DNA of 64,000 nucleotides from Sulfuricella sp. (GTDB lineage Bacteria > Pseudomonadota > Gammaproteobacteria > Burkholderiales > Sulfuricellaceae). The stretch is from contig JAHFRP010000005.1 in NCBI GenBank assembly GCA_023266195.1, positions 124,001 through 188,000 on the forward strand, read 5' to 3'. The translations under genes were made by a program, and so were the position numbers. Of this stretch, positions 1-64,000 are shown piece after piece. Numbering within the stretch: position 1 is the stretch's first letter; every line of letters begins with the position of its first letter. A model generated the notes under the pieces. It did no database searches. It had not been told where the DNA came from and saw only the letters and a program-made list of their open reading frames with translations.

Positions 1-1036
1 CGTGCTGGCGGTGCTGGTGGTGACCTGCCCGTGCGCCCTGTCCCTCGCCGCGCCCGCCGCCTTCGCGGCGGCGGGGTCGCATCTGCTGCGCCACGGAATT
101 TTGCTGACGCGCGGCCACGCGCTGGAAACCTTGGCGAAGGTGAATCACGTCGTGTTCGACAAGACCGGCACGCTGACCTTTGGCAAGCCCCAGCTGCAGC
201 GCACCGTCGTGCTTGCCGAGCTGGACCAGGTTCGTTGTCTGACGCTGGCCGCCAGCCTGGAGCAGGCATCGGAGCATCCGCTCGCGCAAAGTTTCTTGAG
301 CCGGGTCGCGCGCTCCGATCTGGCCGTCGTGCAGGACGCCCAGAACCTGCCCGGCAACGGGGTAAGCGCGCTGATCGATGGCGTGCGCTATACGCTGGGC
401 AACGCCGCTTTGTCGGGCCTGTCGTCCGCGGTTTTGCCGGAGAACTTTCCCGAAGGGGCGACGCAGGTATGGCTGTGCGACGAGCAACGCGCCTTGGCGG
501 TGTTCGCGATTTCGGATGGCCTGCGGCCGCAGGCGCGCGAGCTGGTCGGCCAGCTCAAAGAGGCGGGCCTGAGCGTCACCATGCTGTCCGGCGACGCGCC
601 CGACGCGGTCGCCCACGTCGCCGCCGAAAGCGGCATCGAATCCTGGCGCGCGGCGCTGCGCCCGGAAGACAAGCTCAAGGCGCTACGCGAATTTCAGCTG
701 CGCGGCGATGTCGTGGCGATGGTCGGCGACGGCGTCAACGATGCCCCGGTGCTCGCCGGCGCGGACGTTTCCATCGCCATGGGCGGCGGTACGCAGGTTG
801 CGCGTGCCAGCAGCGACATCGTATTATTGGCGGAGAATCTGCTGGATATTCGGCGCGCCTTGCAGACCGGCCATGCCAGCATCAACGTGATGCGCCAGAA
901 CTTCGCCTGGGCGATGGTCTACAATTTATTGGCGCTGCCGTTCGCTTCATTCGGCATGATTCCGCCCTGGCTTGCCTCGCTCGGCATGTCGGCGAGTTCG
1001 CTGGTAGTGGTGCTGAACGCACTACGTTTACGCTGA
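1..1036 (+). CDS. ccoI: Cation-translocating P-type ATPase, CcoI/FixI type (5' end outside window)
   Basis: C-terminal 344 residues of a P1B-type ATPase; the reading frame is open to the left edge, so the gene begins upstream. Seen: the membrane CPC ion-binding motif (residues 9-11 of the visible part), the DKTGT phosphorylation motif (Asp about 53), a SEHPLA nucleotide-binding motif, MVGDGVNDAP near residue 240, and two C-terminal membrane segments. In this family CcoI moves copper across the inner membrane for assembly of cbb3 cytochrome oxidase. The assignment to CcoI rather than a copper-efflux CopA rests on ccoS lying directly downstream. The ccoNOQP structural genes are presumably upstream of the window. 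Confidence 0.9.
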   Translation, partial: VLAVLVVTCPCALSLAAPAAFAAAGSHLLRHGILLTRGHALETLAKVNHVVFDKTGTLTFGKPQLQRTVVLAELDQVRCLTLAASLEQASEHPLAQSFLSRVARSDLAVVQDAQNLPGNGVSALIDGVRYTLGNAALSGLSSAVLPENFPEGATQVWLCDEQRALAVFAISDGLRPQARELVGQLKEAGLSVTMLSGDAPDAVAHVAAESGIESWRAALRPEDKLKALREFQLRGDVVAMVGDGVNDAPVLAGADVSIAMGGGTQVARASSDIVLLAENLLDIRRALQTGHASINVMRQNFAWAMVYNLLALPFASFGMIPPWLASLGMSASSLVVVLNALRLR

Positions 1037-1146
1037 CGTGAAATCCCGTTTTCTTTACAGGAGCTGGTTCGGGGCCTGCCCGGAAAATCGGCATGTTCGT
1101 GCCTTGGCGAGGCGAGCCGCCATGGCTTTTCTAGGAGAATAAAGAA

Positions 1147-1335
1147 ATGACTCCGATATTGGTATTTCTGCTGGGGATGGCCGTGATCATGGTACTCATC
1201 GCCGGTGCCGGCATCTTTTGGGCGATCAGGAGCGGGCAGTTCGACGACATGGAAGGGCCGGCTCAGCGCATCCTGATGGACGACGACGATCCGCGCATTC
1301 CGCGCTATCGCGACGAACGGAGAACACAAGGTTGA
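1147..1335 (+). CDS. ccoS: cbb3-type cytochrome oxidase assembly protein CcoS
   Basis: 62 residues. One N-terminal membrane segment (about residues 4-26) is followed by the short acidic cytoplasmic tail typical of CcoS, with an FDDMEGPA-like stretch and a run of aspartates. CcoS is needed for cofactor (haem/copper) insertion into cbb3 oxidase. A good ribosome-binding site (AGGAG) lies about 8 bases before the ATG. It lies 110 bases after ccoI on the same strand, the usual gene order. Its stop codon falls inside an FNR/ANR-type box that belongs to the next transcription unit. Confidence 0.92.
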   Translation: MTPILVFLLGMAVIMVLIAGAGIFWAIRSGQFDDMEGPAQRILMDDDDPRIPRYRDERRTQG

Positions 1336-1345
1336 TCTGTGTCAA
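1332..1345 (+). promoter_or_regulatory. FNR/ANR-type binding site
   Basis: TTGAT-N4-GTCAA at 1332-1345; the opposite strand reads TTGAC-N4-ATCAA, the common ANR half-site combination. It overlaps the ccoS stop codon and lies 10 bases upstream of a sigma70-like -35 box. The centre is at about -51 relative to the predicted start, not the classic -41.5, so the regulatory sign is uncertain. Oxygen-responsive control would fit the cbb3 neighbourhood. Confidence 0.6.
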
Positions 1346-1354
1346 CCTAATTAC

Positions 1355-1383
1355 TTGAATGAAAAAGGGATTTGGACTAGAAT
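1355..1383 (+). promoter_or_regulatory. sigma70-type promoter for the 26-residue ORF
   Basis: -35 TTGAAT (1355-1360), 17-base spacer, -10 TAGAAT (1378-1383); predicted start near 1390. The transcript would run to the terminator at 1551-1577, about 190 nt. Confidence 0.6.
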
Positions 1384-1436
1384 CGGCTCGTTCAAAGAAT
1401 GGTTTTGCGGGCTGTTTTTTTGTTAAGGAGAAAGAA

Positions 1437-1517
1437 ATGGAAAAAATGGTGATGCCGATTGTTTTCGGCTTGTGGGTTGTTAGCTGGGTGAGCTTTCTGT
1501 CGGTGATTCTGGCCTGA
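1437..1517 (+). CDS. Putative 26-residue single-pass membrane peptide
   Basis: A short ORF of 26 codons with an almost ideal Shine-Dalgarno (AAGGAG, 1425-1430) six bases before ATG. The peptide starts MEKMVMP and continues as one hydrophobic helix rich in Val, Trp, Ser and Leu, ending in ILA with no tail. It has its own promoter, a nearby FNR/ANR-type box and a strong terminator, so it looks like a deliberate monocistronic unit of about 190 nt. Location after ccoI-ccoS suggests a small oxidase-associated subunit, like CcoM or CydX in other systems, but no homology is claimed. The RNA could also act as a small RNA. Confidence 0.55.
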   Translation: MEKMVMPIVFGLWVVSWVSFLSVILA

Positions 1518-1550
1518 TCGGATTCCGAACGAGCCAAACGAAACGAAAAA

Positions 1551-1577
1551 GGCGGAGCGTTTGCGCTCCGCCTTTTT
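1551..1577. terminator. Rho-independent terminator, probably bidirectional
   Basis: Perfect 9-base stem GGCGGAGCG / CGCTCCGCC with a TTTG loop, followed by TTTTT on the plus strand and preceded by AAAAA, so it can also end rpoH transcription arriving from the other side. Confidence 0.9.
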
Positions 1578-1593
1578 CGTTTTCATGCAAGGC

Positions 1594-2457
1594 CTATGCG
1601 GTAGCTGAAATAGAGGCTTTCATTTTTTGCAACGCTTTTTGCTCTATCTGCCGAATACGCTCTGCGGACACACCATACTCGGCGGCGAGTTCGTGCAGGG
1701 TGGCACTGTCGGCCTCGGTCAGCCAGCGCGCCTCGATAATGCGTCGGCTCCGCTCATCCAGGCTTTGCAACGCATTGGTTAACCCCTGTTCGCGCAAAGA
1801 AGCGGTTTGCTCCTTCTCCAAGAGCGTGGCCGGCTCGTTGGCGGCGTCGGCGGCGAGGTAAGCAATCGGGCCGGAGCCCTCGTCATCGTCATCGCCGTAG
1901 GTTTCCAGTGCAATATCCTGGCCGCCCATCCGACTTTCCATTTCAACCACTTCTTCCGGTTTGACGCCCAGGTCTTGGGCGATGCTGCGCACCTCATCCC
2001 GGCCAAGGTAGCCGAGGCTTTTTTTCATGCTGCGCAAATTGAAAAACAGCTTGCGTTGAGCCTTGGTGGTCGCGATCTTGACCATGCGCCAGTTGCGCAG
2101 GATGAATTCGTGGATTTCGGCGCGGATCCAGTGAATGGCGAATGAAACCAAGCGCACGCCGCGCTCCGGGTCGAAGCGGCGTACCGCCTTCATCAGGCCG
2201 ATATTACCCTCCTGGATTAGGTCGGCCTGGGGCAGCCCATAGCCCATGTAGCCACGCGCAATATTGACCACTAAGCGCAGGTGCGAAACCACCAGCATCC
2301 TTGCCGCTTCCACATCGTTGTCCTGCTTCAGGCGCAGCCCCAGTTCGTGTTCTTCCCCGGCACTCAGCACGGGCATCGCCCTGATCGCCTGAATGTAGCT
2401 TTCGAGGCTGCCAGTGGCGGTGGGAACAGGAATAGCCAATAAAGCGTTAGTAGTCAT
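1594..2457 (-). CDS. rpoH: RNA polymerase heat-shock sigma factor (sigma-32)
   Basis: 287 residues, normal length for RpoH. Region 2 is seen with the core-binding and -10 recognition stretch (DLIQEGNIGLMKAVRRFDPE, then VRLVSFAIHWIRAEIHEFIL). The RpoH-box type segment (KAQRKLFFNLR) follows, and the C-terminal region 4 helix-turn-helix (AAEYGVSAERIRQIEQKAL) closes the protein. It directs transcription of heat-shock genes. The ATG at 2457 is chosen for its GGAGGAG ribosome-binding site. A CIRCE operator lies 26-52 bases upstream, so HrcA control is likely. Confidence 0.96.
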   Translation of the reverse strand: MTTNALLAIPVPTATGSLESYIQAIRAMPVLSAGEEHELGLRLKQDNDVEAARMLVVSHLRLVVNIARGYMGYGLPQADLIQEGNIGLMKAVRRFDPERGVRLVSFAIHWIRAEIHEFILRNWRMVKIATTKAQRKLFFNLRSMKKSLGYLGRDEVRSIAQDLGVKPEEVVEMESRMGGQDIALETYGDDDDEGSGPIAYLAADAANEPATLLEKEQTASLREQGLTNALQSLDERSRRIIEARWLTEADSATLHELAAEYGVSAERIRQIEQKALQKMKASISATA

Positions 2458-2482
2458 GAATTATCTCCTCCCAATCTGAATG

Positions 2483-2509
2483 TTAGCACTCTGCGCGTGA
2501 GAGTGCCAG
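2483..2509 (-). promoter_or_regulatory. CIRCE element (HrcA operator) upstream of rpoH
   Basis: On the rpoH strand it reads CTGGCACTC-N9-GAGTGCTAA. The CIRCE consensus is TTAGCACTC-N9-GAGTGCTAA: the right arm matches 9/9, the left arm 7/9, and the spacer is exactly nine. It sits immediately upstream of the rpoH ribosome-binding site. Confidence 0.85.
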
Positions 2510-2767
2510 CATTGGGAAAAGTTCGTTTTGATGAGAGGCCATGTTTCGGGGTGATAAAATCCTGAATGGCGCGTTTCCATCGCCTTTCCTGATAAATCGT
2601 CCCTTCGACGATGTGTTTTTTCGGAACGATGGCGCTGGTGTCGTATAAACCGCTAGGCCTGGTGCCGGGGAGGCGTTGGCCAGTAATCCTGCCGCGGGCG
2701 GTGCGTATCCCCATGCCGCAGTGGGCGGTGCCGGCCAGGGACACGAAGCGATGTCGTTGGACTGGGC
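2510..2767. other. Non-coding stretch, no recognisable gene
   Basis: Between the rpoH operator and the MITE. Small open frames exist on both strands but lack ribosome-binding sites and recognisable motifs. It probably holds the distal part of the rpoH promoter region; nothing else is seen. Confidence 0.5.
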
Positions 2768-2935
2768 CTAGGAGCCTGTCGGACTTAAAGGAAATCAGCT
2801 GTAAATCCGCCTGACCGGCCCATATTTCGCCGCTTTTTTGGTCAATAGAATAACTATTGACCTGCAAAACCGGCAAAATCTGTCCTCGCCCAGCCGAATT
2901 TTCGCTTCGATTCTTCAAGTCCGACAGGCTCCTAG
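2768..2935. mobile_element. MITE-like element with 19-bp perfect terminal inverted repeats
   Basis: The 19-mer CTAGGAGCCTGTCGGACTT (2768-2786) is repeated perfectly inverted at 2917-2935, giving a 168-bp element too short for a transposase. Both ends abut CTAG, which could be a target-site duplication. A degenerate copy lies at about 9471-9632 and a single end at 31865-31889. Internal sequence read from the right end (minus strand) could code LKNRSEN..., also found in the second copy, which suggests descent from one element. Confidence 0.75.
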
Positions 2936-3067
2936 ACCTAGACAAGGTGGAGCAGAATGTTTGCGCGCAGCTACGTGATGGCGCAGTGGAACGGCCGCTT
3001 GTTCATGCCTTGCTGAAAAGTTGTGAGAATGCCAATGCGAGGGGTTTTTGTTCGAAGAGAGTAGAGT

Positions 3068-3092
3068 CGGCAAGCGCTTGGCGCGCTTGCCG
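3068..3092 (-). terminator. Hairpin downstream of the first glycine-zipper peptide gene
   Basis: CGGCAAGCG / CGCTTGCCG, a 9-bp stem with a 7-base loop, 20 bases after the stop codon. There is no U-tract, so it may be a Rho-assisted or mRNA-stabilising hairpin. A related GGCAAGC...GCTTGCC hairpin follows the paralogous gene at 8684-8714. Confidence 0.6.
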
Positions 3093-3111
3093 TGCTATCG
3101 GAGATGCCCGA

Positions 3112-3357
3112 TTACAGTTTGATGCTGACGCTCACGCCGCTAAGCAGACCGCCGACCAAGCCGGTCACGGTGCCGAGGATGCCGCCGGCCAAGCCGGTCA
3201 CGGTGCCGAGGATGCCGCCGACCAAGCCGGTCACGGTGCCGATAGCACCAAAGACCGTGCCGAGGATGCTGCCCAAACCTAGGTCCACGCTCACGCTTGC
3301 AGAAATGCCACCGGACACCACTTCGATTTCTTGCTTGTTCAGTTCCAGAATTGCCAT
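3112..3357 (-). CDS. Double-glycine-leader glycine-zipper peptide 1 (bacteriocin-like)
   Basis: 81 residues. An N-terminal secretion leader of 17 residues, MAILELNKQEIEVVSGG, ends in the GG site cut by C39 peptidases. The 64-residue core is cysteine-free, very hydrophobic and nearly uncharged. It contains three tandem 11-residue units close to GTVTGLVGGIL, giving an extended GxxxGxxxG zipper. The cognate exporter (adaptor, C39-ABC, outer-membrane channel) lies directly upstream, and a paralogue with an almost identical leader begins at 8961. Closest functional analogy: the paired glycine-zipper toxins (CdzC/CdzD) of contact-dependent inhibition in Caulobacter; this is inference from architecture. 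Ribosome-binding site AAGGAGG precedes ATG; the 5' leader is about 155 nt. Confidence 0.88.
   Translation of the reverse strand: MAILELNKQEIEVVSGGISASVSVDLGLGSILGTVFGAIGTVTGLVGGILGTVTGLAGGILGTVTGLVGGLLSGVSVSIKL
3151..3249 (-). repeat. Three tandem 33-bp repeats inside peptide gene 1
   Basis: Units at 3151-3183, 3184-3216 and 3217-3249. The first two differ at one base; the third diverges at its end. Each encodes one 11-residue glycine-zipper unit. The same unit occurs twice in the paralogous gene (8764-8829). Confidence 0.9.
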
Positions 3358-3391
3358 GATATTACCTCCTTAGAATTGACGATAATTTATT

Positions 3392-3432
3392 GCCGCCAAA
3401 GGCGACCCCCCCATTGCGTTATTACACACAAT
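3392..3432 (-). promoter_or_regulatory. Two leader hairpins upstream of peptide gene 1
   Basis: Proximal hairpin 3392-3406 (6-bp stem, 3-base loop) and distal hairpin 3413-3432 (ATTGTG/CGCAAT on the transcript, 8-base loop). Both lie in the 5' untranslated leader and have positional counterparts at 8995-9034. Where the two leaders differ in the stems, pairing is kept (G-C versus G-U), which argues for selection on RNA structure. Confidence 0.6.
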
Positions 3433-3521
3433 CCCCTATTGCACGAAAACCGCGTCTTTATTAAGAGCGCGCATTCCGACGTGCCGTGCTTGTTTTGATA
3501 TGCGATTATCAATTTCATTAA

Positions 3522-3549
3522 ATTATACATATTTCGCGCAAAGCAACAA
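3522..3549 (-). promoter_or_regulatory. Promoter of peptide gene 1
   Basis: On the minus strand: -35 TTGTTG (3549-3544), 16-base spacer, -10 TATAAT (3527-3522). The same promoter is conserved base for base in its boxes upstream of peptide gene 2 (9140-9167). Flanking A/T-rich blocks are shared too, including an AACAAAAAATTCATG-like block near 3571-3588, a possible UP element or activator site. Confidence 0.75.
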
Positions 3550-3662
3550 TTGAAATTTGGCTCGATCTACATGAATTTTTTGTTACGAACGGCGGCGGTC
3601 AGGCCGGTTTGGACTGGCCCGCATTGCTTTGGCCATCGATGTGATGGGCTGAGGGGCCTTGT

Positions 3663-5117
3663 TTACTGGATTGCCCAGAGGCCGAGCTTGCCGATACTTG
3701 CGGCCAGCTTCAGGCGGGCCGTATGCCATCGGGAGATCGACTTGATACGCTGCTGTTCCGCATTTGCCTGGGCACTCTGGGCATTTAGAGTTTCGAGGAT
3801 GTTGCCGACCCCCGCCTTGTAGCGGCCCTGAGCCACTTTGAACGACGTCCGGGCACTCTTGGCCAGTTCTTCGGCTGCCTTGATGCTTTCGTCCTCGGTG
3901 CGCAGAGTCTGGTAACTCTTCCAGACTTCGAGGATGACCTGCTGGGCGGCGCCGTCGAGTTCGGCCTGCTTGACCTCGGCCTGATCTCTCGCCGCCTGGA
4001 CCCGATAGGAGCGCCCGAATCCTTCGAACAGCGGGATGTTGACTTGAACCCCGATGCTGGCATTTCGAGCATTGATGCCTGTGGGCGTCAGTCCCAGGGA
4101 AGGCGGTTGGTGCAACTGCTCGCTGTGGTTGTACTCCGAGGCCAGGGATATGGTCGGCCGCCCTTCCGCAGTGACTGCTTCGATCTTGGCCTGGGCTGCC
4201 CTGAGTTGCGCCGCCGCCGCAATCAGGGCGGGATGGTTTTGCCGGGCCTCGTCGATCAGCTCATCGACCGGCTTGACGAAATCGGTGTCCGGTAACGTGT
4301 CCCGGCGTTTGGCTAGCACCATGGGTGTGTTGGCGGTAAGTCCCATGGCCGTAGCCAGGGTACCCTGGGCATTCTTTAGTTCCCCTTCCGCGCTGACCCG
4401 ATCCAGTGCCGCCTTGGAGTATGCGGTCTGGGCCTGCAGCTGGTCCGTCAGGCCGCCGATGCCGGCCCGGTACTTGGCCTCGGCTGCAGCGAAGCTCTCC
4501 TTGGCGGCACGTTCGGCTTCACGGCTGGCATCGAGCGTGGCATGGGCCGTCTGGGTGTCGAAATAGGCCTGGGCTGCGGCGACAAAGGCCGCCTGAAGGG
4601 TGGCATCGTGGGCGGCGTTGGCGGCATCGAGCAGTGATCTGGCCTGGTCCAAATTGGCGCTACGTTGGCCGAAGTCGGCCAGCACCAGACTCATTTTTAG
4701 TCCGCCGCTACGAATGGTTGGGCGGACGGTGGAATCGAGAACCGAGTAGTCCTTGTAGCTGGTTCGGGCTTCTTGCCTGGAGGCGTCCAGGGTGGCGGCA
4801 ACAGCTGGCAGATAGGCCGACTTCGCCACCCCGATCTGGGCTGCCTGTAGTTTTGCATTGGCCCAGGCTTGCCTGGATTGGGGGTCATGGCAAAGCGCCC
4901 GCTCCACCGCCTCGACCAAGGCGAGGGGCGTGCCCAGGCTGTCAAAATGACAAGGTTCCTCCTCGTCGGTGGCCGCCTGCAGCATGGCCTTGGCAGGCGA
5001 GGCGGAAATCCCGTCTCGGGTCGCGAAAGGATCAAAGCCCTGAGCGAGTGCCATTGGCGGTATTGCCAACAGCAGCGCTAGGGCCAGGGTGTGCGGGGTG
5101 AGCCGTGGTTCAGTCAT
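3663..5117 (-). CDS. TolC-family outer-membrane channel of the peptide exporter
   Basis: 484 residues with an N-terminal signal peptide (cleavage after about residue 25, ...AIPPMALAQ). The body shows the alternating Ala/Gln-rich long helices and duplicated architecture of TolC/OEP proteins, e.g. a VNIPLFEGFGRSYRVQAARDQ segment and a GRYKAGVGNILETLNAQ segment typical of the second repeat. It would provide the outer-membrane exit duct for the type I secretion complex. ATG at 5117 overlaps the ABC transporter stop (ATGA), showing translational coupling. The open frame continues upstream of this ATG into the antisense of the transporter gene, which is not coding. A second double-glycine peptide gene with its own promoter follows downstream. 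Confidence 0.88.
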   Translation of the reverse strand: MTEPRLTPHTLALALLLAIPPMALAQGFDPFATRDGISASPAKAMLQAATDEEEPCHFDSLGTPLALVEAVERALCHDPQSRQAWANAKLQAAQIGVAKSAYLPAVAATLDASRQEARTSYKDYSVLDSTVRPTIRSGGLKMSLVLADFGQRSANLDQARSLLDAANAAHDATLQAAFVAAAQAYFDTQTAHATLDASREAERAAKESFAAAEAKYRAGIGGLTDQLQAQTAYSKAALDRVSAEGELKNAQGTLATAMGLTANTPMVLAKRRDTLPDTDFVKPVDELIDEARQNHPALIAAAAQLRAAQAKIEAVTAEGRPTISLASEYNHSEQLHQPPSLGLTPTGINARNASIGVQVNIPLFEGFGRSYRVQAARDQAEVKQAELDGAAQQVILEVWKSYQTLRTEDESIKAAEELAKSARTSFKVAQGRYKAGVGNILETLNAQSAQANAEQQRIKSISRWHTARLKLAASIGKLGLWAIQ

Positions 5118-7279
5118 GCCACTGCGCCATCGGCCTTCAGACGCTTGATTGCGCTGGAGGTGGCGGACGTGCCGTCGTCCGCCACCTTGCCGTCGGCCAG
5201 AACGATGACACGGCCGGCCGTGGCGATGGTTTCGGGGCGATGGGCGACGATGACGCGGGTTACGTTGAGGGCCTGGATGGCGGCATTGACCATGGTTTCC
5301 CGCGCGATATCCAGATGGCTGGTGGCTTCGTCGAGGAACAGGATCTTTGGGCGCTTGTAGAGCGCCCTGGCTAGTAGGATGCGCTGCTTCTGGCCGCCGG
5401 AAAGGGCGGCGCCCATGTCGCCGATCAAGGTGTTGTAGCTCATCGGCATGGCCACGATTTCGTCGTGGATGGCGGCCATCCGGGCGCACTCCTCAACCCA
5501 GGCGTGGTCGGTCAGGTGGTCGAAGAAGCAGATGTTGTCGGTGATGGAGCCGGCAAACAGTACGTCGTCCTGCATCACCGTGCCTACCATGCCGCGCAGG
5601 GTGTCGATCCCCACCTGGCTGACACTGATGCCGCCGATGAGGACGTCGCCCGCGTTCGGGGTGCGGATGCCGAGCATGGCGTTGATCAGGGTGGACTTGC
5701 CGCACCCGGAGGGGCCGACGATGGCTACCGACTCGCCGGCGGCGATCTTGAAGCTCATTCCATCCAGCACCCAAGGCTCTTGGTCGGCATAGCGGTAGCA
5801 GAGGTTGGTGACTTCGATGCTCGCGTCGATGGGTTCTTCGCTGCCGGTGACCACCCGTTTTTGCTGGGTGTCTTCCGGTTCGGCGAGCACGATGTCGGCC
5901 AGGCGCTCACCCTGCAGGCGAAGCATTTTCATTTCAACCAGCTTGTCGATGAGGGCGCTGACCCGGCCATCGAACTGATCCTTGTAGGCGCTGAAAGCCA
6001 TCAGTACGCCGACCGTGAAGTTGCCGTCGAGCACCAGCTTGGCGCCCAGCCAGATGATCACGATTCGCTCCAGTCCGAACAACACGCCGTTGAGCAGGCG
6101 GTAGAGCACTTGCAGTTTCTGGCTGCGCAGGTCCGCGTTGACCTGGTCCACCAGCAGGGTCAGCCAGCTGGAGCGGCGCTCGTCCTGGCGCTGAAACAGC
6201 TTGATGGTCTTGACGCCGCGCACCGTCTCCAGAAAGTGGCTCTGCTGCTTGGCGGCGTGGATGATCTGCTCTTCCGTGGCGTTGCGCAAAGGCTGGAACC
6301 ACGCCCAGCGCCCCAGTCCGTAGAGCACCATGGCGCCGACCGCCACCCAGGCCAGGCTCGGGCTGTAGATGAACATCATGACCAGGGTCACCAGGGTCAT
6401 GACGCCGTCCAGGATGCCTTCGACGAAAGTGGTGGTCAGGGTTCGCTGGATATTGTCGATGGCGCTGAAGCGCGATACCACGTCCCCCAGGTGGCGCTTC
6501 TCGAAATACTCCACCGGCAGGCGCACCAGGTGCGTGAAGACGTTGGCCCGCCACTGGACGTTGAGGGTGGTGGACATGTGCATGATGACCCAGGAGCGGA
6601 TGGTGCCCACCCCCTGCTGCATGAACATGAGGAGGCCGAAGCCGATGGCCAGCGTGGTCAGGAGATCCCGGTCGGCGGAGACGATGACGTTGTCGATGAC
6701 CCACTGGAGAAAGAACGGGCTGACCAGGGCGAACACTTCCAGGGCGGCGGCCAGCAGCAGGATCTGGCCGAACGAGCGGAACAGTCCGGTGACATGCCCC
6801 ATCATTTCCGTCAGCTTGATGCGCTGCTTGAAGGTGACCTGCTTGAATCCGGTGTTGGGCCAAAGCTCCAGGGCGACGCCGGTGAAGGCGTCGGAGACCT
6901 CGTCCAGGGGCAGCTTGCGCAGGCCGAAGGCAGGGTCGTGAATGGTGATGGTCTTGCCCTTGACTTCCTTGAGGACAACGAAATGGTTGAATTTCCAGTG
7001 CAGGATGCACGGCAGCCTCAGTTGCGGCAGGTCTTCCAGTTCCAGCTTAACCGGCCGGGTAGCCATGGACAGGGCATTGGCCATCTGGATCAGGTGGCCG
7101 AGGGTGGTGCCCTTGATGGATACCAGGAACAGGCGGCGCATGGTCGCCAGATCGGTGCGGAAGCCGTGATAGCAGGCCACCATGGCGAGGGAGGCGAGGC
7201 CGCACTCGGTCGCTTCGGTTTGCAGGATCAGCGGTAGTTTGCGGCCGAAGCCGAAGGAAAGGTCGTCAAGAAAGGACAT
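5114..7279 (-). CDS. Peptidase-containing ABC transporter (C39 peptidase, bacteriocin exporter)
   Basis: 721 residues. The N-terminal C39 cysteine-peptidase domain (1-130) keeps Gln20, Cys26 (TECGLAS), His99 (NHFVVL) and Asp115 (HDPA), so leader cleavage should be active. Six membrane segments span about 160-440. The ATPase domain has GPSGCGKST, LSGGQKQR and ILFLDEATSHLD. In this family (CvaB, LagD, CdzA type) the protein cuts the double-glycine leader and exports the core peptide. It lies 18 bases after the adaptor gene and overlaps the channel gene by 4 bases, forming one operon. Substrates are evidently the two flanking glycine-zipper peptides. Confidence 0.95.
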   Translation of the reverse strand: MSFLDDLSFGFGRKLPLILQTEATECGLASLAMVACYHGFRTDLATMRRLFLVSIKGTTLGHLIQMANALSMATRPVKLELEDLPQLRLPCILHWKFNHFVVLKEVKGKTITIHDPAFGLRKLPLDEVSDAFTGVALELWPNTGFKQVTFKQRIKLTEMMGHVTGLFRSFGQILLLAAALEVFALVSPFFLQWVIDNVIVSADRDLLTTLAIGFGLLMFMQQGVGTIRSWVIMHMSTTLNVQWRANVFTHLVRLPVEYFEKRHLGDVVSRFSAIDNIQRTLTTTFVEGILDGVMTLVTLVMMFIYSPSLAWVAVGAMVLYGLGRWAWFQPLRNATEEQIIHAAKQQSHFLETVRGVKTIKLFQRQDERRSSWLTLLVDQVNADLRSQKLQVLYRLLNGVLFGLERIVIIWLGAKLVLDGNFTVGVLMAFSAYKDQFDGRVSALIDKLVEMKMLRLQGERLADIVLAEPEDTQQKRVVTGSEEPIDASIEVTNLCYRYADQEPWVLDGMSFKIAAGESVAIVGPSGCGKSTLINAMLGIRTPNAGDVLIGGISVSQVGIDTLRGMVGTVMQDDVLFAGSITDNICFFDHLTDHAWVEECARMAAIHDEIVAMPMSYNTLIGDMGAALSGGQKQRILLARALYKRPKILFLDEATSHLDIARETMVNAAIQALNVTRVIVAHRPETIATAGRVIVLADGKVADDGTSATSSAIKRLKADGAVA

Positions 7280-7297
7280 GGGAAGTCGTCGATAGGG

Positions 7298-8569
7298 TCA
7301 AAGTTTGCCGGTGAGACTGTAAAGCGGTTCCAGCACCCACTCGTAGAGGTGCCGGGTATCCTGCAAAACGTCGGCATCGAGCAGCATGCCGGCTTGCAGG
7401 GGCTGGCGTTGCCCATAGGCCATGACGCTCTGCTGTGCCAGATCGACGGTGATGCGATAGAGCGGTTCGCTGTTTTGCCCGTTGCCGCCGGCGAGATTGC
7501 CGAGCGCCGAGATCTCGTTGGCGGGCAGGGCGGTCTTTGATACTGACACTACCGTTCCCCGTGCGTGGCCGAATTTCTGGTAGGGATAGGCCTGGTAGCG
7601 CATCAGCGCGGTATCTCCCGGCTTGATGAAGCCCACCGCCTTGCTCGGGGCGTAGAGATGGGCCTGAAGTCTGGCCCCGCCGGGAACGATGCTGACCAGG
7701 GGGCGGGAGCCATCCTCCATCTGGCCGACTTCGGCCACTACCGCGGTGGCCGTGCCGGATTCCGGCGCGGTGATCACCAGGCGCCGCTTGGCTTCGCTCT
7801 CGGCCAATTCCTGGCCAACGCTGGAAATGCCGCGATCGATCTGGGCCAACTGGTTCTGCTGTTTCAGCGCCAGGCTCGACAATTCGCTCTTGCGGGTGGC
7901 CAGTTCCCGTCCGACGGAGATGAGTTCGCGCTCGATGCTTTGCAGGCGAGCCCGCTGGTCAAGAGTCTCTTCCTGCTTTTGCTGCACCTGTTCCTTTGAA
8001 ATGTAATCCTGTGCCAGGAGCCCCTGATAGCGAGCCACGCTATCCTCGGCCAGCTTGACCCGGCTGCGCTGGCCCTCGATGAGACTCTGGAGTTTTTGAC
8101 CCTCGGCTTGCAAGCCGTCGACGCGCTTCACCAGCATTTCCCGCTCGTCCTGTTGGAGCCGTCGCGTCTTGTCCATTTCTTCCTGCAAAGATTCGCGGCG
8201 CGACTCCACCTGCTTGCTGATCGCGGCCTGGATCTGGCCCTGGGTGCTGCTCTGGCGTTCGCTGGACAGGATATAGAGCACATCGCCCGTCTTGACCGAT
8301 TGCCCTTCGGCGACATGTTTTTCCAGAACAATGCCGATTTGGGGCGCATAAACCTTGACCAGCCCGGTATCCGGCACGAGCTGGCCGATGACGGTACTGC
8401 GTTTGGTGTAGGTTCCCCAGATGAGGAAGGCGGCGACGATGAGGGCGCACAGGGCGGCCGCGGCGGTCAGGAAGCTGTATGTTACGGGGCGGATCAGTAT
8501 GATCTCGCCCAGCCATTTGGTCTTGTTGGCGTTGACGGCTGCGGCGCGGTAGAGCGGCTGTTCTTTCAT
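7298..8569 (-). CDS. HlyD-family periplasmic adaptor of the peptide exporter
   Basis: 423 residues. A short cytoplasmic N-terminus is followed by one membrane anchor (about residues 30-52) and a split lipoyl/barrel-sandwich domain (VYAPQIGIVLEKHVAEGQSVKTGD). A long coiled-coil hairpin spans about 105-265, and a C-terminal beta domain (ITAPESGTATAVVAEVGQ) follows. It bridges the ABC transporter and TolC-type channel, as CvaA/MchE/CdzB do. First gene of the three-gene exporter operon, with its own promoter at 8617-8646. ATG at 8569 is preceded by a close AGGA. Confidence 0.92.
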   Translation of the reverse strand: MKEQPLYRAAAVNANKTKWLGEIILIRPVTYSFLTAAAALCALIVAAFLIWGTYTKRSTVIGQLVPDTGLVKVYAPQIGIVLEKHVAEGQSVKTGDVLYILSSERQSSTQGQIQAAISKQVESRRESLQEEMDKTRRLQQDEREMLVKRVDGLQAEGQKLQSLIEGQRSRVKLAEDSVARYQGLLAQDYISKEQVQQKQEETLDQRARLQSIERELISVGRELATRKSELSSLALKQQNQLAQIDRGISSVGQELAESEAKRRLVITAPESGTATAVVAEVGQMEDGSRPLVSIVPGGARLQAHLYAPSKAVGFIKPGDTALMRYQAYPYQKFGHARGTVVSVSKTALPANEISALGNLAGGNGQNSEPLYRITVDLAQQSVMAYGQRQPLQAGMLLDADVLQDTRHLYEWVLEPLYSLTGKL

Positions 8570-8616
8570 GTCCTGAGATATTAACCGGGCTTGTCTGGTG
8601 TCGGCAAGCGCGCCTT

Positions 8617-8646
8617 ACTGTAGAAAACTTTGCGTGGAGATGTCAA
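8617..8646 (-). promoter_or_regulatory. Promoter of the exporter operon
   Basis: Minus strand: -35 TTGACA (8646-8641, consensus), 18-base spacer, -10 TACAGT (8622-8617). Start near 8610, about 40 nt before the adaptor ATG. It would let the exporter be made independently of peptide gene 2. Confidence 0.65.
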
Positions 8647-8660
8647 CGCGGGGAGGGGGA

Positions 8661-8739
8661 GGGCGCACCCCAGAGTGCGCCCCGGCCGGCAAGCACTTGT
8701 CGCGCTTGCCGGCCTAATCGGATAAAACTTATCCGATTA
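8661..8739 (-). terminator. Three successive hairpins between peptide gene 2 and the exporter genes
   Basis: In transcript order: an 11-bp stem with 3-base loop at 8739-8715 beginning in the stop codon (TAATCGGATAA / TTATCCGATTA); an 11-bp stem at 8714-8684 (GGCCGGCAAGC / GCTTGCCGGCC); and a GGGCGCAC/GGTGCGCCC stem around 8681-8661. No U-tract follows any of them. Likely partial termination or 3'-end protection of an abundant peptide mRNA. Confidence 0.65.
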
Positions 8740-8961
8740 CAGGTGAAGGCCGCCGAGCAAGCCGCCGAGCAAGCCGGTCACGGTGCCGAGAACGCCGCTG
8801 ACCAGGCCGGTCACGGTGCCGAGCAGGCCGCCGACCAGATCCAGTACCGGCTTCAGCAGGCCCAGAACCGGGGTCAACAGGGAGCCCAGCAGGCCGCCCA
8901 GATCCAGGGCGCCACCAGACACAACGGCGATTTCTTGCTTGTTCAGTTCTTGAATTGCCAT
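8737..8961 (-). CDS. Double-glycine-leader glycine-zipper peptide 2 (bacteriocin-like)
   Basis: 74 residues. The 17-residue leader MAIQELNKQEIAVVSGG differs from that of peptide 1 at two positions and ends in the C39 cleavage GG. The 57-residue core is cysteine-free and dominated by Gly, Leu and Val. It has a PVLGLLKPVLDLV segment, then two GTVTGL-type 11-residue units, ending GGLLGGLHL. As with CdzC/CdzD, two related but unequal glycine-zipper peptides share one exporter; they may act together. It lies upstream of the exporter operon with its own promoter and structured leader. A pore-forming or surface-aggregating role is inference. Confidence 0.88.
   Translation of the reverse strand: MAIQELNKQEIAVVSGGALDLGGLLGSLLTPVLGLLKPVLDLVGGLLGTVTGLVSGVLGTVTGLLGGLLGGLHL
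8764..8829 (-). repeat. Two tandem 33-bp repeats inside peptide gene 2
   Basis: Units at 8764-8796 and 8797-8829, related to the three units of peptide gene 1; each encodes one 11-residue zipper unit. Confidence 0.8.
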
Positions 8962-8994
8962 GATATTACCTCTCTATGAATTGACGATAAAATT

Positions 8995-9034
8995 GCCGCC
9001 CCTTGGCGGCTGCTATTGCGTTTCTACACGCAAT
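8995..9034 (-). promoter_or_regulatory. Two leader hairpins upstream of peptide gene 2
   Basis: Proximal hairpin GCCGCC (8995-9000)/GGCGGC (9005-9010) with a 4-base loop, and distal hairpin ATTGCG (9015-9020)/CGCAAT (9029-9034) with an 8-base loop. Same order and spacing relative to the start codon as in the leader of gene 1. Confidence 0.6.
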
Positions 9035-9139
9035 CCCTTGTGGCACGGAAATCGCCCCCTTCCAAGACGATTCCCAACGTGCGGTGTATGTTTTGATTTT
9101 TGTGAAACATCGCATCGATGCGGTTATCATTTTCAGCAC

Positions 9140-9167
9140 ATTATACATATTCAGCGAAAAGCAACAA
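9140..9167 (-). promoter_or_regulatory. Promoter of peptide gene 2
   Basis: Minus strand: -35 TTGTTG (9167-9162), 16-base spacer, -10 TATAAT (9145-9140); start near 9133, about 170 nt before the ATG. Boxes and flanks are conserved with 3522-3549. The conserved block ends near 9207. Confidence 0.75.
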
Positions 9168-9207
9168 TTGAAATTTGGCCGGGTTCCCATGAATTTTTTG
9201 TTACGAT

Positions 9208-9470
9208 GGGTGGGCGCTCAAATCCGCCTCCGACTGCACGTTGCCACGCCAACGCCGGAGCTCTATATGAGGTTGTGCGGTGAGGCTTCCCGATCCGCAT
9301 GGCCACATAATCTATGGAACCCTTGAACGGGTTGGCGCATAATGGCTGCTCGGTTCGCTACAGTCTTTTGCTGCTGTGGTAAGCGGGAAGCGTGTTTAGA
9401 TTGGTGCCGATTGGTTCTGCGCACTTTAATTCTGCCGGCGCTTTGTGGCGGCGGGGCATGGCGCCTGAGT
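9208..9470. other. Intergenic region between peptide 2 promoter and the repeat
   Basis: No convincing gene on either strand. It presumably holds promoter elements of the divergent sensor kinase gene, but no clear -35/-10 pair was identified. Confidence 0.4.
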
Positions 9471-9632
9471 GTTAGGAGACGGCCGGACTTGAAGAATCGC
9501 AGTGAAAATTTGGTCGAGCATGGGCGGTTTGTGGCGATTTTGCCCGGTAACGGTGATTCTGTTGCCCGAGAAGGTGGCGAAGCGTGCGCCGGCCAGGCAA
9601 ATTCGCTCCCGGCTTCCCCGGCGTCTGGCAGC
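9471..9632. mobile_element. Degenerate copy of the 2768-2935 MITE-like repeat
   Basis: The left end TTAGGAG...GGACTTGAAGAATCGCAG matches the outer end of the first copy with a few changes. Similarity continues as scattered blocks (GAAAATT, ATTTTGCC, GATTCT, GCCGG.CAGGC). The distal end is poorly preserved. Orientation is opposite to the copy at 2768-2935, so the two bracket the peptide/exporter locus in inverted arrangement. Confidence 0.55.
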
Positions 9633-9701
9633 CTTGCGGATTCTGTGCACCTGAGCGCCGCACGTCGTGCACCGTTGCGTTCGGTCAGCGACTTTCCCAG
9701 C

Positions 9702-12278
9702 ATGGCTTTTTTCTTCCGTAGTTTTGTCCACTTCCCGTTGTTCGCGGTGTGGGCATTGGCGGTTGCCGCCGGCTACGTCATGGAGTCCGGATTCAAGATC
9801 CAGATCGGAGCGCTTGCTCATGAGGCACTCGGCGGTTTTCAGCGGGAGTTGCGGCAGGCTGGAAATTCGTGGGAGGAGAGTCTGGCCGGACACAAGCTTC
9901 CCGCTTCGGCAGCGAGACTATTCCAGCCGGTAACGGGCGAAGGGCCCGAGTATGTCTTGGTGAGCTCCCGCAACATCGTGCTTCGGGCGCCCCGCCAGGA
10001 TATGGTGGGTGCAACGGCGGATGAATACTTCGGGCCACAGATTCTGTTGCTTGCCGCCAAGGCCCGGCTGGACGAAGAAGTGGCTGCAAACTCGGCGGGC
10101 GATGAGCTTCTGGGGGTTTACCCCCTTCGCGGCAGCGTGCTGGGCGAGGGCCATGCGTTGCTTGTCGCCCGGAGGAATCTTGCGCCCCAGTTGCCCGCCC
10201 TCGTAAAAGCGCACCAAAAAGCCATGGGCTACCTCTTGACGGTGACGTTATTATTGTCCGTCCTGCTCGGAATGCATGCGCTGCTTTCAACGAATCGCCG
10301 CCTGGCCCGCATCGGCGCGGCCATGGCGCGCTTCGCCGAGGGTGAATCCGGTGCCCGCGCGAGCTTGGCGGGCAGCGACGCCATTGCCTGGCTGGGAAAA
10401 CGATTCGATGCCATGACGGAACGAATGGCGCGCGAGCGCAGGAATCTTGCCGAAAGCGAGGAACGGCTCAAATTTGCGCTGCATGGCAGCAACGCCGGTA
10501 TTTGGGACTGGCGGATGGATAGCGGTCACACCTATTATTCGCCCCGCTGGAAGAGCCTGCTCGGGTTTGCCGAAGACGAGTTGCTGGCGCATGCTGAAGA
10601 ATGGTTGAAACGAGTCCATCCGGACGACCTCCCCCGTGTCATGGGACTTCTGAATGCGCACATCAGCGGGAAAAGCGAATTTTTTGAGAGTGAGCACCGC
10701 TTGCGCCGGAAGGACAGCAGCTACCTGTGGGTTCTGGAGCGCGGCACCGCCATCCGCGACCAGGGTGGAGTCTATCGCATGGTCGGTGCCCTGACCGATA
10801 TTTCCCGCCGAAAAGAGGTGGAGTCGGCCTTGCAGCGCAGTGAGGAAGAATATCGCTCTGTTGTCGAAGGGGTTACGCAGGTTATTTTCAGGAGCGATGC
10901 CCAAGGTCGTCTCACCTTCCTCAATCCGGCCTGGGGCGAACTAACCGGTTTTTCCGTGGAGTCCAGCCTTTCCCGCTTGCTGGGCGATTTTGTCTTGGAG
11001 GATGATCGGAGCAAGGCTCGAAAGTTGTTCCAGGCCGTTAGCGGAGGTACGTCAGAAACGGTCGAGGGCGAGTTCCGCCTGGTCGGTCGCGAAGAAACGG
11101 GCCGTTGGTTCAGCCTGCATGCCCGCGCCATGCGCGATGGCGGGGTGGTGACCGGTATCGCGGGCGTGTTGACCGATATCGATGCCCAGAAGAGTGCCCA
11201 GAATGCCCTAACCCGGAGCAATAACGAACGCAAAGCCATTCTTGATGTGAGCCCGGATGGTTTTGTGTTCATCGACCACGAACTCAATGTGGCCTACGTA
11301 AACCCCGCCTTCCTCGCCATGACTGGTTTCGGCGCTGCGGATTTGGAAGGCCGGAGCCTCGGGTCGCTGGAGCTCCAATTGGGCGCGCTGTGCGATGAGA
11401 AAAAACCGCTCCCGGCTTTCGCCGCGGCGGCTGATGACGGCGAAATCCTGTATCTCGCCCGGCCCGAGAAAGCGGTTCTGAAATTGTTGGTCCGGACCAT
11501 TCGCGATGAGTCTGAGGATGCGCAGGGGAGTGTCATGTACTTTCGTGATGTGACGCGCGAGACCGAGATCGACCGCATGAAGAGCGAGTTTCTGTCCACC
11601 GCGGCGCACGAGCTGCGCACGCCTATGGCAAGCATCTACGGCTTTTCCGAGCTTTTGCTGGCCCGCGAGTTTGACGCAGCCACCCAGCGGGACCTGATCC
11701 AGACCATTCATCGCCAGACCAGGAATCTCATCGATCTGGTCAATGAATTGCTGGATCTGGCCCGCATCGAGGCCAGGGGCGGCAAGAGTTTTAAAATCCA
11801 GGAACAGGAAGTGGCGCCGCTCGTGCTCAATGCCGCAGCATCCCTATATATACCCGCAGAAACGCACAGCATGGAGGTGGACCTGCCAAAGGATCTTCCT
11901 ATTGTGCGTGTAGATGCCGAGAAATTTCGACAATGTCTGGCCAACGTGCTGAGCAATGCCCTCAAATACTCTCCCGCCGGCGGCGCAATCAAGGTTTCGG
12001 CGTCCACCAAGCGTAGCGCCAAGGGGCAGGAACTCGTTGGGGTAACGGTGCAGGATCAGGGGATCGGCATGACTTCGGAACAGGTGGCGCATATATTCGA
12101 CCGCTTTTATCGCGCCGATGCCTCCGGCGCCATTCCCGGCACCGGACTGGGGATGTCGCTGGTCAAGGAAACCATGGAAATTCTCGGCGGCGAGGTGACC
12201 GTCAACAGCGTCCCGGGCCAGGGTACGGAGGTGAGCCTGTGGCTGCAGGCCGTCCGCCCCGCCAGGAAAGCGGCGTGA
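9702..12278 (+). CDS. Membrane sensor histidine kinase with HAMP and three PAS domains
   Basis: 858 residues from the ATG at 9702. The frame stays open 120 codons further upstream but there crosses the degenerate repeat, so that part is not native. Seen: TM1 (about 6-28), periplasmic sensor, TM2 (about 175-195), HAMP (197-250), PAS 1-3 (about 250-370, 370-505, 505-620). HisKA follows with FLSTAAHELRTPMAS (His about 634), then HATPase with N box (NVLSNALKYS), DQGIGM and GTGLGMSLV. It likely phosphorylates the receiver protein starting 8 bases downstream. It lies between the glycine-zipper locus and the Tad operon; which of these it controls is unknown. Confidence 0.88.
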   Translation: MAFFFRSFVHFPLFAVWALAVAAGYVMESGFKIQIGALAHEALGGFQRELRQAGNSWEESLAGHKLPASAARLFQPVTGEGPEYVLVSSRNIVLRAPRQDMVGATADEYFGPQILLLAAKARLDEEVAANSAGDELLGVYPLRGSVLGEGHALLVARRNLAPQLPALVKAHQKAMGYLLTVTLLLSVLLGMHALLSTNRRLARIGAAMARFAEGESGARASLAGSDAIAWLGKRFDAMTERMARERRNLAESEERLKFALHGSNAGIWDWRMDSGHTYYSPRWKSLLGFAEDELLAHAEEWLKRVHPDDLPRVMGLLNAHISGKSEFFESEHRLRRKDSSYLWVLERGTAIRDQGGVYRMVGALTDISRRKEVESALQRSEEEYRSVVEGVTQVIFRSDAQGRLTFLNPAWGELTGFSVESSLSRLLGDFVLEDDRSKARKLFQAVSGGTSETVEGEFRLVGREETGRWFSLHARAMRDGGVVTGIAGVLTDIDAQKSAQNALTRSNNERKAILDVSPDGFVFIDHELNVAYVNPAFLAMTGFGAADLEGRSLGSLELQLGALCDEKKPLPAFAAAADDGEILYLARPEKAVLKLLVRTIRDESEDAQGSVMYFRDVTRETEIDRMKSEFLSTAAHELRTPMASIYGFSELLLAREFDAATQRDLIQTIHRQTRNLIDLVNELLDLARIEARGGKSFKIQEQEVAPLVLNAAASLYIPAETHSMEVDLPKDLPIVRVDAEKFRQCLANVLSNALKYSPAGGAIKVSASTKRSAKGQELVGVTVQDQGIGMTSEQVAHIFDRFYRADASGAIPGTGLGMSLVKETMEILGGEVTVNSVPGQGTEVSLWLQAVRPARKAA

Positions 12279-12285
12279 GCCTGAA

Positions 12286-12657
12286 ATGAACAAGCTGAAA
12301 ATATTGATCGTGGATGACCAGAGCGACCTGCGCAAGCTCTTGCGCATGACCTTGGCGCTTATCGACTGCGATTTGCATGAGGCCGACAGCGGGTTGGGGG
12401 CAATGACGATGATGCGGACGCTCAAGCCCGACGTGGTGATTCTCGACGTGATGCTGCCGGGCGGCATCGACGGCTACCAGGTGTGCCAGGCGATCAAGAC
12501 GGACCCGGTCATGAAAAAGGCTTTTGTCCTCCTCTTGAGTGCACGGGGCCAAAAGTCGGATATGGAGGAAGGCAGGCGGGTGGGGGCTGACGGCTACATG
12601 GTTAAACCCTTCAGTCCGCTGGAATTGATAGAAACGATAAAATTTATGCACAAATGA
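12286..12657 (+). CDS. Single-domain response regulator (CheY-like receiver)
   Basis: 123 residues, receiver domain only. Acidic pair Asp10/Asp11, phospho-acceptor Asp54 (VVILDVMLP), conserved Ser (LLLSARG) and Lys-Pro (YMVKPFSP) are all present. No output domain, so it acts by protein contact or as a phosphorelay carrier. It starts 8 bases after the kinase stop codon, so co-transcribed and almost certainly its partner. The Tad pilus operon begins about 100 bases downstream. Confidence 0.93.
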   Translation: MNKLKILIVDDQSDLRKLLRMTLALIDCDLHEADSGLGAMTMMRTLKPDVVILDVMLPGGIDGYQVCQAIKTDPVMKKAFVLLLSARGQKSDMEEGRRVGADGYMVKPFSPLELIETIKFMHK

Positions 12658-12754
12658 TATTTGCGTGATAGTATGGGTTCCACGTAGGGGAAGCAGTGAA
12701 GTTAACAGGCTTTTTTTGTTTGATTTGGCAACGTAATTTGAGAGGAGAAGCGTC

Positions 12755-12919
12755 ATGTGGCATTCAATAGTCAAATTTGTCCGTAACGAAGAAGGCGCGA
12801 CCGCAGTCGAGTACGGCCTGATCGCGGCGTTGATCGCGGTGGCGATTGTTACTGTGGTAACGAACTTGGGCAGCCAACTGGTTGTTATCTTCCAGAGAAT
12901 CCTCACTGCAATCAGCTAG
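12755..12919 (+). CDS. flp: Flp/Fap-type major pilin subunit
   Basis: 54 residues, the usual size of Flp prepilins. The short charged leader ends in EEG, followed by ATAVEYGLIAALIAVAIV: cleavage after Gly14 by the prepilin peptidase, Glu at mature position 5 and a hydrophobic assembly helix. Ribosome-binding site AGAGGAG, eight bases before ATG. First gene of the Tad operon; it forms the adhesive Flp fibre. Confidence 0.95.
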   Translation: MWHSIVKFVRNEEGATAVEYGLIAALIAVAIVTVVTNLGSQLVVIFQRILTAIS

Positions 12920-13036
12920 GGGCGGGTGGCGGTGGCTGTTTCGGCAAACGGCCGCAAGCCGATGAGTCGGGCCGCCGTTCTTTGACTCCCTGTTCTGGCG
13001 AGGAACGCAGGGGTTCGGCTGGTTGAGGGCGCTGGC

Positions 13037-13522
13037 ATGATCGCGCAGTTGGCTGTAATTGTCTGGGCGGGCGGTTTGGCCTACGAGGATTGGCGATGGC
13101 GGCGTCTCCCCAATGCCTTGCTGGCGGCGGGGGCGGCGCTGGGCTTGGCGCATTGGGCCGCATACGGCGCCATGCCTTTCGGGGCGCCGATGTCCGAAGG
13201 GGCTGTGGCGGCGGCATTGGGTTTGGTGGCGCTGTTGCCCTTTTATCGGGCGGGCTGGATGGGCGCCGGGGATGTAAAGCTCAGTGCCGTGATCGGCTGG
13301 TTGGGCGGGATGCAGGTATTGCTGGCGGTGTTTTTCGCTGCGTGCATCGCGGCCGGGGTATTTGCCGTTCTGCTGCTCAGCCCGACTTGCCGCCGCTTTA
13401 TGGGCGACCGCAGCCTGGAGCGGCGACTGGGGAGGCGCGTTCCTTTCGGCGTCGGCCTGGCGGTCGCGGTCATGGTGCTGGCGGCAGGCGGGCTCGTTCA
13501 AGGCGGGTTCCGTTTCTGGTAG
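13037..13522 (+). CDS. tadV: A24 prepilin peptidase of the Tad system (TadV/CpaA)
   Basis: 161 residues with about five membrane helices and the two catalytic aspartates of A24 peptidases: YEDWRWRRLPN near the N-terminus and MGAGDVKL (GxGD-type) in the middle. It removes the leader from Flp and from TadE/TadG-type pseudopilins. The size matches short CpaA/TadV enzymes without an N-methylation domain. ATG 13037 follows GGTTGAGGGCGCTGGC, a weak ribosome site. Confidence 0.9.
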   Translation: MIAQLAVIVWAGGLAYEDWRWRRLPNALLAAGAALGLAHWAAYGAMPFGAPMSEGAVAAALGLVALLPFYRAGWMGAGDVKLSAVIGWLGGMQVLLAVFFAACIAAGVFAVLLLSPTCRRFMGDRSLERRLGRRVPFGVGLAVAVMVLAAGGLVQGGFRFW

Positions 13523-13536
13523 CAAGAGGGGGTGGC

Positions 13537-13989
13537 ATGACTGACGGACGGTTTGGGCGGGAATCCGGGGGGAGGGGCCGCCAGCACGGCGCCGCGGCGG
13601 TCGAATTCGCCTTGGTGTTCGGCATGTTTTTCGTGGTCATGTATGGGATTGTTGCTTACGGCGTCGTCTTCGCCGTCAAGCATTCCATGACCCAGGCCGC
13701 CAATGAGGGCGCGCGCGCCGCGGTGAAGGATGTGGGCGATGGCAGCATAGGCGCCCGCACGGCACTGGCCAAAACTGTCGCCACCAATGCCATCGCGTGG
13801 CTGGGCGCGCGGGCGCCGGTGCCGGAGGTCACGTCCGGCGCCTGTTCCGGCACCCCTTATACGTGCGTGACGGTGACGCTAACCTATAACTACGCCGCAA
13901 ATCCCATCGTGCCTCCGCTGCCGGGATTGGGTGTCGTTCTCCCGGCCACGCTCAAGGCGCAGGCGACAGTGGAAGTGGATGAAACGTAG
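13537..13989 (+). CDS. tadE: TadE-like minor pseudopilin
   Basis: 150 residues. N-terminal GAAAVEFALVFGMFFVVMYG matches the TadE prepilin-like motif with Glu five residues after the processing region and one membrane helix. The periplasmic part has one Cys pair (GACSGTPYTCVTV). The frame is open far upstream, but that region overlaps tadV; ATG 13537 with a GAGGGGG ribosome site is preferred. Needed for Flp pilus assembly. Confidence 0.88.
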   Translation: MTDGRFGRESGGRGRQHGAAAVEFALVFGMFFVVMYGIVAYGVVFAVKHSMTQAANEGARAAVKDVGDGSIGARTALAKTVATNAIAWLGARAPVPEVTSGACSGTPYTCVTVTLTYNYAANPIVPPLPGLGVVLPATLKAQATVEVDET

Positions 13990-14033
13990 TTGAGTGGGCG
14001 GCGACGGAGCCGAATTAGGAAGGGGAGACTGAC

Positions 14034-15005
14034 GTGGGCAAAACGCAAAGAATAATTGGGGCGGTGTTGATCCTGGTGGCCCTTGGGCTCGCCGGCTACG
14101 CCTGGGTTCTGAGCCAGCGCATGACCGCCAAGCAGGAGGTGGCGCAGATGCAGATGCAGGCGGTGGTCGTCGCCTCGGCGCGCATCCCGGCCGGTAGCCC
14201 GATTGCGGCTGGAATGGTGCGCTCGGCAATGTTCCCGGCCCGTCCGGAGGGAGCCTATTCCGACGTCACGGCGGTGGTGGGGAAAGTTACCGCCTCCGAC
14301 ATCGCGGCTGGCGAGCCGCTGCTTCGAGAACGCCTGGAGGGGGCTTCTCGTCCCGTGCTGCAGCATCTCGAACCGGGACGGCGGGCCGTTGCCGTGCGCG
14401 TGGACGACGTGATTGCGGTTGGCAATCGTCTGAATCCAGGCGATTTGGTCGACGTTTATGTCACCTTGCGCCGCAACAATGAGGAAATTCCGGATACCCA
14501 AAGTCGTTTGCTGCTGGAGAAGCTCCCGGTGCTTGCTTTCGGCGCCAAGGATGTGCCTGTTGCCAAGGGCGGAGAAGGTGGGCCCGTGACCCGGACCACG
14601 TCTGAGGTTCCCAAGACCGCGGTGCTGGCAGTCAAGTTGGAGGATGTGGATAAGTTGGCCTTGGCAGCCGACAGCGGGCGTTTGCTTCTGGCGCTTCGCC
14701 CCCACGAAAACCCCGGGGAAATCGGCGCAACGGCCACTCCCCCGCCAACAGGAGGCGAAACAAAGGTTGATGGCGCCAAGCAGTTGGCTGACGCCGCATC
14801 CCAGACCAAGCCTCTGCCGGCAGTGTTGACCTTGCGGGATCTGGTCGGGAACGTGAGGGGGACGGAAAGAACGAAAGCCGCCAGCGCCGCAGTACGCGGC
14901 GGCGTCAAGCTTGCCGGTGACATTCCACGCGGAGCGGCGGTCACGGTAATGCACGGTCTGAAAGAAAAAACAATCTATCTGGAAAAAACCGGGGCACGGC
15001 CATGA
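14034..15005 (+). CDS. cpaB: Flp pilus assembly protein CpaB/RcpC
   Basis: 323 residues, GTG start with an AGGAAGGGGAG ribosome site. One N-terminal membrane anchor, then an SAF domain (about 40-110; ARIPAGSPIAAGMV, ASDIAAGEPLLRERL) and the RcpC domain typical of the family (VAVRVDDVIAVGNRLNPGDLVDVYVT). A periplasmic component that supports the secretin. It overlaps the secretin gene by 4 bases. Confidence 0.92.
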   Translation: MGKTQRIIGAVLILVALGLAGYAWVLSQRMTAKQEVAQMQMQAVVVASARIPAGSPIAAGMVRSAMFPARPEGAYSDVTAVVGKVTASDIAAGEPLLRERLEGASRPVLQHLEPGRRAVAVRVDDVIAVGNRLNPGDLVDVYVTLRRNNEEIPDTQSRLLLEKLPVLAFGAKDVPVAKGGEGGPVTRTTSEVPKTAVLAVKLEDVDKLALAADSGRLLLALRPHENPGEIGATATPPPTGGETKVDGAKQLADAASQTKPLPAVLTLRDLVGNVRGTERTKAASAAVRGGVKLAGDIPRGAAVTVMHGLKEKTIYLEKTGARP

Positions 15006-16414
15006 ATGCGACAAAGTACATCAAGAGTGGTGCAGGCGAGCATGATCGGAACGGAGCCGGAGCGGGCATCTCGGGCATCGTCAGGAATGTCCTGGGTTCC
15101 CGTCCAGCGGCGGTGCTCGCGCTGATGGTTCTTTTTGCCGGCACGGGAGTGGCGGCGGAAGACACCCTGCTCGAAATTTCAGCCGGCAGCCAGCGCGTAT
15201 TAAAGCTGGAGAAGCCGGCCAGGCGGGTTGCCGTGGGCAATGGCGAAGTGGCTGAGGCCAAGGTGTTGAACAGCCAGGAACTCCTGCTTCAGGGCAATAA
15301 GCCGGGCGAGACCAGTCTTCTGCTCTGGACGAAAGGAAATGCCCAGCCCCGGAGTTTCCGGCTCCAGGTGAACAAGGCCACCGGAGCGTCGCCGTGGTTG
15401 GCCGGCGACGGGCTAAGCCTCAAGTCGTCCGGGGAATTGCTGATTCTGGAGGGCGCCGCATCGGACATGAAGGAGCACGAGCGCGCCAGGGAGATTGCGC
15501 AGCATGCCGGCGGCGACGGCAAGAGCCCTTTGCTGGACGCGGCGCAAATGAGTTTTGGCGGCCAGGTGCAGGTCGACGTCCGGGTGGTGGAATTCAGCCG
15601 GAAAGTATTGAAGAAGGCGGGGCTCAATCTGCTTTCGAATACCTCGGGCTTCACCTTCGGCACCTTCGCACCCGGCAGCCTGACCAAGGTTACCCTCACG
15701 AATGGCGCCATCAGTACGGAATCCAACCTGCCCGTCAGTCAGGCATTTAATCTCCTGGCTGGCTTTCCTTCCAGCGGCGTGCTCGGCGTTCTCGGCATGC
15801 TGGAGAACAACGGCTTTGCCCGCACCCTCGCTCAGCCGGTGTTGGTGGCGCAAAGCGGCCAGGCGGCCGATTTTCTGGCCGGTGGGGAGTTCCCCGTGCC
15901 GGTGCCCCAATCTCTTGGCCAGACGACGATTCAGTACAAACCTTTCGGTATTCGGCTCGAAGTGTCGCCGACGGTAATCTCCGGGAATCGTATCGCCCTC
16001 AGGGTCGCGCCGGAGGTAAGTGACCTGAATTTCGATAACGCCATAACCATCAACGGTATTTCCGTACCTAGCCTGTTGACGCGCCGGGCGACCACCAGCA
16101 TAGAGTTGGGTAATGGTGAGAGCTTCGTCATCGGCGGCCTGGTCAGTCAGAATGTAATGAAAAACGTCGATAAAATTCCTGGCCTGGGCGACTTGCCGGT
16201 GCTGGGGATGTTTTTCAAGAACGTGAGCCTGGCGCGTGAAGACAAGGAGCTGGTGTTTATCGTGACGCCACGCCTGGTTCGTCCTTTGGCGGCAAATGCC
16301 GATCTGGGCCCGATGCCCGGTGCCGACAGGGCTAATTACAACCCGAGTTTGTGGAACATGTTGATGTTGTCGGATGACAACGAGGCGGCTCGTTATACCG
16401 GCCTGTCCCAATAA
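15002..16414 (+). CDS. rcpA: Tad secretin (CpaC/RcpA), outer-membrane pore
   Basis: 470 residues. Hydrophobic signal segment about 38-52, an N-terminal pilus/secretin domain (LEISAGSQRVLKLEKPARRVAVGNGE), a BON-like segment, and a C-terminal secretin domain. The latter includes ASGQ-type VAQSGQAADFLAGGEFPVPVPQ and RRATTSIELGNGESFVIGGL, then VPGLG-like IPGLGDLPVLGMFF. Forms the outer-membrane channel for the Flp pilus. The first 35 residues are unusually polar for a signal peptide; a later start is possible. Confidence 0.93.
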   Translation: MNATKYIKSGAGEHDRNGAGAGISGIVRNVLGSRPAAVLALMVLFAGTGVAAEDTLLEISAGSQRVLKLEKPARRVAVGNGEVAEAKVLNSQELLLQGNKPGETSLLLWTKGNAQPRSFRLQVNKATGASPWLAGDGLSLKSSGELLILEGAASDMKEHERAREIAQHAGGDGKSPLLDAAQMSFGGQVQVDVRVVEFSRKVLKKAGLNLLSNTSGFTFGTFAPGSLTKVTLTNGAISTESNLPVSQAFNLLAGFPSSGVLGVLGMLENNGFARTLAQPVLVAQSGQAADFLAGGEFPVPVPQSLGQTTIQYKPFGIRLEVSPTVISGNRIALRVAPEVSDLNFDNAITINGISVPSLLTRRATTSIELGNGESFVIGGLVSQNVMKNVDKIPGLGDLPVLGMFFKNVSLAREDKELVFIVTPRLVRPLAANADLGPMPGADRANYNPSLWNMLMLSDDNEAARYTGLSQ

Positions 16415-16427
16415 ACCAGGACTGATC

Positions 16428-17627
16428 ATGGAACATCGCTTTATTGTCGTTACCGAAGACGAAACCCATTTTCACGACCTTAGCGAGGTGTTGCAGAGCC
16501 TGGGTTTGCCGGTCTGGCTGCATTGGAATACCGACATGCTGGCACAGCTGGTGGGATCCCTTGGCACCAACATCATGTTCGTCGAGTTTGCCGGGGAAAA
16601 CAGCCAGAAAGCAACCGAACTGACGAGCAATCTGTTGTCCGTCTATCCCCGCCTATGGGTCGTGGGTTTTGCCAAACGCGCCGATACTCAGCTTATTCGC
16701 GAAGCCATGCGTAGCGGCGCACGGGATTTCATCGAATTGCAGTCGCCGCCAGACGAGATTCGCCAATCGGTTCAGGGTATTCTGGACCAATCCCCTTCGC
16801 TTCCCGCCAAATCCACCGGCAATATGGTCACGCTGCTGGGCGCCCGCCCCGGCGTGGGTACTTCGCTGGCGGCGGTGAACCTCGCCTTGCTCCTGAAACA
16901 GGAATACCTGCCGGAAGAACCCATCCTGCTGCTTGATTTCGGCTATCCGGCCGGCGATGCCTCCCTCTACCTCGACACGAAAGTCGGGTTCAACCTGTGC
17001 GATGCCGTGCGCAGTTTGCGCCGCTTCGACCATGTGTTGTTGAGTACGGCCTTTTCCCATCACAAGAGTGGACTGGCGATTCTGTCGCTGCCCCACAATC
17101 TGGCGGACTTGCGCGATATTTCGCCGGTAGACGCCATGACTTTGCTTAGCCTGTTCAAGTCCTATTTCAAGGTTATCGTCGTCGATCTCGGCGGATTTGC
17201 CGGGATGGACCTCCTGATGTATGCGCTGGGCATTTCAGACCAGATTCTGATGGTTTGCGAACAGACTGTGCCATCGGTATTTTCCGCCCGCCAGTTGTTG
17301 CACAATCTGAGGGAACGCGGTTTTGCGACCGACCGCATTGGCCTGGTCACCGGCAAGTACGACTCCCGGATCGACATGGATCCCGCGCAGATCGCGCAGA
17401 ACCTACAAATGCGTCTGGTGGAAAATCTACCTCAGCGCACCGACAAAATGATTGCCTGTGCCAATACGGGCAGGCAATTGCTGGAAGTGGCTCCTAAAGA
17501 CCCCTACCTGGAGGCCTTGCGCAAAATTGCCGCAGCGCAGTGTGGCCCCGGCGATTCTCCGGGGCTGGGGAATGCCGCCTCGTCGCGGTCGGTTTTCGGC
17601 CGCTGGTTGGCGCCATTGCTGAAATAG
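16428..17627 (+). CDS. tadZ: TadZ/CpaE pilus-localisation ATPase-like protein
   Basis: 399 residues from ATG 16428. An atypical receiver-like N-terminal domain (1-120) is followed by a ParA/MinD-like domain (from about 130). The P-loop reads GARPGVGTSLAAVNLA: the usual catalytic Lys after GVG is replaced by Thr, as often seen in TadZ proteins with weak or no ATPase activity. Switch II-like VIVVDLGGFAGMD is visible. In the family it marks the pole for Tad machine assembly. 13 bases after the secretin gene. Confidence 0.9.
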   Translation: MEHRFIVVTEDETHFHDLSEVLQSLGLPVWLHWNTDMLAQLVGSLGTNIMFVEFAGENSQKATELTSNLLSVYPRLWVVGFAKRADTQLIREAMRSGARDFIELQSPPDEIRQSVQGILDQSPSLPAKSTGNMVTLLGARPGVGTSLAAVNLALLLKQEYLPEEPILLLDFGYPAGDASLYLDTKVGFNLCDAVRSLRRFDHVLLSTAFSHHKSGLAILSLPHNLADLRDISPVDAMTLLSLFKSYFKVIVVDLGGFAGMDLLMYALGISDQILMVCEQTVPSVFSARQLLHNLRERGFATDRIGLVTGKYDSRIDMDPAQIAQNLQMRLVENLPQRTDKMIACANTGRQLLEVAPKDPYLEALRKIAAAQCGPGDSPGLGNAASSRSVFGRWLAPLLK

Positions 17628-17637
17628 GAGGTTTTCG

Positions 17638-18945
17638 ATGGATTTCGATTTCGCCCTCGGCACGGATCCCGGCAGTGACTTTCACCAATCCGACGATTTC
17701 CAGGATATCAAGGGTGTCATACACACCCGCTTGGTGGATAGAATCGAGGATCTCGGGGCGGATTTCGTCAACTGGCCTCATACCGTGGTGCAGCGCTTTG
17801 TGGCCCAGGAAGTGGAAGACTTCATCAGCGGCAACCGCGTTCCGCTCAATGCCGCCGACATCCAGCTTATCATCAAGGATCTCACCGACGAGCTGACCGG
17901 CCTCGGCCCGTTGCAGGAGTTGATGAACGACGAGTCCATCGCCGATATTCTGATCAACGGCCCCAAGGAAATATTTATCGAGCGCAACGGACTTCTCCAG
18001 AAAAGCAAGGTGCGCTTTATCGACAACAAGCATCTGATGCGCATCGTCCAGCGGATGATTTCCCCCCTCGGTCGCCGCGTGGACGAGGGCAGCCCGATGG
18101 TGGACGCCCGTTTGCCCAACGGCGGTCGGCTCAACGTCATTATCCCGCCGGTGTCCCTGAACGGGCCTGTTGTATCCATCCGCAAGTTTCGCACCAACCC
18201 GTTACAGGCCTCGGATATGCTGGCCTACGGTACCCTCAATCAGGAGATGCTCGATTTTTTGGCTAACGCCACGGAAATGAAATGCAACACCCTTATTAGT
18301 GGCGGTACGGGGTCGGGGAAGACTTCTTTTCTCAATATGTTGGCGCAATACATCCCCAACGGGGAACGGGTTATCACCATCGAGGATGCCGCCGAATTGC
18401 AGCTGCTGCATGAACACGTTGTGCGCCTGGAGTCTCGCCCTGGAGGGCTGGAGAACGTTGCGGAAATCACTCCACGCGACCTGTTGCGCAATAGCTTGCG
18501 CATGCGGCCAGACCGAATCATCATCGGCGAAGTGCGAGGCAGCGAGGTCGTTGAAATGTTGCAAGCCATGAATACCGGCCATGAAGGTTCCATGTCCACC
18601 ATTCATACCAACTCTCCGAGAGAGTGCCTGCACCGGCTTGAGATGCTTCTTAACATCGGCGGCTGGCAAGGTGGCGAAGTCAATCTGCGCCGCCAGATCG
18701 TAGGGGCGATCGACCTGATCGTGCAATTGGCACGCTTGCCCAACGGAAGTCGTCGAGTCCTGTCCATCAGTGAAATCACCGGCATTCAGGATGAGGTGGT
18801 CGCCATGCAGGAGCTGTATCGCTACGAACCTTCGCTCCAGAATGGCCGAGAGGGCTGGGTGAACACGGGCTGCCAGCCCAAATCCCCCAAGCTGAGGCGA
18901 GTCCGTAACGATCCGGCATTACAGATTGGAGCCAATCGTGCTTGA
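17638..18945 (+). CDS. tadA: Tad secretion ATPase (TadA/CpaF)
   Basis: 435 residues. Type II/IV secretion ATPase with an N-terminal domain (LTGLGPLQELMNDESIADILINGPKE), Walker A SGGTGSGKTS, Asp box, Walker B-like RIIIGEVRG and His box GHEGSMSTIHTNSPRE. Hexameric motor for Flp pilus extension and possibly retraction. Good ribosome site GGAGG 8 bases before ATG. Overlaps tadB by 8 bases. Confidence 0.96.
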   Translation: MDFDFALGTDPGSDFHQSDDFQDIKGVIHTRLVDRIEDLGADFVNWPHTVVQRFVAQEVEDFISGNRVPLNAADIQLIIKDLTDELTGLGPLQELMNDESIADILINGPKEIFIERNGLLQKSKVRFIDNKHLMRIVQRMISPLGRRVDEGSPMVDARLPNGGRLNVIIPPVSLNGPVVSIRKFRTNPLQASDMLAYGTLNQEMLDFLANATEMKCNTLISGGTGSGKTSFLNMLAQYIPNGERVITIEDAAELQLLHEHVVRLESRPGGLENVAEITPRDLLRNSLRMRPDRIIIGEVRGSEVVEMLQAMNTGHEGSMSTIHTNSPRECLHRLEMLLNIGGWQGGEVNLRRQIVGAIDLIVQLARLPNGSRRVLSISEITGIQDEVVAMQELYRYEPSLQNGREGWVNTGCQPKSPKLRRVRNDPALQIGANRA

Positions 18946-19858
18946 ACTGAACGTCGTCATGGCCATGACCATGGTCAGTCTGGTGATCGCTGCCCTGTTC
19001 CTGTGGAAAAGTGGGACCGAGAGGCAGCGCCAAGCGACCAGTCAGAGGCGACTGAATGAAGCGTTGGCTCGGGTCGAATCTCCCAGCGAATTCAATGCCT
19101 CCTCTTCGTCCGATACCTGGCGCTCTGCATGGCTGGAAAACTGGCTGCATCGTGCCGGTCTGACACCCGGTCAACAGGTCTATGTTTGGCTGGCGATTCC
19201 CGCGTTGTTTCTCGCGTTTGGCGCGGGGCTTGTTTTTGGATTCAAGGCCGGAGCGGCTGGGCTGTTTGTGGTTTACCCCGTTGGCCTGACGGTGTTCATG
19301 CATTGGCGAATAGAGGCTTTTCGTAACCGGGTGGTTGCCCAATTGCCGGACTTTCTCGATTCGGTGGTGCGCATCCTCAGCATCGGGTGCAGCCTGGACC
19401 TTGCGTTCCGCAACGCCTACGAGGATAGCAGGGACCCACTGAAGGGAATTTTCTCTCAGGTGTTGTTGCGCACCCACGCCGGCACGTCCCTGGAAGACGC
19501 CCTAAACCAGGTGGGCGAGACCTGCGCCGTGAAAGAGATCAAGTTCATGGCGGCTATCTTTTACTTGGGTATGCGCTACGGCGGCAATGCACAGGTGATA
19601 CTGGAACGTATCGCGCTTACCATGCGCGAGCGCGAGCGGGGACAAAAGGAGCTGCATGCAATGACATCGGAAACTCGTGCCAGCGCCTGGATACTGAGTG
19701 CATTGCCGATCGTAGTCGGTGGGATGACCATGTTCACCAATCCGGATTACCTGCTCGGCATGTGGCGGGACGAAATTGGGCGGCAGCTGCTCCTGGTGGC
19801 GTGCGGCTTGCAGATATTGGGCATGTTCTTGCTGTTCCGCATGGCCAAGATAAAATAA
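18938..19858 (+). CDS. tadB: Inner-membrane platform protein TadB
   Basis: 306 residues from GTG 18938, chosen because GGAG lies six bases upstream; a TTG four codons earlier is the alternative. Type II secretion F domain (VAQLPDFLDSVVRILSIGCSLDLAFRNAYED, then GTSLEDALNQVGETCAVKEIKFMAA), N-terminal membrane helix, a central pair and two C-terminal helices. It partners with TadC as the membrane platform of the pilus motor. Confidence 0.93.
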   Translation: MLELNVVMAMTMVSLVIAALFLWKSGTERQRQATSQRRLNEALARVESPSEFNASSSSDTWRSAWLENWLHRAGLTPGQQVYVWLAIPALFLAFGAGLVFGFKAGAAGLFVVYPVGLTVFMHWRIEAFRNRVVAQLPDFLDSVVRILSIGCSLDLAFRNAYEDSRDPLKGIFSQVLLRTHAGTSLEDALNQVGETCAVKEIKFMAAIFYLGMRYGGNAQVILERIALTMRERERGQKELHAMTSETRASAWILSALPIVVGGMTMFTNPDYLLGMWRDEIGRQLLLVACGLQILGMFLLFRMAKIK

Positions 19859-19874
19859 TCCGGAAGGCGATAGC

Positions 19875-20813
19875 ATGGAACTGATTCCCTGGCTGGTGGC
19901 ATCGAGCGTCGCCCTCGCCGTGTTTGGCGGAGGGTGGCTGCTCTATGGTTATTTCTCGGTGGCCCAGAGCCGGATGAAGAGGCAGCGCCAACTCAATCGG
20001 CTCGAAAGTCGGGCAGAGGGTGGGGCCGATCGGGATCCGATATCCGAGCATCTGCCCCTGCTGGAGCGCCTTGCCCTTGCCGTAACCGGGCGATCGCAGT
20101 CCGGCACCAAGGCCGAGCCGGATTCGGAAGATCGTTTGCTGCTGATACAGGCGGGCTTTCGCAGCCTTCAGGCTCTATTGTTTTTTCAGGCTTTGCGCTT
20201 GGCTTTGCCGGTCGGCGCCTTGTTGGTGCTGTCCGGTTATGCCTGGCTGGACGGTACATTGGCGAGCTGGATGAGGGTGTTTGCCGCATGCACGGCGCTT
20301 TACCTCGGACCGAAATACATTGTGGCCTTGCTCGCCCACCGTCGCCGTCGGCAGATTTCCGAAGAAATGCCGTTTTTTGTCGATTACCTGCGCATGATGC
20401 ACAGTGTCGGGGTAAATTTCGAACAATCCCTGACCTTGTTTGCCGAGGAGGACCGCGTTGGCCAGCCCGTTCTGTCGGGTGAGCTGCGTATGGTCAGCCT
20501 TGCGATCCGAAGTGGCCGTTCCCGCGGTGATGCCATGCACCAGATGGCCGAGCAACTCCAGGTGCCAGAGCTGCAGGAGTTGGTTTCCTTGATTACCCAG
20601 GCGGATCGTTATGGCGCCGGGGTGCAGGAGCCCCTCAAGTTGTATGCGCAACGGTTGACTGATAAGAAACGTTTCGAATTGCAGGAGTACGTCGGCAAGA
20701 TGGCCACCAAGATGGTCGTCGTCATGGTGGTGTTTCTGCTGCCGGCTCTGATCATCGTGACGGCCGGCCCCGGGTTTCTTGCCGTTATCCGTGCTTTGAT
20801 GAATATGTCATGA
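19875..20813 (+). CDS. tadC: Inner-membrane platform protein TadC
   Basis: 312 residues. Type II secretion F domain with the TadC-type segment EEMPFFVDYLRMMHSVGVNFEQSL and GRSRGDAMHQMAEQLQVPELQELVSLITQADRYG; C-terminal helix VVVMVVFLLPALIIVTAGPG. 17 bases after tadB and overlapping tadD by 4 bases (ATGA). Confidence 0.93.
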   Translation: MELIPWLVASSVALAVFGGGWLLYGYFSVAQSRMKRQRQLNRLESRAEGGADRDPISEHLPLLERLALAVTGRSQSGTKAEPDSEDRLLLIQAGFRSLQALLFFQALRLALPVGALLVLSGYAWLDGTLASWMRVFAACTALYLGPKYIVALLAHRRRRQISEEMPFFVDYLRMMHSVGVNFEQSLTLFAEEDRVGQPVLSGELRMVSLAIRSGRSRGDAMHQMAEQLQVPELQELVSLITQADRYGAGVQEPLKLYAQRLTDKKRFELQEYVGKMATKMVVVMVVFLLPALIIVTAGPGFLAVIRALMNMS

Positions 20814-21628
20814 AACGCGCCTTGCAGGGAAAAATCTGGTTTTGCGCTCTTGGCTTGGCGCTGGGTGTCTTGGCGCCGGCAATGGAGGCGAAGGCGGATG
20901 CCTCGTCCGTGCCGTCCGCTGAGGTGCGGGGTAGCGACGGCGCGCCTCGCCGGGAAATGGAGAACGACCCGGAACTCTACTTGCAGCTGATCGCAGGAAT
21001 GCAGGCCAAGGAGCTGTATTTCGCTTCGCTGGCCCATCTTGATGCCTTTGACCGGCGCTGGCCGGCCAATCCCCGAGCCAGTCTTTTGCGTGCCGATGCT
21101 TTGCGCGAAACCGCCTATTTCGACAAGGCCGCGGCCCTCTACCAGGCCTTGCTTCGAGGCGATCAGGCGGCTCGTGCTTATCATGGGCTGGGAATCATCG
21201 CCGGCCGCAAAGGTGACACACCGACGGCCCTCACCGCCATGGAAAAGGCCAACCAGCTGGACCCGACGAGCGTTCCCATACTCAACGACCTCGGTTATAT
21301 CCAGTTGCTTAACGGGCAACTGGACGATGCGCGCTTCAATCTGCACAAGGCTGCTGAATTGGACCCCAAAGACGCGCGGGCCGGGGCGAATCTGGCGCTG
21401 CTGTACCTGTTGGAGGGCAAGCCCGAGCGTGCGGCCGGAGTGATGCAGTGGTATCAGTTGCCGGAATCCCGTCGCAAACAGATATCCAGCAAGGCGGCCG
21501 AGCTATCTGGCGCATCGAAGACCAACCTGGTGTCTCAGGGCGCGGCCATCGCACCCAAGGATGACGTTCCGCCGCCAGCCGTGCCGGAAACCGGCCAGGA
21601 CGAGCCTGATTCGCAGCGCCGGGAATGA
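20810..21628 (+). CDS. tadD: TPR pilotin-like protein TadD
   Basis: 272 residues with an N-terminal signal peptide (about 1-30) and four or more TPR units between about 65 and 215 (e.g. AYHGLGIIAGRKGDTPTALTAMEKANQLDP). A disordered Pro/Asp-rich tail follows. TadD proteins help secretin assembly in the Tad system. No lipobox cysteine is visible in the signal region, unlike many TadD lipoproteins. Confidence 0.88.
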   Translation: MKRALQGKIWFCALGLALGVLAPAMEAKADASSVPSAEVRGSDGAPRREMENDPELYLQLIAGMQAKELYFASLAHLDAFDRRWPANPRASLLRADALRETAYFDKAAALYQALLRGDQAARAYHGLGIIAGRKGDTPTALTAMEKANQLDPTSVPILNDLGYIQLLNGQLDDARFNLHKAAELDPKDARAGANLALLYLLEGKPERAAGVMQWYQLPESRRKQISSKAAELSGASKTNLVSQGAAIAPKDDVPPPAVPETGQDEPDSQRRE

Positions 21629-21708
21629 AATTATTTGTAGAAATAGCTAAGATTGCTGACCGGGCCGATTATTAAATTAACTTTTTACGGATAAAGCCAT
21701 CTCGAGAA

Positions 21709-22311
21709 ATGAATACCCCTTCTTCTCCCCCCGAAGTGTATTGCACTACCCGTCAGGCAGCCGAGATGCTGCATGTTTCATTACGTACGGTCCAGCTCTG
21801 GGTGGAAAGCGGAGTTTTGAGCGCCTGGAAAACCGATGGCGGCCATCGGCGCTTGCCCTTGAGTTCGGTGCAGGAGCTGATCCATGAACGCATGGGGAAA
21901 AGCGCCATCCCCATGCCAGCCAAAGATGGATTCAACATCCTGGTGCTCGAAGACGACGAAGACACGCTGAAGCTTTACAAGATGACCATGGATGCGTGGC
22001 AGTTGCCTATTCATGTCACGTTCGTGTCTTCCGTTTTCGAAGCGCTGATTGTAATCGGGCGGGGCGCGCCCGACCTTCTCGTCACCGATCTCAAGATGGG
22101 TGGCGTGGACGGCTTCGAAATTATCAAATTGTTGCGCAACGATGAGGCTCTCAAGAGCCTCGGCATCGTTGTCGCAACGGGCCTCGACCCGGAAGAAATT
22201 GCGGAAAGGGGCGGTTTGCCATCGGATATCACGGTCTTTACCAAACCCTTGTCGTTCGAACAGTTGCAGGGCTATATCAAAGCCTGCTTGACCCATCGTC
22301 ACCATAGATAG
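21709..22311 (+). CDS. HTH (excisionase/MerR-like)-receiver fusion regulator
   Basis: 200 residues. The N-terminal 60 residues form a winged-helix DNA-binding domain (TTRQAAEMLHVSLRTVQLWVESGVLSAWKTDGGHRR). Residues about 75-195 are a receiver domain with phospho-acceptor Asp in LLVTDLKMGG and the Lys-Pro switch FTKPLS. The output domain precedes the receiver, the reverse of ordinary response regulators. No dedicated kinase is adjacent; the PAS-rich kinase at 9702-12278 is a candidate. Location between tadD and the TadG-like gene suggests control of the pilus operon. Confidence 0.85.
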   Translation: MNTPSSPPEVYCTTRQAAEMLHVSLRTVQLWVESGVLSAWKTDGGHRRLPLSSVQELIHERMGKSAIPMPAKDGFNILVLEDDEDTLKLYKMTMDAWQLPIHVTFVSSVFEALIVIGRGAPDLLVTDLKMGGVDGFEIIKLLRNDEALKSLGIVVATGLDPEEIAERGGLPSDITVFTKPLSFEQLQGYIKACLTHRHHR

Positions 22312-22319
22312 GAAGAAAA

Positions 22320-22631
22320 ATGAACGTTAAACTGACATCCGGTATTCGCTTGTGCGGTCTTCTCGTGCTGTGCCTTTCCTTGAACAGCAATGCGGCCGAT
22401 ACCGATGAGCAAGTGGTCGTTGCGGAGCCGCCGGTTGTTGTCGGCGCGGCGACGGTGGCGATTCTGAAATTGCAAAGTGACGGCTTGGCCGCAGGACAAA
22501 TACAGCCGATCAGCGGCGATGTGGCCACCCGCTCCTACAAGCGCTATCTGGACAGCTTCACTCGCCCCATCGCGGACTCCAAGGATACGACAGGCTCCGA
22601 CGCCAAGCCGGCCGCTTCCGATATTCGTTGA
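22320..22631 (+). CDS. DUF3613-type small exported protein of the Tad cluster
   Basis: 103 residues: signal peptide (about 1-25, cut after NSNA), then the family pattern VGAATVAILKLQSDGLAAGQ...ISGDVATRSYKRYLDSF. Such proteins occur in betaproteobacterial Tad clusters; function unknown. The stop codon overlaps the next start codon by one base (TGATG). Confidence 0.75.
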   Translation: MNVKLTSGIRLCGLLVLCLSLNSNAADTDEQVVVAEPPVVVGAATVAILKLQSDGLAAGQIQPISGDVATRSYKRYLDSFTRPIADSKDTTGSDAKPAASDIR

Positions 22632-24331
22632 TGCCCTGTCGGGAGGAGGCCGTGTTGCCACTATTGCCAGGAATCGAGGCCCACTTGGACTTCCGGCGCC
22701 AGCGGGGGGCGGTCAGCATCCTGGCGGCGATCGCGCTGGCCATGGCCATCTCCGCTGCGTTGCTTGCCATCGACCTGGGCAACCTGTTCTACACCAAGCG
22801 CCATCTCCAGACGGTAGCCGATACCGCCGCGCTGTCGGCGGCCAACAACATTCCCGACGCCCAGCACATTGCCCTCGATACGGCCGCCAGCAATAATTTC
22901 TCGGTTCCCGGGACGCAGAACAACACGCTGGAAACCGCTGTCGGGCGGTACGATGCTACCGGCACTACGCCGCAGGTCCGGGAATTCACGCCAGGTGGGA
23001 ATCCGGTGGATTACAACGCGGTCCAGGTTACGGTCACCACCGAGCAGCCCTATTTCTTCGCGGTGGGCAGCCGCACGGTCAGAGCCACGGCAACTGCCAC
23101 GCGCACAGATATGGCCGGCATTAGGGTGGGCTCCGGGCTGCTCAGTATAGATACCCAGAAATCGGCGCTCCTGAATGGCATCCTGGGTGGGTTGCTGAAC
23201 ACGTCGATCAGCCTGGATGCGGTGTCCTACCAGGGCCTGGTTAATACCGACGTGCGTCTGCTCGATCTCGTAAAGGCCAGGGCTGATGTCGGCACCGTGC
23301 AGGAACTGTTGAATCTCGACCTCACCGTTTCGGAGTTGTTGCGCCTTACCGCGACTGCTCTGACGCAGAGCGACCTGGCGAGCGTTGACGCTACGGTTCT
23401 CGATGCCCTGAACCTGTTGGCCCTGCGAGCCGATGGTGGCCTGCACCTCAAATTGGGCGATCTGCTGGATGTTTCCACCGCTTCCGGTGGTGCCGCAGCC
23501 GATGCGCGCCTCAACGTGTTCCAACTGATTACCTTGGCTGCGCAGGTTGCCAATGGCACGCATTTTCTGGACGTGCCGGTGGTGGGCCTGGATCTGGGCG
23601 GGTTGGCCCAACTCAAGATCGCGCTGTCGTTGATCGAGCGGCCCAGCGAGGCCATTGGCTCTCCCGGCCTGGACAGCAGCGGTAACTGGCGGACCCAGGC
23701 TCACACTGCGCAATGGCGCCTCAAGCTCGACCTGGATGTACTCGGGGCGCTTTCTGGCGTGCCGGGGAGCGGACTGGTCCATTTGCCCTTGTATCTCGAA
23801 ATCGCTTCAGCCGACGCCCACTTGACAAGCATTGACTGCAATACGCCGCGTAACAGCAGTATCGTCACCGTCGGCGCCGGCTCGAGTCTGGTGCGAGCCT
23901 ATGTCGGCGACGTGAACCCGGATGCCATGACCAACGTGACCAAGGCCGCCACCGTCAAGCCCGCCACCATCGTCAATGTTCTCGGCCTGATTACCGTAGA
24001 CGCCGAGGCGGCGATCGATTTGCCCGGGGGAGGGGGGGACCTGAATTTCAGCGGCCCCTTTGACAACAACAACACGCAGCGCACTTCAGGCCTGTCTACC
24101 GCCGGCCTGTTCACCAGTCTGGGCGACAATATGGTTCTGGACGTCAATCTTCTGGGCATCGGGATCAAGCTGGGCGACCTGGTGAAAGCTCTGGCTGGCC
24201 TGCTTGCACCGATATTCGCCTTGCTGGACAGCCTGCTTGCACCAGTACTGAACCTGCTCGGCATTCAGCTCGGCTATGCCGATGTGACGACCTTCTATTT
24301 GAAATGCGGCGTGCCGGAACTGGTGCGTTGA
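22631..24331 (+). CDS. tadG: TadG-like pilus-associated protein
   Basis: 566 residues. The N-terminal segment RRQRGAVSILAAIALAMAISAALLAIDLGNLFYTKRHLQTVADTAALSAA is the TadG/Flp-associated prepilin-like motif and membrane helix. A DUF2134-like beta-rich region follows, then a long Leu/Gly/Asp-rich repetitive periplasmic part (about 170-500). Family members are minor pilins or envelope anchors of the Tad machine. ATG 22631 is coupled to the preceding gene. Last plus-strand gene of the operon, ending 76 bases from a convergent small ORF. Confidence 0.88.
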   Translation: MPCREEAVLPLLPGIEAHLDFRRQRGAVSILAAIALAMAISAALLAIDLGNLFYTKRHLQTVADTAALSAANNIPDAQHIALDTAASNNFSVPGTQNNTLETAVGRYDATGTTPQVREFTPGGNPVDYNAVQVTVTTEQPYFFAVGSRTVRATATATRTDMAGIRVGSGLLSIDTQKSALLNGILGGLLNTSISLDAVSYQGLVNTDVRLLDLVKARADVGTVQELLNLDLTVSELLRLTATALTQSDLASVDATVLDALNLLALRADGGLHLKLGDLLDVSTASGGAAADARLNVFQLITLAAQVANGTHFLDVPVVGLDLGGLAQLKIALSLIERPSEAIGSPGLDSSGNWRTQAHTAQWRLKLDLDVLGALSGVPGSGLVHLPLYLEIASADAHLTSIDCNTPRNSSIVTVGAGSSLVRAYVGDVNPDAMTNVTKAATVKPATIVNVLGLITVDAEAAIDLPGGGGDLNFSGPFDNNNTQRTSGLSTAGLFTSLGDNMVLDVNLLGIGIKLGDLVKALAGLLAPIFALLDSLLAPVLNLLGIQLGYADVTTFYLKCGVPELVR

Positions 24332-24407
24332 GGCAACGGATTGCTTTTAATCGTTTCGGCGATTCGTCGCCCCGCGCTTGGGACTGGTTGCCGGCAGCCT
24401 CTTTCCT

Positions 24408-24551
24408 TCAGCGTCCGACATACTGGACTTGGTCGAGTTCATTCGAGACCTGCTGGAACAGGTCCGCTACCGAGTCCGTTACGGGGGCCATGGTGGACAC
24501 GCTTAATACCAGGAGTGCGGTGCGAAGGATGATTTTGGAAATGATGTTCAT
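24408..24551 (-). CDS. Putative 47-residue exported peptide
   Basis: Begins MNIISKIILRTALLVLSVST, a plausible signal peptide (two positive charges, hydrophobic core), then a short polar segment with SVADLFQQVSNELDQVQYVGR-like composition. Ribosome site GGAGG six bases before ATG. It lies downstream, on the same strand, of a c-di-GMP-I riboswitch (24938-25019) and of another 47-codon ORF. Convergent with the TadG-like gene. No homologue recognised; length and leader make a small envelope or secreted peptide plausible. Confidence 0.5.
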   Translation of the reverse strand: MNIISKIILRTALLVLSVSTMAPVTDSVADLFQQVSNELDQVQYVGR

Positions 24552-24658
24552 GATAACCTCCATGGAAGCTCGGGCACGAATTTCCCGCGCGCAGGCAGAA
24601 CATCGCCGCGGTCAACGGTGCTACCGTTAGCCTTCAGTGTAGTGCTTTTCTGGATACC

Positions 24659-24676
24659 GACCGGACGAGTCCGGTC
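24659..24676. other. Perfect inverted repeat between the two small ORFs
   Basis: GACCGGAC-GA-GTCCGGTC, 8-bp arms. On the minus strand it lies 28 bases after the stop of the first 47-codon ORF. No U-tract, so termination is uncertain. Confidence 0.5.
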
Positions 24677-24703
24677 AGCGACAGTCGTTACCCAGGGTAT
24701 GCT

Positions 24704-24847
24704 CTATGTGACGAGACCCGGCGCGGTATTGGCTAGGACTGTTGAATCGATCGCGCCGCCAGCCGATCCACCAGTTATGCCGGTCAGGGCAAAACACGGG
24801 CGTAGGGCGTATCGTTTCAGGAAGGGAATAACATATATATAGGACAT
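24704..24847 (-). CDS. Putative 47-residue peptide under riboswitch control
   Basis: First ORF after the c-di-GMP riboswitch. Starts MSYIYVIPFLKRYALRPCFA and continues with a Gly/Ala/Thr-rich tail. TTGGAGG ribosome site eight bases before ATG. An upstream in-frame start would add 22 residues (to 24913) but lacks a ribosome site. It may be a genuine small membrane peptide or a leader/uORF within a regulatory transcript. Family not recognised. Confidence 0.42.
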   Translation of the reverse strand: MSYIYVIPFLKRYALRPCFALTGITGGSAGGAIDSTVLANTAPGLVT

Positions 24848-24918
24848 GATCTTTCCTCCAAGACTGATTTTGGAAAGACCACCTATCGAGATGTATGGTT
24901 GCCGGATGGACAACCCGT

Positions 24919-24937
24919 TCTCGGCGGATGGCCGAGA
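24919..24937 (-). other. GC hairpin, candidate expression platform of the riboswitch
   Basis: TCTCGGC / GCCGAGA with a 5-base loop directly after the aptamer. There is no poly-U after it, so whether it acts on termination, the downstream ribosome site or neither is open. Confidence 0.4.
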
Positions 24938-25019
24938 CCGTTGGCTCTGCAGCCCCGCTATCTGGTTTCCCAGACCGGAGGCTTTGCGTCCCTACGTCAC
25001 CGTAAGTTTGCCGTCGATC
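24938..25019 (-). promoter_or_regulatory. Cyclic-di-GMP-I (GEMM) riboswitch
   Basis: On the minus strand the core GGGACGCAAAGCCTCCGG is identical to the classic GEMM-I core. It is preceded by GGCAAAC and a P1b hairpin CTTACG-GTGA-CGTAGG capped by a GNRA tetraloop. It is followed by a TCTGG-GAAA-CCAGA hairpin and the TAGCGGGG element. All hallmark pieces are present in order, so binding of c-di-GMP is expected. It begins only a few bases after the predicted transcription start and heads a transcript carrying two 47-codon ORFs next to the Tad cluster. Confidence 0.93.
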
Positions 25020-25027
25020 ACAATTAC

Positions 25028-25056
25028 AGAATAATCGTTAAAAACTGAAAAGTCAA
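25028..25056 (-). promoter_or_regulatory. Promoter of the riboswitch transcript
   Basis: Minus strand: -35 TTGACT (25056-25051), exactly 17 bases, -10 TATTCT (25033-25028). Start near 25021, just upstream of the aptamer. Confidence 0.8.
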
Positions 25057-25195
25057 TGCCAGATTTGCGTGTATTTTTCACTTATCGCGCGCGTGCATGT
25101 CGGCCTGAGTGCATCGGATGGTCCGCGGCGAAACATCGGCCGACTGGAAGACGAAATTTCGAGACGATTTTTCAGGCATTACGGAGGCGAAATGG

Positions 25196-26100
25196 CTATC
25201 TGCCCGGTTCTATCTGGCGCAAATGCCGTCCCACGGAAAGGAATGCGCCGATCCATCCGAGCAGGGAGGAAGCCAGCAGCAGGCCCAACATGACGTCTGG
25301 ATCGGGCGATTGCGGGCGGAAGTGCGCGCCATAGAGCTGGGCGAGCTCGTTCACGCCTGGATTGAGAAAATACAGTCCTAGGCTGACGATGGCCCAGGCC
25401 GCCAGTCCGCCGCTCAGACCCTGCGCCGCACCGTGGTAAAGGAACGGGCGGCGGATGAAGGCGTCGGTCGCGCCGACCAGCTTGCCGATTTCGATTTCGT
25501 CCCGTCGCGACAGGATTTGCAGCCGGATGGTGTTGCCGGTGACGGCTGCGAGCGCGAAGCCGAGCAGGGCGGCGAGCAGCAGGGCGATGTCGTCGCCTAC
25601 GCGCACCAGGGCGCCCAAGCGCTGCGCCCATAAGGTATCGAGCTGGACAAAATCCACTTTGGGCAGCTTGGCCAGCTCGTCGCGCAGATGTTCGAGTTCG
25701 GCGGATACCAGGGTTCGCGGCTCGATTTCGAAAGCGTCCGGCAAGGGGTTCTTGGCCAGCCCCGCCGCCAAATCGGCGAGTCCCGCGCCGTGAAGTAAAT
25801 CGTGTAGGGCCTGGTCGCGCGGAATGAAATGGAACTGGCGGATGGCGTGCGATTCTTTCAGCTTCAACTCGATTTGCCGGGTGCTGTCGGCGTTCGCGTT
25901 AGGGGCGAGGAACAGGGTGATTTGCGGCGCCATGTTGACATTGCCGGTCAGTGTCTTGACGTTTTCGATCAGGGTATAAAGGCCGACCGGCAGGCTGAGC
26001 GCGATGCCGATGACCAGCGTGGTCAGCAGGCCGGAAAACGGTGTACGGGCAAAACGGCGCAGGATGAGCCAGAGCGCGACGCGATGCTGTCCGAGCCAGC

Positions 26101-26104
<4 letters not shown>
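25196..26104 (-). CDS. ftsX: Cell-division ABC permease FtsX
   Basis: 302 residues with four membrane helices and the large periplasmic loop between helices 1 and 2; the segment GNTIRLQILSRRDEIEIGKLVGATDAFIRRPF is characteristic of FtsX. It works with FtsE to activate septal peptidoglycan hydrolases. ATG at 26104 overlaps the ftsE stop (ATGA). Ends the ftsY-ftsE-ftsX operon. Confidence 0.95.
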
Positions 26105-26750
<646 letters not shown>

Positions 26751-26754
<4 letters not shown>

Positions 26755-27713
26755 TCAAACAACGCTTCGACAAATTCCTGCGCTTCGAACGGGCGCAGGT
26801 CGTCGAGCTGCTCGCCGACGCCGATGAATCGCACCGGAATCGGCCGGGTTTTGGCGATGGCGGCGATCACGCCGCCCTTGGCGGTACCGTCGAGCTTGGT
26901 CAGCACGAGGCCGCTGACCTGCAACGCGTCGTCGAAGGATTTGACTTGGGCGATGGCGTTCTGGCCGGTGTTGGCGTCGAGCACCAGCACGATTTCATGC
27001 GGCGCGCTCGGCTCGGCCTTGGCGATGACGCGCTTGATTTTTTTGAGTTCTTCCATCAGGTGCAGCTGGGTGGGCAGCCGTCCGGCGGTGTCGGCCAGCA
27101 CGATGTCGATGCCGCGTGCCCGCGCCGCCTGGATCGCGTCGAAGATCACCGCGGCGGAATCCTGCCCCTCCTGGGTGATGACCGTGACGTTGTTGCGTTC
27201 GCCCCAGACCATCAGCTGTTCGCGCGCTGCGGCGCGGAAGGTGTCGCCGGCGGCGAGCAGCACCGATTTGCCCTGCGCCTGGAAATACTTGGCCAGCTTG
27301 CCGATGGTGGTGGTCTTGCCGGCGCCGTTGACGCCGGTCATCATGATCACGTAGGGTTTGTGGCCGGAAGTGTCCAGCGGCGCTTCCAGCGGTGTGAGCA
27401 GGGCTTGCAGCCCTTCGCGCAGGGCGTCCTTGAGCTGCGCGGCGTCTTCCAGCTTGCCCTGCTTGACGCGGCTTTTCAGGTCGTCGAGCAGGAACTCGGT
27501 GGCGCCGACGCCGACATCGGCGGTCAGCAGGACATTTTCCAGTTCTTCATACAGCGTTTCGTCGATTTTCGCGCCGCTGCCGAACAAGCCGGAAAGCTGC
27601 CGGCCCAGATTGGCGCGGGTCTTGGACAGCCCCTGCTTGAGCCGGGCGGCCCAGCCGAGAGGCTGTTCCTGGCTTTCGTCGGTTTTTTTTGCGGATTTGA
27701 AGAAACTTAGCAT
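26751..27713 (-). CDS. ftsY: Signal recognition particle receptor FtsY
   Basis: 320 residues. A short N-terminal region is followed by the NG domain: [15 protein letters not shown] (G1), [20 protein letters not shown] (G3) and [10 protein letters not shown] (G4). GTPase receptor for co-translational targeting by SRP. The acidic A domain is very short, as in several betaproteobacteria. First gene of the operon; promoter faces away from the M16 pair. Confidence 0.96.
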
Positions 27714-27717
27714 AGGG

Positions 27718-27745
27718 TTACAGGGTATGCGGGGATGGCTATAAT
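27718..27745 (+). promoter_or_regulatory. Promoter of the M16 peptidase operon
   Basis: -35 TTACAG (27718-27723), 16-base spacer, -10 TATAAT (27740-27745); leader of about 30 nt to the GTG start, with AGGAGG at 27771-27776. Confidence 0.65.
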
Positions 27746-27782
27746 TGACTATCCCGCTATTTTAGGCGATTAGGAGGTTTTT

Positions 27783-29159
27783 GTGCAGGGCAATAAATCA
27801 TGGATCGGCTGGCTGTGGCTTTTGGCGGTGATCCTGCCGCTGCAAGCGGCGGCGGACGTGCAGGAATACCGGCTTGCCAACGGCATGAGGGTGATCGTCA
27901 AGGAGGATCACCGCGCGCCCGTGGCGGTTTCCCAGGTGTGGTACCGCGTCGGCAGCATGGACGAGGTGAACGGCACCACCGGCGTGGCCCACGTGCTGGA
28001 GCACATGATGTTCAAGGGCACCCGCGCGGTGCCGGCCGGCGAGTTTTCCAAGATCATCGCCGCGGCCGGCGGGCGCGAAAACGCCTTCACCAACCGCGAC
28101 TACACTACCTATTTCGAGCAGCTGCAAAAATCCAGACTCGATCTCGCGCTCAAGCTTGAGGCCGACCGGATGCACAACCTGGTGCTGCTGCCCAAGGAGT
28201 TTGCCCAGGAAATCAAGGTGGTGATGGAGGAGCGCCGGCTGCGCACCGACGACAAGCCGCAGGCGCTGGTTTACGAAAACCTGATGGCGGCGGCTTACCT
28301 GGCCAACCCTTACCACCATCCGGTGATCGGCTGGATGGGCGATCTCGAGCACATGACGGCGGAAGATGCGAGGAAGTGGTATCAGCGCTGGTATGCGCCG
28401 AACAACGCGACCCTGGTGATCGTCGGCGATGTCGAGCCGGCGGCGGCCTTGAAGGTGGCCGAGCGTTATTTCGGCAAGATCAGGCCGGTCGTGCTGCCGC
28501 AGCGCCAGCCGCAGGATGAGCCGGTGCAGCGCGGCATCCGCCGCGTCACCGTGAAGGCGCCGGCCAAGCTGCCGTACCTCGCCATGGGCTACCAGGCGCC
28601 GGTCTTGCGCGATCCTGACAAGGATGTCGATCCCTATGCGCTGGAGATGCTGGCCGGCGTGCTGGACGGTAATGCCTCGGCCCGTCTCAACCAGTCGCTG
28701 GTGCGCCAGCAGCGGGTCGCCGTCTCGGTCGGCGCGGGTTACGACCTGATCGCGCGCGGGCCTTCCATGTTCATGTTCGATGGGGCGCCCGCCGAAGGCA
28801 AGACCGTTGCCGACCTGGAAGCGGCCATCCGCGCGGAAATCGACAAGATCAAGCAGGACGGCGTGAGCGAGGAGGAGTTGCAGCGCGTCAAGGCGCAGGT
28901 GATTGCGGCCCAGGTTTACCAGCGCGACTCGATGTTCTACCAGGCAATGCTGATCGGCGAAGTGGTCAACGCCGGGCTGCCGGTGGGCACGCTGGAGACG
29001 CGCCTGGCCAAGCTCAAGGCGGTGACCGCGGCCCAGGTGCAGGATATGGCGCGAAAATACCTGATCGACGACCACCTCACCGTGGCGGTGCTCGATCCGC
29101 AGCCGATGAGCGGCGCCAAGCCGGCAAAGCCTATTCCGGGAGGACGTCATGCGAATTAA
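27783..29159 (+). CDS. M16-family zinc metallopeptidase, catalytic subunit
   Basis: 458 residues with a signal peptide (cleaved about residue 25). The inverted zinc motif HVLEH is intact (AHVLEHMMFKGT) with the downstream Glu region, and the C-terminal M16 half is present (KLPYLAMGYQAPV...). Probably a periplasmic peptidase. GTG start with a perfect AGGAGG site. Overlaps the second M16 gene by 11 bases; such pairs form a heterodimer with one catalytic and one non-catalytic subunit. Confidence 0.9.
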   Translation: MQGNKSWIGWLWLLAVILPLQAAADVQEYRLANGMRVIVKEDHRAPVAVSQVWYRVGSMDEVNGTTGVAHVLEHMMFKGTRAVPAGEFSKIIAAAGGRENAFTNRDYTTYFEQLQKSRLDLALKLEADRMHNLVLLPKEFAQEIKVVMEERRLRTDDKPQALVYENLMAAAYLANPYHHPVIGWMGDLEHMTAEDARKWYQRWYAPNNATLVIVGDVEPAAALKVAERYFGKIRPVVLPQRQPQDEPVQRGIRRVTVKAPAKLPYLAMGYQAPVLRDPDKDVDPYALEMLAGVLDGNASARLNQSLVRQQRVAVSVGAGYDLIARGPSMFMFDGAPAEGKTVADLEAAIRAEIDKIKQDGVSEEELQRVKAQVIAAQVYQRDSMFYQAMLIGEVVNAGLPVGTLETRLAKLKAVTAAQVQDMARKYLIDDHLTVAVLDPQPMSGAKPAKPIPGGRHAN

Positions 29160-30477
29160 GTTTGAGTTTGCCGCTTTTGCGGTGAAGCTTGCGGGTTTTG
29201 CCGGCCTGTTGCTGTGCGCTGCCGCGGCCCAGGCGGCCCTGCCGATCCAGCACTGGCGGATGGACAGCGGTGTGCGCGTGTATTTCGTCGAGAACCACGA
29301 CCTGCCGCTTCTGGATATCAGCGTCGAGTTTCCCGCCGGCAGCGGGCGGGACGATCCGTCCAAGCCTGGGCTGGCGAGCATGACCCAGCATATGCTCATC
29401 CACGGCGCCGGCGGCATGACGGAAGAGGAAATCTCGCGGCGGATCGCGGATGTCGGCGCGACCTTGGGCGGCAGTTTCGACCAGGACCGCGCCGGCCTGC
29501 GCCTGCGCACGCTGAGCAGCGAGCGGGAGCGCTCCGAGGCGCTGGGCATCATGGCCAAGGCGCTGCAATCCCCCGATTTTCCCGAAGCCGTGCTGGAGCG
29601 GGAGAAGAACCGCGCCGCGACCGAGCTTCAGGAAGCGATGACGCAGCCCGAGTTTGTCGCCGAGCGGAAATTCATCGCCCTGCTTTATGGCGCCCACCCC
29701 TACGCGCTGTCCTCGGCGGTGGAGCCCGAAACCATCGCCGCCTTGCAGCGCGACGATCTGGCGGCCTATTACCGCGGCCATTACCGTGCCGGTTACGCCG
29801 TGGTTTCCGTGATCGGCGACGTTACCCCGGCCCAGGCCAGGGAAATTGCCGGCGCACTGACCGCTTCCCTGCCGCAGGGCGAAGGCGAGCTTCAGCCCTT
29901 GCCGGCGGTGGCGATGCCAAAGGGGGAAACCGAGAAAATCCCCCATCCGGCGACGCAAAGCCACATCCTCGTCGGCCAGCCGGGAGTCAAGCGCGTCGAT
30001 CCGGATTATTTCCCGCTTTACGTCGGCAACTACACCCTGGGCGGCGGCGGATTCGCCTCGCGCCTGATCGAAGAAGTGCGCCAGAAGCGCGGCCTGGTGT
30101 ACAGCGTGCACAGCTATTTCATGCCGCTGCAGCAGCCGGGGCCGTTCGAAATCGGCTTGCAGACCAAGCGCGCCCAGGCCGAGGAGGCGTTGGCGGTGGT
30201 GCGGAAAACGGTGCAGGATTACGTTGCCGGCGGGCCGACCGAGACCGAACTGAAGAAGGCCAAGCAGAATATCGTGGGCGGCTTCCCGCTGCGGATCGAC
30301 AGCAACCAGAAACTCCTCGACTACATTGCCATGATCGGGTTTTATCAGCTGCCGCTGACCTACCTGGACGATTTTCCCGGCAAAGTCGAAAAGGTGACGG
30401 CGGCCCAGGTTAAAGACGCCTTCGCCCGCCGTATCAAGCCGGAAAACATGGTTACCGTAATCGTCGGCGCAGATTAA
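29149..30477 (+). CDS. M16-family protein lacking the zinc motif (non-catalytic partner)
   Basis: 442 residues with a signal peptide (cut after AAAAQA). It has the M16 fold signature and C-terminal half (VGNYTLGGGGFASRLIEEVRQKRGLVYSVHS). The HxxEH site is replaced by SMTQH, so it cannot bind zinc in the usual way. Expected to complete the substrate-binding chamber of the upstream peptidase. Translationally overlapped with it. Confidence 0.9.
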   Translation: MRIKFEFAAFAVKLAGFAGLLLCAAAAQAALPIQHWRMDSGVRVYFVENHDLPLLDISVEFPAGSGRDDPSKPGLASMTQHMLIHGAGGMTEEEISRRIADVGATLGGSFDQDRAGLRLRTLSSERERSEALGIMAKALQSPDFPEAVLEREKNRAATELQEAMTQPEFVAERKFIALLYGAHPYALSSAVEPETIAALQRDDLAAYYRGHYRAGYAVVSVIGDVTPAQAREIAGALTASLPQGEGELQPLPAVAMPKGETEKIPHPATQSHILVGQPGVKRVDPDYFPLYVGNYTLGGGGFASRLIEEVRQKRGLVYSVHSYFMPLQQPGPFEIGLQTKRAQAEEALAVVRKTVQDYVAGGPTETELKKAKQNIVGGFPLRIDSNQKLLDYIAMIGFYQLPLTYLDDFPGKVEKVTAAQVKDAFARRIKPENMVTVIVGAD

Positions 30478-30480
30478 GTC

Positions 30481-31780
<1,300 letters not shown>

Positions 31781-31817
31781 TCAAGCCGCAGGGGCGGAGA
31801 AGTCAGCTCCCATAAAA

Positions 31818-31852
31818 AACGGCGGCATGGTCCGACCATGCCGCCGTTTTTT
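31818..31852 (+). terminator. Rho-independent terminator after the ferredoxin gene
   Basis: 14-bp perfect stem AACGGCGGCATGGT / ACCATGCCGCCGTT with a 3-base loop followed by a T run; A-rich upstream flank. Confidence 0.93.
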
Positions 31853-31864
31853 TCGCCCGAAGTT

Positions 31865-31889
31865 TTCTTCAAGTCCGACAGGCTCCTAG
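31865..31889. repeat. Solo end of the MITE-like repeat
   Basis: AAGTCCGACAGGCTCCTAG (31871-31889), identical to the right terminal repeat of the 2768-2935 element, preceded by TTCTTC as there. No second end nearby. Its CTA supplies the stop codon of the dynamin-like gene. Confidence 0.8.
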
Positions 31890-33850
31890 GCGTTTGCCGC
31901 AGCGAGCGGCCGTTCCGAAGCGATGCTTAGCGAATTGGCGATGTGCTGCCGGAGCAGGCCCAGATCCCGCTGCTGCTTGATGATGCCGTTTTCCATGTGC
32001 TGCAGTTCGGCGATCCGGTCTTCCAGGGTGTCGGTCGCCTTGTGGATGCGCTTGATGCTTTCCAGGCGGCGGCGCAACTGGAGCTGGTGCTCGCGCACCT
32101 GGGTCTCCATCGGCGCCATGATCGCCTTCAGCCAGTTTTCCACATCCTGGTTGGCAATTTCGTAAACCTGCACCACCCGGCTCGCCAGCGTTTCGAAAAA
32201 CTTGGTGGTGATCGAGAACTTCTCGTGTGTCAGCATGTTGAGCACGGTGTTGAAGTGCTCGTTGTAGGCCTTTTCCAGCCGGGCGATTTCCTTGTGGTAC
32301 TTCAGGGTGGAAAATGGCGCCGGCGCGGCTTGGCCCAGGCCGTGCTCCTCGTTGAATTTCTTGTACATCGCTTCCATCATGCCCTTGATTTCCTCGATCT
32401 GGCGGGCGGATTTGGAGATGTTCTCGTTGGCGTCCCTGAAGAATTTGGTCATGGCGTCGCGCATGCCCCTGGTGAACTTGGCTTCGACCATGGTGACCCG
32501 GGTGCGCTTGACCTCGGTCTTGAGGGCGTCCATGCCGAGATGGGCGAAGAGGATGTTGGTCTGCTGCGAGAACACGCTGCGCAGCGCCTGGAAGCGTTGC
32601 AGACCGCGTTCGAAATCGTTCTTGTCGCGCTTCACCTTGTCCATCATGTGTTCGATCACGTCCTCGTTCTTGCCGCGCAGCCCGAGCAGTTCGTCCAGCT
32701 GTTCGCGCACGCCGGACAGCCGCGCATCCAGGATGGAACGGATGCTTCCCTCCAGGTTCTCGATTTCGCACCGGGTGCTGTCCCGCACGATTTCCTGTTT
32801 GGAGGGGATGAGTTCCTCGCTGAGCGATTTCTCCAGCGCCGGCAGGCGGCTTTTGGTCAGCAGCGCCTCGTCCCGGTTGATCTTGGCGAGCAGCCCTTTT
32901 TGCGCGGACACAGGAAAGACGCTGGCATCCCCGACGCCGAGGAGGCTGGCGCTGGCGCTGACCTGCTTGTCGATCTCGCGGTCGATTTCCTCGTCGCTCT
33001 TGAGTCCGTCCCACAGGCCATCGATCTTGTTGAGCACTACCATACGTCCCTTCCGGTGGCTGGGCTGGCTACCGATATGGGTGCGCCAGACCTCGATGTC
33101 CGACTTGGTCACGCCGGTGTCGGCGGCCAGGATGAACAGCACGGCATGGGCGTTGGGCAGCAGGTTGAGGGTCAGCTCCGGCTCGGTGCCGATGGCATTG
33201 AGTCCGGGGGTGTCGAGGATGACCAGGCCCTGTTTCAGCAGCGGATGCGGGAAGTTGATGATGGCGTGGCGCCAGCAGGGGATGTCCACCGTGCCGTCCT
33301 CGTGCACCGCGACGACGTTGTCTTCGTCGTCCTGATGGTACAGGCCGTAGCGCGTCGCCTCCTCGATGCCCACGCGCTTGGTCTGGCTCACTTGCAGCAA
33401 GGCATCGACCATGGCGTCGCTCGATTCGACGTCGAGCGGCACGATCTTCCATTCGTCCAGGTAGCGCTTGTATTCGGTGGTGGTGGTGTCGGTGCCGCGG
33501 GTTTCGATCGGCAGGAGCTGGATGCAGGGCTCGCGGCCTTCCTCGTACATCAGCTCGGTCGGGCACATGGTGGTGCGCCCGGCGCTCGACGGCAGCAGGC
33601 GCTGGCCGTAGCCGGAGAAGAAAATGGCGTTGATCAGCTCGGACTTGCCGCGGGAAAACTCGGCCACGAAAGCGACGTTGAGCTTGTCGTCGTGCAGGCG
33701 GTCGAGCAGGTGCTGGATGCGCAGGTCGGTCTGGCCGTCGTTCAGCTCCTGCTCGTTGAGCCAGTTGCGGAAATCGCCGATGTTGTCCGACAGATCGCTG
33801 CGCCAGGCGCTGTAAGCTTCGAAGTGCGCGACCAGATCGTCATGTGCCAT
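31886..33850 (-). CDS. Bacterial dynamin-like GTPase
   Basis: 654 residues from ATG 33850 (GGGGGG-rich ribosome site; an ATG six codons earlier is possible). GTPase domain: P-loop AEFSRGKSELINA, switch region SAGRTTMCPTEL, G3 ILDTPGLN, G4 VLNKIDGL. Long helical region follows (about 350-640), predicted coiled coil, ending in LAAANA. Likely acts in membrane remodelling or envelope stress; substrate unknown. A single gene rather than the tandem pair seen in several bacteria. The stop codon comes from a repeat end, so the C-terminus may have been altered by insertion. Confidence 0.85.
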   Translation of the reverse strand: MAHDDLVAHFEAYSAWRSDLSDNIGDFRNWLNEQELNDGQTDLRIQHLLDRLHDDKLNVAFVAEFSRGKSELINAIFFSGYGQRLLPSSAGRTTMCPTELMYEEGREPCIQLLPIETRGTDTTTTEYKRYLDEWKIVPLDVESSDAMVDALLQVSQTKRVGIEEATRYGLYHQDDEDNVVAVHEDGTVDIPCWRHAIINFPHPLLKQGLVILDTPGLNAIGTEPELTLNLLPNAHAVLFILAADTGVTKSDIEVWRTHIGSQPSHRKGRMVVLNKIDGLWDGLKSDEEIDREIDKQVSASASLLGVGDASVFPVSAQKGLLAKINRDEALLTKSRLPALEKSLSEELIPSKQEIVRDSTRCEIENLEGSIRSILDARLSGVREQLDELLGLRGKNEDVIEHMMDKVKRDKNDFERGLQRFQALRSVFSQQTNILFAHLGMDALKTEVKRTRVTMVEAKFTRGMRDAMTKFFRDANENISKSARQIEEIKGMMEAMYKKFNEEHGLGQAAPAPFSTLKYHKEIARLEKAYNEHFNTVLNMLTHEKFSITTKFFETLASRVVQVYEIANQDVENWLKAIMAPMETQVREHQLQLRRRLESIKRIHKATDTLEDRIAELQHMENGIIKQQRDLGLLRQHIANSLSIASERPLAAANA

Positions 33851-33949
33851 GGTCCCCCCTGAGGGCATGTTATTTGAATGGTTAAAACTTTATCATGAAA
33901 CATCAATGAATCAACGCGATCTGACCATAATTTAATGTGCGTCCGGGCG

Positions 33950-34762
33950 TCATTTCTGGCAGCCGGGGCAGTAAAACGTCGAACGCTGCCCTTGGCGAAT
34001 CCGCCGGACCGCCGTGCCGCAGCGCGGGCAGGGTTGGCCGGCGCGGCCGTAGACCCGGTATTGCTGCTGGAAATAACCGGGATTGCCGTCGCTGCCGACG
34101 AAGTCGCGCAGGGACGAGCCGCCCGCCGCAATGGCGCGCGCCAGCGTGGCCTTGACGGCTTCCGCCAGCTTCGCGCAGCGCGCCTGGCCAAGCCTGCCGG
34201 CGGCCGTTTTCGGATTGATGCCGGCGTCGAACAGCGCCTCGTTGGCGTAGATGTTGCCGATGCCGACGACGACATGGCTGTCCATCAGCAGCGGCTTGAC
34301 GGCGGTCCGGCGGCCGCGCGTGGCGCGATGGAGGAAATCGCCGTCGAACGCCGCGTCGAGCGGCTCCACGCCGAGTTTCGCCAGCAGCGGATGGGTGTCC
34401 GGCGCCGTCGTCCACAGCACCGCACCGAACCGGCGCGGGTCGCGCAGCCGCATGCAGTTGCCGCTTTCCAGCACCAGGTCGAAGTGGTCGTGCTTTTCCG
34501 CCGGGGTGGCCGCCGGCACGATGCGCAGGCTGCCCGACATGCCGAGGTGCAGGATCAGCCAGCCGACGCCGCAGTCGAGCAGCAGGTACTTGCCGCGCCG
34601 GGTAATGGCACGGACGACGAGGCCGGGGAGGATGCGCCGCAAATTTTCCGGCACCGGATGGCGCAGGCCGGCGTGGCGCACGATGGCTGCTGCGATGCGC
34701 TGGCCGACGAGGTGGGGCGCGAGCCCGCGGCGGGTGACTTCGACTTCGGGCAGTTCAGGCAT
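33950..34762 (-). CDS. mutM: Formamidopyrimidine-DNA glycosylase (Fpg)
   Basis: 270 residues. Catalytic N-terminal PELPEVE (Pro after Met removal, Glu2), [26 protein letters not shown] helix-two-turn-helix, and C-terminal zinc finger CPRCG...CPGCQ. It removes 8-oxoguanine and related lesions. Confidence 0.97.
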
Positions 34763-34767
34763 GGTTC

Positions 34768-34944
34768 AACCCAGATAATCCATTAGGCGGCGCGTTGCGC
34801 CTGCATGAGCGCTGACGGCCACTGTGCGGTCATTTTTGCGCCTTGTTCGTCGTCCATGGAACAACCATGAACTCCTCTCAAGCCACAAAACTGTCTCGCA
34901 AACTGTCTCGTCATCATCTCATGCCCTAATGGATTATCTGGGTT
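34768..34944. mobile_element. MITE-like element with 20-bp perfect inverted repeats
   Basis: AACCCAGATAATCCATTAGG (34768-34787) is repeated perfectly inverted at 34925-34944, enclosing 137 bases with no ORF. Inside, ACTGTCTCG occurs twice 12 bases apart (about 34891-34911). It separates the SNF2-family gene from mutM, so read-through RNA would fold into a long hairpin. Unrelated in sequence to the 2768-2935 element. Confidence 0.75.
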
Positions 34945-34953
34945 AAAAGTGGG

Positions 34954-37900
34954 CTACGGCGAGCCCGTCCCGCGCATCAGCGCAATCAGGTCGTCGGCCG
35001 ACGGCAGGGTGGCCGTTTCGTCGCCGGACAACACGCTCTCGGCCAGGGCGCGCTTGTCGTGGTGCAGATCGACGATGCGCTCCTCGATGGAGCCTTTCAT
35101 CACCAGCCGATACACGGTGACGGGGCGTTGCTGGCCGATGCGATGGGCACGGCCCATGGCCTGGTCTTCGGCAGCGGGATTCCACCAGGGGTCGGTGATG
35201 ACCACATAGTCGGCGGCGGTGAGATTGAGCCCGAAGCCGCCGGCCTTGATGCTGATCAGGAACAGGTCGCCCTCGCCCGCCTGGAAGGCGGCGACGCGGC
35301 GCGTGCGTTCGGTGGCGGGCGTGGCGCCGTCGAGGTACTGGTAGCGGATGCCGGCCTCGTCCAGCGGGGCGCGCAGGATTTGCAGGAAATCCACGAACTG
35401 GCTGAATACCAGCGCCTTGTGGCCGTTGGCGACGAGTTCCGCCGCCAGTTCGGCGAAGGCCTGCACCTTGGCTCCCGGCACGGCCGATTCCGGCGTCGCC
35501 AGGCGCGGGTCGCAGGCGGCGCGGCGCAGCCGGGTGAGCTGGGCGAGGATGTTGAGGTGCGCCTCTCCCGCCGACCCCGTAGCCAGGGCGCGATCCGCCT
35601 CGGCCACGGCTTGCCGGCGCAGGGCCTCGTAATGGGCGGCTTCGGCGGCTTCGGGAGCGATGCCGAGTATCAGTTCGGTGCGCGGCGGCAGCTCCGGCAG
35701 TACTTGCGCCTTGGTGCGGCGCATGACGAAAGGTGCGATCAGCCGCCGCAGCAGGTGCTGGGCGTCGCGGTCGCGGTTGCGCTCGATCGGCGCGGCGAAG
35801 CGCTGGTTGAAGCGCGGCAAGGTGGAAAGCAGGCCGGGGTTGGCGAAGCGCATGATGGACCACAGCTCGGCAAGGCGGTTTTCCACCGGCGTGCCGGACA
35901 GCGCCAGACGAAAATCGGCGTTGAGCTCGAATACCGCCAGCGAGCGCTTGGCGCCGGCATTCTTGATCGCCTGTGCTTCGTCGGCGACCACCGTATGCCA
36001 GGCGCGCGCGGCGAAGCGCTCCTGCGACAGCTGCAACAGCGTGTAGGAAACGATAACGACATCCGTGGCGCCCGCGCCCGCGACCTGGTTTTCGCGGTCG
36101 CCTTCGCCGTAAATCTGCACGTTGAGGCCGGGGGCGAAGCGCTGCGCCTCGGCCTGCCAGTTGCCGCACAGCGAAGTGGGGGCAATCACCAGCGTTGCGC
36201 CGCCGGAAGCGCGGGCCAGCATCACGCCGAGCGCCTGCACGGTTTTGCCCAGCCCCATGTCGTCGGCCAGGCAGCCGCCAAGCCCGGCGGACGCCAGCCG
36301 CATCGCCCACTGAAAGCCGTCTTCCTGATAGGGACGCAGTTCGGCCTGAAGGGACTTGGGCAGCGCCGGCGTTTCGCCCTGGGCAACACGTAGGCGTTCG
36401 ATACCGGCACGGAATTCCGCATCGGTTTTCGCGGACATGCCTTCCATGGCTTCGTCCAGCCAGGCGGCGGCAAGCCGTGGAATGCGCGCACCGTCCTTGC
36501 CGGACTCAACTACGGCCGCAAGGTCGGCGAGCTGTTCCTTGAGCGTGCGGGTGAGCGCCGCATACACACCGTCGCCCATCGGGATGAAACGGCTGCGGCT
36601 TTTTGCCGCATCAAGCAGGGCGCCGAAATCCAGCACCAGCCCCTCGTCCAGCGTGGCATTGCCGCCGACACGGAACCAGTCGCGCTCGCTTTTTACGGTC
36701 AGGCCGATCTGCGGCCTATCGATCGTGACGACGCGCACGCTCTTGCCCTTGGGCCAGTCCACCGCCGCCACATCGGGCAGTCCGGGCAGGGATTCGACCA
36801 TGGCCAGCGCTTGCTCCGGGTTTTCCACCAGCCACTCGCAGGCACCCTGGATTTCCGGGCCTTCGAGAAAGGGCAGGGCATCGAGCACGGCATCCAGATG
36901 GGCTCGTTCGGCATGGAGATCGCGCCGGGTGCCTACCGTTTCGCCGCCGATGGCGGCCATCAGCCGGGTGCGGCCGGCGGCGGGCTGCAGGCGCGGGCCT
37001 TCGGGTCCGAGCGGGGCGACCACCAGGCGCAGCAGCAGGTGCTCGCCGGTAGGCGAGAGTTCGGCGCGCAAGCGCGATTCCGCCGGTATTTCGCGCGCAG
37101 CCTGGGCGCTGTCGGCATGTACCTGGAAATGGCGGGCAAGCGCATGGATGGTTTGTTGCAGCTCGTTCTGCGCGCTTGCCGGCACTTCAAGCCGGCCGGA
37201 GACGAGCTGCGCGGCGCGTTTCTGCGCGGCGGTAAGGCGGATGACGCGCACCCGTTGGGGCGTGTCCGGTACCAGCGTAATCAGGCGCAGAGCCTCCTCC
37301 TCGCGGCGCTCATCGCTATCCAGGTAGTAGCGGCCCTCCGGTTCCTTGTCCGGGCGCGGGGCGGGGGTAACGCGCATCTGGTAGTGCTCGCCCTTGCGCA
37401 CGACTTCCAGCTCCGGCGTGCCTTCGACCAGATCCACCAGCTGATCGGGTGCGCTGGCGAGCACCACAGCCGGGTGGCCGACCAGCGCCATGACGGCGGC
37501 GGCGCGGTCGAGCGCGTAGCGCCGCGCATAGGCGCGATCCTGGCGGACGGCGCGGGCAACCTTGGCGTCCCACGGCGCCAGGCGCTCGTTGCCGGCGATT
37601 TTCGCCAAGCTCAGCGGCTTGGGCTTGCTCCAGCCGCGCGGGCCGCGTTTCTGTTCGAGCGCTTCGATTCCTTCCAGCGCGCCTTGCCTGCCCAGCTGGA
37701 TTGACCAGACAATGCGGGTGGATTCGCCGGCACCGGCCGGTTCGGCGCCCTCACCGCCCAAGGCTTGCAAGGCGGCAAGCACGTCGCGCCACTGTTCGCT
37801 GCGTGTCGCGACGAAAAATCCGGCAGGGGGCTCTTCGCCGCGCAGGGTGTTCCAGGCCGCGCCGACTTGTGCCGCGAGCCAGTCCAGGCGGCAGGCCTGC

Positions 37901-39129
37901 AGATGTTCTCGCATGGCCTCGACGAATTCGGCGAGTTTTTTGTCGTTGGCCCGGATGCCGAGCGTGCCCGCTCCAAGCCAGGCCGCCAACAGCATCCGCC
38001 ACAGGCTGGAGAGCCAAGTATGGCTGCCGGAGCCAAGCCTGGGCTGGAACGCGTCTTTGTCGAGCGACGCGTCGCCCAGCCGCACGGACACGGCGTGCAC
38101 CCAGCTGCCCCACGGATCGTACGGGCTGGGCTCGCGCTTGCCGGCTTCGCCGATGCAGAATTTGCGGGCGAGTTCCAGGTGCCTGGGGGTCTGCTGGGCG
38201 ATCAGCGCGAGCGGGTAGTACCAGGCTATGCTGGCGGGAAAGATGCGCTTGCGTGCTCGCACTTCAGCTTGCCGACGCTTGATGGCGGCCTCGAAGCCGG
38301 CTTGCGCTTCGGCGAAACGTCCTTGCTGGACCAGCAAGGACGCGCGCAGGGCATCGACGGCGCCGCTGTCCAGTCCGTCCAGCGCCCGGTTCGCACCCGC
38401 GGCGTCGCCGCGTTGCAGAAGCAGATCCGCCAAACCCAGGCGCACATGCGGCGGCAGGGTATCCCGTCGGCTATCGAGTTTCCCGAGGGCCCACTCGCAT
38501 GCCGGCAACAGGTCGGGTTGCCAGAACTGGATCAGGCGGGTGGCTGCGTAGTAAAGCAATTGCGTTTGAAGTCCGGGATCCATCCGCTCGAAAGTCGGGC
38601 CGTCGAAACCTTCGAAGAACGCATTATCGAGTATGCTTCCCCAGTCCATCATGCTTTGCTCGATCAACCTGGCCAGGCGGGAAAATTCCTCGGCCGGCGT
38701 GCCGGTGAACGCCATCAGGCGCAACAGGGAAGCCGTCTCGGCACGCCCGTACAAAGGCCAGCGGTAGCGCGCCTGATCGGGACGGAAGGAGTCGAGCCGC
38801 TGCAGGGCGGCAAGCAGCGACGGCGCGGGGATGTCGTCGAGCAGGCGGCGATACAGCGGAATGCGCAAGTCGTCGCGCAGGCGGCAATAACCGTCCCGCC
38901 CCGGCAGTTCGGCCAGCATGCCGTGGCCGTGCAGCTCCCGGTGGGCGATTTTGATGTCTTCCTGCGTGAAATTTTTCCCGTCCGGCCGTTTCAGGCCCAT
39001 CGATTGCAGGAGACTGTAGGCGGCGGAGCGCGGGCGGTACGTCCATAGCAGCGCCATGGCGAGCGAGACCTGGAGAGCGTGTTCCGACAGCGGGTAGGGC
39101 AGATCGGCGTGATCGGCGGTAAGAGGCAT
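34954..39129 (-). CDS. SNF2-family DEAD/H-box ATPase (bacterial HepA/RapA-like)
   Basis: 1391 residues. The long N-terminal region (1-900) has no clear motif apart from family-type helical stretches. The SNF2 core occupies about 925-1380: LRPYQEDGFQWAMRL, Walker A DDMGLGKTVQ, DEAQ box VADEAQAIKN, SGTPVENRLAELWSIM, helicase C domain with LVFSQFVDFLQIL and motif VI GRAHRIGQQRPVTVYRLV. A DNA translocase, possibly in transcription recycling or DNA repair. No methylase, nuclease or Dnd/BREX partners adjacent, so a defence role is not supported. Confidence 0.88.
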   Translation of the reverse strand: MPLTADHADLPYPLSEHALQVSLAMALLWTYRPRSAAYSLLQSMGLKRPDGKNFTQEDIKIAHRELHGHGMLAELPGRDGYCRLRDDLRIPLYRRLLDDIPAPSLLAALQRLDSFRPDQARYRWPLYGRAETASLLRLMAFTGTPAEEFSRLARLIEQSMMDWGSILDNAFFEGFDGPTFERMDPGLQTQLLYYAATRLIQFWQPDLLPACEWALGKLDSRRDTLPPHVRLGLADLLLQRGDAAGANRALDGLDSGAVDALRASLLVQQGRFAEAQAGFEAAIKRRQAEVRARKRIFPASIAWYYPLALIAQQTPRHLELARKFCIGEAGKREPSPYDPWGSWVHAVSVRLGDASLDKDAFQPRLGSGSHTWLSSLWRMLLAAWLGAGTLGIRANDKKLAEFVEAMREHLQACRLDWLAAQVGAAWNTLRGEEPPAGFFVATRSEQWRDVLAALQALGGEGAEPAGAGESTRIVWSIQLGRQGALEGIEALEQKRGPRGWSKPKPLSLAKIAGNERLAPWDAKVARAVRQDRAYARRYALDRAAAVMALVGHPAVVLASAPDQLVDLVEGTPELEVVRKGEHYQMRVTPAPRPDKEPEGRYYLDSDERREEEALRLITLVPDTPQRVRVIRLTAAQKRAAQLVSGRLEVPASAQNELQQTIHALARHFQVHADSAQAAREIPAESRLRAELSPTGEHLLLRLVVAPLGPEGPRLQPAAGRTRLMAAIGGETVGTRRDLHAERAHLDAVLDALPFLEGPEIQGACEWLVENPEQALAMVESLPGLPDVAAVDWPKGKSVRVVTIDRPQIGLTVKSERDWFRVGGNATLDEGLVLDFGALLDAAKSRSRFIPMGDGVYAALTRTLKEQLADLAAVVESGKDGARIPRLAAAWLDEAMEGMSAKTDAEFRAGIERLRVAQGETPALPKSLQAELRPYQEDGFQWAMRLASAGLGGCLADDMGLGKTVQALGVMLARASGGATLVIAPTSLCGNWQAEAQRFAPGLNVQIYGEGDRENQVAGAGATDVVIVSYTLLQLSQERFAARAWHTVVADEAQAIKNAGAKRSLAVFELNADFRLALSGTPVENRLAELWSIMRFANPGLLSTLPRFNQRFAAPIERNRDRDAQHLLRRLIAPFVMRRTKAQVLPELPPRTELILGIAPEAAEAAHYEALRRQAVAEADRALATGSAGEAHLNILAQLTRLRRAACDPRLATPESAVPGAKVQAFAELAAELVANGHKALVFSQFVDFLQILRAPLDEAGIRYQYLDGATPATERTRRVAAFQAGEGDLFLISIKAGGFGLNLTAADYVVITDPWWNPAAEDQAMGRAHRIGQQRPVTVYRLVMKGSIEERIVDLHHDKRALAESVLSGDETATLPSADDLIALMRGTGSP

Positions 39130-39220
39130 GGTGGTGTGCGATGTGTCGGCGCGGATATTGTTCCTGCCGGGCTGAAATCGGAGATTGTGCCGCTACTTGC
39201 CGGTTTTTCCTAGCCCCCGG

Positions 39221-40063
39221 TCATCGGATTTTCTCTATCCCCAGCCCCAGCAGCCGCTTCCCGACGCCGGCCGGGAAATGGTATTGCAGGTTCTCGTCCT
39301 CGCGCAGCAGCACCAGTTCCGGCTCGCGTTGCAGGATTTTGCCGGACAGGGTCTTGCCGCCGCGCAGATGCAGGGCGAATGCGGCTTGCGGCGGCGTGCC
39401 GTCGTACGGCTGGGTGAGCAGGCTGGATGCGTGGCGCCATTCGTCCGCCCAGCGGTTCAGGTCGTCCTGGGTCCATTCGGGGTGCGCCGGCGAGGCCGAC
39501 CATTTGCCGCCCTGCGCCTGGCTGAGCTTCAGGTCGGCGGACTCGAAGCCGGCCGGCTCTTCGTCTTCGGCGAGGAAGGCGTGGGAGGCGAAATCGGCGG
39601 GCAGTCTCAGCGCGCTGGCGAGGTGGCGCGGCGCGACCATAAACACATTGCCGCCGGTGGCGACGTAGACGCCGCCGGTGAGCGGATTCTGCGCGCCGAA
39701 GCTGAACTGCTGCCGGTCCAGGCTAAGTTGCAGGAGCGGCCGGTCGAGCTGGAAGCGGCCGAGGTCGGCGGCGGGAAAGCGTTGCGCGCTGGTGGCGGCG
39801 AGCGTTTCGAGCAGGCGCCGGATCGCTTCGCCATCGGCGCGCGCGCGGAAAGGCTGCGCTACGCGCCAGCCCGGCGGACTTTTTTCCAGCACGATGGCGG
39901 CTTGGCCGGGTTTTTCGATCGCGATGCGGCCGATCTCGGTGGCGGACAGCGTGGACAGCCGAAATTCGACCGGCCCGGCGGGCTTCGGCTTGAGCCAGAC
40001 GAGCAGCGCCAAGGCGGCCACCAATGCGGCCAGTGCCAAGTTGAGCAGGATGCGGGGCTTCAC
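39221..40063 (-). CDS. DUF4340 protein of a Gld-type ABC system
   Basis: 280 residues from GTG 40063, which overlaps the stop of the previous gene (GTGA). N-terminal membrane anchor (about 5-25), then a repeated beta-rich domain (LSTLSATEIGRIAIEKPGQAAIVLEKSPPGWRVAQPF). DUF4340 proteins regularly accompany GldG-like ABC systems. The frame is open upstream but that part is antisense-like and without a start. Confidence 0.82.
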   Translation of the reverse strand: MKPRILLNLALAALVAALALLVWLKPKPAGPVEFRLSTLSATEIGRIAIEKPGQAAIVLEKSPPGWRVAQPFRARADGEAIRRLLETLAATSAQRFPAADLGRFQLDRPLLQLSLDRQQFSFGAQNPLTGGVYVATGGNVFMVAPRHLASALRLPADFASHAFLAEDEEPAGFESADLKLSQAQGGKWSASPAHPEWTQDDLNRWADEWRHASSLLTQPYDGTPPQAAFALHLRGGKTLSGKILQREPELVLLREDENLQYHFPAGVGKRLLGLGIEKIR

Positions 40064-41412
40064 GCCTTGCGTCGCCGCCACCAGGTGCCGACGCCGATGG
40101 CGACGAATGCGAGCGGCAGGACGAGGAGGAAGCCGAGCGCGATCACCGAGGCGGCGGTTTTGCTCAGGGCCAGGCTGGTGTCCGGGGTCGCCTTGGTCGG
40201 GATGGTGATGAGGTTGTCGTCGCGGGCGAGCCAGTTGAACAGGTTGAGGCCGAGGTCGAGGTTGCCGCCGTTGCCCAGATAGGTGTTGGAGAGGAATTCG
40301 CCGTTGCCGATCACGACGATGCGCTGGTCCTTGTTCTCGACGCTGCGTTCGAGCGCGACGGCGATGGTGACCGGGCCGGGAATGTCGCGCTTCTTGTCGT
40401 ACACCAGAGGCGCGTCGAGTTTGCCGGTCTTCACCCAGCCCTGCGGCGCTACATCGATCAGCGGGGTGACCCGCCACTCCTTGCTGTCGTTGATGCCGAT
40501 CTGGCGTGCGAAGGGGAACGCGGTGACCAGGTTGAAGCCTTCCGTCGCCGGATGGCGGCCGTAGATCGCGCCGAGGGCGACGGTCGGGCTGGCGTTGAGC
40601 TGCTGCGCCGCCGGGTCCACCACGACGCCGGGCGTCAGCACCAGCCCCAGCGTTTCGGCGAGGGGCTGCAGGCCGTGCAGCGGTTCGGGGTCGATCAGCC
40701 ACAGCAGGTTGCCGCCGGCGTTCAGGTATTTTTTCAGCTTTTCCACCTCGCCCGGCATCAGGTCCACCTGCGGGCTGGCGACCACCAGCAGGCTGGCGTT
40801 GGCGGGAACGTCCTGGGCCAGGGCGAGGTTGAGCGCCGCGCTCTTGAAGCCCTTGCTTTCCAGCTTCCGGCCGAAGTCGCCGAGATCGTGGTTGGCGATG
40901 CCGTCCAGCTTGCGTTCGCCGTGGCCGTCCAGGTAGAACACCTGGCGCTTGCCGGCGCGCGCCAGCCGGGTCAGCAGCGAGGTCAGCGCCGGCTCGTTCA
41001 GGGTGGAAAGATGCTCGCTGCGGCCCTGGTATTCAACCACCATTTCGCCGTTGGCCTGGATGCCGGCGGCGCGGGTTTGCTGGGGCTGCTCGGCGGGATC
41101 GACGAACCTGAGCGTGAGGTCGGGCTTGGCGCGGGAGTAGAGGCCGACGAATTCGCCGATGATTTTTCGGATGTCGCCCAGGCGCGGGTCCTGCTGGGTG
41201 GCGTAGGCGGTGATGCCGACCGGGCCGGGCAGGTGTTTCAGGGTGTCGAGGCTGGCCTGGCTGAGCGAGTTGCGGCCGTTGCGGGTGATGTCCCATTGCG
41301 CCTGGTAGTCGCGCGACAGGTAAACGAACAGGCCGACGGCGACGAGGAACAGGGCGAGGAAGACGGCGCTGTGCAAGCGCAGTTGGAGCCGGTATTGGTC
41401 GGTCATTCTCAT
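40060..41412 (-). CDS. GldG-like ABC-associated membrane protein
   Basis: 450 residues. N-terminal helix (about 15-33), the family region SRDYQAQWDITRNGRNSLSQASLDTLKHLPGPVGITAYAT, a GATase-like extracytoplasmic domain (VFYLDGHGERKLDG; GGNLLWLIDPEPL), and a C-terminal membrane helix with a basic tail. Homologues form part of an ABC complex with GldA/GldF-type proteins. Function outside gliding bacteria is not established. Confidence 0.85.
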   Translation of the reverse strand: MRMTDQYRLQLRLHSAVFLALFLVAVGLFVYLSRDYQAQWDITRNGRNSLSQASLDTLKHLPGPVGITAYATQQDPRLGDIRKIIGEFVGLYSRAKPDLTLRFVDPAEQPQQTRAAGIQANGEMVVEYQGRSEHLSTLNEPALTSLLTRLARAGKRQVFYLDGHGERKLDGIANHDLGDFGRKLESKGFKSAALNLALAQDVPANASLLVVASPQVDLMPGEVEKLKKYLNAGGNLLWLIDPEPLHGLQPLAETLGLVLTPGVVVDPAAQQLNASPTVALGAIYGRHPATEGFNLVTAFPFARQIGINDSKEWRVTPLIDVAPQGWVKTGKLDAPLVYDKKRDIPGPVTIAVALERSVENKDQRIVVIGNGEFLSNTYLGNGGNLDLGLNLFNWLARDDNLITIPTKATPDTSLALSKTAASVIALGFLLVLPLAFVAIGVGTWWRRRKA

Positions 41413-41415
41413 GGT

Positions 41416-42159
41416 TTATCCCCGCAGCCGTTGATTGTCGAGCCGGCGCACCGCGAGCACCAGGAACAGCAGGGTGAACAGCAGGAAATAGGCGGCATCG
41501 GCGGTGTTGATCACGCCGCGGTTGAACGATTCGAAATGCTTCAGCAGCGATAAGGTATGCAGCCAGCTGTCGGGTTCGCGCGCCGACAGGTTGACGATCC
41601 ACAGGCCGAGGAAAGCGCCCAGGCTGCCGACGGCGGCGGCGATCGGATGCGCGGTGAGGCTGGAAATGAACAGGCCGAGCGCGGCGAAGCTGGCGGCCAG
41701 CAAGGCCAGCCCGAGGACGTTGCCGGCGAGCAGGCCGAGATCGATGGCGGCGCCGGCGTAGAGCGACAGCGACATCGCTACGACCAGGCCGACGATCAGG
41801 CCGAGAAAGGCCATCAGGCCGAGGAACTTGCCGAGCACGATTTCGGTGACCGTAATCGGCGCGCTCAGGAACAGCGCCAGGGTCTGGTTGCGCCGTTCTT
41901 CGGCGATCAGGCGCATGGACAGGAGCGGCACCGCCATCAGCAGGACCATGGCGGCATTGCCGAACAGGGGGGCGACGACGAGCTCGGTAAGGCCGGGCGG
42001 ATTGGCGAACGCGGTGAATTGCGACTGCACGGCGAGGAAGGCATCGACCTGGCTCAGGAAGAAATAGGCCAGGATGAACTCCAGCACGGCCAGGATGATC
42101 CACGCCAGCGGCGAGCTGAACAGGGTTTTCAGCTCCTTGGCGGCGATGGTGAAAATCAT
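41416..42159 (-). CDS. ABC-2 type permease (GldF-like)
   Basis: 247 residues, six membrane helices; MIFTIAAKELKTLFSSPLAWIILAV and LIAEERRNQTLALFLSAPITVTEIVLGKF are typical of the ABC-2 permease family. ATG 42159 overlaps the ATPase stop; GGAGG ribosome site. Confidence 0.9.
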   Translation of the reverse strand: MIFTIAAKELKTLFSSPLAWIILAVLEFILAYFFLSQVDAFLAVQSQFTAFANPPGLTELVVAPLFGNAAMVLLMAVPLLSMRLIAEERRNQTLALFLSAPITVTEIVLGKFLGLMAFLGLIVGLVVAMSLSLYAGAAIDLGLLAGNVLGLALLAASFAALGLFISSLTAHPIAAAVGSLGAFLGLWIVNLSAREPDSWLHTLSLLKHFESFNRGVINTADAAYFLLFTLLFLVLAVRRLDNQRLRG

Positions 42160-42899
42160 GCGCTTTCCTCCTGCTGTCGGGTGAGCTGGATGAATGCCTC
42201 TTCCAGGCTGGATTGCGCCGGATGCCGCTGCTTCAGCTCTTCCCAGTCGCCGCTGAACACCAGCTGGCCCAGGTGCATGATCTGAATCCGGTCGCACACG
42301 CTTTCCACTTCCGGCAGGATGTGGGTGGACAGGATCACGCTGTGCTCGCGGCCCAGTTCGCGCACCAGGCTGCGGATCTCGCGGATCTGGATCGGGTCGA
42401 GGCCGACGGTGGGCTCGTCCAGAATCACCACGCGCGGATTATGCACGATCGCCTGGGCGATGCCGACGCGCTGCTGGAAGCCCTTGGACAGGTTGCCGAT
42501 CAGGCGTTTGCCGACCTCGGCCAGGCCGCAGCGCCGCTTGGCGCTTTCGACCGCCTCGGCGACGGCCGGCTTGGCGACGCGGCGCAGCCGGGCAGCCAGG
42601 CGCAGATATTCGTCCACCGTCAGTTCGCGGTAAAGCGGCGGCGTCTCCGGCAGGTAGCCAAGCAGCGCCTTCGCTTGCCGCGGCTGCTCCAGCAGGTCGA
42701 TCCCGCAGATTTCGATGGTGCCGGCAGTGGGCGCCAGGCAGCCGGCCAGCATTTGCAGCGTGGTGGTCTTGCCGGCGCCATTCGGCCCCAGCAGGCCCAG
42801 CACTTCGCCCTGGCGCAGCTCGAAGCCGACATCGCGCACGGCGGTGCGCAAGCCGAAGTTGCGGGAAAGTGCGCGGGCGTTAAGGGTAATGTCTGGCAT
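42156..42899 (-). CDS. ABC transporter ATP-binding protein (GldA-like)
   Basis: 247 residues; Walker [13 protein letters not shown], signature LSKGFQQRVGIAQA, Walker B VVILDEPTVGLDP, H-loop STHILPEV. First gene of a four-gene operon (ATPase, permease, GldG-like, DUF4340) with overlapping stops and starts between most genes. Confidence 0.93.
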   Translation of the reverse strand: MPDITLNARALSRNFGLRTAVRDVGFELRQGEVLGLLGPNGAGKTTTLQMLAGCLAPTAGTIEICGIDLLEQPRQAKALLGYLPETPPLYRELTVDEYLRLAARLRRVAKPAVAEAVESAKRRCGLAEVGKRLIGNLSKGFQQRVGIAQAIVHNPRVVILDEPTVGLDPIQIREIRSLVRELGREHSVILSTHILPEVESVCDRIQIMHLGQLVFSGDWEELKQRHPAQSSLEEAFIQLTRQQEESA

Positions 42900-43028
42900 C
42901 GTCTTGGAAGGGGCGGATGGCGGAGCCTGCTTTGAAAATGAGTGAATATGTCCTAATATGGGGAACGCGTAAAGGGTCTCGTCCTCTAAAGAACCTGATT
43001 GCCAACCATTATTTATTATATCCCCGCG

Positions 43029-44759
43029 ATGAATTTTATATACCTAAAGCAGGTTCTAATGCTGGTTCCCGCAGTGTTTGCCGCAGCCGGCTGCGCCCAG
43101 ATGCCGGCGCCGCAGGCGAGCCGGCCCGCCCCGCAGCCGGAACGCGCGGCGCGGACCGTGGCCCTGCCCGACGTCGAGTTGAGCAAGGGAATCCTGTTCC
43201 AGTTCCTGGTGTCGGAAATCGCCGGCCAGCGGGGAGAATCCGATCTGGCAGCGGAAAGCATGCTGGACCTGGCCAAGACGACGCGCGACCCGCGTCTGGC
43301 GAAGCGCGCCACCGAGATGGCGCTGCAGTCCCGGCGCGAGTCCCAGGCACTGGAGGCCAGCTCGCTTTGGCTTAAGCTCGACCCGGACGAAACCACGGCG
43401 CAGCAGGCCATGGCGGCCCTGCTGGTCAACGGCGGTCGCCTGGATGAAGCCAGACCCCTGCTGGAAAAGCTGCTGGCGGAAGAAGGCGACGATGTTGGCA
43501 GGGCGCTGCTGCATTTGAACCAGTTGCTGGCGCGCCAGCAGGACAAGGCGGCGGTGCTGGCGCTGGTGGAGGATCTGACCCAGCCCTATTTGGATCGTGC
43601 CGAAGCCCATTTCGCCATTGCCTTTGCGGCGTGGAGCGCGGGCAAGGACGAACAGGCGTTGCGCGAGATTCGCATTGCGGAAAAGCTGCGCCCCGACTGG
43701 GAAGCGGCAGCCCTGTTCCAGGGGCAGCTGTTGCAGCGCCGCTCCGCTGCCGAGGCGCTGGCGTTCTATCGCGACCTGCTCGCCCGGCAACCCAAAATGC
43801 AGGATGCGCGCCTGGCGTATGCGCGCCTGCTGGTGAGCGAGCGCCAGTACGTCGAGGCGCGCGGCCAGTTCGAAAAAGTGCTGGACGAGATGCCCGGCAA
43901 CCCCGACGTGAGCCTGGCGGTGGGCCTTCTGGCCATGCAGCTCAAGGATTACGACGCGGCGGAGCGTTACCTGAAGCAGGCGCTGGCCGGCCACTACCAC
44001 GACGAAGCGACCGTGCGCGCGCATCTCGGCCAGCTGGCCGAAGAGCGCGGCCGCTTCGACGAAGCGGCGAGCTGGTATGCCTCGGTCGGCCCCGGCGAGC
44101 AATACCTTGCCGCGCAGATCCGCTATGCGGCGATGCTGGCCAAGCAGGACAAGCTGGCCGAAGCGCTTTCGCGCCTCAAGCAGGTCGCCGCGCAGAACAA
44201 CCAGCAGCGAGCCCAGCTGGCGGTGGCGGAGGCGCAATTGCTGCGGGATGCCAAAGCCTATTCCGAAGCCTATGACCTGCTGGGCAAGGCGCTGGAGAAG
44301 CTGCCGAATTATCCCGACTTGCTTTACGACCATGCCATGGCGGCGGAGAGGCTGGGGAAAATCGACGTGCTGGAGCAGGACTTGCGCAAACTGATTCAGC
44401 TCAAGCCCGACTATGCCCATGCCTACAACGCGCTGGGCTACACCCTGGCGGATCGCTCGGAGCGGCTGGACGAGGCGCTGCAACTGGTCGAGAAGGCGAT
44501 CAAGCTGGCGCCGGACGATTATTTCATCATGGACAGCCTGGGCTGGGTGTTTTACCGCATGGGGCAGCTCGGCAAGGCCGAAACCCTGCTCAAGAACGCC
44601 TACGCCGGCCAGCGCGACGCGGAAATCGCCGCGCATCTGGGCGAGGTGCTGTGGGCCGAAGGGAAGCACGAGGAAGCGGAAAAAATCTGGCAGTCTTCCC
44701 TGAAGGAAAATCCTGGGCACGAAGCGTTGCTGAATGTCATCAACAAGTTTGCGAAATAG
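43029..44759 (+). CDS. TPR-repeat outer-membrane lipoprotein
   Basis: 576 residues from ATG 43029; a start at 43059 would still keep the lipobox. Signal ends in FAAAGC (lipobox Cys). At least ten TPR units run through the rest, e.g. AHAYNALGYTLADRSERLDEALQLVEKAIKLAPDDYFIMDSLGWVFYRMG. Its position before lolB is conserved in betaproteobacteria; probably a scaffold in envelope biogenesis. The 3' end overlaps lolB by 26 bases. Confidence 0.87.
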   Translation: MNFIYLKQVLMLVPAVFAAAGCAQMPAPQASRPAPQPERAARTVALPDVELSKGILFQFLVSEIAGQRGESDLAAESMLDLAKTTRDPRLAKRATEMALQSRRESQALEASSLWLKLDPDETTAQQAMAALLVNGGRLDEARPLLEKLLAEEGDDVGRALLHLNQLLARQQDKAAVLALVEDLTQPYLDRAEAHFAIAFAAWSAGKDEQALREIRIAEKLRPDWEAAALFQGQLLQRRSAAEALAFYRDLLARQPKMQDARLAYARLLVSERQYVEARGQFEKVLDEMPGNPDVSLAVGLLAMQLKDYDAAERYLKQALAGHYHDEATVRAHLGQLAEERGRFDEAASWYASVGPGEQYLAAQIRYAAMLAKQDKLAEALSRLKQVAAQNNQQRAQLAVAEAQLLRDAKAYSEAYDLLGKALEKLPNYPDLLYDHAMAAERLGKIDVLEQDLRKLIQLKPDYAHAYNALGYTLADRSERLDEALQLVEKAIKLAPDDYFIMDSLGWVFYRMGQLGKAETLLKNAYAGQRDAEIAAHLGEVLWAEGKHEEAEKIWQSSLKENPGHEALLNVINKFAK

Positions 44760-45357
44760 CTTGGCCCGCCGCTACGCCGTTTTCCTTCTCCCGCTCTTGC
44801 TGTGGGGCTGCGCCGAATTGCCGGTGCCGCCGGAAGAGCGCGAGGCGGCTGCGTCTTCTTCCCAGTCTGCCGCCGAGGCCGGCGGTGTGTTCCGGCTGGC
44901 CGGGCGGATCGGCGTCAAGCACGACGGTGAAAGCTTCTCCGGCTCGCTGCGCTGGCGCCACGATGCCGAAGGCGACGAGATTTTCATCCTGTCGCCGCTC
45001 GGGCAGGGTGTCGCCCGCATCGTGCAGAATGCCGGCGGAGTGGCGCTGGAAACCGCCGAGGGGCGCACTTACCATGCCGAAGACGTGGAAAGCCTGACCG
45101 AGGAAGTGCTCGGCTGGCGCCTGCCGGCGCGCGGCCTGCGATATTGGGTGACCGGCCGCACCGCGCCGGGCTCCCCGGCCGAAGGAGCAATCGGCAGCGA
45201 CAAGCTGCTCCTGCACCTGAACCAGGACGGCTGGCGCATCGATTACCAGGGCTACCGTACCGTGCAAGGCACTCCCCTGCCGGCTAAGCTGGAAATGCTG
45301 GCGCAGGATAGCCGGCTGGAAGTCAGGCTGGTGATCGACAACTGGGTGCTGCCGTGA
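44734..45357 (+). CDS. lolB: Outer-membrane lipoprotein receptor LolB
   Basis: 207 residues; signal peptide ends in LLLWGC (lipobox). LolB fold features include [40 protein letters not shown] and a C-terminal [10 protein letters not shown]. It accepts lipoproteins from LolA and inserts them in the outer membrane. Overlaps the TPR gene upstream and ispE downstream (GTGA). Confidence 0.93.
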
Positions 45358-46190
45358 TTCCCGCCGTTTTCCCCGCCCCGGCCAAGCTGAACCTGTTTCT
45401 CCATGTGGTGGGGCGGCGGCCGGACGGCTACCATCTGCTGCAAACCGTGTTCCGCTTCGTGGATTACGGCGACAGCCTTGCCTTCGCCGTCCGCGACGAC
45501 GGCGTGATTCGCAGGCTCAATCCGCTGGCCGGGCTGGACCCGGAACAGGATCTTTGCGTCCGGGCCGCGCGCCTGCTGCAGCGGGAGACCGGATGCAGCA
45601 GGGGCGTGGACATCACGCTGGAAAAACGCTTGCCGATGGGCGGCGGCCTGGGCGGCGGCAGTTCCGACGCCGCGACCACGCTGCTGGCGCTGAACCGCTT
45701 GTGGAATCTCGATCTGGGCCGTTCCGCCTTGCAGGAAATGGGGCTGCGCCTGGGCGCGGACGTGCCGGTGTTCGTGTTCGGCGAGAGCGCTTTCGCCGAG
45801 GGGGTGGGCGAGGAACTTCGGCCGGTGAAGCTGCCCGATGCCTGGTACGTGGTTTTGGTGCCGCCGGTGGCGGTGCCGACGGCGGAAATTTTTGCAGCCG
45901 GGGAATTGACAAGAGATACGAAACCCATCAAAATACTGCACTTTTCAACGGGCTGCGGGCGCAACGACCTGGAGCCCGTGGTGTGCCGGAAGTACCCGCA
46001 AGTGGCTGAGTGCCTGGCTTGGCTGAAGCAGTTCGGCGATGCCAGGATGAGCGGTTCGGGCGCCTGCGTTTTTGCCGGGTTCGCCAGCGAGGACGAGGCG
46101 CGCGGGGTTTTCTCCCGCACGCCGGCCGAGTTGGCGGGGTTTGTGGCGAAGGGGCTGCACCGGCATCCGTTGCACGATTTTGCGAGTTAA
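45354..46190 (+). CDS. ispE: 4-diphosphocytidyl-2-C-methyl-D-erythritol kinase
   Basis: 278 residues, GTG start overlapping the lolB stop. GHMP kinase motifs: [22 protein letters not shown] loop [14 protein letters not shown], and [12 protein letters not shown]. Fourth step of the MEP isoprenoid pathway. Confidence 0.96.
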
Positions 46191-46194
46191 TCAT

Positions 46195-46269
46195 TGGGGA
46201 GTCGCCAAGTGGTAAGGCACCGGATTTTGATTCCGGCATTCGTAGGTTCGATCCCTACCTCCCCAGCCA
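46195..46269 (+). tRNA. tRNA-Gln (anticodon TTG)
   Basis: 75 bases including encoded CCA. Acceptor TGGGGAG/CTCCCCA, anticodon loop TTTTGAT, T arm TAGGTTCGATCCCTA. Canonical position between ispE and prs. Confidence 0.97.
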
Positions 46270-46331
46270 GTTGTATCAAAACCGGTAGGGACGGCGCGCG
46301 CCGTCCCTATCTTTGTTTTTAAGGGCGCATC

Positions 46332-47282
46332 ATGGCATACGGCAGCATGATGGTTTTCACCGGCAACGCCAATCCGCGGCTTGCCGAGGACGTGGTGAAA
46401 CATCTCAATTTGCGCCTCGGGCGCGCGGTGGTCGGCCGTTTCAGCGACGGCGAGGTGATGGTCGAGATCCTCGAGAACGTGCGCGGCAAGGACGTTTTCG
46501 TGCTGCAATCCACCTGTACCCCGACCAACGACACCCTGATGGAAGTCCTGGTGATGGTGGATGCGCTCAAGCGCTCCTCCGCCGGGCGCATCACCGCCGC
46601 CATCCCCTACCTGGGCTATGCGCGCCAGGATCGCCGGCCGCGCTCGGCGCGCGTCGCCATCACCGCCAAGGTGGTGGCCAACATGCTCACCAGCGCCGGG
46701 GTGGATCGCCTGCTGACGATGGATTTGCATGCCGACCAGATTCAGGGCTTTTTCGACATTCCGGTGGACAACGTCTACGCCGCCCCGATCCTGCTGGGCG
46801 ACGTGTGGAAGCAGCACTACGAGAACCTGATCGTGGTGTCGCCGGACGTCGGCGGCGTGGTGCGCGCCCGCGCGCTGGCCAAGCGCCTCGACGTCGATCT
46901 GGCAATCATCGACAAGCGCCGCCCCAAGCCCAATGTGGCCAAGGTGATGCACATCATCGGCGACGTCAAGGGCCGCACCTGCGTGCTGATGGACGACCTG
47001 GTGGACACCGCCAATACGCTGTGCGAAGCGGCTGCCGCATTGAAAGCGCATGGCGCCGAGAAAGTGGTGGCGTACTGTACCCATCCGGTGCTGTCCGGCC
47101 CGGCGGTGGAGCGCATCGAGAAGTCCCACCTCGACGAACTGGTGGTGACCGATACCATCCCGCTGCGCGACGAGGCGAAGAATTGCGGCCGCATCCGCCA
47201 GCTTTCGGTGGCGGAACTGCTGGCCGAGACCATGCGCCGGATCAGCGACGAGGATTCGGTCAGTTCGCTGTTCATGGAGTAA
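46332..47282 (+). CDS. prs: Ribose-phosphate pyrophosphokinase
   Basis: 316 residues, full length. [20 protein letters not shown], flexible loop [18 protein letters not shown], and PRPP loop [12 protein letters not shown]. It makes PRPP from ribose 5-phosphate and ATP for nucleotide, His and Trp synthesis. Confidence 0.97.
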
Positions 47283-47369
47283 AGATTTTGCAGGGGCGGC
47301 TCTTGCCGCTCTTGCGCAAACCGGATGCTGCCTGGTCGCGGGCGGCATTCTCACTTTAGGAGTTTCACT

Positions 47370-47975
47370 ATGAAAATCGAAATCAGCGCAACCCCGCGCA
47401 CGATCCAGGGAACGGGTGCGAGCCGCCGCCTGCGTCGCACGGGCCGCATTCCCGGTGTGATCTATGGCGGCGGCAAGGATGCCGCGGCAATCGAACTGGA
47501 TCACAAGACCATGTTCTACCAGCTCAAGAGCGAGGCTTTTCATGCTTCGATCCTGACGCTCGAACTGGATGGCGCCAAGGAACAGGTGCTGCTGCGCGAT
47601 TACCAGATGCACCCCTTCAAGCCGTTGGTGATGCACGTCGATTTCCAGCGCGTCGATCCGAACGCCAAGGTTCACATGAAGGTACCGCTGCACTTCGTCA
47701 ATGCCGATGTCGCGCCCGGCGTGAAGCTTTCCCACGGCATCGTCAGCCATATCGTCACCGAAGTGGACGTGGCCTGCCTGCCGACCGATCTGCCCGAATT
47801 CATCGAAGTGGACCTGGCCAACCTGGCCGCCGGCCACTCGGTACACCTGTCCGAGCTGACGCTGCCCAAGGGCGTCGAGCTGGTCGCGCTGACCAAGGGT
47901 GAAGATCAGGGCGTGGCGACCATCACTATCCCGCGCGGCGCCATCGAAGCGGCAGCTGCCGAGGCTCAGGTGTAA
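47370..47975 (+). CDS. rplY: 50S ribosomal protein L25 (Ctc form)
   Basis: 201 residues: N-terminal L25 domain ([20 protein letters not shown]) plus the C-terminal TL5/Ctc beta domain. Binds 5S rRNA. ATG 47370 with AGGAG eight bases upstream; the frame is open 15 codons earlier without a ribosome site. Confidence 0.95.
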
Positions 47976-48000
47976 CGGCCTTTTCCAGCAGACAGCTGCA

Positions 48001-48032
48001 AGCCCGTCGAGCATGCTTGACGGGCTTTTTTT
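48001..48032 (+). terminator. Rho-independent terminator after rplY
   Basis: AGCCCGTC / GACGGGCT, 8-bp stem with a 10-base loop, then a T7 run; 25 bases after the rplY stop and 15 bases before the pth start. Confidence 0.88.
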
Positions 48033-48046
48033 ATGGTGGGGAAAAA

Positions 48047-48640
48047 ATGACGACAGGAATCCGGCTTATCGTCGGTCTGGGCAATCCGGGGCGGGAATAC
48101 GCCGCCACCCGGCACAACGCCGGTTTCTGGTGGGTGGACGCAGTGGCGGCGGAAAAATCCGTGGCTCTCAGGCCGGAAAAAAAATTCCATGGCGCAGCGG
48201 CACGGGTCACCCTCAATACCCGCGAAGTCTGGCTGCTTCAGCCGGAAACCTTCATGAACGCGAGCGGCCGGGCGGTCGGCGCGCTGGCCGGATTTTACAA
48301 GGTCATGCCGGAGGAAATCCTGGTGGTGCATGACGAGCTCGACTTGCCGCCGGGCACGGTGCGGCTGAAAAAAGGCGGCGGCCACGGTGGCCATAACGGC
48401 CTGAAGGACATCGTCGCCCATCTTGGCACGCCGGAATTCTGGCGCCTGCGGCTGGGCATCGGCCACCCTGGCACTCGCGACGCAGTGGTGAACTTCGTGC
48501 TTAACGCGCCGCAGCGCGCGGAACAGGAATTGATCGAGTCCGCCATCCACGGCAGCCTCGCCGCACTGCCGCAACTGCTGTCCGGGGATTTTGCCGCAGC
48601 GATGATCAAGCTGCACACCAAGGAGAAGGCGAAACCGTAA
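48047..48640 (+). CDS. pth: Peptidyl-tRNA hydrolase
   Basis: 197 residues. [20 protein letters not shown] with catalytic His, the FMNASG motif and [27 protein letters not shown]. Recycles peptidyl-tRNA. ATG 48047; GGTGGGG serves as ribosome site. Confidence 0.97.
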
Positions 48641-48712
48641 CGGTGCTTTTTGCGCCGTAAAACCGCCTGAGATACGGGCCAGACGATCTCATGCAGGCAT
48701 CGTCGATGCCGG

Positions 48713-48732
48713 ATTCCCGCCTGCGCGGGAAT
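48713..48732. repeat. Short palindromic repeat (REP/dRS3-like)
   Basis: ATTCCCGC-CTGC-GCGGGAAT, 8-bp arms, of the ATTCCC-N8-GGGAAT type found scattered in many beta- and gammaproteobacteria. It lies in the region between pth and the HDOD gene. Confidence 0.7.
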
Positions 48733-48849
48733 GAGTGCACAAAGATTTGGTGGCCGCCGCTATTAAGCATCTCTGAACGACATTCGCCTGCCTGGAATTC
48801 GCAACAATGGCTTGACAGGCCGTCGGCGGATGACGTTATCGGGGAGACT

Positions 48850-48879
48850 TTGGAGTCGGTCCCGGTATTCCGGTATGAT
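48850..48879 (+). promoter_or_regulatory. Candidate promoter of the HDOD gene
   Basis: -35 TTGGAG (48850-48855), 18-base spacer, -10 TATGAT (48874-48879). It would place the transcript start near 48886, which excludes upstream start codons and supports TTG 48928. Confidence 0.5.
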
Positions 48880-48927
48880 CTTGGAAAAGACCCTTCCGCC
48901 AGAAGGATTGCATCGGAGAAGAGATAC

Positions 48928-49770
48928 TTGACCACACTGATTCCCACCGAGGCCGCCGAGAAAGTCATCAACAGCATCAGGATTCCGCCGCGCCCGACCG
49001 TTATCGGCGAACTGTTGCGGGAGCGCAGCCACTCGAATCCGGACCTGCGCAAAATCGCCCAGCTGATCGCAAAGGACATTGCCTTGTCGGCGGCGATGCT
49101 GAAGACGGTCAACTCGCCTTTTTTCGGGCTGCGCCACAAGATCGATTCGCCCCAGCAGGCGGTGATGGTGCTCGGCCTGAGCAACGTAGCCAACGTCATC
49201 ACGGCCCTGTCGCTCAAAAACGCCATCGGCAAGCAGATCCGCCTGGAGCGTTTTTGGGACAGCGCCGAACGGGTCGCGGACATCTGCGCCTTCATCGCCG
49301 GACGGGTGCCCGACATCTCCCGTGACATGGCCTATATGTTCGGATTGTTTCACGATTGCGGGATCCCGTTGCTGATGCAGAAATTTCCCGACTACCTTGA
49401 AACCCTGAAACTGGCCAATGCGGAGGCCGTCAGGTCTTTCACCTCCATCGAAGACGAACGCTACGCCACCAATCACGCCACCTTGGGCTATTTGCTGGCG
49501 AGGGGCTGGGCCTTGGCCGACGACATCTGCGAGGCGATTCTCAACCACCATGACCTATCCGTCCTGACTTCGCCCGATGCCCTGCCCGGAGCCACTCGCG
49601 GCCTGATTGCAGTGGTCCGGGTTGCGGAGCATATTGCCGATGCGGATCGGATGCGCGACGACCCCTCCTGGGAGTGTACGGGCTACCTGGCGATGGAGCA
49701 TCTGGGCCTGTCCGAGGAGGAGGTGGGCGACATCAATGACGACCTGGTTCGCCAGCGGCGCGCAGAATAA
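48928..49770 (+). CDS. HDOD-domain signalling protein
   Basis: 280 residues from TTG 48928 (GGAG nine bases upstream). The frame is open from 48691 but that part crosses a palindromic repeat and the promoter. HDOD domain over most of the length (IPPRPTVIGELLRERSHSNPDLRKIAQLIAKDIALSAAMLKTVNSPFFGL; FGLFHDCGIPLLMQKFPDYLE). Metal-binding HD residues are only partly present, as in other HDOD proteins, so it is probably not a phosphodiesterase. Directly upstream of a GGDEF-EAL gene. Confidence 0.88.
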   Translation: MTTLIPTEAAEKVINSIRIPPRPTVIGELLRERSHSNPDLRKIAQLIAKDIALSAAMLKTVNSPFFGLRHKIDSPQQAVMVLGLSNVANVITALSLKNAIGKQIRLERFWDSAERVADICAFIAGRVPDISRDMAYMFGLFHDCGIPLLMQKFPDYLETLKLANAEAVRSFTSIEDERYATNHATLGYLLARGWALADDICEAILNHHDLSVLTSPDALPGATRGLIAVVRVAEHIADADRMRDDPSWECTGYLAMEHLGLSEEEVGDINDDLVRQRRAE

Positions 49771-49929
49771 GCCGGAGCGATCTTGCCGCCAGGTGGTGCG
49801 GCTGATTGAAGCTGGGATATGGCTGCGATGCGCCGTGTTCCGGCATCCGGCCAAAAATTGGGCTTGTCACGGTTCCCGCTTCAAGCCCATGATGGCGAAA
49901 ACATCATCCCAGAGCAGCCGCCACGCCAT

Positions 49930-52900
49930 ATGCCGTTAACTTCGGGTTGGAAGTATACGCTTGAGGTCCGCCTCATGCTGATCCTTTTGTCGTTGCTACT
50001 TGTGCCGACGCTAATCGTGGCGTGGTTCGGCTACGGCTATTCGATTGGGAGCATCAGAGCCGAGCGGATGAAGGATGTCGGCCGCATCGCCGATGCCAGG
50101 CATGAAGAGCTGAAAATGGTGTTCAACCGGGCGATAGGCCGGTCGAATGCCTTTCTGGCTGACATGCTCAACCGCTGCGGCAAGGCTTCTATCGATCCTG
50201 ATTGTGCCGAGGAGGCGCTGCGCGCTTTTGTCCATAGCGAGGATGCGCTCGGGGCGCTCATCCGCCGCCCCGGCGGGTATGACCTGGCGGCCGGGGACGT
50301 TTCGTTTCGGGCCGATGGGATGAAGTTCCGGCCCGGCCAGCTTGCGCAATTTTCAAAGTGGGCGGCCGGCGCCGAGCGAACCTACTTCATTCTTGCCGAG
50401 GATATCCATGCCGGGGTCCAACTGGCGGTGAGTTATCCGATCGGGATAATTCAGCCCGTATTCGTATCGCATCCCGACCTCGGCAATTCCGGCGAGACAT
50501 TTCTTGCCGATGGTGAAGGTTTTTTTATTACCCGCGCGAGGTACCCGGCGGAGCAAGGGCACAGCCATCCCATCTCCGCGGTGCCGATGCTGCGCTGTCT
50601 GACTCCCGAGAGCGCCGAGACGCTCGATCTCGATTATCGGGATGTGCCGATCATCCACGGCTTTCGCTTCGTTCCCGAGATCGGCGGCGGCTGCATCATG
50701 GCGCATGTCGATCAAGCCGAGGCTTTCGCCCCGCTGGCAGCGCTGAAACGGCAATTCGCCGCCGCCGCTCTGATCTTCAGTCTGCTGGCCGTCCTTACGG
50801 CTAGGTTGCTCGCAAGGTGGATGGTTCGGCCCATCACCCGTTTGACCGACGTCGTCCGCGACATTGCCGCGGGAAACCTCGCGGTGCGCGCGGTACCGGA
50901 GGGAGGTAACGAAATGGCGCGGCTGGCGGCCTCATTCAATGCCATGACCGACCAGCTGGAATCGATTCATGCCGAACTGGAACAGCGGGTGGAGGCGCGA
51001 ACCCGTGAACTGCAAGCCAAGGACGCGCAGCTGCGGGAAGCGCTGTCCATGAACCGGAATATCCTCATGACATCGGCTGTGGGTGTCGCCGCCTATCGGC
51101 AGGACGGCCAATGCGTGATGGCCAATCCTGCGTTTGGCGATACGGTGGGCGGCACGGAAGGCCAGATGCTGAGCCAGAACTTCCGACAGATGCGGTCCTG
51201 GCAGGAATCCGGATTGCTGGAATCGGCGGAGAGCGTGCTGGCCAACGGCCTGAAGGCGGAGCGCGAGGTCGAACTGACCACTACCTTTGGTCGCCATCTT
51301 TGGCTGCATTGCCGGTTGTCGCGTTTCATCAGCCAGGGCGAGCCGCATCTATTGTTGATGATTCACGATATCACGGTAGAGAAACAAGCCAAGGAAGCTC
51401 TGTCGGAACGCGAGCGCGAATTCCGCACGCTGGCGGAGAATGTGCCGGACAACATCATCCGCTGCGACCGCGAGGGCCGCGTCCTCTACCTCAACCCGGC
51501 TCTGGAGCGCACGCTTGGATGCTGCGCCGGCGACATGGCCGGCAAGAACGCCGGTGACGACCCCGAAGGGCGATATTTCGAGCTGGCTCAGGCGATGCGG
51601 CGGGTGGCTGCCACCGGGGTGCCCGGCGATTTCGAGCAGGTCGTCCCCGGGCCGGACGGCGAGCCCCATTACCACGCGATCCGCATCGTCGCCGAGCGTG
51701 GCCCGGATGGCGCACCCGTCGGCGCGCTGGCGGTGGGGCGCGACATCACCCAGCAGAGAACGACCGAGGAGGCGTTGCGTCTCGCCGCCAGCGTGTTCCA
51801 CAGCTCGTCGGAAGGGGTATTGGTCACCGACGCGGACGGCACGATACTCTCGGTTAACCCCGCCTTCATCGAGATCACCGGCTACAGCGAGGCCGAGGCG
51901 CTGGGGCTAAAACCCAGCCTGTTGCGCTCCGATCGTCATGGGCCGGACTTCTACCGTGCGATGTGGGATACCCTGACCACGGAGGGGCACTGGCAGGGGG
52001 AAATCTGGAACCGTCGCAAGGGCGGTGAGGCCTATCTGGAATGGTTGACCATCAACCGCATCGACGACTTTGCCGGCAACGCCGTGCGTTACGTCTCGGT
52101 GTTCCACGACATCACCGAGCTGCGGCGCAAGGACGAGCGCATCCGCCATCTCGCGTTCCACGATGCCCTCACCGGCCTACCCAACCGCGCCCTGATGCAG
52201 GATCGTCTGCGGCATGCCCTCGAACGGGCCAAACGCGAGGGTGCTCGGTTGTCGGTGACGTTCATCGACCTGGATCATTTCAAGGCCGTCAACGACGGGC
52301 TTGGCCACGATGTCGGCGACATGCTGCTGCAAGAGGTGGCACAACGGATCAGGAGCCGGGCGCGCGAAATGGATACCGTGGCGCGCATCGGCGGTGACGA
52401 GTTCGTCGTGCTGATGGAGGAACTGGACAAAGCCGGAGATTGCGTTTGCCTGGCGCAGGCACTCATCGACGAAATTTCGCGGCCGATGGAATTGCGCGGA
52501 CATGTCGTGCAAGTCGGCGCCACGATGGGCATGGCCTTTTTCCCCGAGGACGGGGGTGATTCGCTGGAATTGATGAAGTGCGCCGATATGGCCATGTACG
52601 CCGCCAAGGCGGCTGGGCGCAACACTTACCGCTTCTTTCGGCAGGAGATGCTGGATCAGACCAGCCAGCGCTTGGCGATGGGGGCGGATCTGCGCCGCGC
52701 CATCGCGCGTCGTGAGCTGGAATTGCACTATCAGCCCAAGGTGGCACTGCGATCGACGGGCAAGCCGCTGGGTGTCGAGGCGCTTGTGCGCTGGCGCCAC
52801 CCGGTACGCGGGCTGTTGCCGCCGAGCGAATTCATCTTTCTGGCGGAGGAGACCGGCCTCATCATCGACCTGGGGGAATGGGTGCTCGACGAGGTTTGTC

Positions 52901-53436
52901 GCCAGGCGGCGGAATGGCAGTCCCACGGCCTGGAAACCAAGATCGCAATCAATGTGTCGGCCAAGGAGTTGGACGAGGGCGACTTGGCGGAACGCATTGC
53001 CGCGTTGACGGCTAGCCATGGAATCTCTCCATCCGTTCTGGAGATCGAACTCACCGAAAGTGCCGTCATGGCAAACCCGGAAAATGCGGCCGGGTTGTTC
53101 GCCCGCTTGCGGAGGATGGGGGTCACCGTGGCGGTGGACGATTTCGGCACGGGATATTCCAGCCTCGCCTACCTGCGATGTCTGCCTATCGATGTCCTCA
53201 AAATCGACCGTACGTTCGTCATGGATGCGGATCGCAACGAGGAGGACGCGCAAATCGTGAAGACCATCGTCGCCCTGGGGCAAATGCTCAAACTGACAGT
53301 GGTGGCGGAAGGCATAGAAACCACGGGCCAGGCGGAGCTCCTGACGTCGTTCGGCTGCGATAGCGCCCAGGGTTTCCTGTTCTCGCGGCCACTGCCGGCA
53401 AGGGAAGTCGAGGAATGGCTGGTCGGCCAGAAATAG
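49930..53436 (+). CDS. Membrane-bound GGDEF-EAL c-di-GMP enzyme with sensor and PAS domains
   Basis: 1168 residues from ATG 49930; the frame extends to 49819 but the extra 37 residues look unstructured. TM1 about 12-33, extracytoplasmic Cache-like sensor, TM2 about 275-297, HAMP 298-350, coiled coil, three PAS domains (about 385-740). GGDEF domain: intact RIGGDEFVV, with an RxxD I-site (REMD) five residues before. EAL domain: VEALVRWRHP, DDFGTGYSSLAYL. Both catalytic signatures are intact, so it may make and degrade c-di-GMP. Together with the HDOD gene it interrupts the usual pth-ychF adjacency. Confidence 0.93.
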   Translation: MPLTSGWKYTLEVRLMLILLSLLLVPTLIVAWFGYGYSIGSIRAERMKDVGRIADARHEELKMVFNRAIGRSNAFLADMLNRCGKASIDPDCAEEALRAFVHSEDALGALIRRPGGYDLAAGDVSFRADGMKFRPGQLAQFSKWAAGAERTYFILAEDIHAGVQLAVSYPIGIIQPVFVSHPDLGNSGETFLADGEGFFITRARYPAEQGHSHPISAVPMLRCLTPESAETLDLDYRDVPIIHGFRFVPEIGGGCIMAHVDQAEAFAPLAALKRQFAAAALIFSLLAVLTARLLARWMVRPITRLTDVVRDIAAGNLAVRAVPEGGNEMARLAASFNAMTDQLESIHAELEQRVEARTRELQAKDAQLREALSMNRNILMTSAVGVAAYRQDGQCVMANPAFGDTVGGTEGQMLSQNFRQMRSWQESGLLESAESVLANGLKAEREVELTTTFGRHLWLHCRLSRFISQGEPHLLLMIHDITVEKQAKEALSEREREFRTLAENVPDNIIRCDREGRVLYLNPALERTLGCCAGDMAGKNAGDDPEGRYFELAQAMRRVAATGVPGDFEQVVPGPDGEPHYHAIRIVAERGPDGAPVGALAVGRDITQQRTTEEALRLAASVFHSSSEGVLVTDADGTILSVNPAFIEITGYSEAEALGLKPSLLRSDRHGPDFYRAMWDTLTTEGHWQGEIWNRRKGGEAYLEWLTINRIDDFAGNAVRYVSVFHDITELRRKDERIRHLAFHDALTGLPNRALMQDRLRHALERAKREGARLSVTFIDLDHFKAVNDGLGHDVGDMLLQEVAQRIRSRAREMDTVARIGGDEFVVLMEELDKAGDCVCLAQALIDEISRPMELRGHVVQVGATMGMAFFPEDGGDSLELMKCADMAMYAAKAAGRNTYRFFRQEMLDQTSQRLAMGADLRRAIARRELELHYQPKVALRSTGKPLGVEALVRWRHPVRGLLPPSEFIFLAEETGLIIDLGEWVLDEVCRQAAEWQSHGLETKIAINVSAKELDEGDLAERIAALTASHGISPSVLEIELTESAVMANPENAAGLFARLRRMGVTVAVDDFGTGYSSLAYLRCLPIDVLKIDRTFVMDADRNEEDAQIVKTIVALGQMLKLTVVAEGIETTGQAELLTSFGCDSAQGFLFSRPLPAREVEEWLVGQK

Positions 53437-53527
53437 CGATCTACGGCGGTCTGGAGTCTTGAACCGCTCAATCCAGGCAATCGGGATATTCCGGCAACCG
53501 GCCCGGCCTGCTCTTTGCCGTCGGCCT

Positions 53528-53557
53528 TTGGAGCAAGGTATCCGACAGGGTTATAAT
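53528..53557 (+). promoter_or_regulatory. Promoter of ychF
   Basis: -35 TTGGAG (53528-53533), 18-base spacer, -10 TATAAT (53552-53557). Gives a long leader of about 160 nt that includes the inverted ychF fragment. Confidence 0.6.
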
Positions 53558-53660
53558 AGCCATTTTTCCGAGACAAATCCGATACAAAATCGTTGAGCGC
53601 ACGCCCCGGTTTTGCTGATTTGTTCCCTAACCCTGACCATCGCCGGCATCGTTTCTGGCG

Positions 53661-53705
53661 CGAATCGGGCACTTCCACGATGCCGACGTTCGGCTCGATG
53701 GTGCC
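53661..53705 (-). pseudogene. Short inverted fragment of a diverged ychF gene
   Basis: Read on the minus strand, 44 bases (53704-53661) align with 53830-53873 inside ychF at 37 of 44 positions and would code [14 protein letters not shown]. ychF itself codes [14 protein letters not shown] there. Five of seven differences are third-codon changes, so the fragment derives from a coding copy. Being inverted, it can pair with the ychF message across the ribosome site. Confidence 0.75.
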
Positions 53706-53726
53706 TTGAAATTTAAGGAATAATGC

Positions 53727-54818
53727 ATGAGCCTCCAATGCGGTATCGTCGGTCTGCCCAACGTCGGCAAGTCCACCCTGTTCAACGCCATCACCAGCGC
53801 CGGCATCGCGGCGGAGAACTATCCCTTCTGCACCATCGAGCCCAATGTCGGCATCGTCGAGATTCCCGATCCGCGCATGGAAAGCCTGGTGGAAATCGTC
53901 AAGCCGCAGCGGGTGCAGCACGCGATCATGGAATTCGTCGATATCGCCGGGCTGGTGGCCGGGGCGAGCAAGGGCGAGGGCCTGGGCAACAAGTTTCTGG
54001 CCAACATCCGCGAGACCGACGCCATCGCCCACGTGGTGCGCTGTTTCGAGGACGTCGACGTGGTGCACGTGGCGGGCAGGATCGACCCGCTTTCCGACAT
54101 CGAGGTGATCAATACCGAACTGGCGCTGGCGGACCTGGAGACGGTCGAAAAAGCGGTGCTGCGCACGAGCAAGCTGGCCAAGTCCGGCGACAAGGACGCG
54201 GCGCGCATGATGGCGCTGCTGGAAAAAGTGCGCGCCACCCTGGACCAGGGCCAGCCGGCGCGCAGCATGAATCCGGACAAGGAAGAGGCGGCCCTGCTCA
54301 AGCCGCTGTGCCTGATGACCATGAAGCCCACTATGTACATCGCCAATGTGGACGAGGGCGGCTTCACCGATAACCCCTTCCTGCAACAGGTAGAGCAACT
54401 GGCCGCCCGTGAAGGCGCGCCGGTGGTGGCGATCTGCGCCGCCATCGAGGGCGAGATCGCCGACCTCGACGAAGCCGACAAGAAGGAATTCCTCGCCGAC
54501 ATGGGCCTCGAAGAGCCGGGCCTGAACCGCGTCATCCGTGCCGCCTACAAACTGCTCGGCCTGCAAACCTACTTCACCGCCGGGGTGAAGGAAGTCCGCG
54601 CCTGGACCATCCATATCGGCGACACCGCGCCGCAGGCCGCCGCCGTGATCCACACCGATTTCGAGCGCGGCTTCATTCGCGCCGAAGTGATCGGCTATGA
54701 GGATTTCGTCGCCTGCAAGGGCGAACAGGGTGCGAAAGAGGCCGGCAAAATGCGCCTCGAAGGCAAGGAATACGTGGTGCGCGACGGCGACGTGATGCAT
54801 TTCCGGTTCAACGTCTAG
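53727..54818 (+). CDS. ychF: Redox-regulated ribosome-associated ATPase YchF
   Basis: 363 residues. Obg-family P-loop [12 protein letters not shown], switch [19 protein letters not shown]3 [17 protein letters not shown], atypical G4 (NVDE) giving ATP preference, and C-terminal TGS domain ([37 protein letters not shown]). Usually next to pth; here separated by two signalling genes. Confidence 0.96.
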
Positions 54819-54852
54819 ACAGAACTTCGGATCGCGTCGAACTATAGCGAGC

Positions 54853-54886
54853 AAACCCCGTATATCCTTGAGATTGCGGGGTTTTT
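54853..54886 (+). terminator. Rho-independent terminator after ychF
   Basis: AAACCCCG / CGGGGTTT stem with a 16-base loop and a TTTTT tail, 35 bases after the stop codon. Confidence 0.75.
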
Positions 54887-54948
54887 AACTCCATGTTCAT
54901 CGTGATTGATCCGGTGAGAGCCGAGTATAAACCGGTACGATACCCGGT

Positions 54949-55938
54949 ATGACTCAGATTGGGAGGACAGAGATTCTGAAGGGTGAGGCCACCAAGGAAT
55001 GCCTCTTTGCAATTGGCGATTACGCCATTGTTCCCAATGTTAAATCTGTTTTGCAAAAACGCGGCGTTCATGACGTTGCAATGTCCATGTTTGTCCGGGT
55101 GATCGTTCGCGACGTGGGAGATCGGTGGAACATCACCAATCTGGGTGCCATCTTGTTTGCAACCCGGCTCGGGGATTTCGATGCGAGTCTGGCCAGAAAG
55201 GGGGTGCGCTTTGTGGCCTATGGCGGTACCAATAAAGCGGCACCTGTGACCCATCGCCACGACGGCCAGAAAGGCTATGCCACCGGGTTCGAGAGAATGG
55301 TCGGGTACCTGAACGATTTGCTTCCCAGAAACGAACACATCGGGACGGCACTGCGTGAGGTGCATCCGTTATTCCCTGAGTTGGCGATTCGCGAGTTGGT
55401 GGGCAATGCCCTTATCCATCAGGATATGACTGTGACTGGCGCTGGGCCGCAAATTGAGCTGTTTTCAGACCGAATCGAGATTACCAATCCGGGCTGTTCG
55501 CTGGTGAAGCCGGATCGCATGATCGATTTGCCTCCCCGGTCGCGTAATGAGGCGCTGGCCTCGCTGATGCGCCGCATGGGAATGTGTGAAGAACAGGGAA
55601 GCGGTCTGGACAAGGTGATTGCTCTGGTGGAGGTTTTTCAGCTTCCTCCACCGCTGCTCAGGGCCGACGATAACTCGATGCAGGTGGTGCTTTACGGGCC
55701 ACGCACCTTTGCCGAGATGACTCCTGACGAGCGGGTACGCGCTTGTTATTTCCATGCGGTGCTGAAGTTTCTCAGTGGTGACAAGATGAAAAATGCCTCT
55801 CTTTGCGTCCGCCTGGGCATCGATCCCAAAAATGCCGCCCAGGCGACTGGGGTGATCAACAAAACTCTGGATGCCGGTTTGATTCGTTTTGCCGATCCCG
55901 ATCATCCGCGAGCCGGTTACGTACCGCATTGGGCGTGA
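54949..55938 (+). CDS. ATP-binding (Schlafen/COG2865-like) protein, N-terminally short
   Basis: 329 residues. The conserved part from about 58 on matches the C-terminal half of AlbA_2/HATPase_c_4 proteins: DRWNITNLGAILFATRL, GYATGFERMVGYLNDLLPRNE, PELAIRELVGNALIHQDM, SDRIEITNPG, SRNEALASLMRRMGMCEEQGSGLDKVI, and a winged-helix tail. The usual N-terminal AlbA_2 DNA-binding domain is missing; the first 55 residues are unrelated. Probably truncated. The start codon directly follows an ACCGG-N8-CCGGT inverted repeat (54931-54948). Such proteins often sit in restriction-modification loci; an hsdR remnant follows. Confidence 0.75.
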   Translation: MTQIGRTEILKGEATKECLFAIGDYAIVPNVKSVLQKRGVHDVAMSMFVRVIVRDVGDRWNITNLGAILFATRLGDFDASLARKGVRFVAYGGTNKAAPVTHRHDGQKGYATGFERMVGYLNDLLPRNEHIGTALREVHPLFPELAIRELVGNALIHQDMTVTGAGPQIELFSDRIEITNPGCSLVKPDRMIDLPPRSRNEALASLMRRMGMCEEQGSGLDKVIALVEVFQLPPPLLRADDNSMQVVLYGPRTFAEMTPDERVRACYFHAVLKFLSGDKMKNASLCVRLGIDPKNAAQATGVINKTLDAGLIRFADPDHPRAGYVPHWA

Positions 55939-56074
55939 GTTTCTTGATCGGGTTTTGATTGCGCAGGCCTGCAGCGGGCGGACTTGGGTTGCTGGTTCAT
56001 TCTTTTCAAAGAGTTACAAACTTGATGCCGTAAACTATTTCTTGATTGAGTTTTGATAATGGCGACAAATTACC
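55939..56074. other. Intergenic region with an imperfect 21-bp direct repeat
   Basis: TTTCTTGATCGGGTTTTGATT (first 20 bases from 55940) recurs with three changes at 56038-56058. Nothing else recognised. The repeats may mark the borders of a small deletion or insertion. Confidence 0.45.
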
Positions 56075-56158
56075 ATGAACGAAGCAGAAACCCGTGCTGA
56101 ACATATCGACCCCGCCCTTGCCGCGGCAGGCTGGGGCTTCATCGAGGATAGTCGCGTC
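56075..56158 (+). pseudogene. hsdR: Remnant of a type I restriction HsdR subunit (N-terminus only)
   Basis: First 28 codons, beginning MNEAETRAEHIDPALAAAGW, match the typical HsdR N-terminus. Then the frame runs into a CCCTCTCTC...GAGAGAGGG inverted-repeat element (56161-56191) and loses similarity. The remaining roughly 750 or more residues expected of HsdR are absent. Marks an eroded type I restriction-modification locus. Confidence 0.7.
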
Positions 56159-56160
56159 GG

Positions 56161-56191
56161 CCCTCTCTCCAGCTCTCCCTCTGAGAGAGGG
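56161..56191. repeat. Inverted-repeat element CCCTCTCTC/GAGAGAGGG
   Basis: 9-bp arms separated by 13 bases, followed by GGTTGGGCGAGGGG. This kind of short element is scattered through many proteobacterial genomes; here it lies at the breakpoint of the hsdR remnant. Confidence 0.6.
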
Positions 56192-56337
56192 GTTGGGCGA
56201 GGGGCGGCGCCTTGCCCTGCGCTCGCAAAACCGCTCACTCCAGCCCGTCCATTTGAGGTTTCCAGGTTGAAACCAGCGCAGTTCTCGGTTAGATTTCGCC
56301 TCTAGCAGACAAAACCCAACCACGGAGGAGCGGAGCG

Positions 56338-57474
56338 ATGAAGGTCGAACAGAGGCTGTGGACCCAGGCACAAGGCTGGCAGCCGGGTGGTGCCGGGAAC
56401 CTGGCGGATTCCGCCCGACTGCTCCTGATCTTCGGCGGCACCGGCCTGCTCGCCGACGTCAGCCATTACCACGAACTCCGCGCGCTTTATCCCAATGCCA
56501 TTCTCCTCGGCTGTTCCACGGCAGGGGAAATTTACGGTACGCAGGTGCTGGACGACTCGCTGGTGGCGACCGCGGTCAGCTTCGACCATACCGGGCTCAA
56601 GCTCGCCAGCGTAACCATCGACCAGGCCGGCGCCAGCCATGCCGCCGGCGAGGCGCTTGCCCGCCAGCTCGACCCGGCTGGTCTTGCCCACGTGCTGGTC
56701 CTTTCCGACGGTCTCAAAGTCAACGGCACCGACCTCGTCGATGGGCTGAAAGCGGCGCTGCCGGAGCACGTCGCCGTCACCGGCGGGCTTTCCGGCGACG
56801 GCGCGCGCTTTCAGCGCACCCTGGTGTGCGCCGACGCGCCTCCGGCCGAGGGCCGGGTTGCCGCGCTGGGCTTCTACGGCGACCGCATCAGGGTCGGCTA
56901 TGGCTCTCTCGGCGGCTGGGACCCCTTCGGCCCCGACCGCCTCATCACCAAATCCAGGGGCAACGTGCTCTACGAGCTCGACGGGCAATCCGCATTGGAG
57001 CTGTACAAAAGCTATTTGGGCGAGCATGCGGCCGGCCTGCCTTCCACCGGCTTGCTTTTCCCGCTCGCCCTGCACGGCGAATCGGGCCAGGAAGCCGGGC
57101 TGGTGCGCACCATCCTGGCGGTGGACGAGGCCGACCAGTCGATGACTTTCGCCGGCGACATGCCGGAAGGCGTCTACGCCCAGCTGATGAAGGCCAATTT
57201 CGACCGGTTGATCGAGGGTGCGGCCAACGCGGCGCGCGCCACCAGCCTCGGCGCCGCCGAGCCTGAACTGGCGATCTTGATCAGCTGCGTCGGCCGCAAG
57301 CTGGTGTTGAATCAGCGCATCGAGGAAGAGGTCGAAAGCGTGCGCGACGTGCTCGGCGCCGGCACGGCGCTGACCGGTTTTTATTCCTACGGCGAAATTT
57401 CGCCTTACGCCGCGACGGCGAAATGCGAGCTGCACAACCAGACCATGACCATCACGACGTTCTCCGAGTCTTAG
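56338..57474 (+). CDS. FIST-domain sensory protein
   Basis: 378 residues: FIST_N (about 25-215; NAILLGCSTAGEIYG, VTGGLSGDGARF) and FIST_C (about 220-360; LYELDGQSALELYKSYLG, SCVGRKLVLNQRIEEEVESV, GFYSYGEISP). FIST proteins bind small ligands, possibly amino acids, and feed into signal transduction. GGAGGAG ribosome site. The histidine kinase gene starts six bases downstream. Confidence 0.93.
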   Translation: MKVEQRLWTQAQGWQPGGAGNLADSARLLLIFGGTGLLADVSHYHELRALYPNAILLGCSTAGEIYGTQVLDDSLVATAVSFDHTGLKLASVTIDQAGASHAAGEALARQLDPAGLAHVLVLSDGLKVNGTDLVDGLKAALPEHVAVTGGLSGDGARFQRTLVCADAPPAEGRVAALGFYGDRIRVGYGSLGGWDPFGPDRLITKSRGNVLYELDGQSALELYKSYLGEHAAGLPSTGLLFPLALHGESGQEAGLVRTILAVDEADQSMTFAGDMPEGVYAQLMKANFDRLIEGAANAARATSLGAAEPELAILISCVGRKLVLNQRIEEEVESVRDVLGAGTALTGFYSYGEISPYAATAKCELHNQTMTITTFSES

Positions 57475-57480
57475 GCCCTG

Positions 57481-58935
57481 ATGCACAACCTGCTGCAACG
57501 CCAGCTCAAGCGCTATCTGGGCGAGGCCGCCGGCGATCTGCCGCCGTCCTGGCGAGCGTTCGTCGCTGCGGTGGACGAGGCCTATAAACAGGCCGACGCC
57601 GATCGCTTGATGATCGAGCATTCCCTGGAAAAGATGTCGCAGGAACTGACCGAAAGGAACCGCGACCTGCGCCAGGAATTGAACGAACGACAGCAGACCG
57701 AGCGCGCCCTGCGCAAAAGCGAAGCCAGCCTGGCCCGCGCCCAGCAGATCGCGAGGCTGGGCAGTTGGGAATGGAATATTGCGGAAAACGAGGTCGTCTG
57801 GTCGCAGGAAAGCTATCGCATTTTCGGCATCGACGATTCCCCGGAAAAAGCCGATTACGAGCGGTTTATGGGCTTGGTCCATCCGGACGACCGCGACAGC
57901 GTGAAACGCGCGGTGGATGCCAGCCTGCACGGAACCGTACCCTATCGGGTCGAGCACCGCATCGTGCAGCCGAAAGGCGCTGTCAGGCACGTGCTGGAGC
58001 AAGGCACCGTCGCCATGGACGAGTCCGGCAATCCGGTCAGGATGTATGGCACGATCCACGACATCACCGAGCGGAAATTGGCCGAGCTGGCGCTGCAAAA
58101 GGAGAAGGAAGAACAGGCCGCGCTGATCAGGAAACTCGAGGAGGCGCACAACCAGTTGCTGCAATCCGAGAAAATGGCCTCGATCGGCCAGCTGGCCGCT
58201 GGCGTCGCGCACGAGATCAACAACCCGACCGGCTACGTCAGCTCCAATCTCGGCACCTTGCGCGGCTATGCCGAACAGCTGCTTGCCGTACTGGCGGCTT
58301 ACGAGGCGATCGACGACAGCCTCGCACCCGACCAGGGGAATAAAATCCGCGCCGTGAAGAAACAGGCGGAACTGGAATATCTCAAGGAAGATCTGCTTCC
58401 CCTGCTTGCCGAGTCGCAAGAAGGCATTGGCCGGGTGCGCCAGATCGTGCAGGATCTCAAGGATTTCTCCCATGTCGACGAGAGCGAATGGCTGGTAGCC
58501 GACCTGCACAAGGGACTCGACAGCACCCTTAACGTGGTGAACAACGAAATCAAGTACAAGGCCGTGGTGGTCAAGGAATACGGCGACATTCCCCATGTAA
58601 AATGCCTCGCCTCCCAGCTCAATCAGGTGTTCATGAACCTGCTGGTCAACGCCGCCCACGCCATTGCGGAAAAGGGCACCATCACCATCCGCACCCGGCA
58701 GGTGGGGGAGGAGGTCTGGGTGGAGGTCGAAGATACCGGCAGCGGCATCGCGCCGGAAAATCTCAACCGTATCTTCGATCCCTTCTTTACCACCAAGCCG
58801 GTCGGCAAGGGCACCGGCCTCGGGTTGTCGCTATCCTACGGCATCGTCCAGAAGCACAAGGGCCACATCGAAGTGGAAAGCGAACTCGGCAAGGGCACCA
58901 CTTTTCGGGTGCGCTTGCCGCTCGAACCGGCATAA
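57481..58935 (+). CDS. Soluble PAS-histidine kinase paired with the FIST protein
   Basis: 484 residues without membrane segments. N-terminal coiled coil (about 40-85), PAS/PAC (about 85-205), second coiled coil, HisKA with [20 protein letters not shown], HATPase with [11 protein letters not shown] and [15 protein letters not shown]. Cytoplasmic kinase likely tuned by the FIST protein encoded just upstream. No response regulator is adjacent. Confidence 0.92.
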
Positions 58936-59095
58936 AGCGCGCGGCGCACCGTGTCGCATGACGATGTATTATTAACGGTGCTCATGGCGGTTTGGAATCC
59001 GAAAATATTCAGGGAGCGATCCGGTGATGCCATCGCCGATGGAGTTATCGCAAAACCAACAATATTTATCAATTAATCAACGATCGAGGTGCCTT

Positions 59096-60412
59096 GTGAG
59101 ACCAAAAAGAACAATGAGCCGGGTGCTGGGGGCATTGCTTGTGGCTTTTGCCGCGCCAGCCTTCGCCGGTACGGTGGACGAGGTCAAAAGCCTCCTGGAG
59201 CAAAGCAGGGTGGCGGAGGCCTATCAGTTGGGCCGGCAGCATCCCGAGGAATTGGGCAACCCCGATTTCGATTTTTACTATGGCATCGCGTGCATCGATG
59301 CCGGCCATGCCTCGGAGGGCATCCTTGCCCTGGAGCGTTACCTTCTCAACTATCCGGCCAATGACCGCGCCCGCCTGGAACTCGCCCGCGGCTATTTCGT
59401 GCTGGGCGACGATGTGCGGGCGGCGGAAGAGCTCGACAATGTTCAGAAACTGAACCCGCCCGCCGAAGTCCAGGCCACCATCGAGCGCTATGCGGATGCC
59501 ATTCGCGCCCGCGAAGGCCGCTATCACACCACTTCCGGGTTCTATGTCGAGGCGGGGGTCGGCTACGACGACAACGTCAACGGCGGCGTGTCGGATGCCA
59601 ACATCAACCTGCCCGTCCTGGGCCCCGTCCAGGTCGCCAACAACGGGGTGCGGACCGGCGACAGCTTCGTTCACCTGGCCGCCGGCGGACAAGTGGCGAA
59701 GCCGGTGGCGCCGGGCGTGGCCGTTTTCGGCGGACTGGGTTACGACGGCAAATACAATCAAAGCGATACCGCTTTCAGCATGGAAAGCCTGGGCGGCTAC
59801 GGCGGCGTTTCCGTTCTCAAGGACAAGAATCTGTTCCGCGCGACCGCTTCCGTTACCACACTGACCGTCGGCAGCGACCGCTACCGCAACGTCAACGGCA
59901 TCTCCGGCGAGGTGTTTCACCAGCTGGACGAACTGCAAGGCGTCAACGGCTTCATCCAGTACGCCACCCTCGATTACACCGGCGGCAACCAAGTGCGGGA
60001 CGCCGATTTGACCGGAGTGGGCGTGGGATACCGCAAAGCCTTTATCGGCCGGTGGCAGCCCGTATTCAACGCCGCGCTGAGCTATGGCGAAGAGCGCAAC
60101 CGGCGCGACCGGCCCGACCTGGGGCGCGACATCACCGGGCTGAGCCTGGGTTTGAGCCTCTCGCCCCATCCCAAGTGGGGCGTCAATGTCGGCTATATCT
60201 ACCAGCAAAGCAGCTATAGGGCGCCGGATGCGGTCTTCAACACCACGCGCAAAGACGATTATCAGGCTCTGAATGTCGCCGCCACCTACCTGTACAGCAA
60301 AAACGTCAGCATCCGGGGCGAGATCGCCGCCAGCGACAACGCCTCGAACCTGAGCCTGTTTGGCTACCGGCGCAATTTCGGCGGCGTCAACGTCCGTTAC
60401 GAATTCAAGTGA
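59096..60412 (+). CDS. TPR plus beta-barrel outer-membrane protein (Slam/DUF560-like)
   Basis: 438 residues from GTG 59096 (GAGG seven bases upstream); ATG 59114 is an alternative. Signal peptide ends in APAFA. N-terminal TPR-like half (about 30-160; GHASEGILALERYLLNYPANDRARLELARGYFVLGD). C-terminal half of alternating aromatic/polar strands ends GGVNVRYEFK with a terminal aromatic pattern of outer-membrane barrels. Resembles surface lipoprotein assembly modifiers, but this is by architecture only. Paired with the FecR-domain gene 8 bases downstream. Confidence 0.65.
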   Translation: MRPKRTMSRVLGALLVAFAAPAFAGTVDEVKSLLEQSRVAEAYQLGRQHPEELGNPDFDFYYGIACIDAGHASEGILALERYLLNYPANDRARLELARGYFVLGDDVRAAEELDNVQKLNPPAEVQATIERYADAIRAREGRYHTTSGFYVEAGVGYDDNVNGGVSDANINLPVLGPVQVANNGVRTGDSFVHLAAGGQVAKPVAPGVAVFGGLGYDGKYNQSDTAFSMESLGGYGGVSVLKDKNLFRATASVTTLTVGSDRYRNVNGISGEVFHQLDELQGVNGFIQYATLDYTGGNQVRDADLTGVGVGYRKAFIGRWQPVFNAALSYGEERNRRDRPDLGRDITGLSLGLSLSPHPKWGVNVGYIYQQSSYRAPDAVFNTTRKDDYQALNVAATYLYSKNVSIRGEIAASDNASNLSLFGYRRNFGGVNVRYEFK

Positions 60413-60419
60413 GGCCTTT

Positions 60420-61292
60420 ATGAGAACGAAAATCTTCGCTTCATTGCTGGCAGCGCTCGGGCTGCTTTCCATCGCGGGTCCCGCCTGCGCCGACGTGGCC
60501 GGGCGCGTGCTGGTGGCGGTCGGGGATGTTTCCGCGACCCGCGCCGGCAAAACGATCCCCCTGAAATTCGGCTCCGAAGTCGAGTCCGGCGACACGCTGC
60601 GTACCGGCGTCACCAGCAATGCCCAGATTCGCCTCACCGACGGCGGTATCGTCGCCCTGCGGCCGCAGAGCGAGTTTCGCCTGGACGAGTATCATTTTTC
60701 CGGCAAGAACGACGGTTCGGAGAAAGGCTTTTTCAGCCTGCTCAAAGGCGGGTTCCGCACCGTTACCGGCTTGATCGGGAAGGCCAATCGCGACAGCTAC
60801 AAAGTGACGGCAACCGCCGCGACCATCGGTATCCGGGGCACCCACTACAACCTGGTGCTTTGCCGGCAAGACTGCGTCAATGCCGACGGCTCCAAGGCCA
60901 AGGACGGGTTGTACGGGGGCGTGACGGGCGGAAAGATCGCCGTGTCCAACGAGTCCGGCGGCAAGGATTTCGGCAAAGACGAGTTCTTTTACGTCGCATC
61001 CTTCCAGACTCCTCCCGAGAGCCTCGTCGCCCCGCCCGATTTCCTGGCCGACAAGCTGGAAGGTCAGGCGCGGAACAGGAACAACAAGGGCGGAGAGAAT
61101 GCCCCGGTGGCCCAGACGTCGCTGGATTTCGACGGGCGAACCCATATTCCCGAGGCGTCCAATTTTTCCTCGCTGGAAACCCATGCACCCTACGCGGTGA
61201 CCGAAAATAGGAATGCGTCGGGAGGGAGCGCGGTTATTCCGCCTAAGCGGCCCACTTATCCTAACAATTATTACGATTATTATGTTCGTTGA
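60420..61292 (+). CDS. Exported FecR-domain protein
   Basis: 290 residues from ATG 60420. Signal peptide (cut after PACA), then a FecR domain (about 30-170: GDVSATRAGKTIPLKFGSEVESGDTLRTG; IRLTDGGIVALRPQSEFRLDEY; TATIGIRGTHYNL). The C-terminus is polar with a Tyr-rich end. There is no membrane helix beyond the signal, and no ECF sigma factor is adjacent, so it is not a classical FecR anti-sigma protein. Probably a periplasmic or secreted partner of the upstream barrel protein. Confidence 0.8.
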   Translation: MRTKIFASLLAALGLLSIAGPACADVAGRVLVAVGDVSATRAGKTIPLKFGSEVESGDTLRTGVTSNAQIRLTDGGIVALRPQSEFRLDEYHFSGKNDGSEKGFFSLLKGGFRTVTGLIGKANRDSYKVTATAATIGIRGTHYNLVLCRQDCVNADGSKAKDGLYGGVTGGKIAVSNESGGKDFGKDEFFYVASFQTPPESLVAPPDFLADKLEGQARNRNNKGGENAPVAQTSLDFDGRTHIPEASNFSSLETHAPYAVTENRNASGGSAVIPPKRPTYPNNYYDYYVR

Positions 61293-61387
61293 TTGCCGAT
61301 CTTGGCTTGGGGTAAACAGTGGGGCTGTTGACAGCCTGCCGGAAAGAAGGCAGAATCTCGATCCTTCGTTTTATGCGGCGATTGATT

Positions 61388-61464
61388 GGTGATATAGCTC
61401 AGTTGGTTAGAGCACAGCACTCATAACGCTGGGGTCGGTGGTTCAAGTCCACCTATCACCACCA
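61388..61464 (+). tRNA. tRNA-Met (elongator, anticodon CAT)
   Basis: 77 bases including CCA. Acceptor GGTGATA/TATCACC, D arm GCTCAGTTGGTTAGAGC, anticodon loop CTCATAA, T arm GGTGGTTCAAGTCCACC. The paired first acceptor base rules out initiator tRNA; D-arm and variable region resemble elongator Met more than Ile2. Confidence 0.92.
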
Positions 61465-61475
61465 GAAATATCGTA

Positions 61476-61503
61476 AAAGGGCTTGCGGCGGCGCAAGCCC
61501 TTT
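61476..61503 (+). terminator. Terminator after tRNA-Met
   Basis: AAAGGGCTTGC / GCAAGCCCTTT, 11-bp stem with a 6-base loop, followed by GTCTTTTTT. Confidence 0.85.
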
Positions 61504-61571
61504 GTCTTTTTTGCCTTGCACCGGCGACGCCCCTCTCGCTTGGTGATTGGGTTGTGTGCTATCGTACCTTC

Positions 61572-61874
61572 ATGCTAAAGCGATTTTTTCTTGTTTTTCT
61601 CCTGATGTTGTCGATGGCGGCCCACGCCGGTCGGGTGCTGCCGCAGAACGCGCAAATCGGGCCGCTCAACGGCTTTTCCTACCCGGACGTCCAGATCGGA
61701 GGCAAGATTTTTCGGCTGGCGCCCGGCGTGCGCATTTACGATACTTTCAACCGCATCGTCATTCCCACCTCGCTGCCGGCCAGCGGCAACGTGTTCTACC
61801 AGCTCGATCCAGGCGGCATGCTGATCCGGATGTGGCTGCCTACCCCCGAGGAAGAAGCGGGGATGAGCCGTTAG
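61572..61874 (+). CDS. Small exported protein of unknown function
   Basis: 100 residues from ATG 61572 (GTG 61554 possible). Signal peptide ending in MAAHA, then a compact domain (IGGKIFRLAPGVRIYDTFNRIVIPTSLPASGNVFYQLDPGGMLIRMWLPT). No family recognised with confidence. It ends 9 bases before miaB and may be co-transcribed with it. Confidence 0.75.
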   Translation: MLKRFFLVFLLMLSMAAHAGRVLPQNAQIGPLNGFSYPDVQIGGKIFRLAPGVRIYDTFNRIVIPTSLPASGNVFYQLDPGGMLIRMWLPTPEEEAGMSR

Positions 61875-61883
61875 GCGCTTGGC

Positions 61884-63212
61884 GTGAAGAAGCTTTTCAT
61901 CAAGACCTTCGGTTGCCAGATGAACGAGTACGATTCGGCCAAGATGGCGGACGTGCTCAAGGCGGCGCACGGCATGGAAACCACGGCGAATGCCGAAGAC
62001 GCCGACGTGATCGTGCTCAACACCTGCTCGGTGCGGGAAAAGGCGCAGGAGAAGGTGTTTCACCAGTTGGGCCGGTGGAAGCCGTTGAAGCGGCGCAATC
62101 CCGATTTGATCATCGCCGTCGGCGGCTGCGTGGCGAGCCAGGAAGGCGAGGCCATTGTAGAACGTGTACCCTACGTCGATCTGGTGTTCGGCCCGCAGAC
62201 CCTGCACCGCCTTCCTCAGCTGATCGCGGCGCGGCGGCAAAGCGGCAAGCCGCAGGTGGATGTCTCCTTTCCCGAGATCGAAAAATTCGACCATCTGCCG
62301 TCCGCGCGGGTGGAAGGGGCGACCGCCTTCGTTTCGGTGATGGAAGGCTGCGGCAAGTTCTGCACTTACTGCATCGTGCCCTACACGCGCGGAGCCGAGG
62401 TGTCGCGCCCGTTCGACGACGTCATCGCCGAGGCGGTGGAACTGGCCGGGCAGGGCGTCAGGGAAATCACCCTGCTCGGGCAGAACGTCAACGCCTATCG
62501 CGGCGCCACCCACGACGGCGGCGCCGCGGACCTGGCCGACCTGCTCTACCATGTCGCGGAAATTCCCGGCATCGGGCGCCTGCGCTTCACCACTTCGCAT
62601 CCGGTGGAGTTGTCCCAGCGCCTGATCGATGCCTACGCCGAAATCCCCCAGCTCACCGGCGCCCTGCACCTGCCGGTGCAGTCCGGCTCCGACCGCGTGC
62701 TGGCGGCGATGAAGCGCGGCTATACCGCGCTCGAATACAAGTCGATTGCGCGCAGGCTGCGCGCGGTGCGGCCTGACATGTCGATCACCTCGGATTTCAT
62801 CGTCGGCTTTCCCGGCGAAACCGACGCCGATTTCGAGGCCACCCTCAAGCTGGTCGACGAGGTGGGCTTCGACGCCAGCTACAGCTTTCTCTACAGCGCC
62901 CGCCCCGGCACGCCGGCGGCGGAGCTGGCCGACGATACGCCGCTGGCGGTGAAGCAGGAGCGCCTGCGGCGCCTGCAGAAAAAAATCGACGAGCTGGAAC
63001 AGGCGATCAGCCAAAAAATGGTCGGCTCGGTGCGGCGTATACTGGTGGAAGGCACTTCCAGGAAAGACGGCAGCGAGCTGATGGGGCGCACCGACAACAA
63101 TCGGGTGGTCAATTTCAAGGGCAATCCGCGCCTGATCGGCCAGTTCGCCAACGTGACCATCACCGCCGTCTCCACCCACACCTTGCGCGGCGAAATAGCC
63201 ATTCTCGAATAA
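61884..63212 (+). CDS. miaB: tRNA-2-methylthio-N6-dimethylallyladenosine synthase MiaB
   Basis: 442 residues, GTG start. N-terminal UPF0004 cysteines ([20 protein letters not shown]), radical-SAM [20 protein letters not shown], and a C-terminal TRAM domain. It methylthiolates A37 of tRNAs reading U-starting codons. Confidence 0.97.
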
Positions 63213-63222
63213 GGCTGCTCAA

Positions 63223-64000
63223 TTGACCTCCGACACCCTCGATATCGATTTTTCCCCGGTGGACAATGTCCGCCTCGCCAACCTGTGCGGCGCGCTGGAC
63301 GAAAACCTGAAACAGATCGAGACCGCACTGGAAGTGACCATTTCCCGCCGCGGCGAGCGTTTCAGCGTGCGCGGCGAACTGCGCGCCGCGCGCCTTGCCG
63401 TGCAGGCGCTGCAGAACTTCTACGAGCGGGCTCGCAGCCATCTTTCCGTCGATGACGTCCAGCTCGGGCTGATCGAGGTGGCCAACGCCAATCCGTCCGT
63501 GCAGGACGGCGGCGCGATGCCGGTGCTGATGACGCGCAAGGGCGACCTGCACGGCCGCACGCCGCGCCAGAACGAATATCTGCGCAAGATCCAGGAACAC
63601 GACATCACCTTCGGCATCGGCCCGGCCGGCACCGGCAAGACCTATCTCGCGGTGGCGAGCGCGGTGGACGCGCTGGAGCGCGACCTGGTCAAGCGCATCG
63701 TGCTGGTGCGCCCGGCGGTGGAAGCCGGCGAGCGGCTCGGCTTCCTGCCTGGCGACCTGGCGCAGAAGGTCGATCCCTATCTGCGCCCGCTCTACGACGC
63801 GCTCTACGACCTGATGGGCTTCGACAAGGTGGGCCGGATGTTCGAGCGCGGCGCGATCGAAATCGCCCCGCTCGCCTACATGCGCGGCCGCACCCTGAAC
63901 CATTCCTTCATCATCCTGGACGAGGCGCAGAACACCACGCCGGAACAGATGAAGATGTTCCTGACCCGTACCGGCTTCGGCTCCAAGGCGGTGATCACCG
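63223..64000 (+). CDS. ybeZ: PhoH-like ATPase (YbeZ), 3' end outside window
   Basis: First 259 residues of a PhoH-family NTPase, TTG start 10 bases after miaB. N-terminal KH-like region (1-105), then PhoH domain with Walker A GPAGTGKTYLAVA, RPAVEAGERLGFLPGDLAQKVDPYLRPLYDAL, and Walker B IILDEAQN. Usually followed by ybeY and corC. Role in rRNA processing/ribosome quality control is inferred from the family. Confidence 0.95.
   Translation, partial: MTSDTLDIDFSPVDNVRLANLCGALDENLKQIETALEVTISRRGERFSVRGELRAARLAVQALQNFYERARSHLSVDDVQLGLIEVANANPSVQDGGAMPVLMTRKGDLHGRTPRQNEYLRKIQEHDITFGIGPAGTGKTYLAVASAVDALERDLVKRIVLVRPAVEAGERLGFLPGDLAQKVDPYLRPLYDALYDLMGFDKVGRMFERGAIEIAPLAYMRGRTLNHSFIILDEAQNTTPEQMKMFLTRTGFGSKAVIT

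What the first reader, a model, noticed from the sequence alone, without database searches (positions are those of the whole stretch)
3112..8961. Cdz-like locus: two glycine-zipper peptides flanking a complete C39-ABC/HlyD/TolC exporter
Seen: two paralogous small genes with near-identical 17-residue double-glycine leaders and cysteine-free cores built of GxxxG units. Between them lies a full exporter whose peptidase keeps Gln20, Cys26, His99 and Asp115. Known: contact-dependent inhibition in Caulobacter uses two glycine-zipper proteins (CdzC/CdzD) exported by such a system. Inference: this is a betaproteobacterial relative with a different repeat-built core (11-residue period) and a peptide gene at each end of the exporter operon.
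Basis: partly seen in the sequence, partly recalled or inferred. Interest (0 to 1): 0.85.

Follow-up and report, generated by a model that had tools for sequence, protein, structure and literature searches.

The report
Greasy helical peptides with private exporter
A relative of the sulfur bacterium Sulfuricella, and some methanol-eating bacteria, carry a compact gene set that makes very greasy, glycine-faced helical peptides and a dedicated machine to push them out of the cell; they probably coat or aggregate on the cell surface, and whether they also kill neighbours is open.

Summary
Two paralogous double-glycine precursors (74 and 81 aa) lie at the two ends of a complete C39-ABC/HlyD/TolC operon, and the four named peptidase residues are present. 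Related sequences change the interpretation. The peptides belong to a small family (14 collected), seen in these searches only in Sulfuricella and Methylophilaceae. The ten exporters found with them form one clade (100/99). Nine of those ten loci show a single peptide gene, so the two-peptide layout is a duplication (promoter, 5' hairpin, gene, downstream hairpin), absent at this site in the nearest relative. The 11-residue repeat is a local form of a more general feature: a helix-like hydrophobicity period of 3.45-3.6 residues in all 14 cores. No immunity-type gene is shared by the ten loci, but that scan discriminates weakly. The peptides evolve under purifying selection. I favour a surface-retained, self-associating helical peptide, comparable to double-glycine biofilm peptides. 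Cdz-like contact killing is the main rival. The peptides largely meet published Cdz-like features, but homology to CdzC/CdzD and any killing are untested.

The parts
8737..8961 (-). pepA: 74-aa precursor, 17-aa leader MAIQELNKQEIAVVSGG, 57-aa core
   Evidence: orthologue 92% identical in Sulfuricella sp. STA_41
3112..3357 (-). pepB: 81-aa paralogous precursor, leader MAILELNKQEIEVVSGG, 64-aa core with 11-residue units
   Evidence: absent at this site in STA_41
7298..8569 (-). hlyD: periplasmic adaptor, 423 aa
   Evidence: Pfam HlyD_3 2.2e-11
5114..7279 (-). abc: C39 peptidase-ABC exporter, 721 aa, catalytic residues present
   Evidence: Pfam PF03412 8.8e-34, PF00664, PF00005; residues
3663..5117 (-). 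tolC: outer-membrane channel, 484 aa, ATGA overlap with abc
   Evidence: Pfam OEP 1.6e-60 (run with two extra codons at the start); start
9140..9167 (-). pepA promoter-like site TTGTTG-16-TATAAT
   Evidence: conserved in pepB and STA_41
3522..3549 (-). pepB promoter-like site TTGTTG-16-TATAAT
9015..9034 (-). 5' UTR hairpin of pepA; the STA_41 copy has one pair changed on both sides
3413..3432 (-). 5' UTR hairpin of pepB (one G-C replaced by G-U)
8687..8711 (-). hairpin after pepA (terminator or processing stem)
3068..3092 (-). hairpin after pepB

Best explanation
A dedicated type I export system for a very hydrophobic double-glycine peptide. The precursor is made from its own promoter. The C39 domain cuts after the GG and the ABC/HlyD/TolC channel moves the core outside (inferred from family knowledge). 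The 57-64 residue core is read as one long, glycine-faced, nearly uncharged alpha-helix (predicted). It would dissolve poorly in water, so it most likely self-associates by glycine-zipper packing and stays on the cell surface or in an extracellular aggregate (inferred). Its main role is then structural or interfacial (coat, aggregation, biofilm) rather than a toxin needing an immunity gene (inferred, least certain step). In this species the gene exists twice, each copy with its control region, which should raise output.
For: Shown: a family of 14 peptides, with the ten exporters found beside them in one clade (100/99). Cores are 69-82% G/A/V/I/L with 0-3 charged residues and no Cys. Hydrophobicity peaks at 3.45-3.6 residues in 14 of 14 cores (p at most 0.012), with no signal in the beta band. 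AlphaFold2 gives a single core helix, 21-72 in A (mean pLDDT 75.9) and 29-80 in B (63.8). Purifying selection: dN/dS 0.07-0.17 in 7 overlapping pairs of Methylophilaceae peptides, 0.27 for pepA. The Methylophilaceae cassettes are tightly packed with no conserved fifth gene between cassette genes. A leader-only search of the own genome at E up to 10 found only the two. Precedent: EbfG1-4, double-glycine peptides secreted with a C39 protein, enable biofilm (PMC4997328, passages); EbfG1-3 form amyloid (PMC9981879, abstract).
Against: No direct evidence of surface retention or of any phenotype. The immunity argument is weak: the same scan gave what I judge a clear small membrane ORF in only 4 of 12 control loci, and single cassette loci have unshared small membrane ORFs near hlyD (L115 68 aa, L120 56 aa); a 39-aa ORF opposite hlyD is seen in 4-5 Methylophilaceae loci. 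The Cdz authors also found immunity genes hard to identify. Patchy presence (2 of 22 genomes of the family; 8 of 16 genomes with the close lipoprotein neighbour) suits a weapon as well as a coat. CdzC also aggregates on the surface, and kills. AlphaFold2 used 5 rows and pTM is 0.38 and 0.32. The EbfG peptides are reported as amyloid and were not compared by sequence.
Confidence: 0.45

Rival explanations
1. Cdz-like contact-dependent bacteriocin: the exported peptides aggregate on the producer surface and insert into the membrane of touching relatives; immunity is unlinked or provided by the exporter itself.
For: A and B meet the Cdz-like features of length, GG leader and uninterrupted zippers. 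G/A/V/I/L make up 77% and 73% of the cores; the Cdz paper reports 75% Gly plus small hydrophobics (A, V, I) for CdzC/D, so the composition is alike except for the leucines. Accessory distribution. A tad/Flp pilus locus lies next door in both Sulfuricella genomes, and the Cdz paper says many candidate regions carry adhesion genes.
Against: No immunity candidate shared by the 10 loci (weak test); purifying selection on the core; no tad genes in the 8 Methylophilaceae loci searched (7 exporter loci and L116); killing untested.
Confidence: 0.33
2. Conventional diffusible class II microcin or class IIb bacteriocin.
For: Double-glycine leader and C39 exporter. Weak hits to the lactobin A/cerein 7B model (2 of 14 members at E up to 0.1, best 0.0045) and Bacteriocin_IIc (1 of 14, E 0.038). 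Related exporters have other double-glycine peptides nearby.
Against: 0-3 charged and 0-2 aromatic residues in the core, so probably poorly soluble; one peptide gene at 9 of 10 loci, so no obligate pair there; no shared immunity gene (weak).
Confidence: 0.12
3. Secreted signalling peptide.
For: A PAS-domain histidine kinase gene lies beside pepA (9342-12278) and was found at E 1e-150 only in the same 2 of 22 family genomes.
Against: The kinase is divergently oriented and has no counterpart in the Methylophilaceae cassettes; a 57-64 residue greasy core is unlike known short signals (recalled).
Confidence: 0.05

Closest known systems
Cdz system of Caulobacter crescentus (CdzC/CdzD, CdzA/B, CdzI)
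   Same: Small double-glycine peptides rich in glycine zippers and hydrophobics next to a type I exporter
   Different: TolC inside the operon; no shared CdzI-type gene found; one peptide at 9 of 10 loci; in the window the two genes are not adjacent and each has its own promoter; Leu-rich cores. Homology untested.
EbfG1-4/PteB of Synechococcus elongatus
   Same: Small double-glycine peptides processed by a C39 transporter; no immunity gene mentioned in the passages read
   Different: Reported as amyloid-forming (EbfG1-3); cyanobacterial; no sequence comparison made here
Class IIb bacteriocins (lactobin A/cerein 7B family) and class II microcins
   Same: Leader type and C39 export; GxxxG motifs (class IIb, from PMC5380434)
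   Different: Below model cut-offs; long, nearly uncharged core; no shared immunity gene
NHLP and bacteriocin C39-ABC exporters (TIGR03796, TIGR01193)
   Same: Domain order and catalytic residues
   Different: Scores 491 and 348 against cut-offs 853 and 524: related, not members

Membership tests
Cdz-like (features of Garcia-Bayona 2017) | 60-151 residues | tested here: met
   74 and 81 aa; 14 of 14 family members
Cdz-like (features of Garcia-Bayona 2017) | leader ending in G[G/A/S] | tested here: met
   SGG in 14 of 14
Cdz-like (features of Garcia-Bayona 2017) | one or two glycine zippers not interrupted by Pro or charge | tested here: met
   A: 33-residue run, 4 GxxxGxxxG; B: 54-residue run, 7; 13 of 14 members have at least one, L079 none
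[quoted passage not shown]
   B ends SVSIKL; A ends GGLHL; most relatives end mainly in hydrophobics
Cdz system | immunity protein CdzI (3 TM) beside the toxins | tested here: inconclusive
   No small membrane ORF shared by the 10 loci; unshared ones in L115 and L120; clear candidate in only 4 of 12 control loci, so the scan has little power
Cdz system | two peptides, both needed | tested here: inconclusive
   Window has two; 9 of 10 loci show one; 3 genomes have a second gene elsewhere. Need for both is an experiment; the paper itself says most Cdz-like candidates have one
Cdz system | sequence homology to CdzC/CdzD | not testable with these tools
Cdz system | contact-dependent killing, surface retention | not testable with these tools
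   Bench experiment
C39 double-glycine exporter | N-terminal C39 with Gln/Cys/His/Asp, ABC membrane and ATPase domains | tested here: met
Class IIb bacteriocin, cerein 7B (TIGR03949) | score over curated cut-off | tested here: not met
   A scores 13 against 21.5; 2 of 14 members hit at E up to 0.1 (their scores were not shown)

The most novel reading that the evidence does not exclude
A new kind of bacterial surface material: single, long, glycine-faced hendecad helices (11 residues per 3 turns), exported without Sec by a private C39 type I system, which pack through glycine stripes into a helical, non-amyloid coat or fibre at the cell surface or at interfaces.
Probability: 0.25. Interest if true: 0.75.

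Novelty: new variant of a known kind. Interest (0 to 1): 0.5.

Why it matters
Double-glycine peptides of Gram-negative bacteria are often filed as bacteriocins by their leaders. This family offers a clean case to ask whether that is right: typically one peptide at a private tripartite exporter, no visible shared immunity gene, and presence or absence beside the same lipoprotein gene in otherwise similar Methylophilaceae genomes, one of them (Methylophilus sp. Leaf416) a named isolate. If the peptide is structural, many 'bacteriocin' calls need another look; if it kills, immunity must work in a way not seen at the locus.

Tried and rejected
Rejected: (1) Two peptides as an obligate pair: 9 of 10 loci show one. 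(2) 11-residue repeats as the family's defining trait: lag-11 excess is strong in A, B and STA41_A, moderate in Leaf416, G476a and G409b, not significant in the other 8 of 14. (3) A beta reading of the GTVTG units: no period near 2. (4) The lipoprotein beside the Methylophilaceae peptide as immunity protein: homologues in 41 of 150 genomes, 16 of them closely similar (64% or more), and 8 of those 16 show neither peptide nor exporter within about 1.5 kb. (5) The repeat element at 2770-2933 as a special vehicle of pepB: its 17-base ends occur at 97 sites in the genome with up to 1 mismatch. (6) The G191 hit: a 234-aa ORF with a Sec-like start and no GG leader. (7) Latherin as a relative: the only PDB hit, E 1.1.

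Dropped before counts: of 16 of 150 Methylophilaceae genomes matching A2, 8 were kept (match from position 1, leader present) and 8 dropped (matches to the core, or from position 14 in G478, inside open frames of 218-653 aa, one with a stop). Of 5 of 399 order genomes matching A1 only the own one was kept: G099 has a GxxxG peptide with a different leader, G191 was read, G056 and G207 were not inspected. Of 3 of 369 class genomes the two others are core-only with a stop inside. Exporter neighbourhoods: 32 order loci were fetched; peptides were looked for in 20 and, with a stricter leader rule, in 11 loci; L061-L072 were not scanned for peptides. The 12 controls were picked by me from loci where a peptide had been seen.

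No match: plasmids with peptide A; viral contigs with A3. The phage and E. coli collections were not searched. Literature searches: Sulfuricella+bacteriocin, 2 papers, both genome lists; Methylophilus+bacteriocin, 10 papers, listing only; Methylophilaceae+type I secretion+glycine-rich, 0; double-glycine+Methylophil, 0; also listings. No description of this family was seen in those listings.

Full report
What is there. On the minus strand, in order, lie pepA (8737-8961), hlyD (7298-8569), a C39-ABC exporter gene (5114-7279), tolC (3663-5117) and pepB (3112-3357). The exporter is complete by Pfam and its peptidase keeps Gln20, Cys26, His99 and Asp115. NCBIfam places it near the NHLP and bacteriocin exporters, but under the cut-off of each of the 25 best models listed of 202. 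pepA and pepB are paralogues: BLASTP 62%, E 1e-23. Each has an upstream block with TTGTTG-16-TATAAT, a 5' hairpin and a downstream hairpin. The 5' hairpin folds with z of -3.5 to -3.7 in A, B and the STA_41 copy, and STA_41 has one pair changed on both sides. These are three sequences only; the downstream hairpin of STA_41 is imperfect.

Whose it is. The closest named relative is the Sulfuricella sp. STA_41 metagenome bin (L077). It has the locus at the same place, with peptide A 92%, HlyD 93%, ABC 96% and TolC 85% identical; the flanks align, but window 2525-3652, which holds pepB, is replaced by 63 bases. Synonymous divergence is 0.60 between A and B against 0.19 between A and its STA_41 orthologue, so the duplication probably predates the two species and STA_41 lost pepB from this site; genes this short leave that uncertain. 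STA_41 has another, more distant peptide gene on another contig. In the family 2 of 22 genomes have the peptide, and the same 2 have the neighbouring kinase at E 1e-150.

The family. Searches with the peptides found members in Methylophilus sp. Leaf416 and a Methylophilus bin, and in all in 8 of 150 Methylophilaceae genomes (these two included). The cassette is hlyD-abc-tolC-peptide in 7 of these 8 loci; in the eighth (L079) the contig begins inside abc, so hlyD is not seen. All 8 lie next to the same lipoprotein, Sua5 and cupin genes. Two of the 8 genomes have a second peptide with no exporter in the stretches fetched around it. Among 369 genomes of the class only the own one matched convincingly. 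In a tree of 41 exporters the ten found with these peptides are one group, 100/99, one change against 9.0 in shuffles. The nearest other exporters (L041-L044, 68-73% identical) have different double-glycine peptides nearby.

Anatomy of the core. The 14 cores lack cysteine; G, A, V, I and L make up 69-82%, and charged residues number 0-3. GxxxG counts exceed shuffles clearly in A and B, not in STA41_orph, L079 or G409b, and marginally in G525. Hydrophobicity has a helical period in 14 of 14 cores; glycine has one at p below 0.05 in 12 of 14. In pepB the units LVGGILGTVTG / LAGGILGTVTG / LVGGLLSGVSV put glycines 4, 4 and 3 apart in the first two, a continuous stripe on an 11/3 helix (my reading of the sequence). 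AlphaFold2 draws one helix through each core, with moderate confidence and shallow alignments.

Immunity. In the Methylophilaceae cassettes the genes are packed and no fifth conserved gene lies between them; a 39-aa ORF on the opposite strand just upstream of hlyD is recognisable in several of the loci (43-60% identity). A scan for small membrane ORFs with a ribosome-binding site found none shared among the 10 loci, though single loci have one near hlyD (L115, L120); in 12 control loci I judge 4 (L053, L058, L059, L066) to have a clear candidate and 8 not. The absence is suggestive, not strong. The lipoprotein neighbour is not tied to the cassette.

Selection. dN/dS is 0.07-0.17 for seven overlapping pairs of Methylophilaceae peptides (six at the exporter, one of second peptides) and 0.27 for pepA; the four paralogue comparisons run from 0.20 to 0.46. 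Nothing suggests an arms race, but each gene has at most 82 codons.

How it most likely works. Shown: the gene set, intact peptidase residues, the exporter clade that goes with the peptide, helical periodicity, conservation. From family knowledge: cleavage after GG and export through the tripartite channel. Inferred: the mature peptide is too hydrophobic to diffuse well and stays as surface or extracellular assemblies. Least certain: the role. I put a structural or interfacial role at 0.45 and Cdz-like killing at 0.33. Both predict surface aggregates; the co-culture test separates them.

Relation to Cdz. I read passages and section 13 of PMC5380434. CdzC and CdzD are both required, CdzI is a predicted 3-TM immunity protein, TolC is not in the cluster, and most Cdz-like candidates have a single toxin. 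By the feature list this locus would probably have been called Cdz-like; compared with the characterised system it has TolC in the operon and no recognised immunity gene. So: it may work like Cdz; membership is not shown. Six papers in the library mention CdzC and CdzD (listing only).

Precedent for a non-toxic role. EbfG1-4 of Synechococcus are double-glycine peptides whose efficient secretion needs a C39 protein and which enable biofilm (PMC4997328, passages); EbfG1-3 form amyloid and EbfG4 sits on the cell surface and in the matrix (PMC9981879, abstract).

Noticed in passing
window 12755-20813: A tad/Flp pilus locus (Flp pilin, prepilin peptidase, CpaB, secretin, TadZ, TadA, two T2SSF genes; Pfam) begins 3.8 kb from pepA. 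Six of its genes are also beside the locus in Sulfuricella STA_41 but not in the 8 Methylophilaceae loci searched.
   Followed up: partly
window 2770-2933: A 164-bp element with identical 17-bp terminal inverted repeats AGGAGCCTGTCGGACTT; 97 such ends (up to 1 mismatch) in the 3.1-Mb genome, 0 for the reversed control. Looks like a MITE family. A related stretch is at L077 9502-9572 and one end lies near the STA_41 orphan peptide (L084 about 2250, sequence printed).
   Followed up: partly
L002 1363-2913 (G000:C13, about 19.9-21.4 kb): A stand-alone C39 peptidase with a signal-like start beside small Gly/Asn-rich ORFs; resembles FapD and a functional-amyloid (Fap) locus (recalled, not tested).
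   Followed up: no
L074 6916-7620: A 234-aa ORF with a Sec-like start built of GLVGGLVPTVTGLVDG-type repeats, similar to the peptide cores by composition; other core-only matches occur in Methylophilaceae genomes.
   Followed up: no
L059, L066 (G292); L060, L073 (G099); L053 (G133): Burkholderiales-order loci with GxxxG-rich double-glycine peptides; four of them (not L073) beside C39 exporters, and L059, L066 and L053 with small membrane ORFs: better-looking bacteriocin candidates than the window's.
   Followed up: no
window 9118-9213 and 3500-3595: A 96-bp block, 82% identical between the two genes, that extends upstream of the promoter-like hexamers: possible activator site.
   Followed up: no
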